Shown: positions 1-64,000 of the stretch, piece by piece
Numbering within the stretch: position 1 is the first letter of the stretch
Layout: every line of letters starts with the position of its first letter
Notes under the pieces: generated by a model
What the model was told of the DNA's origin: nothing
What the model saw: the letters and a program-made list of their open reading frames with translations, nothing else
Database searches by the model: none
Position numbers and translations under genes: made by a program
NCBI GenBank assembly: GCA_003342895.1
Contig: PTFA01000340.1
Span: forward strand, 698,979-762,978
Length of the DNA: 64,000 nucleotides
Source: Casuarius casuarius
Lineage: Eukaryota; Chordata; Aves; Casuariiformes; Casuariidae
Direction of reading: 5' to 3'

Positions 1-396
1 CTGAATGGCAGAGCTCAGAGGGTTGTGATCATTGGTGTGAAGTCTAGTTGGAGGCCAGTAACTAGTGGTGTACCCCAGGGGTCAGTATTGAGGCCAATAC
101 TGCTTAATATCTTCATTAATGACCTACATGATGGGACCGAATGTACCGGTACTGGGCCAATCAGTTCAAGAGCAGCTTTGCAGAGAAGGACTTGGGGGTC
201 CTGCTGCACAGCAAGTTGAAGACTGGAACAGGTTGCCCAGAGAGGTAGTGGAGTCTCCGTTATTGGAGATACTCAAAAACCCTCTGGACATGGTTCTGGG
301 CAACCTGCTCTAGGTTCTGGGCACTCTGCTTGAGCAGGGGGATTGGATTAGATAATCTCCAGTGGTCCCTTCCAACATCAACCATTCTGTGATTCT
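1..396 (+). mobile_element. CR1 retrotransposon fragment, 3' part, internally deleted
   Basis: The first ~150 bases match the reverse-transcriptase part of the larger CR1 copy (compare 41255 onward: both start CTGAATGGCAGAGCTCAGAG). The text then jumps to the 3' end: a segment with 'actggaacaggttgccc', a 'tggagtctcc' motif, and a tail ending CCATTCTGTGATTCTTTG. The body between RT and tail is missing, so this is an internally deleted copy, cut on the left by the window edge. No intact protein remains. Confidence 0.85.
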
Positions 397-2546
397 TTGG
401 TTCATCCAGCCCCTTCCCACACCACTATAAGCTCTGTGCTGCCTTTCAAAGATGGAAGCAGCCCTCAGACCCAGCCCAGCTCTCCAGCACCATGGGGCCG
501 TGTCCGAGGCTACTTGGAAACTCTTCCACAAGGCATTTGGGAACATGCATTCCAGGACTGCTTACTGGCCAGAGTGCCTTGGGCTTGAGAGAGAGAAGAG
601 CAGGGAAGTGTCATTCATGGGATCTTTAGGAACTGACTTTCCCCACCTCTGCTCCCAGGCCAGAACTTGTTGCTTCCTATGCCCAGAGCCAGAAACATCA
701 GCATTAGGAAAGGACCTTGTCTGTGCAGAAAAGGCTAAGGATTGCTGTTTCATTTTCCCCCATTCTCACCATTAATGACAGAGGTCAAGGAGGGATTTCA
801 TGGCTAAAGATAAATAAATACTGGTAACAAGATGCCATAGAAGATGGAGGCACCACCCCAAGGCAATGCTGCAACACACCATGTATGTATCCAATAAACC
901 CCCTTTGGAGAAAGATGGGGGCCCCAGCCTGCTAAAGGGAGGCTGAAACTTCTCGGGGCTAGGCCTGCCCCATGCTGCTCTGCTGAAGGCTATAATGCCT
1001 GGTGGAGAGCAATGTCTCCTAGCCCTTGCTGAGCCCTCAGAGCAGCCCCTACCAACATGAAGGTTGCACAGTTCAGCCTTGGCCCTGCCTGTGGCAAAGA
1101 GCCACCACAGTGTTTGCAATGTATGTAGCATCCTCAGCTGGTAAGGGCAAATCTCAAGGAGGGAGGTGAACTCAGACCCCAACGCAGGAGAGCAGGCAGG
1201 AGCTGATGGCGTGGGCTCACCTCGCGTGGCCTGGTGCCTGCCTCTGCTCAGCTTCTCTGCTCTGGAGGTGGCACAGCCAGCGTGAGAGTTCGCGGTGGGA
1301 GGCACAACACTGAGATGTCGTGCTGAGAGCCCACCGGGCCCCTGCCTGCTGAAGTGGCCAGCATGCCAGTCCAAGACAGGAGTTTTTTGCAGCGCAAGCC
1401 GCCCCCACGGGCTTTTGCCTGGGGCCCAGCAATTGGGACTGGTGGGAGCTCAAATTCAATGGCTTCATTTTGTGACTCAGAGCTTTGCATTTATTTGCTG
1501 GAAAAGGCCCCAGCAAGTTAGCCTGTTACCTGGAAACCGAAGCTCTCCAGCCAGCACAGAATAAAAGCAGCAAGAAGGAAATCACAGAAGGACGTGAAGT
1601 GAAAGAATTTCCCAATGCTCATAAGAACATTTGAGCAAATCCCTCCCGAGAGCTAACACGCTAACAGGACTTTTCCTCCCTCACCTCGCAGCAGCCACCC
1701 CCCTGCTACCACAGTTCCCAAGGGTGCAGCACTCAGCAGGGAAGCTGGGGCCAAGAGAAATGCCAGCAGCTGTGCTTGTACAAGGTACCTGCCAGCACTC
1801 AGTGCTGGTGTGTGGCTGTGCTGATTGGTGCTTGTGGCCCCTTTCACACACCCACCAAGACAGTCTTTCCAAGGTCAGTGTTCATCCTCCCCACATCTTT
1901 TCAATTTCCTTATCTATGCCAAAAGCTGTCATCTCCAGCCATCGGCATACTGTCCAAGCCTTTGGGGACGTTCACAGCATTGTGGGTAGGAACCGGCACA
2001 TGAAGAGAAACAGGAGGAAATAGAGCCCCAAAAGCACCAGGGTTTCCCAGACTTTGCTGAACTGAGAGGGGTTAAGTGCTGAGAGCCGGCAAGCCTGAGC
2101 AAGCACAGAACATGACAAGAACTGGAAGGTTAAATTAGGATTAGCAATGTGCTCACAGGAAAGGAGCCAATGGCTCTACAAGCCATCCCTTAGCCCCTTG
2201 TTACACCCTGGGATCACATCTTCCCACAGAGGGGTCAGGTCCGAGGTTTCCACACCACTTGAAGCAGTGGGCTGATCCTGGGACAGCCTTCTCAGGAAAC
2301 CCCTCTCAGCTGTGGGGCTGCACCAGGGCTGCAGTGCCCTCTGCCACTGTTTAGGATTTCCCACAAGTGCCACACCAGGAATGCTGGTCCCGGCTCCATT
2401 CAGCTCCTAGGAACCCAAACCATTGTGTCTCTCAGCGAAGAGCTGAGGAGCATTTCCTTGCAGGGCATTCAGATGTCTGATTCTGCTTTGCCTCCCCCTC
2501 CCTCCCCCCCAGTATTCATTGCTCTACAACCCTCTTCTTCCAGCTC
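397..2546. other. 3' flank / probable 3' UTR of the EVA1C-like gene
   Basis: No coding exon or recognisable repeat seen. Part of it, on the minus strand, is presumably the 3' untranslated region of the EVA1C-like gene whose stop codon is at 2547-2549. The only canonical AATAAA I noticed on that strand is at 1490-1495. Confidence 0.4.
1490..1495 (-). terminator. Candidate polyadenylation signal, EVA1C-like gene
   Basis: AATAAA on the minus strand (TTTATT on plus), about 1.05 kb downstream of the EVA1C-like stop codon. Hexamer and position only; other signals may be used. Confidence 0.3.
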
Positions 2547-2932
2547 TCATTTGGTGGCTGATTTGATCTTGTGGATGGCATACGGGCTGGACTCCTTGGG
2601 CATCCAGATCTCCTCCCCATCATGGCCCCGGTGCTCTGCTGCCCCCTCCATTGCCGCGGTCAGCTCAGGGCTGAAGATGTTGTCTGTTGCCCGGTAGGTG
2701 CGGGTGAGGCGGCGGAAGGAGGAGTCTGAGGAGCTGTCATCAGGAATGTCTTCATCCTGTTCATCCTGCAGCTTGGTCCTACTCAGCTCCGAGCTTCTCC
2801 CCGGCTCTGGGTCCTTAAAAGCCTCCCTCATGTCCTGGATGAAGGCCATCTTGGGGCTGATGATGCAGAGCAGGAGCATGAGGCCTCCTGAGACCCCACA
2901 CAGAAAATAGAGGCCAACTTTCTCTGGGATGC
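2547..2932 (-). CDS. EVA1C-like: EVA1C-like exon 7: transmembrane helix and cytoplasmic tail
   Basis: 386 nt, acceptor CAG at 2933-2935, stop TGA at 2547-2549. Encodes the membrane helix (VGLYFLCGVSGGLMLLL..), an acidic/serine stretch (DEQDEDIPDDSSSDSS) and the EVA1-type end block with EEIWM. The last residues (..IHKIKSATK) have no counterpart that I know in EVA1C. Confidence 0.9.
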
Positions 2933-5900
2933 CTGGGGGGAGAAGGGCAAACACAGACATGAGGGTAAAACCTACCCCTGGAGCCTGCAGTACACCAGGC
3001 CTCCAGAAATGCCCTCTGCCAGATGTGCAGGAGGAAGGGGAAGGGAGGAGGACAGCAGAAATGCCCTCAACACCCAGGCTGCAGGGATGGGGCTAAGAAG
3101 GACCTGCTGCTCCCGTGACTGTGGGAGTATCACCAAGAACCCCTGCAGGAGACCTCTGGTCCCTGTGGGAGAGGAGGTACAAGGGCCACTGCTTGTGATC
3201 CAGCAAAGCCCATCTCCTTGGTGTAGTGGGAGGAGGCCATCTCCCAGTGAGATGCAGTGCAGGTAGCGCAACAGATGGAGTCATAACTCCAGGAATTTAC
3301 ACAGATAATTTCCCATGTTGAGGGACTACCTTGCCCTCAGAGAGGCACTGCCCTTCTTCTGTATGGGAACTGATTCAGAAGGAGCAGGAAGGAATGAAAC
3401 CCAGCAGGTAATTCAACTCATAGGAAAAGGAAGCATCTTTCTCTCTCCCTTGCATGAGGGGGAGGACTGCAGCAGCACTAAGGCCACAGACGCCGTGCAG
3501 TCTTGCGGGTCATTCAATCTTTGAGCCTCTATCACATTGCTCCATCTCTCACTGCCTCCCTGATGTGGCCATGTCAAAACAGTGTGGGCATTCAGTGCTC
3601 TGCTCCCTCACGTGCCTGCTGACCTGGGCCTGGCCAGGATAGGATGGCTGGCACAGTCCTTCTGGAAGGGGTCTGGCTGCCTGGGTCTGGGATCACAGTT
3701 TGCAAGCCCTCAGTGCTGAGCCCTGGGTTGAGCAGGGCCTGACATGGGACCTGAGCCACCCTCTCAAATCTCTGGTTCTCCCCTCTCCATGTCCATCCCA
3801 CTCCACAGGGTGCTGTGTGAGAGCCAGGGGCACATACCCCAAATGTGGGCAAAAGCTTCCAGAGAGCTAGTAAAAATCATCAGGTCTTCCCGGAGCCTGG
3901 AGAACCTGGGCCCTTTGTACCAGCCACCTGCAGCGAACAAGGGGACATGGTCTTAAGGACTGAGACACAAGGCGCTCCCCAGTGACCCTTCCCCACTGCC
4001 TGGCTGCCTGCCTCTGCCTGCCTCCTTCCCCAGTCCTCCTTCCTTCCCACATAAGCTCTCCTCTGCCTATTGCAATGTTCTTCTGCAGGACCTTCCCTCC
4101 CCTTCCCTCCCCTCTCCTCCCCAAGCGGACCCCATCTCTCCAGCTTCTCCAGAGCTCCTTTTGCTCAGACAAGGAACTGTGAGTGGTTTCAGACATGGGT
4201 TGTGGGCAGGTTTTTGTAACGCCGCAAGAATGCAGCTCCAGGACCAGTGTTAGCTCATCTCATGCTAGCCCAATGTGTTTGTGCTGCCCTGCAGCATGTG
4301 TAGGTGCTCCCTCGTCCTGGGATTTAGTGCACGCGGGGTGGCTTTCCCTTGGGCAAGAGTCAGGTAGGTTTTCCAGACTCCCTTGAGGGAGCGGATGTCA
4401 AGCCCAGGGGACAATCCTTGTGTGAGTGAGTCCCTGCTGGCAAGGGCGTGGGAGCAGTGTTGGACTAAGAGCACCTCCGGAGCAGGGTGAAAGATACAAA
4501 GACTGAATGAGCCGCCACGGGAACAGCGCTGCACCCGTGCTGGCAGAGAGCGGCCCGAGCTTGGAGCAGCGCCCCAGATCCCACAGGCGCGGACAAGCCA
4601 TGGAGCTGTCGAGGGTCGTTCATCTGGGCAAGGGTGCAATGCAACACCGCTTGCTGTGTGGCCTGGACGTGCAGAGGCTCCTGGTCGTTACCGTGTGTGT
4701 AGTCCGAGAGCAGGAAGGGGTCCGAGGTGTCAGGGCCCACCTCCTCCAGCAGCTGCCTGGGCACTGCAATGAGAGCGGGCACTGCTTCGAGAGGCTGGCC
4801 CTGGGGAGAGCGGGGTAGCCGTGGTAGGCAGGGGACAAGCAGGGCCACCCCAAAGGGCACTACCCCGTGCAATCCCCAAAAGGCCCAGCTCACCTGCCCC
4901 CTGCCTGCGTGTCCCCGGGGAGCCCTGCACCTTTGCCTGTACAGCACGGGGCTGGCGAGGGGTCACAGCACTGCCCACACAGCAGGGTCAGCAAGTGGGT
5001 CCCCCCACCTTCCCAGCCCCGCACACAGCTCCTGAGCCCCTCGCACGGATCTCACCACATGTGTAGGAGACCCGCAGCTGTTTCTTCATGCCAGGGAAGC
5101 ATGGATCCCCGAAGGTGGCTCTGTCAGCAGTCACAGTGCAGTTCTCCTTCCGGTGGCACTTCTTGGAAACCCTCCTCAAGGCGTCGGGAGCCAAACACTC
5201 TGGGAACACACAGGGAAGGTGGGAGCCAGCTCTGCCACCGCCTGGCAGCACACAGCATGGCTCGGTGGAACTGGAGCAATGCCACGGTCCCTGTGGATGG
5301 GGCCTGGACCCAATGGGCAATCCTTGCCACCCCCCACCTGCCAGGCACAAGGCAGGTGGGTGCAAAGGGTCCCGGTCGCACCAGCACATCCTGCCACCCA
5401 AATTTCTGAGAGATGCTCTGCCATCTGAGAGATGTTCTGCCCCATGCCTGCCCCAAGTGCTGCCAGCGTAGTAAGGCATGAAAGTTGCATGTGAGTTCAG
5501 GTATGCAGGGACTGTCATGCTTTTGAACTCTGAGCGTGCTGTAGGCCACACATGTGCACATGTGACAAGTCATCAAGTCTGCTCTTGGGGGCTTGGTCTT
5601 AGCAGACAGCATAGCTGGAGCTACTGCCATCGCAAAGCTGCATCCCACACTGTGCCTCTGTAACAGGGCTATTTCCCTGTACAGTGTGACTATATATTTA
5701 TGACCCTCTCTGTGCACAGATTCTGGCCACATTTCTGGCTCACACGGTCCCAGCATACCTATATGAGGTCCCTCAGTGTTCAGGGCATCACACTCTGGCT
5801 TGCCCCGCAGGAATCGTCCATAACTTGCAGAGTAAATGGCCAGGATGGATTTTGGCCGGCACTGCAGCCTCAGCTTGTCATTCTCACACACAGTCTTGAT

Positions 5901-8900
5901 GCGATGGTTAGCTGGGAAACAACACCAGAGTGTCCAGTTGTGGCTTAAATCATCCTGAGCCCCTCTGCCCTCGCTTAGTTCAGCCCCTCAGCCCAGCTGA
6001 GTGCTTGAGATCTGCCACTGGCAGAAATCAAGCTGCAAGGGTATGGCTGGGCAGCTGTGAGCCCCCGCTCCCCAGCTGAGCCCCTGGCAGAGTGGTGCCT
6101 GACCCCACCAGCCGGCTGGGTGAGAGTGGATGCACACAAGGCGCTGTGAAGGGGGCTGTGCCAGCCCCAGGGGCACGTGAGGCCCAGCAGGCAGCTCCTG
6201 CAGCAGAGCAGATAGGCAGGACCACGGCAGTGCGATTGCTCGCAATCCCAAGTCTGCCCTGCAAAACTTCTGGCACCATCTCCTCTTCCAGGAGGTAGTT
6301 AGTGGCACTCCTGTACACAACATATCCCACTGTGCTGCCCTGCCTGCTCCGAGTTTGCGCCACAGCCCAAATGCCCCAAATCTGTAATTGTTCCTGCTCC
6401 TCATTACTTTCCTCCAGGATTATACAGTGCCTAGCACAGAGCTTAGACCACGGCCGGATCAGGACTGCCAGATGTAGCAGCAGCTTAACTTTCCACCCAT
6501 TTCCGCTCAACAGAGGAGCTGAGGCCAGAGGTATTGGCTGGCCTCAGCTTTGCCTCACTGGTACCCCAGTGTCTAGGAAAGAGCCCACGCCAGTGCTCTA
6601 ACCCCACTCCGCCTCACCTGGCCGGCACTTGTAAGAAGCGACAAGGTACTTGTGTGTCCCAGGACATGGGTCTGGCCCAAAGACTTGGCTGTGAACTGAG
6701 AACTGGCACCATCGCTGGTCCTGGCACTCATCCAGCAGTTTCTGGAGAAGCAAATAAGACAGACGTGAATATGTGTGAAGAAGCTGTTCTCACCTGCTGT
6801 CCCTTGGTGGCATCACCGGCCTTAGAGAAATGGCCTCTCACCCCACAAAGGTGCCCTATGGCTGCTCACACCCCTCTCTCTGCTCGCTCCGTGGGTACCC
6901 CTGGTTCATATAGCAGCTTTAACAGAGGGGGTTCCTGGAAGAATTCCTCCCCTGTGTCCATGCAGACACATATGCTAGCACAGTACCTTGCAATGCCAGT
7001 GCAGACGATCACACTAGCACTGCTCCGTGCAACACCCACGCAGTCATGCACGCTAGTACAGCTCCCTGCAGTGCCCGTGCAGACATGCACACTAGCATGG
7101 CTCCCTGCAGCACCCGTGCAGACATGCACACTAGCATGGCCCCGTGCAATGCCTGTACCAGGCCACAAGATGGGGAAGAGGTTTCACACTGCAAGCTGCA
7201 CCCTGCCTCTGCCTGAAGGCTGTGTCCCGGCTGGTCTGGCAGGTTAAGGTGGCCTGCGGTGCCATGAGGTGCCTAGCTGCTGGTGGCCGAGCTCTGCCCA
7301 GCTGGCCCACAGCTGTCTTGCATACTGGGGCCTGAAGGCAATGCTGCTAAAATAACATGACATCCAAGCTGATCCTGTGGTTTCGGCAGTGCCATGTTGG
7401 CCGTGCTGCCACTGCCTGAGAGGCACAGTGGGTGGACTCTCATTTGGTGCCAGTTCAAACATGCCTTCCTGGGAAACCTTACAGGCTTGGGCTGTCACAG
7501 CCCAGACTTGTCACAGAGAGAGGAAGAGCAAGGCCACGAGGTATTCCCTATCCATGCCTCTCCGAGAAATTGCCCTCTGACTTGGGTCTCAAGGGTCCTA
7601 ATACCTGAGATAGTCCCAAAAGCCCATGGCTTTTTCTCTCCGCTTTTCCTGTCCCATCCCCTTCCTCTCTGCCACATTTAGAGCATAGCTTTGAGCTGAA
7701 GTGGATGGATGAATCTCTTCTTGGTCTTTAATGACTGCCAGACATTGCTGGCAGAAGTGAAATTTGAGGAGGAAATGCAATCAATCTCAGTCCCCCAAGT
7801 CTTCCCTAAATAGACCTAAGATGAGCCTCAAGAGGACCTTTGATCTCTGCTCTCCAGAATTCCTTCCTCTCTGAAAGATCTGCCTCTGGGCATCCTTCCC
7901 TACGGCTGTATGTTTGTATTCACCCCCATGGCATGAAGGGAGGTTGCCCCACATTTTACCCAGTGTGTGATTTCCCTGCTGTCCCTCATGTCTGTCAAGC
8001 TGCTGTGAGGGGCAGGACACTTAGCACTGCTGTAATGACCCTCTCTTCATTGGGCCCACCCATTTGGGAGCCAGAATAAAAAGCTGGGAGCAACCATGCA
8101 TAATCATTGCAGATCAGGGCTCACACTTTGTTTTACAGCAATGGGATGATCCTTCAGATCCTGAATGTCTGTCCAAAGACAGAGCACAGCCCTTCCTCTC
8201 AGGCAGGGAACAAGCCTGCCAGCTGCACTTTGCACTGGAAGGAAAGAGATGAGCGTGTGTGGGGACCAGCTGCAGCTGAGATGCAACAGACAGTAGCAAA
8301 CCCAGCCTGGGTGCTGCAGCCCTGCTGAGATTACTGACGACCTTTGTGAGTGGTCTTCTTCCATTCCATCTCCCTGAAAGCTGAGCCATTGAGTGAAGAA
8401 GAGCGTAGAGCGAAAGAGGTAAGTGCAGATCTCCATAGCAAGAGCACCTTGTCTCACCTGCTAGTTCTTGCTTCTTAGCCAAAGAAGGAGCAACTCCCCT
8501 TTGCTCCCTTCCAGCATGAAGTCCAGCCCCTTCCTTTCACTCACTGGTGAAGTGAGGAGCTGTGTAGCTTTGCACTGGGTGAGAGTGGAAGAGAACCACT
8601 CTCAGCATCAGCCCTCGCATCAGCCAAAGGCAGCAATTGCCACCAACATAGTGGCTAGAGCAATTTGATTTTGCATTGCAGTGGATGAGGAGGATTCACA
8701 TGGGACCTTTCTGTGTTTCCACTGGGACCCATCACGGATGGAGAGGATTCCTATACTGTGCAGCCAAAAACAGATCCTGACCACAGCCGTTCACAGTCCT
8801 GTCCTTCCAGTCTCCAGATGTACGTGCATGACCACATCCTCCAGCACATCACACCACATCAAGCCACTTTACACACAAGCTCTGAGTGCTCTGAACCAAA

Positions 8901-11900
8901 GTGTTTGCAGCGTGGTTTGTGGGACCTCTGGGCCGAGTTTGTTCCACACTAACACAGAAGTTCTGGCTCTGTCCTTGCAGAGCTCCTGGGGGCATGTGAG
9001 AAGCCATGAGGAGATTTGTGGCTGGAGCAGGGCCAGGCAGAAAGACCTTGTGAGCTAACAAAGTAAGGAATTGGCCTTTTTGAGCTCTCGTTCCTCTTTT
9101 CCAGCTTCATGTTCGCTTCTCACCACAGTGAGCTGTACATATCTCGTTTCGCTCCGGTAACCCCAGCCCTAGCAAAAGGCTGGAACAGGAATAGAAAAAT
9201 GGCACATGAAACTCAGCCCCAAGCCCCTTACCCTGTCTTTAAGGAACCCGCCTGTCCAGGCCTGGCATCTCTCCCTGGCTCCCACCCCGTGTCCCAGCTG
9301 CTATGAGTTCATCCAGAGCCCTGTGGCCAGCAGGGAAAAATGGGCAGGCTTAAAGGTGCAATGCTTTGTGTTGCAGCTGGGCTTGATTCCTCCTCATATT
9401 TGGGAGCAGGCTTGTGCCTGGACCCACTCCCTGGTTCCCTCAGAATGAGCCAGAAGCCATTTGGCATCTGTAACTCTGCATGTCTGGCTTCTCTTCCCAC
9501 CCCTCACGTCTCCCAAGGGGCTAGCTTGGCTCAAGCTGGTCTTTGCCCTTCCTGGTGTTTTAGCCCAGCAGACCTTCCCTGAGCCAACGAGTGCCTGGAG
9601 CTGGCAGTGCTCCCTGGGCACTGCCACTCTTGCCATGGGATGCTGGCCATGAATCCAAACACTTCTCTCTGGATACTGATGGAAGACCCTCTTGTCCTTT
9701 TCACCCAGTCCTTAGGTCATTAATCCCCCAACACCGTTCCTGATCATGAAAAACACAAAAACCTCCTTTGGGCCAGGTCCACTAATTTACTTCTTGGGAG
9801 ACAGACTCAGCAAAAGCAGGCAAGTTGCTTCCTGGCAGATAGTGCATGATGGAATTCAAGGTAGGATGTGGTGAGCGGAAGGGCTAGTGCAGGACTGTGT
9901 GGCTGGGAGGGCAAGTGGGATGCTAGGCTGACTTTCCCCTTCCTGCAGGTGTCTGCCTGCTGCTCCACAGTCCTCTGCATGTCCAGCACAGTTCACAGCA
10001 CTCACTTCAAGCACAGAGCCCAGCTGTCCCCATCCAGCCAAGCTGAAAGGACCTAGCCAAAAGCTGCCAGGCTCCTGCAGTCCTTGTGGGTCCATAGCCC
10101 TGAGATGCCCGCACAGACAGTCACTAGTACTCAAGCTGGCTGGAGAGGATGGAAGTGATGAGCAGCCTGCCATGAGGCAGGGACACCTGGCAGGGCCAGA
10201 GGAGGCTTTCCCCATGACTGAAACCTGGCCTTCCTTGTTCAGGAGGTGAGAGCCTGGTACTGGGGGCAGCATCCCCGGAGTACCCTGTGCATCTGGAGTG
10301 CTCTGTGCCTGAGGCAGGGAGCACTCCACTGCTCAGAACAGTGTCACCATCTGCATGGAGGTACTGAGGGTCACCATCTCCTCCTCAGACCATGTGCTGC
10401 AGAAGCATTGTAGACTCCCCACACAGGCACACTGTTACATTTCCCCTGGTTCCTAGCTCCCAGAGAGCCAAAGCCCATTCCAAAGCACTTGTGGAGTGAG
10501 TGAGACACAGCACCCTGCTCCACCACATCAGCATTGCACCAAGGTCAGGGGTGATCCCGAGCCTATGCTAACCATAGTGGATACACAAGTAGGACTGAGG
10601 CACAGTGCCCCAGCTGGGCAGTGCTCTGAGCCCAGTCACACTTCCCAACCCTGGGACCCCAGCCCCTGCACCACCTCTCACTCTGGGTTGAATCCCAGCT
10701 GCCAGGTGTTTCTCAGAGCCCACTTTGTCCTATAGGATTTCTCCAAAATCTAGCTCAGGATGCAGCAGTGTCTCTCCCAGACTTGTATCACAGGAACCCA
10801 CCACAGAAGGTCTTGTCCATCTTTGTATCCCAGAAGCTTTCTGGAAAAAGGACATTGCTGGGAGCTGCAGTGGTTAATCCTGACACCGATGGGGCCAGTG
10901 CCCATAGGAGAGAGTGCAGGCTGTAACATTTGCAGTGATGTGGCCCGAATGGGGAGCCCTGTGACCTGTGGAGATGTGCAGCACCATCCCATAAGGCTGC
11001 ACATCCTGGAAGGGTCGCCCTTACCTGGCGGGCTGTGGCAGACATGCATTCGGTGCTCTCCTCAGAGGCATTGCCAGGGCTGGGGCAGAGGTGCGGGCTG
11101 GGCACGCGGCGCCCATAGAACGCACCAAGGATGCTGACAGTGGTCTTGTGAGGGCACATGATGATCAGCTGCTCCCCATCACAGGTATGGATAGTGTGGT
11201 TCTTCAGCACCTTGCGCAGGTAGCCTGGCAGGGGACAACACAGGGAATGTTGGCCGGAGCCAGGAATGAGATACCCAGGGCCACGGAGATGGCAGTGCCT
11301 AAGTTCCCAGCAGCTGATGGCAAAGGAGGGTGTCCTGGACAGAGGCACTTACTGGACAAACACAGGCAGGGCATGGTTGCGGCAGAGAAGGGGGGCTTGC
11401 AGCAAGGCCTATATCCAGCATTACTGCCAGACATCTGGAAAGCAATATAGACCAACTGAGCTGAGTAGCAAACAGAAGCAAAAGTTGGAGGCAGGAAGAC
11501 AGATCAGAAAAACAGACATGAAAGAATCACATATGGAATCGTAAAAGGTTTTAAGAAAGTCATAATCTTGTTACAGAGACACATAGAGGAGAGAGCAGGG
11601 ATGAACCAGGATCCACCAGAGTCCAATTTATTCTGCAGTGCTAAAACCTCTCCACCGTGCAATGCTGAGCCATGAACTGGAGGGGGAGGAAGGCTTCAGC
11701 AGCTGCTTCATGACTTGTCATGCTGTTCCTGTTGCAAGGACAGGAAACCTGGGGAGGAGCAGGGTGAGAAGGGCAGGAATCAGCCATCCTGAGAGCAGCA
11801 GCTGCTGCTGTGAGACAGAGCGCAGGGATGGCTAATGGAGTTCAAGGCCAGGGAGGACTACTCAGAAGGAGAATTTAGGGTGGGGGCAGCAAGTGGCTGG

Positions 11901-14900
11901 ATTGGTGTGACTCAACAATTTACCAACCATCAGCTGAGCCCATGTAAACCCAGGTCTCAGATTCCTCTGACTGAGAAACTCAGTGTGTCAATGTAACCCA
12001 GTCCTAACCCATGTCACCAGGGTAGGCTAAGGTCATGCACAGCCCAAAGACAAGGCTCAAGAAGCTGCAGGAGCTTGTAGCCGAATGACCATGCTGAACC
12101 TTCTGGTCTAAACTGAAGAAATAGCTTAGCTCATGCCTTTAACTCATTCCTGAGCCAAGTCCCCAGCCACATGTAAAATAACCAGCTGCACGGTTTTATC
12201 TCGTGTTACATCTATGCTAGCATCATGGGCACTGTACAACACATTTTCAATTAATCCTATTGCATTGGTACCAGTATTTCTCTCCCTGAATTCTCAGTGC
12301 AGGGGTATTTCTCTCTTTCAATCCTGCATAGTTTGTGTTCAAAACCAATTGGGCTGTTTTCCCTAAAAGAGACAGTAAGGTAGGTCTGACATGCCCAGCC
12401 TAGGTGGCATTTAACAGGGTTTTACACAGAGATATAAGGTCTGGTTGACATTATGTGTTGGTGAAAGAGGAAACTTGCTCCATAACTCTGGAAACTGCCA
12501 AGGATGCTCTGAGCATACTCTGTTTGCTGGAAGAGGCTGAGACACCATGAATAGCTAACATAAAATGATGCATAGGCCTTTGGACAGAGCAGTTGGAAGC
12601 AGATATTGGCGTAAAATCTGCGGGGATGTACCACTTTGGGGCTCCGAGGTGAGGAGGGGGTAACTCTTTATCTGCCAGAGAGGAGCCCAGCTCTGGGGGC
12701 TTTGGGGGGATGCACAGCCTGCTCCCTAGCTGTGGAGTCCTTGGAGGCACACGTACCCTGTCCTCAAGCCCAGCTGTGGGGTCTGGCACAGGACATGAAC
12801 CCCATTTCCCAGCCCAGCTTTGAGTCATGCTGGGTGCACAGTCAGCAGCAAGGCATCACCCAACCACCCACGGCCCCTGCACAGTGCTGAGGACCTTTGC
12901 AGTTCCCCTTTCTGTGCACACCTCAGCCTGGACCCATCCTGCCCCCCATATTATTAGATGGAAAGAGAAAGACCCTTGGAGCAGCCACCCTGCTTCATGT
13001 TTACGCATAGCAAAAGCCCCTCTGACCTGCCTCAGTGCTGGGNAGGTATCTCTGATGCTGCAGAGTCTGCAGCCGGGGACCAGCCTCAATCTGCTTGCAA
13101 GGCCAAAGCGTTGCTATGGTATCTGAGCATCAGCCCACAAATTCTGTGGCAGCGGTAGGCACATGAGAAAGAAATACTGATAAATTAAGGTGGTGGCATC
13201 ACTAAGTGTGCAGGGACTCGCATAGTTTGCCCATATCATGCTTTTCACTTTTCCCAGCCTCTGAATAGTGAGATACTGCAGGAGAGGGTTTAGAAGGCAA
13301 ACTGGGGCCAATGAGGGAAGGGGTGACATCAATCTCATCTGTCCCCAAGGCTGCAGGCTCACAAGCAGTCACAGCACAGAGATTGCTGCCCGGCAAAGCT
13401 GGAGTGGCACACATGCCAAGCTGGGCTGCCTGGAGCGGGAGCAGCCCCCAAGCGATGCTCCTCCACTCTGGGTGCCGGTTCACAGCGTTGTGCTTCTCCC
13501 TGTATCTGTCCAGAAACCCCGGTGCCAGGCTCGGCCACACAAAGGGCCCTTTTCACCTTCCTGCGGCACCGCTGCTGACACTAACCCTTCAACTTCGGGA
13601 GCCAGGGCCGCTCTGAGGAGCCGCCACCATCCCTGACAGATAGTTGGGGCATGCGGCTGAGAGTTGCCCCTGCCCAAGGTTTAATTTTTCCCTCGGACAC
13701 AGCCAGCTGCTGGCATTTCTCTACCCTTTTCTCTTTGCATTCAGCAGGTGAGAGAGCCATCACCTGCCACCCGTCGCGAGAGGGCTGCAGCATTTCACAA
13801 GCAAGGCCTTGCTCGCTCGTGTTCAAGCCAGAAAAAAGGAGAAAAGAAGAAAGGAGATGGGGAGGAGGGTGGAAGGGAGCGGATAATTGTCCTAGCAGGG
13901 CCAAAGCCCAAGGAAGATGCAAGGATGCTCCTTAGAGGGCACATAGCTGGCCTGGCCCCTTGGGTCATAGTGCCTACAGCGAGGGGGACAGGATAAGCCC
14001 CATCCTGCCCCTCATCTCCAGTTGTCTCATATCCCTAGAGTGCCACAGCTTAAAGGACTCCAGGGGCTGACACAGCCGATGAGACCCTGCCCAGACTGCT
14101 GGCTTTCCACTGGCTTCCTGCTACATCCCCCAGCTGCTACCTCCACAGTGGTCCTAAGACTGTGGCAGCAGTGACAGGACCCTCCTGCAGGCTCTGGAGC
14201 CATCCTGAGCTCAACTTCTGCCTGGCATTGATCCAACCCCCCCCATCCATCCCTGAGATGGCTGGAGATGATGACAAAACACTCCGCATCCAAGACAGCC
14301 CTGGGACTTCCCTTGGCTGGTGAGCCAAATTCTAGTGACGATGAAGTGGGTGGGGATATGAAAAGGGGGAGAAGTGGCATTTCTCAGCTGCTGTTGTCTC
14401 TCTATGTCCTAGCTCACATCCCTGCAGCAGGAGAAGCAAGCCTGGGTCTCCAGAGCTCTGTTCCTCCTCTGGAAAGCCTTGAGAGGACCAGGCTGCTGAC
14501 CAGGGATCAGCCCTCAGACATACCCACAGCACTGATGGGCACACAGGGAGAAAGCCACCAAGCCTCACAGTCCTCCCCCAGTGCCTCCAGGGCAAATAGC
14601 AAGATGCTCCCAGAGAAGTCGTTCCTGGCTTACTGTCACCGAGAAATGCTTAAAGCCACTATCTAAATCTATCATAAAGACTCAAAGTCCCAAAGATATC
14701 TGACACAAATCCCTGGTGTGTGCTCTGAACTGTAATTTCTACATTGCTCTCACCAGCTGCCAGGGACAGGATTTCTCTACTGACCTCAAGATTTTTACAT
14801 GATTTTTAGGATTTTTAATTGCAAGTTTGGAGTGCTCGACAGATCTCCCCCTTCCTGCCAAAACACAGCCTGCCTTGCAGAAGGAACCCCATGCCATATT

Positions 14901-16439
14901 TTGCAGGACTGGCAGTTTTTATTTTAGATCAGAGGCTCCGATGGTGCTGATGTAGGACTGTTACGGGCCCTGTGCGAGGGTGCATTGCACCGTCTCCACC
15001 CAGCACCACCACATGCACCACTGTCAGGCTGCGAGCACTTGCGCAGATATTTGTTTTAAGGAAAACAATAGCAAAGAGGCTGCAATCAGATTTTGCAAAT
15101 GATTATTTTTGCCTCACGGTTCCGGTGACTCAGTCCCTGGTCTCGTGGTTATGAAGTTAACTCTGCCCAGATGAAATCATATCCTCTCCCCCCGCAGCCC
15201 TCCCTGCCGCGCTCGACGACATCTTGTGCTTTTGTGCCTCTCGAGCAAGGCGGCATGGAGTGGAAGGTGAATGCAGCAGCCAGCCTTCAACAGACTGTTG
15301 TCAAGTCCAAAAATACCCTCCACACATCCGGTTTCGGTCTCCACCCAGATGAACAGTTTCTCTCAAACCGTCCTGTGGCCAGCAGCTTTTGGACTACGCT
15401 GGAGACAAGAGCGTGTGGTCGTTTCTAGCCCAGCCCAGATCCTGGGGCTTTGGCAGCCAGGCTGGGCTAGCGCTTGCCCAGGAAGGGCGGCCCCCGGCGC
15501 TCAGCCCCAGCGTGCCCGGTCGGGCCTGTGCGGGGGAGCAGGGGTCCCACCTTCCTGCCTCAGCTGCATCTGTGAGACTCATCGCTCACAAGAGAGCACA
15601 TCCGACCCCCGGTCTGCCCGGTGGGCAGAGCACCCAGCAGGCTGCCGACACAGGGAATGGATCTGGCCAGGGACCGGGGGCAGCTGCTCTGGCTGGTGAC
15701 CGCTTACGGCTTCAGCCATCTCTTCCCTCTCCATTTCACAGCAGCAAAATGCATCTCACAAGATGGTCGTGAGTACTCCAGGAGGCTTCATCTTTGTGTT
15801 CATACATCACCCAGTATTAAGGGCATACTTATCTCAGCAGGAAAAGGGGAGAGTTGAGGGTCTCAGAAAAGCTCTGAGATGTTCTTAACATTTGTCTCCT
15901 GTTTGGCATTTCTGCCTGCGAACTCTGCCAGTGAGAGCAGCGACAGGGCCAGCTAGTCTCTTGCAGCGCTTTGGGAAAGGCTAACACGTGCATGAGAGGT
16001 TTTTGGATCCCAGGTCTGACTCAGGGATAATAAATACCTTTTCTGGAGAACTCAACATGGCCCGGATTGCCTTGTGCCTCACTCGTTCCCCATCCCACCC
16101 AAAACAAACACAGCCCTCACTTCATCCTCCCCTCAAGCAAGCATGGTCCCAGGCTGCCCTCTGCACCTCAGGCCCCCTCCCTGGCCAGGATGGAGAGCCT
16201 GGCTGGCGCACACAATTCGAGGAAGCTATCCTCCCATCCCCACCCTCTCCAGCCGCATCGCCCGACTGCTAGCGGCTGCGTCCAGAGCTCCCCCCACTGC
16301 ACCCCGCACGCCCTGGCCATCACCCCCACTCACCCGAAAACTCCGGGGCTGCCTCGACCGCAGTGGAGAGGCACAGGAGGGCCAGGGCTGCCCCCAGCCC
16401 CGCAAGCGGAGGCGGCTGAAGCTGCCGGGCTGCAGCCAT
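2547..16439 (-). CDS. EVA1C-like: EVA1C-like transmembrane protein with two SUEL lectin domains, complete 7-exon gene
   Basis: Exons in transcript order: 16334-16439, 11025-11224, 6618-6741, 5759-5911, 5056-5199, 4692-4763, 2547-2932 (minus). They join in phase into 1185 nt = 394 aa + stop, all with GT-AG junctions. Residues 1-30 are a signal peptide. Residues ~36-145 and ~146-243 are two cysteine-rich SUEL/galactose-binding lectin domains; the first has an NHT glycosylation site and ACDG-like TCDG start, ending GPDPCPGTHKYL..YKC. A short linker leads to one membrane helix (~272-292), then an acidic/serine-rich cytoplasmic tail with the EVA1-family '..EEIWM..' block near the end. EVA1C family proteins bind heparin/glycans and act with SLT-ROBO guidance (known for C. 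elegans EVA-1). From memory of human EVA1C (~441 aa) the first lectin domain is only about half identical, the linker before the membrane is ~50 aa shorter and the tail differs, so I read it as a paralog rather than the EVA1C ortholog. Start ATG has a good Kozak context (A at -3, G at +4). Confidence 0.9.
4692..4763 (-). CDS. EVA1C-like: EVA1C-like exon 6: juxtamembrane linker
   Basis: 72 nt, phase 1 in and out; acceptor TTGCAG ends at 4764, donor GTAACG at 4686-4691. Encodes PRQLLEEVGPDTSDPFLLSD.. and leads into the membrane exon. Identified by phase, by the 'CVP' junction shared with EVA1C, and by clean splice sites; it is the shortest and least conserved exon. Confidence 0.8.
5056..5199 (-). 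CDS. EVA1C-like: EVA1C-like exon 5: second half of SUEL domain 2
   Basis: 144 nt, phase 1 in and out; acceptor CAG at 5200-5202, donor GTGAG at 5051-5055. Encodes ECLAPDALRRVSKKC.., ..ATFGDPCFPGMKK.. and ..VSYTC, the end of lectin domain 2. Confidence 0.92.
5759..5911 (-). CDS. EVA1C-like: EVA1C-like exon 4: first half of SUEL domain 2
   Basis: 153 nt, phase 1 in and out; acceptor CAG at 5912-5914, donor GTATGC at 5753-5758. Encodes ..KTVCENDKLRLQC.. and ..IYSASYGR.., the start of the second lectin domain. Confidence 0.92.
6618..6741 (-). CDS. EVA1C-like: EVA1C-like exon 3: second half of SUEL domain 1
   Basis: 124 nt, acceptor CAG at 6742-6744, donor GTGAGG at 6612-6617. Encodes KLLDECQDQRWC.. 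and ..VFGPDPCPGTHKYL.., the hallmark end of a SUEL domain. Confidence 0.93.
6742..11024 (-). other. EVA1C-like intron 2 (4.3 kb)
   Basis: Contains a 39-bp minisatellite near its 5' end on plus coordinates (6960-7158). Otherwise nothing coding or repetitive recognised. Confidence 0.7.
6960..7158. repeat. 39-bp minisatellite, about 5 copies
   Basis: The motif 'agacatgcacactagca' and variants start at 6964, 7003, 7042, 7081 and 7120, an exact 39-base period; the two right-most copies are nearly identical and the left ones are diverged. Because 39 is a multiple of 3 the frames stay open as a 13-residue repeat, which explains the spurious open frames on both strands here. Confidence 0.9.
11025..11224 (-). 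CDS. EVA1C-like: EVA1C-like exon 2: first half of SUEL domain 1
   Basis: 200 nt, acceptor CAG at 11225-11227, donor GTAAGG at 11019-11024. Encodes GYLRKVLKNHTIHTCDG.. and the ..AFYGRR.. block of a SUEL lectin domain; ends on a codon boundary (..TARQ). Confidence 0.92.
11225..16333 (-). other. EVA1C-like intron 1 (5.1 kb)
   Basis: No exon or clear repeat recognised. A single undetermined base (n) lies at 13043. Confidence 0.7.
16334..16439 (-). CDS. EVA1C-like: EVA1C-like exon 1: signal peptide
   Basis: 106 nt. ATG at 16437-16439, hydrophobic leucine/alanine-rich signal peptide, ends in ..EFS plus one base; donor GTGAGT at 16328-16333. With exon 2 it reads ..PEFSGYLRK.., matching the DFSGYL.. 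junction of EVA1C. Confidence 0.88.
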
Positions 16440-19400
16440 GCTGTAGCTGCCTCCGGTCCGTGCTGGCTCCTGCCGGAGAGGGTTTGCTCGTCCCTTGTGG
16501 CAGCTGGCGCTCGGGGTTGGGGCTGGCACTGCGCGCGGACAAAGGCTCACTTCTTTGCCTTGCCAAGGCTCCTGGGAGCTGGGAGGACATGTGTGCGTGT
16601 GCACGTGTGTGCCTGTATGTACACTCTCACTTTGCATGCCAGCCGGGCACAGAGGCTGCTGCAGACAGCTGGGATGCTCTCGGCGTGGGGATGACCCCTT
16701 GGGAGGCGATCTGTTTGGGGAGGTGCTCCGCAGCAAACAGAAGTGGGTGCTGTGCCTTGGTGTGGCATGCTAACGGCCACTACCCCTGCGGAGAGTGGCA
16801 GCCCCCTACCTTCCTCCTCCTCCATACCCCCAAGCAGAGGTACAGGGGTTGGCAGGACTCGTAGTGTATCACTTCCCCTTCTCTCAGAGACATTCAGCCA
16901 GAAATCAGGCTACACACACTCTGTAATCTCCATCTCAGCAAATGCGTGGTCATTCACTATTTTACGTGGAAGGGAAGGGCTGCCCGGACTGCCTCCCACA
17001 GAAAGATGTCTTTGCCAGTGGAAAAGACAAACACCTGCCCTGCATCAGAGGGCCTAGGCAGGGATGCTTCCTGCAGTGATACCTCTGCCATGGCCCTTCT
17101 TCCCACGCTGCCTCCACGGGGAAAGCTACCATGTCTCAGGGTGTTCGAGAGCAGAGTGTTTGTGAGAAGGGCTCTGTCTTGTTGCTGTGCCTCCCATTCT
17201 GCTGGAATTAAATATCTGTCTGCTCCCTCAGCTGAGAGCTTGGAGATGTTCTCATCCCCAGTCCATAGACCCATCTGGCCTGAGCCTGAGGTCAGCGGAG
17301 AAAGACAGCACTGTAGTGTTGGCCAGCGGAGCGAGCGCTGGCATGGCTCCTCCGCAGAGCTCAGGACCGGGCATCGCTCAAACCAGGGCAGCAACAGGAC
17401 AGGGACGCTGCAAAGGCCAGCAAACATTGCCTGCATGGGTCCAGAGCAGGAGCTGTGGGAGGGAGGAGTGAGTGAAATGGGTCCCAAGCTCGTGCTGTGT
17501 GCGCTGCGGCTACAGCGCCCTGGAAAGCAGGGAAACACTGACTCTGCTCATGGTAGTGTGCAGCACAAAGCCCAGAAATCTGCATTCTTCCTCTTCATGG
17601 GTTGCTCCAGCCTCTGGTGGACTTTTTATGCCAACCACCTGCAGTCTGCACCTTTGCAGCAGTCCTGCATGCCCATGCTTTTCTCAGGCCCCAAGAGGGC
17701 TGCAGTCAAAAGCAGGACTGTGGACCCATTTTGCATGCACAATGCTGTTGTTTCATTCATCACCCTGCTTGCTTACAAGAATGTCATGTGAAATGGTGTC
17801 AAACACACATAAAAATCAAGCTGCAGGATAACTGATGCTTCAGTTAGATATTGTTTGCCCTGGACAAATCCACACTTGCTTTCACTTGCTGGTCCCGCAA
17901 TGCTGTTTCTGTCTCCCTGGGTCAGAAGCCCCTAAAACCAGGTGATATCCCCAAGTCCAGTCACTGTGCATGTTTCTGGTCATCCTTTGGCAGTGGCCAG
18001 CGAGGCCTGGCAGGGCCCCCAGGACATCGTGACACATACTCACGGAGTGCCCAGACCCTGAGGAACTCCTGCTTCCCCATCCCTTTCGCAGCATGGTGCA
18101 TTTCTGCCCGCAGCCATGACTCACCAGCCACACGGTTGGGCCAGGAAGGGGCCCAACGCTTGTCTCACACCTCTCTGCTCAGTGCATTGCTCTCGGGGTT
18201 GATTCCTTACCCTGGCTCGGCTGCCCAGCTTTAAAGTGACGTCTGAGTGGTATGTGGCAATGATAGGGCACATTTGAGGGTCCTGGCTAATTCAGGTCCT
18301 GCAGAAACAAGAACTTACCTCCCCATGGCCAACAGCCTCCCTGGGGTATGGCTTGCTTTGGTCTCTGAGCAGCACCTGGCACAGGAGCCCTGCATGCCCT
18401 TGGTGACATCCCAGCACTCCTGGGAAAAGAGCAGTAGGGACACACGGAAAGCCCCAGCTGTGCGGTGGGAAATTCGGTGCTGAACAGCCTGTGTTCTCCC
18501 AGGCCCTCTCCAGCCACAGATGCACTGCCACATCTCCTGGCTTGACAGAAGGACCCCTTCTTCACTGCCACAGCTCGCTGCTCTCCCTCCTCGAGTGCCT
18601 CTGCTTGCTACCCCTCTCCCAGCTCTCAGGTCAGCTTAGGATGTTCCTAACATTAACATTTTCACCTAAGCATAACATTTCCACCATCACTGGCAATTGC
18701 CCCAGCTCCAACCCAGCTTCCTCCATGAGAGCCCTGCTGTGAGCTGGGCTCCCCAGGGTGGACAGTGCAGGCAGGGAAAAGGGACGAGGAGATGTATGAA
18801 AAGCAGCTGCAGGGCTCATGCACTGAGCACAGTGCCTCCGCAGCCTTCTCACCCTTGAGCCTGTGGGCTGCAATGAGAATTTGCTGGCTCAGCTAGCAAC
18901 ATCCTGGCACCTCTCTGGGACCTTGCCTTATGCACGAGCCTTCCCTTGGGATTAAAGCTGCCCTGTTCCTGCTCTTGCTTCTCCTGTCTGCTACTCGCCA
19001 TCCTCCCCTCCACAGTTGTGCCAAGCCACACTCCAGCCTGTGCCAGGGATGAAGAAGTGGGAAGCAGGCTCAATCCTGGTGCATAGGAGCCTTCGCAAAG
19101 CTGGTGTCACAAGCAGTGAAAATTAACCCTGCAGAGCACCTTCCCTGCCAAGCACCTTCCCAGCTCAGCATCCCGGTCAAGAGCTAGCACAAGAAATAGC
19201 TCCTGTTTCCCTCTCCATGGAAATGATTTGTGCAGTAGGGGACACTGCAGAGTTTGAGGCTCTCAAAAAGCACTGATGATGCAGAAAGAGAAATCCCCCC
19301 CAGCCCTTCATGTGTGCCTGCTAGTGCCTGCTGAGTATCTCTCTGTGCTTGGCAGGAGGAGGTCCCAGAAATGTCTCCCTCTGGAATTCTGCAAAATTAT

Positions 19401-21162
19401 TTGCCAGCTGCTTTTCCTCAGGGCAGGTGTTCTCATCAGGGTTTGACTGTTTTCAGAAAAGCCTGAACTCACCCAAGCTGGGGGCTAACCTAGCCGTCAG
19501 GCAATAAGGGTGCACTAACCCTTCCCATTTTATGTAATATATACTTGGTACCAGCTACACAGTACCAAGGCACGAGAAAGACTAGCCCAAGATCACATTC
19601 ATGAGACGAGGAAACCACAATCAGGCACCAACAAGAAACACAGAAAGAAAGTGAAGCCCTTCTCTGCCAGTCCTGCATGGCCAGAGCTCTGCACCTGGAG
19701 AGGGGTTATCCCCCTGCCATGGACAGCTGACACAGGATAAAACATTCACTGCTCTCCAGGGCAGCTGGCTGTACCAGCACCATCCATCCTGGATGGAGCA
19801 GCCTTCACCCCTCCCTCCTCTCTCTCTTCCTCAACCCTCCTGCTCAAGTTAGGACCTGGTGGGTAAGGACTGTGGCTCTGCTTGCCTTAAACTTGTGGGT
19901 GCTGGGAAACCTGTCTCAGCTGGGATGGAGTCGGTCAGATCTGATGGCTCTCGTTTCCCTCCCATCCTGGAGAGGAAAGAAAGCCAGTCATCTTTCCTGT
20001 GAAACGGCCCAAGTTCCAGGAATGGGGCCCAAACGGGGGGTCAGGCCTGGAGCCATCCTTTCCCATCACCCTGCGATGCGCTGCCCCAGCTGGGCTGCTG
20101 CCAGCAGGGCTCCGGGATTCCCCACTGGGCCCTAACATACTGCAGGCTCTTTACTTTCTCTCCTTGGATATTTTGCAATCGATTCTTGCCAGAAGTCTCT
20201 ACCCTGGCAGCCCTCAGCTAGTTGCAAAGAGTTGGTGGCAGGCAGCCAAACTGCCCTGCTTGGCCTCTGTCTTTCCCCGCATCATTCCTTTGCTCAAGCA
20301 CCCTCCTTGTACTTGTGTGGACATGGAGAGGAGCTATCTGCCCCTCCTGGCAGCTGCGCTTGTGCCTACAGCAAAAATCAGTGGGATCTCGTATGACAGT
20401 GTGAGGGAAATGGTGGCAAATTCAGGTCAATCTGCCCTGAGAAGAGAGGGGCTGGAGGTCAGAGCTGGAACCGTTCAGATCCCCCAGCCCAGTGGCCAAG
20501 AGGTGCCACTGGCATCCTTGAGGCACTGCTGGAAGGATCTGGTAGGTGCTGCTGGCACCAAGGCAGGGACACGGCATGGCAAAGTTGTGCAGAAGGAGGC
20601 GGGTCCCTCTCTCTGAGGAGCACAGCGTGCCCCTGCAGGGAGCCGCAGGGCACTGGGGTAGCAAGGAGGGGAGGATGGAGAAGGTGAAGACCTTCCCCTC
20701 CAGGCCAGTCCGGTGAGAGAACCGGAGTGCGACATGCTTCCTGACTGTTTCCTGTGCAAAAAAACCACTCTCCCAGCTCAGCGATTACAGCAGCAGTGAC
20801 GGGTCTTTCTGGGCCGTGAGCCCACTGCTTGGAGTCTCCAGGGCAGCGCCTGGACTAGTTTGATAGACTGGAACGGGCCCTGTGAATGCATCCAGATAGA
20901 CTGGTGCTGAGTCACGGCTGGGAGGCCTCTGCAGTTCCCCCCACCCCTCTAGCAGGTCGCTGCATACACCCCATCGCTCCTCCCCACTTCAAAAGGAAGG
21001 AAAAGGCAAGCCACAGCACTCCGCAGGGGAGGGAGTGCAACAGAGGTGTTCCAGACATCTGCCCTCAGAAAGCCTCCCTCCAGTTCACAGAGGGGCGCTT
21101 AGCAGAGAACAGATCAACTCACCCCAGCAGTGAGCAGCCAACGGTTCCCCCATTCCACCAGG
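16440..21162. other. Intergenic region between divergent EVA1C-like and CLIC2 genes
   Basis: About 4.7 kb separating two start codons that point away from each other, so it should hold both promoters. No TATA box or CpG island stands out. A 281-codon open frame at 16946-17791 resembles nothing I know, and an old CR1 piece lies at ~17735-17905. Confidence 0.6.
17735..17905 (-). mobile_element. Ancient CR1/L3-type reverse transcriptase fragment
   Basis: On the minus strand the translation keeps the outline of the CR1 reverse-transcriptase block: a 'GFVQGKQYLTE'-like segment corresponds to GFTKGKSCLTN of the young copy at 41050, followed by a degraded 'DF..TPFH..' where the young copy has DFSKAFDTVSHN. 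Strongly diverged, so an old insertion. Confidence 0.45.
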
Positions 21163-21219
21163 ATGGAGAATCAGCAGCACAGTCCCAAAAAGGAGCCTGA
21201 GATCGAGCTTTTTGTGAAG
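21163..21219 (+). CDS. CLIC2: CLIC2 exon 1
   Basis: 57 nt, 19 codons, ATG to ..EPEIELFVK, donor GTGAGT at 21220. The first ten residues differ from human, then PEIELFVK is identical. Separated from exon 2 by a 6.9-kb intron. Confidence 0.9.
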
Positions 21220-24200
21220 GTGAGTTCCCCGAGGCGCGTTTGCTCATTAGCTGTTGCCTATGGGCTCATCCCAGGCGGGCGGGCTGTAGCCTGTCTTTTC
21301 CCAAGGCGTCATTAATTGCCAGCTGATTTCAGGCGGTGGAAGTTTGTGAGAGTCTTCCAGAATCTGGAGAAGAGTGCCAAACTGAGGGTTACTTGCCATG
21401 AAAAGGGGCTAATCTGCCTGAATTCACCTGCCTGTTCCCAGAGCCTGGGTACACGGGATGCCCGGAGCCTGGCAGCAAGGGTGCCAAGGACACTTTGGCT
21501 TGGGCAGAGGCAGGGTGTTGTGCCCACTCCGCTCCCCCCGGGGAGCCCGGCGGCATCCAGCCCTGGATGCTGTGTTAGCTTTCGTGGTGGTCACCTCCCT
21601 CTGGGGAACCGTGCTGCTGGCAGTGGTCGTAATGAAGGAGCGGGGCAGGCGCACGTGTGCCTCTTGAAACCCAGATAAGACAAGTCTCAGCCCAGGAAAA
21701 GCAAGCAGGAGCGCTGAAATGAAACGGAGCAGCTACTTCAGTTTTTCCTTTGAGTGGGAGTTGTGAAACAGACCCTGGAAGGCTTTGGGAGCCTGTGCGA
21801 GTGCCCACGTGTGGGCGGATGGGGAGGGATGGGACAGCTTCTTAGGTCAGCCCTAGGGGATTCTTCGCTGGAAATGTTTTTTCCTCTGTTAAGCAATTTT
21901 TCAAATACTTCCTCTGGAACATTTCAACACTCCTGTTCCAAACATTCGCAGCGAACATGCAGGGAATAGAAAGAGAGGAGCCAGGGCTGACAGCCGAACT
22001 CCGCACAAGCGTGTATGCGAGTGGCAGTGGCAGAGAGGCCCCGGGACAGGACGTGCATGGCCCCAGGCACGCTGTCGTGTTGCAAGCGAGTGGGGGAAGA
22101 GCGATGCCACTGTGTGCCACCATGTCACAGCGTGAAGAGCAGTTCTCCAAGCAGCTTTTTAACTTCTGGGCAGCAAACCACTGTGAGCTGTGCAGCCTTC
22201 GCTCCTCTGCTACCGAGACAGCTCAGTGTCTGAAAAGACCACGACATCTGCCCAAAAGAGCTGGTTTCCCACTGGTACAGGCGCCTGCCATCCCCCACCA
22301 GTGCTGGGTGCAGGTCCGTGTTGGCACTGCACCCTAGGGCCTTGCTCACAGAGGGATGTAGCTGGAAATAAATGTTTGTCAGAGAGGATTATCTGTGGCT
22401 TAGCAGAAGAAAGTCTCTCTCATCCCCTTGCTGAAGCTGTGGCCACAAGGATAGTTGCCAGACGCTGAGCTTTGCAAGATTGAATCTAGGCAAGTGTATT
22501 TTCTTGGTGAATATAATGCAGGTCTTAAATTCTCTCCTTACAGACTACTTTCCCCCCCAGGATGTCTGGGGCAAAAAGGAAAATGATACACAAAGTTACT
22601 GTAGTGGCTGCAGAAGGCTTAAGGGGGTTTCATGGGGAAGAGAAACAGAAAACAAAGCAGCAGCTTAGCAGGACTTCCCCTAAATCTTAATTTAGCACTG
22701 AAAACCCCCTCTGACAAGTTAACAGACAAATTGATGCCATGTCTCATTCTCCTACTCTTCAGGACACAGATTTACTGAAATCATGTCAGATCCAGAAGGG
22801 GTTGAGCAAACAGGCACCCCACCGTGCTATGAGGTGTCAGGGGCACCCCACACGTCTCCGAGGCTGCAACCTGTCCTCTGAGACGCCACTGCTGGTGTCC
22901 ATGGTGACAGCCATAAATCACGGCGTTCCTGGGATGGGTGCTGCCGGCGAGCCAGAGCTCATGTGAACACTCTGGCTTCAAGCATGCACCAGCGCGCAAC
23001 ACCTTCCTGGGACCTGGCAGAGCTTTCAGCAAATGCTAAATTAACTTGGCAGCTCCCCACATTGCCTTTGGATCTGGGGGTGGCAGTTCCCAAGAGCCTA
23101 TTAATAATTTCTCATACTCCCCCCCTCGTCATCTTCAAATGCTGGGAAGGGCCCGGGGTATTGCTTGCTGGCGTAATCACTGCCCGGCTGCTGTGGCAGG
23201 CCTTGCGCGGGCACGTCCCACTGGAGAAAGCCCCGCACTGGTGAAGTCAGTCCCACGCATGCTTTCCCCAGGGAGCATGATCCAGCCATCCCACGTGGCG
23301 GCAGTCCTTGGGGTGGCAGGCAGGCGAGCATCTCCCTGCCTGGCGCCATCGGGAGGAGGCTCTGTCCCTTATGCTTAGTCCCGTGAGGAGTTTAGCCAAC
23401 CCCAAGACTGCTTTCCAGTTTTCTTGGTAGCCATAGGAATCGTGGGCAGGCCATGGAGGACTGGGTGGGTGTTGAGTGGATCTAGACAGCGTCAGCAGTG
23501 CTCCAGACACACTCATCGCCTCCCTCCTCCCACCATGTTTCATGCTGTTTCACCAAGGAAGGAAACATGGGGGCTTCTAAGCAACTTTGGGTGTTTAACA
23601 TCTTGTGCTATGATGCCTGAAAAGATGCAGAGAGTTATCGCTAAAAGCGTGTACCTCCCTGGAAAAACTGTGCTGGCCCAAGCCTCCCCCTCTGTCCCAC
23701 ACATCTGCCCATCTCTAGCCCTCTGGTAGCCTTTACTGCAGAGACCAGCGCAGACGCCACAAGACCAAAATCCCCCATCCCAGGCCAGCTACACCTCCAC
23801 AGCCAGGCATTCAGCAGCCCTCAGTGGCATCACCTCTGTAGCCGGCTGTGGATCCAGAGGCGTATGCCCAGCTGCATCCCATAAAGCAGCCCCACATTGG
23901 CTTGCCCAGGGGGAGGGGGTTTGGAAACCCAGGAGAGAGCTGGTTTTTTTCCATCATTGTGCTGTGATGGTTCTGCACCTCCATCCTCCCAGGGAAGGAC
24001 TGGAGGGCTTGAAAGGACACCAGTGCGGAAAGTCAGCCTGGGATTGCTGCAGGCTCTGCCTTCCCCCAGCCTGGGGTGCCAGGCTGCAGCAGGGGAAGAG
24101 GCGCGCTCTGCAGAAGGAAGCAGAGAGCAGAGACTTCCCCTCCTTGCAGCTTGGGCTTTGCTTGGAAAGGAAAGCACATGGCTGCAAGTTTCTCCAAACC

Positions 24201-27200
24201 TCTTTCCTCTGAGTTCCCTAGTTCCTGAAGGCGGCTGGGTGAGCAGTATACTCCAGGGCCATGGCACGGTGTCACTGCTCTCTGGGCTTGCCTGGGCCAA
24301 GCCTTTGCCTCTGGGCAGTGCCCAAGCACTGGTGGAACTGCCCCCATTTCCCTCCGATAAAGATTTGGCTCTGAGCATCCTAGAATGAGCCTGGCTTAAT
24401 TTTTTTTTGCAGGGGCTATCCTGGTTTTCCTTTCCTTCTGGTATAAAATCACCCACCTTTCTGTTTTTAAAAGACAAGAGGGAAAAACACCCTGAGCTGT
24501 TCAGAGGTTGGAGTTACAAGGCAATTGTGGAGAGGCCTGAGATGGGCCAGCACAGCCAGCCTGGGTCGGAGCAGTGCCATCCCTGCTGAGGGACACCCAG
24601 TCCGCTCCTGCTGCCCTGTCCACCACTGCCACTGCCCCATGTGCCTTGCACAACTCCACCTGACACAGGGCCACTCGTTGTGTTGGCTCAGCACAGCAGC
24701 TCTGATGCGGTTGACAAGACGACTTGCAATTAAGCCCCCTCACTCCCCAGCCTCGTACCGACGGAGGAAAGTGAGGTGGAGCACAACCAGCCAGCTCCCC
24801 TCTTCTGCCACCCTGTGCGGCTCTGCCCCCAGCAAGGGACGTCTCAGGGGAACAAGAAGAAAGTGTGAAATTCATGGTCCATTTAGCAGTCAGTCCTCAT
24901 GTAGGGCAGCCACAAAAGCACCTTCTGAACTGTTGGTCTTGGAGATGCTTCAAAAGACAGTGCTAGTTTTGACTTGTAACTGCCATGGATGATGGACTGG
25001 GGAAGGGCAGTAGAGACACCCATTGGTATGAGAGCAGGTCAGCCCTTGTGGCTATTTTCTGATTATCTCCCCTCCACTCCCCTGCCGGACATTTGATACA
25101 CCATTTTATCCGTTACAAATCAATTCTCATTTATCAGAAACTGACATAGGAAGCGGATCAGTGATTTATGACCTTTGAGCCAAACTGGCTCCTGGGCAGA
25201 AACCACCTAGGAACAACTCTGGTGGACTCACAGCTCCTGCTGCACAGCCCAGTGCCCGGGCTTGGTGGCAAGAGGGCCCACGCTTTCAGAGAGCTTTTCT
25301 GAGGGCTCTGGGGTGCTGCATTCAGGGCAAGTGATGCGAGGAAGAGGCAGCAAACATCCATAGGCCCTGGGGCACACTGGGGTCAGGGCTCTAAGCGCTG
25401 TCAGTGACCCTGGTATGCCGTTCAGACTGCATCTTCATAGATTTTCTTTTTCTAATTAATAATCAGCAAGTAGCATCAACAGGCCAAATTCCCTTCTGTG
25501 ATGGGTCTTAAAAGACAGGAGGAAAAGGGCACAGGTGGATTTGCTGAATGCATACCCTCAGGCTGGGCTTTACCTGCTGGTCTAACTCGCACATACCCCA
25601 TTCCTCCCCTTCTTCCTAGCTCCATTTCTATAGACACTGTTTGCTCTGGTGACAGCCAGCCCCAATGCCATACGTGTGCAGAGGAGGGATGGCTCTTCAG
25701 CCCCTGCAGGACCCTCTCTACACCAGTGAAAACATGCTGATGCTCAGGACTCTCACATGAGACCATCACTTCAGGGTTTATCCGATAGGAAATTAGAGCA
25801 AAGGAACATACTGTTTTTTTTCTCGTGAGCACGATTTCATGACAAATGAGAATGAAAAATAGTCGTTAAAAAGCATTTGCATCATTTTGAAAGGATGGCT
25901 GCTTTTGGCCTAGTTGAAAAGCAAACCACAACCTCCACCTGACCACTTTGAGTGTTAGTGTTTTCTTGTTTTGATTTAGTCTACTGTCTTCTTTAGAGTG
26001 AGTTTTAGGCCAGTGTAGCTCTCCCGGAGGAGCTGAGTGTTCTAGTGTCTAAAGGTTTCTAGGGATGTTATTCTTGCCTGCAGCTACTTGACTTCTTTCA
26101 ATTCCACTAGATCCTCCAAAATCTTATCATCTTCCTGCTTAGCCTCTGAACTTCTGCTTTCCTGCCACTTCTCTGGACAGTCAGAAATCAAAGGTTATCA
26201 AGAAGCCATGGGCCATAAGCCATTCCCTCTGCAGTTCATTTGCTGCATGTCCCATGCCAGGAGATGTACCAAACACATGCCACTCTGTGGGAACAGCATC
26301 CGTCCACAAAGGAGCTGAGTGACCTGTGCTGATCCTCTCTGCAGTACTGGAGCTGCCACACAAGCTGGAGGGCTACTGTGCAGATGCAGCTGGGAAATGA
26401 GTTTATTCTCTTAAACAAACTACGTTTCCTGTGAGCCATTTTTCCTTTCGTCTCATGGTGCAGTTCCCTGCTCTGAGCAGCATCTGAGCCAGTCTTCATG
26501 TGCTTAGGAGGACCTGCCTGGTTCCTCTAGAGCAATTTCCTCATAAGGAGCTTCAGTGCTTTTTGCAAAGACTATTGATATTTTCAGCTACTACTTAGCA
26601 AGGAAATTGGCCTGCAAATGGCTTTGCTCCATCTACCTCTGCTTTCCCTTGGGATTACTGAATTGGCATCAGATGGCCAAAACCCTGAGGGAACCCTAGT
26701 GAGACTCAGACAGGTTGTCCAAGTTTCCTGCTCTCCAGTGTCCTCACTGCTGTTTGACTTCATCCTGGAATTTAAAATACCCTGCAGAAAAACAGGTCAC
26801 AGAACAGCCTCCTGAGATAATGTGCTTGGATTGCTGAAACCTCATGGCCCTATTGACACAGAGTGGCAGAAAGGCACTGTGTGCAGAAGATTGAAACTTC
26901 AGAAAGGGACATGTGGCTCCCTTTCCCATTGATATTAGGTGGGATGGTGAGTGCAGATTCACCTCCACATGGGCAAGGGTGGACTTCTGACTAGGAGCTG
27001 GTGCAGCTGCTGACACTTTGCCAATCTAGTAGCAGGGCAAGAGCACAGGTCCCACCTGGTAGATGAAGCTGGCAGCCATGCAGTTCCCAGGCCATGCTCC
27101 GGCAGCCCTTCTCCTCACAGAGGTGAAGGAAGCTGTTTGTGCGGCTCTTGGCCATCCTCAGCCTGGAGAATTTATGCTTGGGCTCTTTAAACACAAAAGA

Positions 27201-30200
27201 AAAAGAGTTGGACGCTAACAGCACACAAAAACAAACCACTCTTCCTGGCAAGCATGAGCACATTTCCCTTTGTGTCCACCCTCTTGAATCTGGACTTCCA
27301 GCCAAAGAGACCCTCCCTTCCTCTCCCATCTATTATCAATCACCCTCCACCTCCTTCCCCCAGCATCCTCCTCCTCCTCCCTGCTTTATCTCACATCACC
27401 GGGAAGGATCCGACCTCGGCCATCCTGAGGACAGTCTCCAGCACTTTCCAGTAGCAGCAGGACCATGGCTCAAGAAGGAAGGCTGCTACAGCTGACGCCT
27501 CCCAACACAACTGTCAGCTGCAGCTCCAAAACAGGGCCCGCCTGGGATCAATTTGCAGGGCAGAACTACTTTAATGGGCTACCTGAAGGGCACACTGACT
27601 TGGGTTAGGGCTTAGGCCATGCTCTCCGGATGCCTTCCTCCTGAGCTTGGCTCCAGCAGTTCTCCAACTCCAAACAGCCCAGCTTTCTGGGCTGGGGCTT
27701 TGCAAAGGCAGAGCCTAGCCAAGAGGGTTTGGCCCCTTTGCCCTGGTGTTCTGCATTCACGAACCTGGCACATGCGTTCAGGACACAGCAGCCAGGCCCA
27801 GAGGCATGGAATGGTTAGATGGAAGGTAGGTAAGTAGACAGACAGATAGATAAATATAGACCCTGTAATGAAATTTCTGCTGTCCCAAGACCCTGTGCCA
27901 GCACCCCAAATCTCAAAGTCTGCTTAAGTCTTGTCTGAAAACAAAAGGGGGAGGAGAGGTCCTGCAGATCTGGATGGAAGGCTGTGGGGTGCTGCAGTGG
28001 TATAGAGCTGCCTTCTCTGAGGGACTGTTCAGTGCACTCCTGGGGGTGCCCTAGGTATGGGGCCTGGATGTTGGGTTAAATCCCTGTTTTCTCTGCTTTC
28101 CCTACAGGCTGGTCTGGATGGAGAAAACATTGGAAATTGCCCCTTTTGTCAGCGCCTCTTCATGGTGCTGTGGCTCAAAGGAGTCAAGTTCAATGTGACC
28201 ACAGTGGACATGACCAGGTGAGACAACACCACAACACAGCTTTGTGCCACCAGAACCTGTATGGTGAGACAGGCCATGGCTCAGCTCTCCTCTGTCAGTG
28301 CTTTCCTCCCTCCCAAAAGCACCGCTGCCAGCATGGGCTGCCCTGGCCCTGCACCTTGCCCTGCACTGGAGCGTCACTGTAAGAGGGACAGCAGTCACAA
28401 TTCCTGCCTCACGTTCCCCTGCCTGCGCAATGACCGCACTGCACAGATGCATGGGATGGGCCACCACAGAGCTCCATCCACGTGCAAGTGCACACAAGGA
28501 CAACAGCTACCTGCCCTGCTGGATTTGCATGCAAGAGCATGTAGACGGGGATAAGCCTGGCCCTGTGCCCTCCCACGTGCCCATCCAGGTCTTGTTCATT
28601 GCTCCAGGGAAACTGGCTGGTGCAGAAAGTGTGCAGGCAATGAGTCCACTTATTTTCTTTGTTCCAGGAAACCTGAAGAGCTAAAAGATTTAGCACCAGG
28701 CACCAACCCACCCTTCTTGCTGTTCAACAAGGAGCTGAAAACAGACTTCATTAAGATTGAGGAGTTCCTGGAGCAGACCCTTGGCCCACCCACGTAATTA
28801 TAACTTATGCCTTCCCCCTTTCAGGGCCTGGAAGGCACTTAGTAGCATTGAGTAGTGTTTGGCAGATGGGAAAAACAAGGCAGGGTGGTGGGAGGCGCCT
28901 GGAAACCAGCACGGGGGTGCCAGCTCTTGGCCCGTCATGCTGACGTCTGGCCACACTCCTGCACCCTTGTGGGACCTTGCCCTGCAGGGCCAGGGCTTGC
29001 AATGCTGAGGAGCCGTGTCTTCCCTGCGGTAGGTTAGGCTGCAAGGAAGCAGGGCAGCCTGGGAGAGAAAACAATGGGAGGAAGTGTATTGTCTGGTGCC
29101 TCCATGCAGGCAGAAGGGGAAGGAGCAGGGGAGTGGGGGGATGTTGCTTGCAGGTGTGCAGGCTAAGAGCCCCAGGGAGGTCGTGCTGTTGGTTTTGCAG
29201 CCATCAACAGCAGCTGGTGTCAAAGGGTAGATGGGGATGTGAGATCCCTTTCGCCTGCTTTTATCTGCTGCACTCAGCTTAGTCAAAGAAAACACCTCTG
29301 CTTGAATGTGGGAGTGCAGCTGGCCCACAGGGTTGCTGCGGAGGGAATAGTCTCTCCGAGCTGAAGAGAAGAGCTGCAGCCCTGCTGCTGAGTGTAAAAT
29401 GGAGCTTTCAGATACATCTTTAACTCAGTTCCTCAGACATGTCTGCCCTTGTGGTGCACTCTGGGACACCTCAGCAACCAAAAACCCTTCCCTGAGGAAG
29501 TCATGTGAGTTTCTGGCTTCCCCAGGCCCCTCTTGTTCTGGCATGCATCCTCCAGGCTGAGTCAGAGCTGCTGTGAGCGACCCCAGTTTGCAAGCAGAAG
29601 CTTGCTCTGGGGCTCTCTAACCCTGACCTGGAGTTACTGCAGTATGATTTTCCCATAACAAACACCCAAGAATAGGTTACGGCTCCCAGGGAGGCAACTG
29701 CAATCACTTAAAGCTTCACAATACACCCACATCTGGCTGAGCTGCACCTGCAACCACCAGTACCAATGCCAGGAACCACAGTTCTGGAGATGATGCAGCT
29801 GATTATTGTTAAGGACCATGCATCTCTGAGTCTGTCCTTGTCTGTGCTGACAGAAGCATCTCTTTAAAGGTATCCACACTTGAGCCCCAAATACAAGGAG
29901 TCCTTCGATGTTGGTAGTGACATCTTTGCCAAGTTCTCAGCATACATCAAGAACCCACGCAAGGAAGCAAATATCAGTAAGAAATGTCGGCTGGGGGTGC
30001 AGGGTCCCCTACGTCTGAGCAGCTCGTGGTTGTGGCTGGGGGGAGGCATGCTGCTGAGGCAGGCTCCCAGCGTACACCAACCCTCAGAGGAGGGGCCTCG
30101 TGGGGAAGAGGGCTGTCCATCTACCTTGCTGGGGGAGCAGCACTTTTGTTGGAAAGCATCTTGTTTTGCTGAGAGGTAAATCCTGTTACCAGGCTGGGGT

Positions 30201-31335
30201 TCCTGCTGCCTCGGGTGTGTTGTCTTCCCCAGTAAAGCCACCCTGGCAAGCGGAAGAGCAGGCAGGAAGGATGGAGGCAGTCCTGCTCTTCCCTCTGCAC
30301 TCCTTGGGGCCAACGACCCTGGCAAATGCAGATCTGTGTGCAGACACTAGCCAGAAGCCAGGACCCCTGGCAGCCTGCCCTGCTGCGGAAAGCACATCCT
30401 GGAGGTCAAGTCCCAGAGGGGAGCAAGAGGCGATGCTGCTGTGCTGGTCCCAGCTTTTGGCTCCAGTTAGCAGAGCAGAGGCCCATCAGGTCTAATAATC
30501 TGGAACAGGACCAGAGCTTAGATGCATGTCACCCTACAGCCCTGCTCCCAGAGTTTGCATTGTGCATTCTCTGCTGCCTGGCAGAAGAGGCCCTGGCAAG
30601 GGTCCAGCTCTGTGTACCACTGGCTTGGCCCAGAGGGCTTCATGCCCGTACATGAAGAGGCTCAGCAACTTGGTCAGAAGGCCTGGTAAAGTTCTGAGCC
30701 TGGAGCTGTGCTGGGAGCTTAGGGGAACCACTGGAACTGGGTGTTGCAGGCTGATTGAGTATTTTCCTGCCCACCCAGATTTTGAGAAGGCTCTGCTGCG
30801 GGAGTTTCACCGCCTGGATCTCTACCTGAACACCCCTCTCCCTGAGGAGATTGACCAGGACAGCATGGAGGATGTCACTGTCTCCAAGAGAAAATTCCTG
30901 GATGGAGACCACCTGACACTAGCTGACTGCAACCTCCTGCCCAAACTACACATCATCAAGGTAATAGCACTGGCTGCGCTCCCAGGACCGAAAGAGAGGG
31001 CACCCACCCCAGGAGGTGGTGATGGGACAGGGTAAAGGGCCTGGGGGTGGTGATGTGAGCAGGGGGCCTGGGGCCCCCCTTTGGCTCCCCCAAGATGGGA
31101 AGCAAATCTTTCTCAAGTCTCAGCAGTCTCAGCCTCCCTCTCTCCCCTCTGTTACCTGCCCCCTCCACTCTAGATCGCAGCCAAGAAGTACCGTGACTTT
31201 GAGATACCAGCAGACATGACGGGTGTCTGGCGCTACCTGCACAATGCCTATGCCTGCGATGAGTTCAGCCATACATGCCCAGCGGATGAAGAGATAGAGC
31301 GCACCTATGCCAGTGTCGCCAAGAAGATGACCTAG
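21163..31335 (+). CDS. CLIC2: CLIC2, chloride intracellular channel protein 2, complete 6-exon gene
   Basis: Exons 21163-21219, 28108-28217, 28668-28793, 29870-29976, 30779-30960, 31174-31335 join in phase to 744 nt = 247 aa, the same length as human CLIC2 and with the CLIC-family exon sizes (110, 126, 107, 182). CLIC proteins are GST-omega-fold proteins that exist soluble and can insert in membranes; CLIC2 is known to modulate ryanodine receptors. Seen here: short N-terminus, ELFVK strand, the glutaredoxin-like motif NCPFC with Cys30 and Cys33 (CLIC2 has this CxxC, most CLICs have CxxS), [30 protein letters not shown], and the C-terminal ..[11 protein letters not shown].. region. Differences from the human protein as I remember it: Thr98 for Arg in PPRYPHL, and Cys222 for Arg in YAREEF. 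ATG has a strong Kozak context. It is transcribed away from EVA1C-like and towards the urotensin-family gene. Confidence 0.95.
21220..28107 (+). other. CLIC2 intron 1 (6.9 kb)
   Basis: Largest intron of the gene. No repeat family recognised with confidence. An antisense exon-like segment lies at 27056-27184. Confidence 0.7.
27056..27184 (-). other. Exon-like open segment antisense in CLIC2 intron 1
   Basis: On the minus strand a 129-nt stretch is flanked by a pyrimidine-rich acceptor (..TTTAAAG) and a donor (CAG|GTGGGA). Its one open frame is phase 1 at both ends and includes the block [20 protein letters not shown]. No family recognised; it may be a stray exon, an old pseudogene or chance. 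Confidence 0.2.
28108..28217 (+). CDS. CLIC2: CLIC2 exon 2: CxxC active-site region
   Basis: 110 nt after acceptor CTACAG, donor GTGAGA at 28218. Encodes [18 protein letters not shown].. with the redox CxxC motif and the putative membrane-inserting helix that follows it. Confidence 0.95.
28668..28793 (+). CDS. CLIC2: CLIC2 exon 3
   Basis: 126 nt, acceptor TTCCAG, donor GTAATT at 28794. Encodes [16 protein letters not shown].. to ..LEQTLGPP, the rest of the thioredoxin-like domain. Confidence 0.95.
29870..29976 (+). CDS. CLIC2: CLIC2 exon 4
   Basis: 107 nt, acceptor TTTAAAG, donor GTAAGA at 29977. Encodes [15 protein letters not shown].., [10 protein letters not shown] and ..KEANI; the split codon with exon 3 makes Thr98. 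Confidence 0.95.
30779..30960 (+). CDS. CLIC2: CLIC2 exon 5
   Basis: 182 nt, acceptor CACCCAG, donor GTAATA at 30961. Encodes [10 protein letters not shown].. the acidic loop [11 protein letters not shown] and [19 protein letters not shown] of the helical C-terminal domain. Confidence 0.96.
31174..31335 (+). CDS. CLIC2: CLIC2 exon 6, C-terminus
   Basis: 162 nt, acceptor CTCTAG, stop TAG at 31333-31335. Encodes [19 protein letters not shown].. to ..SVAKKMT. Contains the unusual Cys222 codon TGC. Confidence 0.95.
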
Positions 31336-31924
31336 TGCGGCTGCTGGAAGCATGCCGGCAGCACTGCCTCTGTCCAGACCCCCTATGTCTCCGTAGTCCT
31401 GACACAACCAAACCCCGGCTGAGAGAGGAACTGGAGGGGGGTTTATGGCATTAGCCACTGCCTTTTGGAAACAACGCCTTGCTTCACAGCCATTGCTGTT
31501 CCCCCCTCCTCTGTTGGCTGGTTGCAGCCCCGATATGCCATCAGCATGCATATGGACTGGTCACTACCTGGCTGCAGTTGCAACTACTTCCCCATCCCCC
31601 AAAGACAGATTTCCTTCTGGCATTGCCAGTATGGCCTGGAACCACCATCACAGGAAAATCTGAGCACTAGCCTTTTGTATTGGCACCTTGGTGGAATAGA
31701 TGACATCTCCCAGACAGTCTTGCCAGCTACTGCCATATCATCCATTGCTGGAACTGCGGGAGCATCTTGTGCCCTGCTCTGCCTGGCACTGGTCTCTATG
31801 GCTGCCACTCAAACTGCCAGCCCCACACGGGCACAGCAGACCTGTACACTTAGGAAAAAGCGACCAGGTGTCCAGGGATACGAACACATCACAAATTCAT
31901 GGGAGGTGTAGCTGTTTGAATTCG

Positions 31925-32095
31925 CCCAGTCATTCTTCTGTAGAATCTGTAGCTGGTGTCTCTTCCACTAAGGCATCCATGTTAGCTCTGAAAACACCTA
32001 GAGGTTCTGCACTCAGTAGTTTATTGCAGTGATTAACTACTCTCACTGCTAAAGGCAAAGAATTGCAACATGCATCTAATTCTCATTTGGATGTA
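31925..32095 (-). mobile_element. Ancient CR1 3'-end fragment in the CLIC2 3' UTR
   Basis: Read on the minus strand it follows the usual CR1 tail text: 'gcagtgagagtagttaatca' for the usual 'acagtgagggtgattaacca', then degraded forms of the 'tggattctccatcactgg' region. It is antisense to CLIC2 and inside its likely 3' UTR. Old and diverged. Confidence 0.55.
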
Positions 32096-32960
32096 GGAAC
32101 ATGTTGATGCTGGGGATGATGCTTGGCGTGAGAGTGCCAGAGGTTGGGAAAGAGGTGCATGGGGGCCTCTGTAGAGGGCTCAGGGCAGAGGGATCTGCTG
32201 AGTGTGTTGGGATCTCCTTGCAGACCAGCCTGGTGTAGTCATGGCTCCACTGGTGTCAGGGCATTCCTCCTGAGCGTACCAGAAGAACTGAAAGCACCTA
32301 GGTCCACATGCAGCTGGCTGTAAAGTCCCACCTGGCTCCTGTGAGCTAAGAAACCTGTCTCTGACTCACCTAACGCCATGGAAGATGCAGCCACATGCAA
32401 ATCCAACTCCACCACCACATCCCCAGTTCCCACCAAAACTGAAGGTGTCTGATTTGGAGAGGTATAGGGTAGGACATTCGTGTGGGTTCCACACCCCAGG
32501 ACCAGTCAGCCTGAGAGAGCAGGCAAAAACTGGTTTGCAAAGCATTGTTTTTGTAGGACATACCTGGGAAGGTTTGGTGCCAGCCCACTGTCCTTGGCTC
32601 TTTTTTGTCCCTTCCCATCCAGCATCTTTGATGCAAGAGGAATCAAAGTCACTCATCATGGCCATAACTTCCCATCCTCCCCGTCACATACCTCCAGCTC
32701 CCCAGGGCTCGTGCTAGCATGAATTCAGCCAGCTCTCCCCAGATTTTTGCCAGTGGGCAAAAAATACTGTAATATGGGTGTAATGGACTCTGCGGAGACA
32801 CAGAGACGGCAGAATAACCCTCCAGATCTCACTACCGCTTCCCTCTTTGCACTAAAAGATGTGTCCTTGTAAGCCTGCTTCTGATAGTGCTGGGTTTGGG
32901 GACTGGTTTTGTTATTAATGGGTTTTGGTTTATTTGTTTGTTTTTTTAACTAAGAACAGC

Positions 32961-32966
32961 AATAAA
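32961..32966 (+). terminator. CLIC2: Polyadenylation signal of CLIC2
   Basis: AATAAA, followed about 25 bases on by a T/GT-rich stretch (TGCTCGTTTGTGTGTTG). It would give CLIC2 a 3' UTR of about 1.65 kb. Nearest canonical signal before the convergent neighbour. Confidence 0.7.
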
Positions 32967-33352
32967 CTTTATTTTAATATTGCTCGTTTGTGTGTTGTCT
33001 GCACAGAGGCCAAGACTGCAGGGCGTGGAGGCAGCCTCAGTGGTTAGAGAGAAGGAGGGGTCTTCCCCATGGTGAAAACCCTTTTGGGGTTTAACATAGG
33101 TGAAGCCATAACCGACAGTCTCCACCAGCCTGGCACTGCTGAATTACCAGGCTGCACGTGGCCATGAGGTCCCTGCAGCACCTCTGCCCTGCTTGCAGGA
33201 GAGACATTCCCTTCCTGGGGTGCTCACATGCTTCGCTGCGATCTACCCACATCCTGCGCACAGCAGCGGGAGGAAACAGGGCCCTGCGCGATGTGGAGAT
33301 GGAGCAACCACGGGATGGAGCAAGCCAGGACACAGTGCTCAGCTGCAAGAGG

Positions 33353-33358
33353 TTTATT
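33353..33358 (-). terminator. Polyadenylation signal of the urotensin-related gene
   Basis: AATAAA on the minus strand, about 460 bases downstream of the stop codon at 33815-33817. Together with the CLIC2 signal it leaves under 400 bases between two convergent transcripts. Confidence 0.55.
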
Positions 33359-33814
33359 CAGTGAGGTGACAGCACTTTGCCTTTCTACACAGTGCCATTT
33401 CCTGCACTTGCCTGCAAGTGCATTTCCTGCACAGTGCCATTTTCCTGCTGGTGGCCTGCAAGCCCCTGGAAGGGTGTGAGGGCAGCTCTGCCTTGCTGTG
33501 GCTGCAATTTGCCCCACCGATCACCTGATGTGCAGGGCAACAGCCATGTGGCTGTGGGGAGCACCCTGTCCTGGGCCCTGGACCCTCATGGGACGTTTCC
33601 CCTTCCCTGTGGCACCCCTCCTCTGCTGCAGATCCTCTCCTTTTTCCACCAAGAGGAAATGGAGACCTTTCAACGCTCTGTGGAAACCGGAGCAGACCGT
33701 GGTGTGGTGGCCAGGCAGGGTCACATGCAGAGGGGCCAGCTGGCAGCTGTTCGGGGAGAGGTGTCATGGAGCAGGCTGGCAGCCAGGTGGCAGGCAGGGG
33801 TCCTCTTGTGTCCC

Positions 33815-33846
33815 TCATTTGGTGACACAGTATTTCCAGAAGCAAG
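33815..33846 (-). CDS. UTS2B-like: URP exon 4: mature peptide ACFWKYCVTK
   Basis: 32 nt, acceptor TTCCAG then CTTGCTTCTGGAAATACTG.., stop TGA at 33815-33817. The first two bases complete an alanine codon with the G ending exon 3. Too short to be found by ORF length. Confidence 0.94.
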
Positions 33847-36800
33847 CTGGAAGGGAAAGGAAAAGGCACCTTTGCGAGGGGCTGCAGCACTGCTTAGCTA
33901 CAGCAGAAAAGTTTAAGTGAAGAGAGATGTCCATCGCTTTTCCTGGACTCCTGTTCAGCCCTGCAGTCAGTTCTAAGAGCACAGCCCAGGAGCTGGGTGG
34001 CTCCGCCTTAGGCCACACAACGAGTACCCTCCACCCCAGGCCATGGGCACCCTCATCCCCTGAGATGGGCACCCTCCACCACGCACCTGGCCCCCCAGTC
34101 ACTGTGTACCCTTTGCAGATCAGCTATGCAGAGCACTTTCTGGTTTGGCAAGATGACAGCAGCCCTCTGTAGCATGGTGACCTCGTGTGGCTGGACCCCA
34201 GGACCCACTGGGAGCCAGCACTCACCTCTCTTGTTGGGCTGTTGAGGGGCCTGGTTTGCCTGGGCAAATCCCTGGTTCTGGAGCTCACTCACTGCCACTG
34301 TCTTCTGGAGAACTGCCTTGAGGTCTTCCACCTGCCATGGCAGAGGGTCACACCAGCCCCATCACACGTGTGCAGTGCACACCCAGTGAAACCAGCCCCC
34401 CAACCCCCTCTCCTCCCTGTCAGACTGAGGAGGGAAGCAGTGTGGGCACCAACACTGGCCTCTGAGAAAAGACAGCCTCCAATTTGCAGGTCTATAGGGA
34501 CAGGGTTTTCTGGGACCTTGTGGGGGGCTGGCTCAGAGGACTCGCCTGCCCAGCAGTGTACCCCTTGACCACTCTCCCCAAAGCCAGGGCAGCATCCCCT
34601 ACTCACCAGGTGGTCAGGAACATCTTCCTGGAGAGTGTTTTTATTTCCTGAAAAAAACAGATATGTATGAAAAGCCATGAGCAGGCAGGGGCTGTGAGTC
34701 CGGCATGATGGACAGGAGCCAAGGAAACATGTCTCAGGAGAAGGAGAGAGGAAGAGTGGACATGGCACCAGCATCTACTTCTCTCCATGCTCCCTGGGGC
34801 CACCTATCCTGCAGCACTCCTTCATCCTGCATGTAGGCCTCCTCCTGCTTGAGAGCATCCCAGTGACTATCTCTGTCCACACATGCCCCCACTCTAGCCC
34901 TCTCTCCTGGTCCAGCTGGTCCTGAGTCCCAGGACTCAGCTTGGCCCTGACCCACTTTCCAGACATGTCTCATTCCTTCCCCCAGTGCAGGCAGAGCTGA
35001 ATTGAGGTTCCTGGATGGCTGGAGCCCTGCCAAAGGCTTGCTGTCAGTCACAAAGCTAACTGAACTATCCACCAGGTTAAAATCTGTCAGCATAAGGTTT
35101 GGATTGAAGGAGACAGTGACAAGGACAAAGCAGCTCCTTTGGGGTGTGCCTGCTCCTTGGGCAGCGGGGCTGAGAGCCCGAACACAGCATTGACTATAAT
35201 TCCCAAGAGTTAAAGGAAGGTTGTTCGAGGAAGACCGGGAATCTTTGTCTCCTCATCTGGCAAAGGAATGCTGGCCTAGGCTGGGAGTCAAAATGCTAGC
35301 CTGTGAGACAGCTGGGAGCAAGGCTCCTTCTCAGCACGGGAGAATGAATTACTCTGTGTTGCCTTCAGCATGACCACAATGGGCGAGTGAGGAAGGGTCA
35401 CCATTAGCTGCTGGGCTCCCCTTATCACAAAAGAGCATTCTGAAGGCACCTCAACCTTGGAGGATGGCTGGCAGCATTCCCCAGTGGCCTTGCTTAGCCA
35501 GGCTTCTGCACTGGCGGGGCTGGGAAGGTTAAATCCAGACTCTGTTTATCCCAACAGCATGTCAGATAAACGCAAGCACAAATCCTGCCCAGCTGAGTTT
35601 GTCTCACAGCCTGTCTGTCTTGCTTGGAGGAAAGGAGAATCTAAGTCACCACAGGAAGAAATGTTAGGTGCATGTTGAAAACTAAGGCAGCAAGCCCCCT
35701 GTTGTCTATGTTTAATTAGAAACCGAGTGTGTCTGGTGCTTTCCAACATCTTCCCCTTTGACCCGTTGCTCTTCCAGTGTCTGCTGAGCCCATGCACAAC
35801 CCCACAGGAGGCTCCCACTGATCTCTGCAGGATCAGGGGCTCTGGGAACTGAGGAATCCCAAGAACTTGGCTGCAGACATATTTTCCTTGCCTCAGACAT
35901 ACAGCCAAGTTACTGCAGTTTTGGAAGTCCCCATGAGTCAGCCAAGTGACATGAAGAGCCCATGTGCATGCTCGTTTCCCAGAAATGCTGGGCAACATGC
36001 CTCAGCTGGGGCCTGCTTGTGTGAGCTATGCAAGGTTCCACTGCTGCGACCTCATGGCAGGATCAGAGCATGAGTACAAGCAGTTACCAGTTTCTGCTGC
36101 CTTGCAGAAGTCCCTGAGATTTTGGGGGTAAACTGACGCTTTCTTTTAGAGCTCAGGCTCCCTACCAAAATGACCTCTTCTCCCACATCAGGAAGCCCAC
36201 TGTGTCTAAACAAGTGTTTACTCACTGGTCAGCACTAGCACATACAGACCAGGGCCATAGATACCCCTTTTGAAAAGAGTTCCCCCAGGTGTACCTTTGG
36301 ATGCAAATGGTGTCATCAGCCCCCAGGTCTAGCAGACATGGGCTCTGCTACCTGTAGTCCCCTTGGGGCACTGGCGTGCATTAAGTGACCACATAGTGGG
36401 GCACCAAGCAGTGGTAGAGCCTCCGGCACACTGTGCAGGCAGCCAGCATTGGGATGCCAGGTCTCACAGTGACTGTGAACAGAGCTTGCCCAATCCCAAA
36501 GGTTACTTAGCGTTCACACCTTGCTCTGCACATGAGCCGTGATTCCCTCACCTCCACAGAGGGAGTCAGAAGGATAGCCAGTCTACAGGGTTGTTTTGTC
36601 TGTACACCCCAGACTGGCTAACTCCCAGGGCAATTCCATCTCTCATCCCAGAATACCTGAAAACATCACCCAAACTCTGCTGTCTGCAGATCACAACAGC
36701 CAAAGCAGTCCCTCAGGAACAGGCTAGTCTTCTTTTGCTCAACCTGATCACCCTAGGGATCTACTTACTTAACTCTACTGGATGTACAATGCTCCAAACA

Positions 36801-37117
36801 ATACTGGGGAAACCCCTTCCCATGCCAGAAGACCGTTCTGCCCAAAGAGAAAAGGGGGAAATTAAACTACTGTGCATGTCTGGAGCAGCCAAACCCACAT
36901 GAAACATTAGATATGGGCCAAATGATTTGAGCCAGCAGTCAGTGCTGCACAGTGGTGCACAAGGAAAAAAAAAATCTCACCTGGGTTACATGCACAAACA
37001 GGCAAGTTAGTTGCCCTTACCTTGGACACCATTGCTTTCAGGGTAGACAGGATAAGCATTAATGCAGCAAGCCTCCAATAGTACTGCCAAGGTGACTACC
37101 AACATCTGGGAATGCAT
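33815..37117 (-). CDS. UTS2B-like: Urotensin II-related peptide (URP) precursor, complete 4-exon gene
   Basis: Exons in transcript order: 37021-37117, 34607-34647, 34226-34331, 33815-33846 (minus). They join in phase to 276 nt = 91 aa + stop. Residues 1-21 form a signal peptide (MHSQMLVVTLAVLLEACC..), followed by a spacer, then ..QQPNKR, then the last ten residues ACFWKYCVTK and TGA. Lys-Arg directly before the peptide is a prohormone-convertase site; the CFWKYC ring closed by two cysteines defines the urotensin II family, which signals through the GPCR UTS2R. ACFWKYCV is the mammalian URP sequence; the extra Thr-Lys end is like zebrafish URP1 (..VTN). The mature peptide is alone in a 32-nt last exon with its alanine codon split across the intron. 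A TATA-like box lies ~60 bases upstream. Family assignment is firm; whether it is URP1 or URP needs synteny or a tree. It is not the UII gene of birds, whose peptide has a different N-terminal extension. Confidence 0.93.
34226..34331 (-). CDS. UTS2B-like: URP exon 3: propeptide and dibasic cleavage site
   Basis: 106 nt, acceptor CAG at 34332-34334, donor GTGAGT at 34220-34225. Starts VEDLKAVLQKTVAVSELQNQ and ends QQPNKR plus one base. An amphipathic helix-like stretch precedes a Gln/Asn/Pro-rich spacer. Confidence 0.9.
34607..34647 (-). CDS. UTS2B-like: URP exon 2: propeptide spacer
   Basis: 41 nt, acceptor TTTTTTTCAG just above 34647, donor GTGAGT at 34601-34606. Encodes NKNTLQEDVPDHL. Called from splice sites and from the only phase that links exons 1 and 3. 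Confidence 0.82.
37021..37117 (-). CDS. UTS2B-like: URP exon 1: signal peptide
   Basis: 97 nt, ATG at 37115-37117, donor GTAAGG at 37015-37020. The frame is open further upstream to an ATG at 37196-37198, but MHSQ.. is preferred: it puts the hydrophobic core at the N-terminus, has A at -3, and lies just downstream of a TATA-like element. Confidence 0.85.
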
Positions 37118-37176
37118 CCTCTCTCCTCCAAACGGTGACCCAGGAGCCTGTAAGTGATGGAGTGTGAAGAGGCTCT

Positions 37177-37184
37177 CTTTTATG
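37177..37184 (-). promoter_or_regulatory. TATA-like box of the urotensin-related gene
   Basis: CATAAAAG on the minus strand, 60 bases upstream of the chosen ATG; initiation would be expected about 30 bases downstream, giving a 5' leader of only about 30-35 bases. Motif and spacing only. Confidence 0.45.
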
Positions 37185-37198
37185 TCCTCCAGCCTCAT

Positions 37199-39799
37199 TC
37201 AACTCTGAAATCAATATGCTATTATCAGGTGTGTTGTCTTGTCTTCTGGGTTGGCTATTCATCGTAATGACAAGAGACAATTGGCACTGCTCTCTCCCCA
37301 GTTTGATCTTCACTCGATCATGCTTGACAAGGAGCTTTGAAAAATGCTTGTCTGGGATTTCAAAGAACGCCACTGTTTACCATGGCATTGCTGTGCTGGG
37401 GGAGGAATGACGAAGGAAGGCTGTACAGGCTGACCATACCCCTGGTAGGGTCTGGCCAAGGCTGAACAGGGATCAGAAGATGGGGGACAACATTTGGACA
37501 AAGCATACAGAGACACACTTCCTTTTCACGTGACATTGCTCCCCACAAGGGTCACCATATATCTTCCACCATTCTCCCTTCTGATGGCAGAACCAGGGCA
37601 GTGACGAAACCATCCCCACAAGGGCATCTCGAGCTGATGTGCACCAGGTGCCCCATTCTCTAATGACAGGATCAGGTAAAGTATAATGCCCCTCCTCAGC
37701 AGACAGCAGCAGCTGGAGCTTCCTTGCTAAGATAGTATTTGGCCTTGCTGGTGTTGAGAGGAGCCTGTCTCCTTCTCTCATAAGCTGTCAGTAAAATTCC
37801 CCCTTCCAGAGGAGGACAAAGCCCACACAGTGTCTGAGTTCTGGCCGTCCCAGTCCATCCCTTTAGGCTGGGAATGTCCAGGCCAGTAAGTCACTGCACA
37901 TTGAAGGTACTCTTGCTGGGTTTCACAAAAACATGCACATTGTGCAATTCAGGGCCAGTGCTGGAGTCAGGACATATTCAGCTTAGAGTTAAATACATTA
38001 TTTTTCCCTCTTGAGAAAATGCAGCTGGTGATGGGAGGACTTGCAGCCTATGTCCCAGTGCCACACCTCTTAGAGACAGGGCCTGAAAGATGCTTTTCCT
38101 GAGACAATAATACAGACATGGTCTACACTTCTTAAAAGCTGTAGGTGCAGAGACAGACCCTCATTCATTCACTATAGGGACCTGAAGAGGATGCATTGGC
38201 AGGGACTTGAATTTTTTTTTGCATTCCGATTTCTCCAGTTCCCATTTGATTCTCTATTTTACTGACAAACTTCACTTTCAAACTACCATAATATCAGCAT
38301 ACTCTAATTGTAAGTAATTTATTTAAATTACTTTGCCTAAGAGTCTTAATTTAAAGAAATCCGGCTGAAACTGGTCACCTTAGTGACCTCAGATAGGCCA
38401 TCTTTGCTGTGACAGCATCTCTCACCCTCACTCATAGTGTCACACTTCTTGAGAATAGTAAGGAAGAATTTGACAGACACAAGAAGAAGTTTAAGCTCCC
38501 AGCAGCTACAAATCAACCTTCAGTCTTACTCATGGAGGAGAGGAGAGAGAAAGCTTCATCTGGTGCCCTTTCCTACCCCCACAAATGCTGGGGTTCAGGC
38601 AGGCTGGACAGTGCCTGCTTCAGCAGTGCCATGAGGAAAGTCCCTTTGAAATCTTGGTGGGAGATCCACATTTCTCCATCTCTTGTGTCCTTTGCTTTCA
38701 TGGGGAAGGACACTGCTGAACCTTTGCTGAGGAAGACTGTACAGGATGCTTGAGGGCCCAAACAGCTATTTTGTTGCTGACAATGACTCTGCTGACCATG
38801 AAAAGCCAACAGTGTCTGCAGTCCCAGGTACAGACTCTCGTTTTTCATGAAGCAGCTTGAAGGCACATTAATAACAGCCACTACTTCTGTCTGCACATCT
38901 CTGTATGTCAGGCACAGATCAGAGTTTTAGATGGATGGGGCAAAACAGTCATTCATCCTGACTGAGTACACAAGTAAGCTGGGATCTTTCTCCTGACAAA
39001 ATCCATATCTAGGCTGTTTTTCATCTGTTCCCATTCCCTGAATGTCAGGTTTCATGCAGTACGATGAAAAAGCCGTGAAGCAGGTCCATCAGTTCTGCTG
39101 TCAGGACGTGGCAAAGGGACATAGGCAGAAAGTATGAACCAGAAAAGGTCGTCATAGAGAGAAGGCAGCAGAATCCAGACTGGGATGTTAGCTCGGTGCA
39201 ACAGGGACCACGTTTGTCATCGCAGAAGAATCTCAGCCCAGAAGGCTTTTGGGGGACCATAGCCTTTCTTTGCAGGCCTGTTACACTCCATTTTACACCA
39301 GTTAGGCTGTGCCTGAACCTACATGACCCAAGCAGACCTTTCTGGAGGCTCTGCTCAGGTTAGGATTCCCAAAGGGGATGCAGACTGAGACTGATGGCAC
39401 TGGCAGGAGTGCAGGGAGCCCAGGACAGCACTTGACACATGTGGCAAATCAAGAGGACAGGACAGCACTGTGTGCTGGAGGTTCATCACTGCTATGTCAG
39501 GGAAGCACCAGGTAGGTTGCAGCAGAGGCATCGCATTGTGCCTCAGTTTCCTCAGCTGATGTCAGGGCTACCCTTTTATTTTTATGCAGGGTTGCAGAGA
39601 GGCTTTCTTGGCTTTGCCTTGATACAGCAGGGAGAAGACACTAATTGTATGGCTTGTGTGGGAGAGCCAAGGCACTACCAGGGCCTTGCCCACAATCTGA
39701 GCTATCATCTTGACTGTATTAAGGATAAATACAAACATTATTGTTTTTATAAACAGTGAGGCAATATGAGTTACTGAAAATTAGCTCCTGAAACACTTT
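37199..39799. other. Intergenic, no gene recognised
   Basis: Upstream flank of the urotensin-related gene up to the start of the large CR1 copy. AT-rich around 38200-38350. No exon with good splice sites and no repeat family recognised. Confidence 0.6.
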
Positions 39800-42260
39800 T
39801 CAGTGATGGACTTTGCTAACTGGTGTTAGGGACATCAGTAACTGGCAGGATGGTACACATGATAGATGATTACTTTCCAGCCTACTGGAGGGAGGATAGC
39901 TGGGCCTCACAGCTGGGCACAAACAGCCCAGGAGGTTCCTGCAGAGCATTGGTGATTACTTTTTGACACACATGATGGAGGAGCCAACGAGGAGAGGTGT
40001 GCTGCTGGACCTTGTACTAACAAAGAAGGACTGGCTGCAGATGTGAAGGTTGGGGGGCAACCTTGGCTGCAGTGACCACGAGATGGTGGAGTTCCAGATC
40101 CTGCGAGGAGGAAGCAGGACAATAAGTAGGATTGCAACCCTGGACTTCAGGAGAGCAAAATTTGGCCTCTTCAGGGACCTGCTTGGAGGAATCCCATGGC
40201 TTAGGGCCCTAGAAGGAAGTGGGGTCCAAGAGAGGTGGTTAATATTCGAGTATCACTTCCTCCAAGCTCAAGATCGGTGCATCCCTATTAGTAAGAAGTC
40301 AAGCAAAGGAGGCAGGAGACCTGCATGGATGAGCAAGGAGGTCCTGGCAGAACCCAAACAGAAGAAGGAGGTATACAGAATATGGAAAAGGGGACAAGCC
40401 ACTTGGGAGGAATATAGAAACATTGTCAGAATATGCAGGGATGCAACAAGGAAGGCTAAGGCCCATTTGGAATTAAATCTGGCAAGGGATGTCAAGGACA
40501 ACAAGAAGGGCTTCAAATACATCAGTAGCAAAAGGAAGACTAGGAAAAATGTGGGCCCACTGCTGAATGGGGTGGGTGCCCTGGTGACAGAGGATACAGA
40601 GAAGGCAGAGTTACTGAATGCCTTCTTTGCTTCAGTCTTTACTGCTAAGGGCAGCCCTTGGGAATCCCAGACCCTGGAGATGAGAGGAAAGTCTGGAGAA
40701 AGGAAGACTTTCCCTTGGGGGAGGAGGATCGGGTTAGAGATCATTTAGGCAAACTTGACATCCACAAATCCATGGGCCCCAATGGGATGCACCTATGAGT
40801 GCTGAGGGAGCTGGCAGATGTTACTAGTAGGCCACTCTCCATCATCTTTGAAAGGTCATGGAGAACAGCAGAGGTGCCTGAGGAGTGGAAGAAAGCCAGT
40901 GTCACTCCATCTTCAAAAAGGGCAAGAAGGAGGACCCAGGAAACTACAGGCCAGTCAGCCTCTATCCCTGGAAAGATGATGGAACAGCTCATCCTGAGTG
41001 TCATCTCTAAGCATGTGGAGGAAAAGAAGGTCATCAGGGATAGTCAGCATGGATTCACCAAGGGGAAATCATGCTTAACCAATCCGATAATCTTCTATGA
41101 TGGAATGACTGGCTGGGTAAATGAGGGGAGAGCAGAGGATGTTGTCTACCTTGACTTCAGCAAGGCTTTCGACACTGTCTCCCATAACATCCTCATAGGT
41201 AAGCTCAGGAAGTGTGGGTCAGATGAGTGGACACTGAGATGGACTGAGAACTGGCTGAATGGCAGAGCTCAGAGGGTTGTGATCAGAGGTGCAGTCTAGT
41301 TGGACGCCTGTAGCTAGCGGTGTCCCCCAGGGGTCACTACTGGGTCTCGTTCAACTTATTCCTCAATGACCCGGATGAAGGGACAGAGTGCACCCTCAGC
41401 AAATTTGCTGATGATACAAAACTGGGAGGAGTGGCTGATGCACCAGAAGACTGTGCTGCCATTCAGAGACACCTGGACAGGCTGGAGAGTTGGGCGGAGA
41501 GGAACCTCAGGCAAGTGCAGGGTCCTGCACCTAGGGAAGAATAACCCCCTGCACTACTACAGGTTGGGGGTTGACCTGCTGGAAAGCAGCTCTGCAGAGA
41601 AGGACCTGGGAGACCTGGTGGACAACAAGTTGACCATGAGCCAGCAATGTGCCCTTGTGGCCAAGAAGGCCAATGGTATCCGGGGTGCATTAGGAAGAGT
41701 GTTGTCAGCAGGTCAAGGGAAGTGATCCTCCCCCTCTACTCAGCCCTGGTGAGGCAACATCTGGAGCACTGTGTCCAGTTCTGGGCTCTCCAGTACAAGG
41801 GAGACATAACACTACTGGAGAGAGTACAGCGGAGGGCTACAAAGATGATTAGGGGACTAGAGCATCTCTCCTATGAGAAAATGCTGAGAGAGCTGGGCTG
41901 GTTTAGCCTGGGGAGGAGAAGACTGAGAGGGGATCTTATCAATGTCTACAAATATCTTAAGGGAGGGGGTCAAGAGGATGGGGCCAGACTCTTCTCAGTG
42001 GTGCCCAGAGACAGGACAAGAGGTAACAGTCACAAACTGAAACACAGGAAATTCCATCTGAGTATAAGGAAAAACTTCTTTCCTGTGAGGGTGACAGAGC
42101 ACTGGAACAGGTTGCCCAGGTAGGTTGTGGAGTCTCCTTCTCTGGAGATATTCAAAACCCGCCCAGACGCGATCCTGTACAACTCCCTGCTTGAGCAGGA
42201 CTAGATGATCTCCAGAGGTCCCTTCTGACCTCAACCATTCTGTGATTCTCTGTGATTTTG
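39800..42260 (+). mobile_element. CR1 non-LTR retrotransposon, 5'-truncated, ~2.4 kb
   Basis: Contains the C-terminal part of the ORF2 endonuclease (the CSDHEMVEF block near 40070), the reverse transcriptase (GFTKGKSCLTN.., [27 protein letters not shown] near 41403) and the 3' tail ending in an ATTCTGTGATTCTCTGTGATT repeat at ~42235. ORF2 is broken: a stop ends the first frame at 40748 and coding resumes in other frames at 40799, 41366 and 41647, so it is a dead copy. The 5' limit is approximate. The best-preserved and longest CR1 in the window. Confidence 0.93.
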
Positions 42261-45200
42261 TAATCTTCCAGATTGGAAATACATGTGGAAAAGAGACAGG
42301 GACTTTGGTGCACAGGCACCTTGGCAGCCATCCTGAACCTTGGTGGTGCCATTGACAGAATTGATGTAGATGCAATTGAATGGATATACATACAATTGAA
42401 TGAGATGCCCCAAATGCATGGGTACATCAGCAGAAATAGCTGGAAAGCCACCACATCCCACCATCTGAACTAAGGAAGAGCTGAGGGATATTTTTTTGGA
42501 GCTGCTTTTCCCCAATACAATCTCTTCTGCCTCTCACCATCTTACCCAACCTCTTGGAGGCAGGTAGTTGGTGTGAGCACAGAGAGCACCACCGTCCTAT
42601 AGGCTGCAGGAGGCAGTCACACTCCAGTCCTAGCAATAAAAGCCAACAGCTTGGTTCTCTGGTGTCTGCCCAGCAGGCACAGACATTTCTGTCTTCCTCA
42701 AACAGCTGGCTGTGAACCAACAGCTTTGCTTGTAGGATCAGCAGCCTGGAAAGGAGGCAGCTGTAAGGGATGGAGATATGAGGTTAGTGTTTTTATCATC
42801 TTGGTTGACTAGCAGACTCTGGGAAGTCCTGGAGAATCCCAGGCCGGGCTAATATTGTCAAGAAGCATGGGTGTTTAAAGGCTTACAAATGTTTCACCAC
42901 CATGATGCAGCATTTCTGATCTGCAGGATCATTTGGCTGAAGGAGCATGGAGACCACTTGTCTAAGGGCAGACCTGCTAGTCCAGAAAGGCGAGGAGCTG
43001 TACATGAGCCATGTGTGGAAATGACCTCTGTGAACTAACGTGTGTATTCTGTGGGACTGCATGCACCCAGACTCAGAGGGCAGCTCTGTCTGTGCTGTGT
43101 ATTGCTAGGGGCATGAGCTGTCTCAGTGGGCTGAGAGCTACAAAACAGTGTCCCCAAAACAGCGCAAGGAGAGTTTGGAGGCCATTGAGCCAAGCCAGCC
43201 AGTTCTGCGTCTATTCCTTATCCAGAAATCCTCTGGTACTGCAGAAGATGCACTCCTGTATTAGGAACTAAGGAGTACCAGGCCATATTTCATAGATCCT
43301 GCTGGGTAGAGCAGAGGTGAGCTGGGCAGTTCCTTTGATTCAAAGCAGGGAAATTCATCCAGTAGAGCAATGGGACTTGGTGGCAGAATTGGGCAACTCC
43401 TAGTTCTGTCACTTCTGTCACTTCTGTTAGCTTCAGCAGAGCTGACCTGAACCATCCATGGCACGTGCTGAAGGCACAGACACTTGTCACAAGTCCCCAA
43501 ACCAGGGCACTTCTGAACCAACACATGTAGCAGAAATAGGTCAGCTCTGCAACAAACCCAACCCCAAGGCCCTCCAGCACATACCTCCCAGCCCAAGCAC
43601 CCGCACCAAAGGTGACCTGGGCTTCTTCATCATTCATGGGCTCTCAGCACTTGGATCCAGGCCTACTGAGTTACAGGAAAGCTCTTGCCTTGTTAGAAAT
43701 CACCCAGTTCTTAACCACTCAGTCCAGCCCAAGCGTCCCATGTGTCCCCCTAACTCCTTAACCCTGGCAGCCCTCTCTCCACAGGTGCTCCAAACATATT
43801 TTCCACAGCTTTCTGCTGCTCTCCAGCTTCTGGGGACCCCACAGTCCCCTTCCACCTCCTGGTAGGCATCCTAGCCAAGACAAGCTCCTAGTACCCTCAG
43901 TCTCCTGACCTGGTGGCCTAGTGTAGGAGCAAACCCACAGACTGCAGGGAGAGATGCAGCAAGAACCAACGGCCTGAATCACATTGCAGCTCAGACTCAA
44001 AGGACCAGGAAGCCTTTCTGGCCTGAATTATCAGGTCCAGCAGGACAGCTCTGACACTGCTGGTCCATGCCAAGCCAGTGACGCGTTTGGGGGCACAGAG
44101 CCATCATGAAAGCATCCCAACCCTGCACAAGGACGACTGGATGAGAGGGCCTTATTGAGCAAGAATTGTAACCCACAGTTACAGGTCTCTGTAAAAAACA
44201 ATGTTATTAATGCTGGTCCCTCTCCTTCACTCTTGTACCTGCTCCACAGGCTGGTGGCACCCTGCATCCAGGGGTGCATGCTGCATTTTCCCACCACAGG
44301 CCCCACATTGCCACACCTGGACCCTTCTCTGTGTCCCTCTTCCTCCAGCTGGCAGGGCACAGAACTGGCCAGTGCATGCTACAGCTGGAGCACACACTCC
44401 TGCTTTCATGTCCCTTTCTGCACTTGGCATAGCAGGGGCACTTCAGGCACCCACTGGGCCTGTCCAGTTGTTATGCTGCAAGCACCCATCGAAGTCCTCC
44501 CAGTCCCACAAGTATAGCCTGCAGGGAGGGATGGCGGGGTTGCAGTGCTGTGGAAAATGCCTTTGCTGGCACAGCCCTGTTGCCATCCTCCACTGTGCAA
44601 GAGCCCCACCAGCCCCCTGCAAATTCCCTGTGCCAGGCTTAGCCTGGCCGATGCCTGGGGAGCTCTGAGCACAAGAATGGGGAGGGTAAGTCTGCAGGGG
44701 ATCTGCTGCCCATATAGTCCTGCCAAGGTGCAAAGACCCCAGAGATTTTGGGGGTATTTATCTGGGCCAAGCACCCATCCAAGGCCAGAGCTTGCTGCAG
44801 GGAGATGGGGCATGCACGCAGCACAGCCAAAATGGTGGATAGGCCACACAGGCAGCACTAAGGAGGTGCAGCAGGCATTGACCACAGCATACCTGCTGAG
44901 CAAGGAGCCTGGTGGGAGAACACATACAGGGGTTCATCCCCTCCAGCCTGTCCAAGGAAACCTTGCCAGATACACGAGCGCATGCAGGACAACACTTGGA
45001 GATGGCTGCAAGGCCAGGGAGCCAGTCTCCTGCAAACCCTGGCAGATCACAAGCTACCCCCAGAGCACCAGCACTGCCGTGGCAGTTGAAATGATGGGCA
45101 GGATGGAGAGTGGGCAGGCACCAACTTGCCTGCAAGGCAGAGTGGGCACGGGTTCACAGCAGGTCCAGGAGGTGGGCTTCAGCCTGAGACACAGGTCTCT

Positions 45201-47439
45201 GCATCTGTGCCTCCCCCTACGCCTTTTCAAAGGCGAGCAGGCCTCTTATTTTGGTTCTGGCAGCCTGATTATTAGGGCTTAATTTTGCCCCGTCATTTCA
45301 GGAGCTGCCTTCTCCCTCATGTTTGTTAGGTGCTGTGTTTCCTATCTGTCTTTGCAAAAGCCCCACTGGCCCCCGCATAGAAATTTTCCCCTCTCCAATA
45401 CTTTTATAGTTTAGTTTGGAACAGGCCGGCAACTCAGCTCTCTGAGAATTAGTAATAAAAAATACCCTCTTGAATAGTCCTAAAACTGCTATTTCTAAGA
45501 AAGAGCTGTTTTCAGCTGCATTCCCCTCATTGCTTTGATCTGGTGCCGTCGGAAGTTTAAAACACAGACAGCACAAAGAGCAGTTGGGAACAAACCTATT
45601 GATTACAATGAGTCAGAGATTTCACAAGCCTCCGTGGTGAATACCTTCAGGCACGGCGCTGCGGCTGTAGGCCCATGGGCAGCATGAACACTGCAGTGGT
45701 TGACCACCATGATGATGCACTCTGCAGGGCTGAGATGGAGGCTCAGCCTAGACCAAGCCCCCAGCTCCTGAAGCCCCAGGACACAGGGGGCTCTTAGGAC
45801 CCCTGTCCAGCTGTTCCCAGACCTTCTGCAGACAGGCAACTTATGTCTGACCAACACGAGCTGTTCTACAAGGGCTTGTCCTACCTCCCCAGGCTAGGAG
45901 CACTGCTGTGGGGATGAGGTGGCTGCACACGGCAGCACAGCCTTCCTGTGAAAGGCAAGACTGCAGGCCTGCAGCACGAGGCTGGAGCCAGGCTCACATG
46001 AAAGCGTGACCCTGCGGGAGCAAGGGAGGAAAAACACACAGCTATGAGACACACAAACAGGCAGTCGCCTCCTCCTGCTACATAGGCTTGGCTGGGACTG
46101 GGAAACTGCCCCTGCACACCGCTCTATCACATAGTACAACCTCATCCTGCTAAAATGTTTCACACCTGGAAAAATGGTGGTCAAAGCAGGAAATAAGCCA
46201 GACACACTTCACATCCTCCGACCCCAACCTGCACATAGTGGGAACAGGTCAGCAGCGGCTCTCTATCCAGGCATGCTGGGCATTCAGCGTCTGGTCAAAC
46301 ACAGGACCTTCTCACTGTGGCGCTACAAAGCTCTGCAAGTTACTCACACCTCTGATAGTGGCTCCAGCAGAGATGGAGGGTGCAAAAACTCTTCTCACTT
46401 CAACTCGGAAAATTCGGTTCTAAAATGCCATATTGAAATGTCATGATCATTTTGTCTTTTTCCACTGTTACTAATTATGTACCATAGAGAACAGGGACTA
46501 TTCAAATTTAAATCACCCTCTGGGTTGGGGTGATGCCCCACTGCTGAAGAGTAGCTCACCTGAGTCACCCATGGTGATCCTGTGCCAGAAGTTCAGAACA
46601 GAATCTTTTCTTCTTCTTCTTTTCTCTTCTCTTTGACATGACTGTTATAAAAAAGCTGGCTGCACCCCAGAACAATATCAGCCTCCCCGTCAGGCTCTGG
46701 GCAGGTTGGGGACCCTTCAGACATCACTTCCTGAGGGACAGCAGCAACTGTCCCCACACAGCTGAGGGCTGTGGTGCAAAGCACACATGATCATCTGGAC
46801 AGCCTATGAGTTGCTTCTTTTTCAACTACTCTCCATTCCCCAGTGAAGATAAACCAGTAACAGTAGTAGCTATCAAATCAGACAAGGCAGTCATGGGAGC
46901 CAATTTCACCCCACCATGCCAGGCCAGCACCTCCCAGGGTACAGCCCGGATCTTGGCCGGTGTTGCACCAGCCAGACTGGCACAATGCACGCTCTTTGCT
47001 TGGCGGGGAGGACTTGAAGCTCAGACTGCAGACCCCTTCTGTTCCCAGTGCCCGCAAGCATGTGGGAACCCTGCCACGTGGCTCTCTAACTGCACAACTG
47101 AGGAGGAGGCTTTGACAAATGCTTTGCTTGAATGGCTCCTTGAAAACACCCTGCCACCATAAAATGACATTCAGGAGCAGTGGCGGGACTGGAGACCCCA
47201 TTGGCACTGCTGGGGATGAGGTGGTCAGTCAAACAGGGTGCACACACCTAGGGTTTTGACTGTGACCTGGAGACACATCACAGACTGTGAAGCACAGAGG
47301 GAATGGTGCCCGCACACAACACACAACAATGAATTATGGAAGAGAGCGAGCCCTTGGCATATAATCTCTGTTAAGTCCCAAGCAAAGGCCCCAACCTCCT
47401 CGTCTCACCAGCCAAATACTCCCTGACAATTAAGGGCAG

Positions 47440-47605
47440 TCCAGGGTTGCAGCAGGATGCTTAGAGAAGTGTAGTCTCCATCCTTGGAGGTTTCCAAGTC
47501 CAGACTGGAAAAGGCCTGATGTCACAGGTGACCCTGCTTTGAGAGGAGGATGGATTAGAGCCCTCCCAAGGTCCCTTCCAACTTGAATTTTCCTATGATC
47601 TGCTG
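47440..47605 (+). mobile_element. CR1 3'-end fragment
   Basis: Shows the tail order of the other copies: 'tagtctccatccttggaggt', 'cctgatgtcacaggtgaccc', 'ggattagagccctcccaagg' and 'tcccttccaact'. About 160 bases, diverged. Confidence 0.7.
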
Positions 47606-48730
47606 TATGAGGACACAGAGCAGCTTTTACTAAAATCACTGGCTGCAGCCAGCATCCTGGAGGTAAGGATGTTTCTGCACAACCACACCACTGCGCTGTC
47701 TCAGACCTGAACTCAAAGTACAAAGCCAGCACCTGCTGAATACCACCAGTGAGAAGAGAACCTGGCATTACCCATCTCCCAAGTGAATGGTGCACAGATG
47801 TGCATTCCCTGGTGCAGATGTAATGTGGTTTCTAGGGCTCATCCCAGGTTGCAGTTGTGATTTTGGTCAGCTGCAAATATTTGTGTCACTCAGACTGTTT
47901 TGTGGGCACATGCATGGCCAAAGCAAAGCCAGTCAGAGTCAAGAGCACATCTCGGGGAGGTCCGGCACCTCTGCAAGAGCTCAGCACTCCATTATAAGGT
48001 ATAAAGAAAATAGCTTATGAGATCAGACCAAAGGGATCAAAGGGTTAGTCTAGAAAAGAGACTGAACAAAGATGCAGAGGAGTATTGAAAGGGAATAAGC
48101 TATTCTCTGGGGACAGGACAAGGAACCACAAAAAGAAAAGTGCAATGAGTCACTGGGGAAACATTTAATGGGGAAAACTCTGACCACCTGTGGGGAAAGA
48201 GCACGTCAGGTTCTCCATTCCTGAAGGTCTCAAAGCAGATGTGGGAAATGCATCTCAGGAATGCTTCAGGGAGAGAATGTCCTGGACGGGAGCTACACTC
48301 AACAAGTTCCCAGGGTTGCTGCTCCCATCTGCTGCGGTGCTGCAATTCATCCACCAGCAGGATGGCATGACCACAGGGCCACAGAGTTCAGCAAAAGCAG
48401 GCACATGATTTTGGCTGTGCAAGTTTTTGCAGAGCAGTCACAACTGTAGGTCAAACACCTCAAAACCTTCAAGTTAAAAAAAAAATCATTGGGATGAAAG
48501 GAGGGGAAGTAGGGGTGGAACATTTTGCTCAGGCATCTACAGATTGCAATGCTTCAGCTCCTGTTTGTCTCAAACTGCCAGCTCCTCTGAAGCCTAACTG
48601 CCTAACTTTAGTAAGGGGGGAATTCTGGCCCAGCTTTTTGGTTTGGTTTTTAAACATCTGAAAATGAAAAAGTCCATTTCATGTGATCCGAAACAATGAT
48701 ATATATTTGTGCCCAAAATTTCATTTTATC

Positions 48731-48808
48731 AAAAAAAAAAAAAAAAAAAAGAAACAACAAAAAAAAAAAAAAAAAAAACACCCAAAAAAAAAAAAAAAAA
48801 AAAAAAAC
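48731..48808. repeat. A-rich low-complexity tract
   Basis: Three runs of 20 or more A broken only by GAAACAACA and CACCC. It gives spurious poly-Phe frames on the minus strand. No target-site duplication or SINE body seen upstream, so its origin is unclear; run lengths may also be inexact assembly. Confidence 0.9.
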
Positions 48809-51800
48809 AGCATAACATATGATAGCCACTCCCCAAATTAAGGAAAATGAGACTCTTTTGGTCCTGCTGAGCCTGAAATGAGCTTTGTCGGAAGCAAACA
48901 GAACATGTGGGTAACACACGCGTCCCTTCGAGCAGCTCTTGCAACCTTTTCTTTCCTTTTTCTTTAAAAAGTCAGCTCAAGCTATTTTCTATTCCACATG
49001 TCCTTGGATCATCACTAACAGAGATTTTGCTAATCAGGTGCTCTCTTCTCTGCCCAGGGGAGAGGACGCCTCTTTGACCCGCTCCAGGAGCGCTTCCCCA
49101 GGGAAGGCTGTGCCTGATCATGGCAATAGCACAGTCTCTGCTCCTGGCAATCCCAAGCACCACTGCGACGTGTGTCTCACAACAGCAGCAGGTCACACTC
49201 GTGCTCTGCCTCCATGCTCAGGGCCAGCTGACTTTCTGAGCCCAGCTCTGGCGGTTTATGGCAGCAGTGCCCAGGCACAGGGGAAGCGTTTCCACTCTCA
49301 GCATCTCACCCCAGGAGGAAGTGCGCAGAACACAGCCCTGCCGCAAAGAAGGGTTTCAGTATGACGAGCACAGCTGGAGATCCCCCCTCCCTAGTGCAAC
49401 GCAGGGGTGGTGGAGACGAGCGCTTCTCACCAAACTGAGAGGCTGATGGCACTTGGGCTTGGTTTCCATTTGCTGCTGGAAAAGTGCCCATCACAATGCG
49501 GAGGCTTGCTCGTCCCTGGGACTGGGGTAGCCACAGAAACCCCTACTACCTTCACACAGCTGCAATCAAAGAAACTGAGCTCACCAGCACAGCAAACCCT
49601 TGCCTGCTTCAGGGCCAGATGTGAAGGTCAAGGTGACCTGAGAACATCATTGTGGGGACAGTCCCAGAAACTAGCTAGCTGGAGAGGCAGCCCCTTGTGC
49701 AGCAACTGGGACTTTTAGCTATTTGCTGCAAGAACAAGAGTGATACAACAGACTGATCTTAAAATCCAGGCTAGTGACCAGGTCCCCTAGGATGTGCTTT
49801 AACCTGGGAATCTCCATGTGTTTTGCAACAGAATCAAAAAAAAAGTGGGGAGGAGAAATAGGAATTTCTGGGGAGAACATTGTGAGAATGAGGGGATGGT
49901 GGGTCTGCTGGGGTGAGTGGGGGCACCACAGCAGCTCAGAGGTGCAGCCACGCAAGCAGGTGGGTAAATGCCACCTCGCAGCTGTGGTCAGTGGAATGCG
50001 AGCTCTGGAGGGACTTTCTAGGTACCATGGGATCCTCTAGAGCAGAAAGAGAGCCTTCTCTTCCTCCCTGAGCAAGCCAGGGGATTTTCCTTCACTCCTT
50101 CCCAGCCCTGCTCACACAAGGCTTCTGGGGTGACAAAACCCATTTGTTTCCTGTCTAAATAAAGTTCTAATGATAGCCAAAAGGGGAGGAGGAGAGGGGA
50201 CACAGAGTCATGGCAGGTGGCTCTGGCCTAAGGAGCCACCCTGAAGCTGGGTCTGATTCAGAGCTCTAGCGAGATTTTACCTTGCTCACTGCGAATGAGC
50301 TCTGCCCATGACACACAGGGTCCAGGTCACCACTGCCCAGCTTAGCCAAAATCCAAGCTAATTTATCCAAGCTGTTTCTCCCTTGCAAGCCCAGAAGAAA
50401 ACTAGAAATACCAAAGGCTCCAGGCTCTCAAAGTGCCTCATTTGAGAGACTGCAGTTTTACAGGTGAGAAAGCAGAGGCATTTTCCTCTAAGGGTAAGAA
50501 AAAGCACCAAGTCACAGGGTTCGGTGCCAGCAGAGTGGGGCTAGGGAAGCTAGCTAGTAGCTAAATATGTCTCCACCTACGTGGAGATGTAGGAAACATC
50601 TGCCTGCTGGGGAAAGTCACAAGCTGCACAACATAAACCAGTCACGTCTCAGGTCCACTGCAGCGGGCATTCAGGCACGGCCCTGAAGAGACTTGCAGGA
50701 CCTGTCTCTCTGCTGATACCACTTCATGCTAGCTCCAGCTTCTTGCATACCCATCATGACCCGATGCATACATTTAGTGCTGTACCTTTCCAGAGGAATT
50801 TAGAAATGCTAAACTACACTGGTAGCTTCTGAAGCACGGCACCCGAGTGGTTTCGATTCTTCTCCCGACCAGGAAGCAGCTATCGAACCGGAAGGGACAG
50901 ATCCAAGGTAAAAATAACCACTGGGGCTGACAAGGTGCTTCTAACATAGCAACTTCCAGCTAGAGGAAAAAGCTCTCAGACACTGGCAGAGCCAGCCACT
51001 CTCACTCATCTGTGTGTTTCTCGGGTAGGAATGCAGGGAATTTGCAATAGCTCCTGATTTCCTGGCTGCCTTTGAGAAAACCTGTCTGCGCCACACCTAG
51101 CACCCTCCATATCTGCACGTGCCCGCAGACTGCCGGGTCCCCTCTCCTGGAGGGGATGGGGGGGAGCACGGGGTCCGACCCAAGGCGCAGGTGAGAAGGT
51201 GCCCTGCACGGTGGCAAGACGGGGCTGCCCCACATCCCTGCTCAGCTGACAGAAAACCACAGACAGTGTGCTACAACTTTCTAGATGAATCAGCCAGCCC
51301 CAGTGGCAGGGGAAGAGGAAGGCTGACAGTCATGGGGAGGGAGGGCAGTCACCCCAGAGACGGGGCTGTTGCACAGCTGGGGCGACACACAGGGCTGGAG
51401 AGGTGACTCGCTGGAAACCTGAGCTAGAAAGTGCTGCAGAGCTTAAGGAACCTAGTGCAGCTCCACACACCATGGCTGAGGGCCAGGGAGCTGAGGCTCC
51501 CACCCAGAAGGTTCCCCAGGGTCAATCACAGGGCTGGCAGCTCTGCCAGCTGCAATAGGTGCCAGGGTGCTGGACACCAGTGATTTCTCCCCTATTCCCA
51601 AACCCAGCTTGAATCTCTTGCTTTCTCCCTCAGAGCTCAGATCCACTGATCCTGGCCCCTACAACTCAAAGGCAAAACGCTGCTAGACACTGAGGAGCCA
51701 GGGCTTCCCCTCACCGTCATAGCTGCAGGCACAGCCTCGCCAATATATCCAAGAGGACGACCCCAGGGCAGGGTTACTCAAAAGGAGATTGCCCCAGTTG

Positions 51801-52096
51801 TGCTAGACAGAATCAGAAAACTATTCTGCAGTTGCTAAAGTACCAGCCTGTCCCCAGGCAACGGCAACAGAAACACACAAACCAGCCACAGGCAAAATTT
51901 CCTCCCAGGGAAGCCCCAAGTTTTCCTGTCGCCTTTCCCAGGTACTACTTAAACAAAGCTGCACTGATTTTGTAACACAGAAACAATAAGGCATGGAAGA
52001 GACTTTCCCACAATAAATTAGTCATTTGAAAACAGTTCCAGTGCACAATCAGTATTTCCAGAGCCATGCCAGACAAGCAAAAAAAAAAAAAAACCC

Positions 52097-52102
52097 TTTA
52101 AT
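52097..52102 (-). terminator. Candidate polyadenylation signal of the cytokine receptor
   Basis: ATTAAA on the minus strand, about 415 bases past the stop codon, followed by a run of T on that strand. Variant hexamer, so only moderate support. Confidence 0.4.
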
Positions 52103-52109
52103 ATAATGG

Positions 52110-52236
52110 AAAAATTTTATATATAAAAATATATATTTGCTTAAGTATATATACATAGCATACACACACAAATACATACATACATATATATATTTATATA
52201 TATATAATATATATTTGTATGTATGTATGTGTACAG
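52110..52236. repeat. AT/TACA microsatellite with inverted-repeat arms
   Basis: A (TA)n core near 52184-52213 is flanked on the left by TACATACATACATA and on the right by TATGTATGTATGT, so the arms can pair. It falls in the likely 3' UTR of the receptor gene. Confidence 0.85.
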
Positions 52237-52514
52237 ATACGAAGGACCAAAAAGTGACAGGGATATTCAAAAGATGCTGACCTCACTGTCTTTCTATGGC
52301 AGCCGGTCCCAGAGCACACTTGTACCTGTCTGCCTGGGAATCTTGGCCCGGTCCCAGCCCCAAAGAGGCGCACGCATGTCTGAGCAGGCAGTCCATCATG
52401 GTTGGGTCAGCTTTGGGTAATGTTTCTTGCTCCATCAGAGCTACCCATTAATGCTGCTGTCTGGTTCCCGACGGCGGGTGTGCATCTGCTCTCCTGTTAC
52501 CGTCCTACCTGACG

Positions 52515-53372
52515 CTAGGGCTCATTGGTGACCAGGGGATGCATCTCATAGCCGGAGGAGGTGGCTGCCTGCAGGATGTTGAGGGGCGGATAGGGCACTT
52601 TGCAGGAACTGGGCAGAGGGACACCTTGCCAGCCCAGTGTTGCCTGGTTCGAGTCGCTCTGCTGTGTGTCGCTGTCACCCAACTCTGGCTCGGCCCCATG
52701 GCCATGCAGGTGACAGAGCGCAGGGAAGAGCTGGCCTCTGGCCTCTTCATCGGCTGGCAACTTCACAGAGCTGAGTGGTATCCAGGGCTGGCAGCGGGGC
52801 TCTGCCATGCCAAGGCTCTCCTTTAGGTCCTCTTGGCTGAAACTTGTGCCCTGTGGAGTCAGAGAGAGGCTGCTGCCCACTCCCAAGAGTGGGCATTGGC
52901 ATTTAGAATAAAGCTGGAGGTGCAAGGAAAGCCACAGCTCAGGTGTCTGGTAGTCTTTGTCACCCCTGTAACTGTCATCGTTGAGTTCTGCCAGCATTGG
53001 CTGCTCCAAACATGCCCATGAGCCACTGGGCAGCTGGGTTGACAAAGCCAAGACATCATCCCCTTCCCTATCCTCCTCCAGCCCCTCCAGGGGTGAGGAG
53101 GCCTCAGAGTCAAAGACATGCTCCAGCTGGATGGGGGCAAAGGACAGGTCCTCGCTTTCGGGCCAGTCCGGCCTAAATCCATTGGCACAGTAGCCACCTA
53201 TCTCCTGGGAAAAGCTTTCTCCAAGGAGCAGCTGGACTTGGGGCTTTTTCTGCTCAGCTGCAGATGATCCATGAGAGGGAAGCACAGCCAGCGAGAGCAC
53301 AGTGAAGGAGTCTCCCTCGAGTTCAAGGGTGGGCACCCTGATGTTCACGGTCAGCTCCTCATTCAAAATAGC
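52515..53372 (-). CDS. CRF2 receptor exon 7: cytoplasmic tail
   Basis: 858 nt, acceptor CAG at 53373-53375, stop TAG at 52515-52517; 285 residues. Starts [20 protein letters not shown], rich in acidic, Ser and Pro residues, tyrosines in YCAN, YRGD, YQTP, YSKC, YPPL and YEMH contexts. Confidence 0.92.
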   Translation of the reverse strand, partial: AILNEELTVNIRVPTLELEGDSFTVLSLAVLPSHGSSAAEQKKPQVQLLLGESFSQEIGGYCANGFRPDWPESEDLSFAPIQLEHVFDSEASSPLEGLEEDREGDDVLALSTQLPSGSWACLEQPMLAELNDDSYRGDKDYQTPELWLSLHLQLYSKCQCPLLGVGSSLSLTPQGTSFSQEDLKESLGMAEPRCQPWIPLSSVKLPADEEARGQLFPALCHLHGHGAEPELGDSDTQQSDSNQATLGWQGVPLPSSCKVPYPPLNILQAATSSGYEMHPLVTNEP

Positions 53373-56300
53373 CTGCCAGGAAACAAGCAACAAACCAATC
53401 CGTCTAAGACTGCTGAAACTTCCGCCAGCCCTGTGGTGACAGACTGCCAAGGCCGGTGAAGGCAGTGGTCCAGGACAGCCCATCTCCTGCTCTCAGACCC
53501 CAGGAGAGATGCACACAGGGTTCTGCTCCGTAGCTCATGGGGGCTCCAATGCCAGGAAGTAGCAGAGGTAGACCACAGCAGTTACTAGTGTTGCTGCTTT
53601 TCAAGCTACTTCCCAGGCATCAGATGCTGGTTGAAGAGCTCTTATCTACTCAGAGACACAAGCAATCCCCACAGAGAAGCCAACCAGACCAGGAAAGCAA
53701 AGGGCACTGCAACCAAACTGGGACAGGCTTTTCCACTTGCTCTCGCAAGTCCTCTCCATGTTGTCATGGAGTGCTGCTTAGCTCACACAGCTGGGCAAGC
53801 CATTTGCACACCTGGAGCACTCAAAAGGCTGCTCAGCCCAGGCTGCTGGCAGCCCCTAGGATTGGCACCATCAGCACCAAGAAATGGGAATACAGGGAAG
53901 AACTGGGTCTCAGAGAGAAAAACTGTTCTGGGAACTGTTTCCACAGGGCTTTTCCCATGGAAAGTGGAGATTTACAACCCAGTTCTGCTGACTCAGGACA
54001 TTTAGTTGTCTGTTTTATTGTCTCAACAGAACTGTAATCCTGGATGCATCTCCAGACTTTCTCTCAGTGCTGCATTTGACCCAAGGATAGAGCAGCCTGT
54101 TAACGTGGCAAGGGGCTATGTCTCAGCAAGGCCACCAACCATCCCAAGATAGCATCCTACTTTTTTCTACTCTTTCCCACTTCTTCCTCTCCAAGCTACT
54201 TCTGCTGGGCACACAGCCAAGCAAAGCCAGTGGTCTCCAAAGGAGGAGGCTCCTAGTGCCATGGACCACACTCTCAGGCCACATACTGCCCAAGGCATAC
54301 TCCTTCAGTGCGGCCCATGGCTGCCTGATGCATTCATCAGCATCTCTTGCAATGCAATATGAGGCCTGGGGTGATGATGGGTCAAAGAGCAGGTGATGTA
54401 CTAGGGCACCAAGAGTTGGTACAAGATGTGGAGGGAAGGAAGTGCTGAGCTCCCTGAGAACATAGATAATCCTGGCTCAGTCATGGTGCACAGGAGGACG
54501 AAGCTGGATGATGGTTGTTCACTCACAAGCGAGTTTGGGATGCGCATCTCTGAGGGTCTCAGGAATGCATACAGCTGAAGGAAGCAGAGCCCGGCCACGA
54601 ACAGCACCAGCAAGACGGCACTCAGTACGGCGAGGAGGACCCAGAGAAAGCCTGTGGCTGAGAACAGGTTGAGAGTTGGAGGAACCCCACTTGGCATCCC
54701 CAACAGCATGCCCTAAGCCAGCTTTTCCTCCTCCTCCCTCGGAGTCCCATGACAGGCTGGGATGATCCAAGCAGGAGGTACAGGGCAAGCCAAAGTCAAA
54801 AGGCCAGAGAGCATCTTCCCCCGAGAGAAGAGGAGAAGGATCCTCACAGAGTCCTGTTAGGTGACGAAACCTGACCAGAATGGCCAGAGGTTGCGTGTCC
54901 CTCTCCCTCTGACACACGTCCATGCCCTGAACCAGGGCCCAGAGATGGAAGTACAGCAGCTGAGACAGCTAGAGAGCTCTCACCTCCAGGGGTGGCTGGT
55001 GTTGTGATGCACTGTGCAGCCTCCCTGCTCTGCTCCCTGGGCATGCCCACTGTCACAGTCCGGACACAGTACTGGGTGCTTGGTTTCAAGTACCTGAACG
55101 TGCAGGGAGCTTCCTTGCCCCTCTGTCCACAGGGCACCTGGAAGCAGAGGGGGATGCTTGGCTAAGGGGGCCTGGCAATACCTCCCCCAGGGCCAGGGGA
55201 GGTCTGTGCACTGCTCTGCTTCTTGGCATTGGGAAATGCAGCCAGAGGTGGGAAGCAACATGTCCATCAGCCTCGACATCATGGGACCAGCATCAAGCGC
55301 AAACCCTACTGTCCCACTTCCCATCATCTCCAGGATTTGCTTCTTCACCCCAGGAACCCTTTAGTGGCTGGCACAGGTCCCAAAGCACATTTGTTTTTTA
55401 TAGCCAGCTTTCATCCTAACAGGTATTGTTACAGTTCTTTTCTTATTCATGTAGTCTCGAAAAGGAAAGGGGTCTCCCCCCAGACCTCCAAGTTTCATCT
55501 CTCCAGCTCCCCAGCCCTGCGCACCAGAAAAGCCAGTGGCCTGGCCTGCCCCCTTGCCCGTGAGGGCATCTCTTTCCCAGCAGAAGGCATTAGTGTGGCA
55601 GGTTGGGTGGCCAAGCTACCTGCCCGACCCCCACAGCTTTGTGGGGGCTGTCTGCCAGTCTGAGGCCCAGATGCTGCCAAGACAGTGCATCCAGGGGAGG
55701 ACTCACAAGCATCTTTCTGAAAGCTCCATTTTGCTGCACCAGAAAAGCTTTTGCAAATCCTCTGCCCTCTGAGCCTTGCCTGCCCCTGCCACACAGTTGG
55801 GAAGCCCTTTTCTCCCCAGCACATACTTGCTGGACAAGTACATCCTCTTCGTAAAGGTTCAGCCAGTACCCCAGTTTCCCCAGCACTTCATTGATGGGCT
55901 CGTAAGAGCCATTTATATTTTGGTATGGAGTGAGTGGCATGATGATGTTTATGCTAAGGATGTGCCCCTGGAGCAGCCAGGACAGCTTGGGAGGACCCAC
56001 AACTGCTGTAGAAAATAGAAGAGGGGAGGGAGGGAAAAAAAAAAACTTCAAAACACAGGACAGTTATCTCATTTGTCTAGAAATGATACTTTTCTGTTGA
56101 TTGTCCCAGTCCTAGTGCAAAGATGTTTCTTCAGGCAGGTCTAACCTGATGGCACCTCATACTATGAAACCATCTTTAGAAACTGCAGCAGCCAGGTGTT
56201 TCTGATAGCTATTGCTGCTTCTGCCTCCTCTGGCAACACCAGCACAGTCCCTGTTAAACCTACTAGTGCTTCTGGCTCCCTTCTGCTGATCATTGCACAT

Positions 56301-59300
56301 TCAGTTCCTTGTGACAACCCCGTATGAGACAGGTTAGGGGAAGGCTATGCTGTTTGGACAGGAGACTGCTCTAGCCAGCCTGTGATAGAGAAGAGACGTG
56401 TGCTCACAGCTTGCTTCCCTACATACGTATCACCTCACGAACACAGCAGTCAGGGTAAAGACAGTGCTGTAGGGGCTGTTCCTGCCTTAACCAGCCTGCA
56501 CCAGCTTTGACTTGCCTGAACAAAAATGCCCTCACACAGCACGTCTCAGATCCATGACAGGGACAAATGGGGGATGCTTTTAAGAGGGAAGCCTGGAAGG
56601 GCATCCGCTGTTCTGCTCGATTTCAACGCACTCTCCAGAGACTCAGATTATCACAACACCTTGTTCTCAACATTTCCTGAGGAGCTGGTGCTGGCAGCCG
56701 GGGTCAAGGACAGCTGCCCTAACATGCACATGAGACCTGGTCCTTGCCTACATGCTTCCAGTCCAGAGCCTAAGTGGGTGAGAGCAAGCCCTAGATGGCT
56801 GTGCAAGCTTGGAAGAGCAGAAGTAAGAGGGCAGATATAAAGCTCTTCTCTTCCTGCTCGTTCATCTCCAGTTCTAGGCACTGGCAGTTCTCGGACTTCT
56901 GAGCTGACATTTGTGTGGGGTGGAGAGAAGAGGTCACTGCAGAATTTAATCCTTCTCTCAGGATCCCTCATCCTGGTGGGACAGCTTGCTGGCCCTCTTG
57001 TCCCTCACCCAACCTGCAAAGCCCGTCAAAACGGCTCTGTGATGCAGACTGGCAACCTGGATCTGAAGCTAGGCCTGGATCCACAGCTCTTTCATCCCTT
57101 TGGGCACCATGAAGACCACCCTACCATAAGGGAAACCTACACTGGATCAAAGAGAAGGGACCCTTCCCAGAGGTGCCTAGGGACAGAGGCAACAGCACAA
57201 GCTGCAGCTAGAGAAATTCTGATTGATCATATATTCCCCCCCGCCCCAAAGATGGTCAAACACTGGAACAGGGACTCAGGGGTGCAGGAATCTGCATCCT
57301 TGGAGATAGTCTCTGCTTGACTGGACAAGACTTTGAGCAGCCTGCTCTAACTAAACCTGCTTTGAGCAAATGAAGGTCCTTCCTTCATTTCCAGTCCCAT
57401 AGAAATTCTGGGGACTCCCAGAGGTCTCATCCTATTGCCTCTCTCCCCTTGTTCTTCACATAGTCCTAGTATAATGCAGTCCTTTTCCAGCAGTTATGCT
57501 CATGTCCCTTTGCTCTGATCAAGCTTCTCTACATTTTTCCCATCAGTATCAACCTCTCCAATGGCCCCATCCCCCCCATCAGCTCCCTGTCCCAGGTCCT
57601 TACTGTCTCTGTATGGCTGTAGTTCACTAGAACAGACCCACTCGGACAGCTCGTCTCCGTCCACCGCTCTCACTCTTGCCCAGTAGATACCATAGATATC
57701 TTCAAAATATAGCTCACAAGTCCAGGATGAGCTGGTGCTGTTCCCCCAACAGGAATCTGCCTTGGTCCAGTGAGAAGTTCTACCCATGGAAAGAATGCAG
57801 TGAGCAGGTGCCAAAAAGGGGAAAAACTACTGCCTACCCATTGCGAATCTGACAAAGCAGAGTGGGTCAGATAACACGGATAATGCAGCCCAGGACACTG
57901 TTGGCAAATAAGAGCATTGCTCTCGGGTTGAGGGAGGTGATTATTTGGCACTGATGAGACCTCATCTGGAGTGCTGTGAGCAGTTCCAGCTCCCCAGGAC
58001 AAGACAGGCATGGACATATTGGAGTGAGTCCAGTGAAGGGCCACAAAGATGATTAAAGGATTGGAGCATCTCTCATATGAGCAGAGGCTCAGAGAGCTTG
58101 GACTCTTTAGCCTAGAGAGGAGAAGGCTCAGGGGGATCGTATCAATGTGTATGGATATCTGATGGGAGGGCGTCAAGAGAATGGGGCCAGTCTCTTCTCA
58201 GTGGTGTCGAGTGACAGGATAAGAGGCAATGGGTACAAACTGAAACACAGGAAATTCCATTCAAACATAAGGGGGGGGAAAAAAACCCTTTTTTTTACTG
58301 TGAAGGTGGTCAAAAAAGGGAACAGGTTGCCTAGGCAGGTTGTGGAGTCTCTATCCTTGGGGATATTCAAAACCTGACTAGACATAATCCTGAGCAACCT
58401 GGTTTAAATGGCCCTGCTTGAGCAGAGGACTTGAGGTAGATGACATCCAGAGGTCCCTTCTAATCTCGACTATTCTGTTATTCTATGAAATTTACTTCAG
58501 GAAAACAGTCCTCTGGCTAAAAAAGGGCCCCCAACTTCCTCCTCACACAACCCTCTGCTACCTCTCAGGCCTCAGAGAGGAATCAAGCATAAGTATCAGA
58601 TGACAGGTGACCAGCCAGTAAGCACATCTGGGCAGTGAGAGGGGCATAGGAAGCCCCCGGCGGGCAGGCCAGGGCTTGGAGGCAGCAGGGACGAAAACAC
58701 CCCCACCTCCTTCCTCCCCAGTTCCATACATACCGTCTTTTCCTCCACTCCACCTGGTACCTGGCACTGCTGGGCGAGCGAGGGTCCGGCTCCCACGTCA
58801 GGGAAGCGTGGAAGTTTTTTGCCACTAGCGTCACATTCTGTGGAGGAAACGGCATGCCTGGGGGAGCAGGGGAAAGGGGTGTAAGGGCAAAGGAAGGCAA
58901 CGTTTCTCTGCTCCAGGATGGCCCACAGAGAGATGCACGCTCACGCCTCTGCCGCCTAAGTGGGATGTGTTGGTATCCAAGCAGGGTGCTGTTGCCTGGC
59001 TCTTTCATCCTTCACCATTCACCGCTGTCTCGCATTAACCCAGCTTGTGGCTACACTGTGCAGATCTCACTGCTTTGTGCAGGCGCTATGGGCCTGTGCA
59101 CACCCGACAACCCTGCAACCTCAGTCCGCACAGGTGAATACCAACTCCTTAGTGGTCTCCAGCAAGGGCTGGCTGGAAGCACAGCTCTCAGTATCTGTGT
59201 TTTGGGAATCTCTCACGTGACCCAACACACCCTGGAGTATCCTATTTGCAGTCCCTTGAAAGGCACTGACAGGTCCTCCAGCAGCATGTCCCACAGGCCT

Positions 59301-59621
59301 GGGGAGCAGTGCACTACCCAAACCTCTCTCGGCCGCACATGGAAGATAACCTGTCCCTGGAGGTTCTGAGGCACAGGAAAATCCAGCTGCAGTTTCCAAG
59401 TCTGGTCCCCTCCTCTCTTCAAGTACCTTTTGTAGGTCTGAGAGCTGTCCCCATACTTTCTCCTCCACTGTAGACCCTGCAGCCAAGGCCACAGTGAGAC
59501 AGTCAGGACTTTGCCTTCTTTTCATGGCCCACCAAGAGCACATGACAGCTCCAGAGTTGGACTTACCCCAGAGTAGGGTGCAGCTGGCGACAGACAGAAG
59601 CAAGCTCAGCACAGCACTCAT
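52515..59621 (-). CDS. Class II cytokine receptor (CRF2), IL20RA/IL22RA1-like long-tailed chain, complete 7-exon gene
   Basis: Exons in transcript order: 59567-59621, 58734-58857, 57604-57779, 55827-56005, 54984-55137, 54527-54657, 52515-53372 (minus). They join in phase to 1677 nt = 558 aa + stop and follow the classic CRF2 plan: one signal exon, two exons for each fibronectin-III domain, one membrane exon, one long tail exon. Residues 1-19 signal; D1 ~20-118 with PPQNVTL and an NST site; D2 ~119-229 with VGPPKL and YCVRT; membrane helix ~232-256; 300-aa intracellular part. The membrane-proximal RIPNSLAILNEEL.. resembles the JAK1-binding region of IL20RA and IL22RA1 (..PPNSL..). The tail has six tyrosines, none in a YxxQ motif; the last is in SGYEMHPLV, close to the C-terminus. 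A long tail suggests a ligand-binding R1 chain rather than a short accessory chain such as IL10RB. Exact ortholog and ligand (IL-10, IL-20, IL-22 or interferon type) cannot be told here. Confidence 0.9.
54527..54657 (-). CDS. CRF2 receptor exon 6: transmembrane helix
   Basis: 131 nt, acceptor CAG at 54658-54660, donor GTGAGT at 54521-54526. Encodes [20 protein letters not shown].. and the membrane-proximal [13 protein letters not shown]. Confidence 0.92.
54984..55137 (-). CDS. CRF2 receptor exon 5: second half of D2
   Basis: 154 nt, acceptor CAG at 55138-55140, donor GTGAGA at 54978-54983. Encodes [14 protein letters not shown].., [18 protein letters not shown] and ..QCITTPATP, the usual end of CRF2 D2. 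Confidence 0.93.
55827..56005 (-). CDS. CRF2 receptor exon 4: first half of D2
   Basis: 179 nt (176 if the second of two tandem AG acceptors is used), donor GTATGT at 55821-55826. Encodes [17 protein letters not shown].., an NGS glycosylation site and ..[11 protein letters not shown]. The acceptor reads TACAGCAG. Confidence 0.92.
57170..57400 (+). mobile_element. CR1 3'-end fragment in receptor intron 3
   Basis: 'aaacactggaacagggac', 'gcatccttggagatagtctc' and 'ctttgagcagcctgctctaa' follow the CR1 tail order. Diverged; antisense to the receptor. Confidence 0.65.
57604..57779 (-). CDS. CRF2 receptor exon 3: second half of D1
   Basis: 176 nt, acceptor TAG at 57780-57782, donor GTAAGG at 57598-57603. 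Encodes ..[16 protein letters not shown].., ..[16 protein letters not shown].., closing D1 with the CRF2 cysteine pattern. Confidence 0.92.
57885..58492 (+). mobile_element. CR1 retrotransposon 3' portion in receptor intron 2
   Basis: About 600 bases parallel to 41715-42260 of the large copy: 'agcatctctcatatgagcag', 'gagaggagaaggctcagggg', 'aactgaaacacaggaaattc', 'acaggttgcctaggcaggtt', and a tail ending CTATTCTGTTATTCTATG. A homopolymer-rich patch (GGGGGGGG AAAAAA CCC TTTTTTTT) sits at ~58270-58297. Antisense to the receptor. Confidence 0.9.
58734..58857 (-). CDS. CRF2 receptor exon 2: first half of D1
   Basis: 124 nt, acceptor CAG at 58858-58860, donor GTATGT at 58728-58733. Encodes [16 protein letters not shown].., LTWEPD and ..YQVEWRK, the typical first-exon text of CRF2 D1. 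Confidence 0.92.
59567..59621 (-). CDS. CRF2 receptor exon 1: signal peptide
   Basis: 55 nt, ATG at 59619-59621 (A at -3), encodes [18 protein letters not shown] plus one base; donor GTAAGT at 59561-59566. Confidence 0.87.
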
Positions 59622-62600
59622 GTTCCCACCAGGCCACGTCCATTTGTCCCCAGCTCTACACTGGCATGCTGGAGCCCATGGTGAGAGGCGTGGGTTGTCC
59701 TAGCTGTTTTGCCACCTGCAAGCACAACAGATAACTGGAACCTGAGATTAGAGAAAACTTATTTTCCCAAGGCCATGGCTGCAAGAGGAGGTGCTATGCC
59801 CTTTCCATAGCGAGGGATGCATATGCCACCATGCCCCAGGTATGACTTGCACGAGGAGGTTGTGCGCCCAGTTTGCAGACAGCCTTGGCATGGTGGCACC
59901 TGCTCTGGAGCAGGCAGAGACCCTGTGCTCCCACTGGGACCAGGGGAAGCAGCACGAAGGCAGGTGTCCTCAGGGCTGCGGTGACAGGGAGGGAGCACTA
60001 GCTGCAATGGAGGCTGGTACCAAATCCAGCCAAGCGGTGCTCCCTTTGCAACCTGCAGCACCCTGCGATCCCTCACGTTGTTACTCAGCAGCGCACTCCG
60101 AGCTCGGATCAGCCGTCTGCACACCCACTACAGCAGGAATCCCCCGGCCCTTCTCAGCACCACGGGGCCTGGACGGGAGCCCGATGGGGCAGCAGGCAGC
60201 TTGCCATCCCTCACGCCGCACGCAGAGAGGCCTCCCAGCTGTGCCCTGGCATCTGGCACACCTGAGCTGGCGTAACTCTGGGGCCATTTGCTGCGGGATG
60301 TGGTGCCTGCCGCCGGGTGCCTCTCACCCAAGAGGTGTCCCAGGTGGAGGGCGGAAGGGATCCCTCGCTGGGGAGCTGGGGCCTGGTCTGACACATCAGC
60401 AGGCCGCCGGGCTGGCTGTTGATCAGACCCCTGCCTCTGCAGTGGTGCTGCCTTGTGCCACGCTCAGTCACTGTCAAACAATTTCAAAACAGCAGCATTA
60501 GAGTCCATCAGATTAGTTTCTCCAAACAAGTCTCCCCTCTCTGCTGCTGACATGCGTCAGCACGGTATTGCCCTTGGTCACCAGCATGACAGTGGTCACA
60601 GTGCGACACCTCTGCATGGTGGGACACGTCTCGGGGTGAGCGTGAACTGGCTCACTCCATCTCTCTCTCAAGGAGTGTCCCGAGAGCGGAGACACCCACA
60701 TTGATCCGGTTCCCCACCACATTTGGGCCCTCTCTAAAGTTAGCAATAAGTCACACTCCTGGTATCATTAGCACATCCGCATAGCGAGTAGTATTTGTCA
60801 GAGAAAGCTCACGGCTTAAGGTTCACATCACCCTGGTGGTGACTCAACTCTGCTTACCCACCCGCTTGCTCGGGATGGGCATGCTTCTGGGGATGACTCA
60901 CTGCTGATGCGGCTGCAATACCGCCGCCTCGACCACCTTCAGCCCTCCCTGGGGGTAGGACGAGGTGTGTCCGCCCACACCTGCTCCTTGCCAGGTGTCC
61001 TGAGGTGCCCTGCAGGGCACCATGCCCTCAGGAAGGAGGCCCCAGTCTGCGCAAGCCACAGAAGAGCCCCGGGACCATGGTCCTGCCTGGGCTCCTGCGT
61101 CACAGCCGAACGCTGCACAAACCGAGAGGTGACATCGGGGCAATGCTGCAGCACATTATCATTTTGTTTCCTCATACCTATCTCTATTGTATATTGGTAT
61201 ATAATGATACATATTATATACCATCCCCTGTCTCCAAAATCTGGGCAGTAGCTTGTCGTCTTTGCCTCCCTTCAGAGTCCAGCTCCTTGCTAGTTTTCAC
61301 CCCTCTTGCCAGCTACTGAAAACATTTCCAGGCGGCATGGAGGTACCTTGCTCTGCAGGAAGAGCTAGGCAAGGGCTTTGTTTGCTGTTGCCAATTCTGA
61401 CTTCTTGGTCACAGAGACACATTTCCTCCAGCAAATGAGGGGAGCCCAGGGCCATTTCCAGAGGCAGAAGGGTGGGAGCATTTCCCACGCCAGATTAGAC
61501 ATCCATTGGGCTTATTCTCAAGGAGTTGCCTCCCAGTCTTTTTATCTTATATTGACTCCACATCAACAGCATTGCCACATCAGTGTTATTACTGCGATTG
61601 GCTTTGCAAGTGCGTATACAATGCTTTCCCCAGTGTGTGGCTAGAACTTTCCAACGCCATAAGCAAGGGTGGCTTTGCTTTCCACAGTCAACGGCTGGGA
61701 CAGCAGCTTTCCTGCACACAGTGCAGCCTCTCCTCCGAGCACGACAGCAACCCACCCGCTCGGGGCTGCCAAACCACCTCCCTTTCTTCCTGGTCTCACC
61801 CCAGTCCTGCCACACCTGAGCACCATCCAGAAGGTGTTTTCTGCCCCTTGCAACCGTTCAGAGCTGAAAACAAGGAGAAGCAGTCAGTGACCCGGGACAG
61901 GTGACTGGAAGCTACAGTCAACAGCTCCAAGCCCCGAGGTGAGACCTCCAAGAGGCCAGAGCAGCTGAAGGGTGGGCAGCTAGTTTTCCCACCTTCACCA
62001 CCCCAGCCAGGCCCACGTGGATGTAGCAGAAGGCAACGGCTAGGTTGCTAAACCCAAGGCACAGGGAGCAGCTCAAATCAAGACACAGACTTAACAGTGC
62101 CACAGAGGGCAGTTTTACCACTCAGCGCTACCTCTGAGGTTTGCACAAGCCCCGGTGAAAACAGGCCTCTCCTCTCTCGCTCCTCTTCCTTAATGCTCGG
62201 GGCCATCATCAGAGCCACCTAAAAGTCACCTAAAAACCCTCCTTCTGGTCCACAGGGATGCTGCAGACCCAGGGCTCTCCACCCCTGGGCTCCGCTGCCT
62301 GGGCACAGGAGGGAGGGCGATTCGGTGGGGCAGCCCCTGCCCTTCAGCAGACGCGGTCGCCGTCTGCCTTTGCCAGCGGAGGAGGAAAAAGCCGAGTGCT
62401 GCAGCCCACATTGCGTAGCGACATGTTTTGGGCTGGGACTCTCCTTGCGGCTGGGGCAGCGGGCAGGCCGCCAAACTCCCGCTGCCTGTACAGCTCGGGC
62501 TGCCCAGCCTGCCGCTGGGGCCCTGCAGGGATTTCTGCTCCCCCCCCGAGCCGAGCCCCTGCGAGGGACTGGGACAAGGCTGGCCCCGCACCCCAGCACG

Positions 62601-64000
62601 GCTCTGGGCGCCCCAGCGGGAGGCAGCCCCTGCTCCCCGGGACCACGGCACCCCGGAGGGGGCTGCAGGGCAAAGCGGCGAGGCAGGCCAGGGCGACCCC
62701 CGCCCCAGCCCTTCGCACGGTGCTCCTGGCAGCCTACAGCACCTTCCAGGGCGGCTGCGACCCCAAGGACCAAGGCACAGTGGCTTCTGCAGCGTCCCGG
62801 ACCGTTTAACCCCAAGGAACCGAGGGCCGTTTAAGCCCAGAGGGGAAGTTTCTCCTTAAAAAAACATTGCTTAGTAGCTACCCCATATGCAGAAACTGCA
62901 GTGATTAACCCCCCACTCCTCCCCCCATCCTTTCTTTCACCGGCTTCTCCCCATTGCTACGCTATGCAAAGGCATAAAGGGTCCCTCCTCCTTCCAGCCA
63001 CGCAGTTGTGCGTTTGGCCCCTGCCGTGACAAGAGCGCGTTACAGCAAGCACGGCAGCGCAATCTGAGCCCACCACGGTCCATTAAACACAGACACAGAC
63101 AGCCCTTCAGCTCAGAAGCCCAGAGTCAGGTTACAGGACTCCAAGAGCATCTGGCGGAAGTGTCGTTAGCTCTCTGCTCGGCTCTCCCTCCAGAGCACCT
63201 GCATGGATCATGGTGGGGCAGGACGCGGGGCTGGACAGGCCTTACGCCAGCCTAGCAGAGCCAGTTTTGAGTTAACAGCAACACCTTTGACTCACTGGAA
63301 TCAAGGCATCAACTCCAACTTCTTTGTCCCCCACTCCCGGGCTTCCCACGGCCAGCGTGCTACCCCACTGCGGGGGGTGGTCTCCTGCACCGGGATGCAC
63401 CAGGCATGCCTACACTTGCAGTGCAGCCCTCTCCCGCAGCCTGCCCTCCTCCTCCTCCCTTACCTGCGAAGAGGTCAGTCCCGTCTTGCCGCCAGCTGCG
63501 CAGCCTGACTGTTCTCAGAGGGCTGCACAGGACGTCCCACTCACCTGCTCACAGCACAACATGTGACTTTACTTTGGTGGTTCACACCCTTTTTCCTGGG
63601 TCTGGTTTCTTTCTTCTTGCTTCCTTGTTGACTGTGTCATCTTTTTACAGACTTCCACTGAGCTCAGCACTCACTTAGCGGGCTCAGCAGTGCCCTCTGC
63701 AAGCAGTGAAAGACGCAGCCTCACGTGAACGTGTTGGCTGTCTCCAGGTTTACCACCAAGCAGACACATCTCTCTGCAAGGATGACCAGCCGCCAGAGAG
63801 CCACAGTCCTGACAACAGAAAACAACAGCGCAGCCAAACATCAGGGAATCTGCCAGGACTGCCCTGTGCCAGCCCACGCATGGCAGCACAGGTGTGAGCC
63901 AGGATGCCTTCAGAAAGTCAGGGTCTTCCTGGGAACAGGTTTTATCCTCTTAAACACCAGCATCCCAAGCTCGATGTACAGACCTGCAGAGGGCTTCTGG
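59622..64000. other. Upstream flank of the cytokine receptor, no gene recognised
   Basis: No exon recognised. Should hold the receptor promoter just above 59621. A short AT-rich patch (TATTGTATATTGGTATATAA) lies at ~61185-61210. Confidence 0.5.
62330..62790. promoter_or_regulatory. GC- and CpG-rich patch
   Basis: Many CpGs over ~450 bases, clearly denser than the rest of the window, with long open frames on both strands, as expected of GC-rich DNA. It could be a CpG-island promoter or first exon of a gene that continues to the right, or a 5' non-coding exon of the receptor. No encoded domain recognised. Confidence 0.35.

Follow-up and report, generated by a model that had tools for sequence, protein, structure and literature searches.

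The urotensin II family includes urp1 and urp2 of fishes. According to passages of one study (PMC8354755), both have so far been described only in ray-finned fishes, with Xenopus having urp2 and not urp1, and other tetrapods had not previously been investigated for either. Brief statements elsewhere hold that URP1 and URP2 are believed to have been lost in tetrapods (PMC4364556), and that tetrapods have UII and URP only (PMC4406059); the peptide table of the latter gives fish URP1 as ACFWKYCVTN and mammalian URP as ACFWKYCV. Zebra finch is listed with one UTS2B and a single paralogue UTS2, and chicken with the receptors UTS2R1, 2, 3 and 5, in parts of a further paper (PMC6349858). In zebrafish, Urp1 and Urp2 control the shape of the body axis and spine, and the reach of this role into amniotes is posed as a question in the sections concerned (PMC8354755, PMC9836392). 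The text on receptors in the first of these describes Utr4, the counterpart of zebrafish Uts2r3, as a receptor that Anolis has and chicken lacks (PMC8354755); a bird URP1, if it signals, would therefore use other urotensin receptors. Among the records listed by our literature search, which left supplements, preprints and most subscription papers outside its range, there was no report of urp1 in a tetrapod and no paper linking CLIC2 with urotensin (one unrelated paper was returned).

Here we describe a gene in a 64-kb stretch of DNA (the whole of it referred to as the window) that is very probably a bird urp1. Its reading frame is open from the start codon as far as the CFWKYC ring, and the predicted product is a secreted precursor of a cyclic ACFWKYCVTK peptide. 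Sequence comparisons support its being the orthologue of fish urp1 and not the ordinary UTS2B. What is new is where urp1 occurs, tempered by the fact that some lizard database entries already bear the urp1 name.

Structure of the gene and its relatives

Four exons on the minus strand (37021-37117, 34607-34647, 34226-34331 and 33815-33846), separated by introns that are all GT-AG (3/3), join into 276 nt, that is 91 codons and a stop. The product, MHSQMLVV...QQPNKRACFWKYCVTK*, has the C-terminus NKR-ACFWKYCVTK-stop, exactly as the earlier note had assembled it. The two family features named there, the CFWKYC ring and the dibasic site, are both present, with the ring C-terminal and behind NKR (NKR-A-CFWKYC-VTK-stop). 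The codon pattern for CFWKYC occurs once in the window, and with one mismatch allowed it was matched in none of 100 dinucleotide shuffles. Coding exon 1 (37021..37117) contains the start codon, a presumed signal peptide (MHSQMLVVTLAVLLEACCINA) and the segment YPVYPESNGVQ; the N-terminus is hydrophobic by eye and aligns with those of relatives, and 17 to 20 of 32 residues in the exon are common with the aligned parrot, eagle, alligator and turtle proteins. The 41-nt exon counted second in the earlier note (34607..34647), which we number exon 3, has an acceptor scoring 12.5 and a donor scoring 10.4 (splice-site scores throughout come from approximate matrices). Exon 4 (34226..34331; 106 nt) has the dibasic NKR at its end and 25 of 35 residues common to the parrot Guaruba. 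The last exon (33815..33846), which is indeed 32 nt as previously proposed, lies behind an acceptor scoring 12.6 and encodes (A)CFWKYCVTK and the stop; placement of the mature peptide in the last exon is a urotensin II family feature, and the frog and zebrafish urp2 genes likewise carry it there in the gene structures described in PMC8354755. String matches alone define a TATA-like CATAAAA (37178..37184, minus strand) 61 bases 5' of the start codon and an AATAAA polyadenylation signal (33353..33358, minus strand) downstream of the stop.

A protein search with the 91-aa product gave five matches (the parrot Guaruba, a gecko, a python, Podarcis and a fish), the best being the parrot protein (E 1.0e-24), followed by squamate proteins (E 1.2e-23 to 1.5e-20), with a Caranx protein at E 3.9e-9; the Podarcis match carries the name urotensin-related peptide 1. 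A profile built from these five had 254 protein matches with E values of 0.1 or below, and we examined the best 120. Of the 120, 103 have fish names and are mostly labelled urotensin-related peptide 1, 14 are sauropsid (seven squamate species, turtle twice, alligator, three parrot rows and eagle), one is a newt and two are others; mammal names are absent from these best 120 of 254. Named fish URP1 proteins match the profile at E about 1e-47, and the similarity of the window precursor to proteins bearing the name urotensin-related peptide 1 extends over its full length. The Pfam Urotensin_II model (PF02083) scores 16.6 bits on the window precursor against a cut-off of 18.6, and it appears unsuited to the URP1 branch, because the 120 relatives listed, named fish URP1 included, are without a Pfam label. 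A PDB search with the precursor returned nothing beyond a chance match (an integron cassette protein, E 0.3), and an Rfam search at gathering thresholds gave no match.

The predicted hormone is equal to fish ACFWKYCVTN at nine of ten residues and has Lys as its last. An intact ring is present in 112 of the relatives listed, in the form ACFWKYCVTN in 92, TCFWKYCVTN in nine, with the ring directly after KR in four, with VTK in four and with VTS in three. The VTK ending is found in two parrot species, the newt and a relative on a 3073-base contig (P0064). Fish URP1 itself varies, and the three VTS rows are flatfishes, the nine starting with Thr and the four with the ring immediately behind Lys-Arg being further variants. 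P0064 is a bird-like URP1 with CLWKYC replacing CFWKYC and with exons 2 to 5 read in one frame, and perhaps derives from a spliced transcript. The window precursor is predicted to be secreted and likely cut after Lys-Arg, which would yield cyclic ACFWKYCVTK; a carboxypeptidase might remove the last lysine.

Seven of the 120 relatives listed, among them turtle (two rows), alligator and eagle, are without the hormone exon, in keeping with the earlier remark that gene finders easily miss an exon of 32 nt. A short last exon can thus conceal a hormone from annotation, and the turtle, alligator and eagle models ending without it are one reason that the gene stayed unnamed.

Exon 2 and the length of the precursor

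The earlier note called the gene complete, and although the open four-exon frame stands, this was too strong: a 159-nt ancestral exon with damaged splice sites had been omitted. We dropped the four exons as the whole gene because the relatives have an extra exon that matches 34940-35098. This segment (exon 2; 34940..35098, minus strand, phase 1 at both ends) matches a parrot protein by tblastn at E 2.3e-14, and the precursors of the relatives are about 145 aa, compared with 91 aa in the window without exon 2 and 144 aa with it. The corresponding block is present in all 14 sauropsid rows, in full in 12, with Paroedura and one Caretta model starting late. The window copy has 53 codons and neither a stop nor a frameshift.

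The borders of exon 2 were placed by protein alignment, and there is neither a GT donor nor an AG acceptor at the borders so placed in the window. The acceptor is CAA, not CAG, and the donor reads CAAG followed by CTGAGT, one base off the consensus GTGAGT. In the relatives, whose splice sites are deduced from proteins and not DNA, the intron-reading parrot sequence FNPA-LMPTDF and the FNPD-LMP of P0064 indicate CCAG before exon 2, where the window has CCAA. Exon 2 has the same phase at both ends, so skipping preserves the frame and gives the 91-aa product. As both of its splice sites appear to be mutated and the frame survives its omission, exon 2 is likely skipped, which would shorten the precursor in frame from 144 to 91 residues with the signal peptide, cleavage site and hormone retained.

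The main rival to skipping, in our judgement rather unlikely, is that exon 2 of this same urp1 gene is spliced in through cryptic in-frame sites, giving a precursor of 135 residues and not 91. An acceptor at 35083 and a donor at 34952 preserve the frame, and the 132-nt piece between them (35083-34952) is open. The acceptor falls in the Thr-Asp codons ACA-GAT, and the late-starting Paroedura model begins exon 2 at the same DFN; the late start of the one Caretta model and the undecayed sequence of exon 2 also fit. However, these sites are weak, scoring 3.3 and 3.6 respectively on the approximate matrices, compared with 7.2 to 12.6 for acceptors and 10.4 to 11.5 for donors of the other urp1 exons, and a stronger donor nearby (34956, score 6.4) would break the frame.

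Another explanation is that urp1 is decaying in this lineage, with the splice sites of exon 2 lost first and the remaining frame an unexpressed relic. Two splice-site changes within one exon, the replacement of a conserved Trp of exon 4 by Gln (W108Q) and the CLWKYC of the bird-like P0064 could be read this way. We consider it improbable, as the 91 codons and the 53 of exon 2 are free of stops and frameshifts, consensus splice sites are intact on the other exons, and the hormone exon is unchanged relative to parrots. Nor do the conserved sites have an excess of changes: of 58 positions on which 80 percent or more of the other sauropsids agree, the window has a different residue at 6, within the range of the others (3 of 58 in Podarcis to 14 of 47 in Caretta), and within exon 2 it departs at 4 of 21, no worse than other species. 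At the level of protein comparison we see no sign of long decay, and skipping of exon 2 in an otherwise maintained urp1 is the reading that we prefer.

Linkage to CLIC2 and the question of paralogy

As proposed in the earlier note, urp1 adjoins CLIC2, which has six exons on the plus strand (21163..31335), with its stop at 31335; the two genes are tail to tail, with stop codons ~2.5 kb apart. The best PDB match of the encoded protein is CLIC2 (E 1.4e-133, vs E 4.8e-112 for CLIC6). The CLIC2 tree unites the window with a goose, a chicken, a songbird, a hawk and two owls (support 100/98). These six birds, all neognaths, form a group that excludes the window (97/89), so the window is probably from a palaeognath bird; this position among birds agrees with the amniote origin that had been supposed. 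We scored linkage in other genomes as identical contig size for the urp1 and CLIC2 rows in species present in both listings. Both genes are on one contig in five of the eight comparable species: Paroedura (49561206 bases), Pleurodeles (1103321725), Chaetodon (31367202), Eucyclogobius (39979434) and Knipowitschia (45340364). CLIC2 is thus a neighbour of urp1 in three teleosts, answering the synteny check proposed for fish urp1, and also in a salamander and a gecko. The Pleurodeles locus tags are two apart (NDU88_007496 and NDU88_007498); this newt, P. waltl, has a URP1 ending in VTK (P0103), though urp1 is reported absent in frogs. The other three species (Cyprinodon tularosa, Scophthalmus maximus and Alligator) did not have matching contigs, perhaps due to different assemblies or short scaffolds.

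Two other genes in the window bear on the history of this region. One is an EVA1C-like gene (2601..11258, minus strand), for which Pfam reports SUEL lectin and FAM176 domains (E 5.1e-10 and 3.4e-9); it matches human EVA1C by tblastn at 27 to 60 percent identity in pieces and may be an EVA1C paralogue belonging to this block. A second is an IFNLR1-like class II cytokine receptor fragment of two exons (57620..58840, minus strand; Pfam Tissue_fac E 2.8e-8), with a weak tblastn match (E 0.004) to human IFNLR1. Human 21q22 holds EVA1C, interferon receptors and CLIC6. In Xenopus, urp2 adjoins rcan1, clic6 and gart according to the description of that locus in PMC8354755. Because of these two window genes, the 21q22 grouping and the Xenopus urp2 neighbours, we infer that the urp1 block looks like the genome-duplication partner of the urp2 block. 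Elsewhere in the window there is a reverse transcriptase fragment (Pfam RVT_1; 40799-41722, plus strand), presumably of a CR1 retroelement, and a tandem repeat with a 39-base unit in about 4.6 copies (6974-7153).

Against six fish URP1 rows the window precursor scores 53 to 64 bits, compared with 19 bits against human UTS2B and no match to human UTS2. In the URP1 tree the window groups with eagle and parrots at 100/100 and falls outside eagle plus parrots, in agreement with a palaeognath origin; the tree alone cannot settle the paralogue question because human UTS2 and UTS2B have very long branches and the outgroup was not recovered as one group. OSTN linkage is a mark of the UTS2B locus. The OSTN domain is not among the Pfam matches of the 215 of 440 window ORFs (each of at least 66 aa) that were scanned, with 21.2-37.4 kb covered only by the assembled CLIC2 and urp1 proteins. 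The neighbourhood is that of CLIC2 and, as far as these ORFs show, not that of the ordinary UTS2B. That the gene is nevertheless UTS2B (URP) or urp2, moved or misread, is extremely improbable, even though the mammalian URP ACFWKYCV in the table of PMC4406059 has the same first eight residues and the Varanus relative is labelled Urotensin-2B by its source, since the ring is followed by two residues in URP1 fashion, the neighbours are CLIC2 and the EVA1C-like gene, and urp2, as described in parts of PMC8354755, ends in SQN (fish) or IQNK (frogs) near rcan1, clic6 and gart, unlike the VTK and CLIC2 here. Three lines of evidence bear out the URP1-like identity first suggested: alignment with named URP1 proteins from end to end, the two extra C-terminal residues, as in fish URP1, and the linkage to CLIC2 elsewhere.

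Comparison with known systems

In fish, the peptide is released from spinal neurons contacting cerebrospinal fluid and acts on urotensin II receptors, and by analogy the bird peptide may have the same source and targets. A broader account, plausible though tentative, is that urp1 survived the transition to land. It would have persisted next to CLIC2 in birds, crocodilians, turtles, squamates and salamanders, overlooked through its 32-nt hormone exon; in this palaeognath lineage the loss of a whole exon, with the frame preserved, would have produced the shortest URP1 precursor among those compared, which would still supply a spine-straightening signal to the urotensin receptors that birds kept. 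The papers cited here treat urp1 as fish-only, so a CLIC2-linked open urp1 in birds, squamates, a crocodilian, a turtle and a newt would revise the account of when urp1 was lost. A bird urp1 also makes the question of spine shape in amniotes testable in chick-like embryos.

Among described genes, UTS2B/URP of mammals and birds has the same first eight peptide residues; it differs in having nothing after ACFWKYCV, where the window adds Thr-Lys, and in a propeptide that is barely related (the 19 bits above). Xenopus urp2 is also of the urotensin II family and beside a CLIC paralogue, clic6, but as portrayed in sections of PMC8354755 it has IQNK after the ring, five exons, and rcan1 and gart as neighbours. 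Urp1 of teleosts and gar has a presumed signal peptide, an EDLK...-type propeptide end, the NKR site and the ACFWKYCVT core in common with the window gene, and in three teleosts the same linkage to CLIC2. The differences are the last residue, Asn in place of Lys, a middle of the propeptide that is hardly alignable (6 to 9 of 46 exon 2 residues), and the probable skipping of exon 2 in the window. Squamate URP1 (Podarcis lilfordi, Gekko, Liasis, Varanus and Phrynosoma) aligns across the whole precursor including exon 2, although the peptide ends in VTN and the gene models use exon 2. The bird entries of Guaruba, Lathamus and Aquila, all labelled uncharacterized, also differ in using exon 2, and the eagle model is without the hormone exon; they are nonetheless the nearest to the window gene in the URP1 tree, and the parrot peptides end in the same ACFWKYCVTK.
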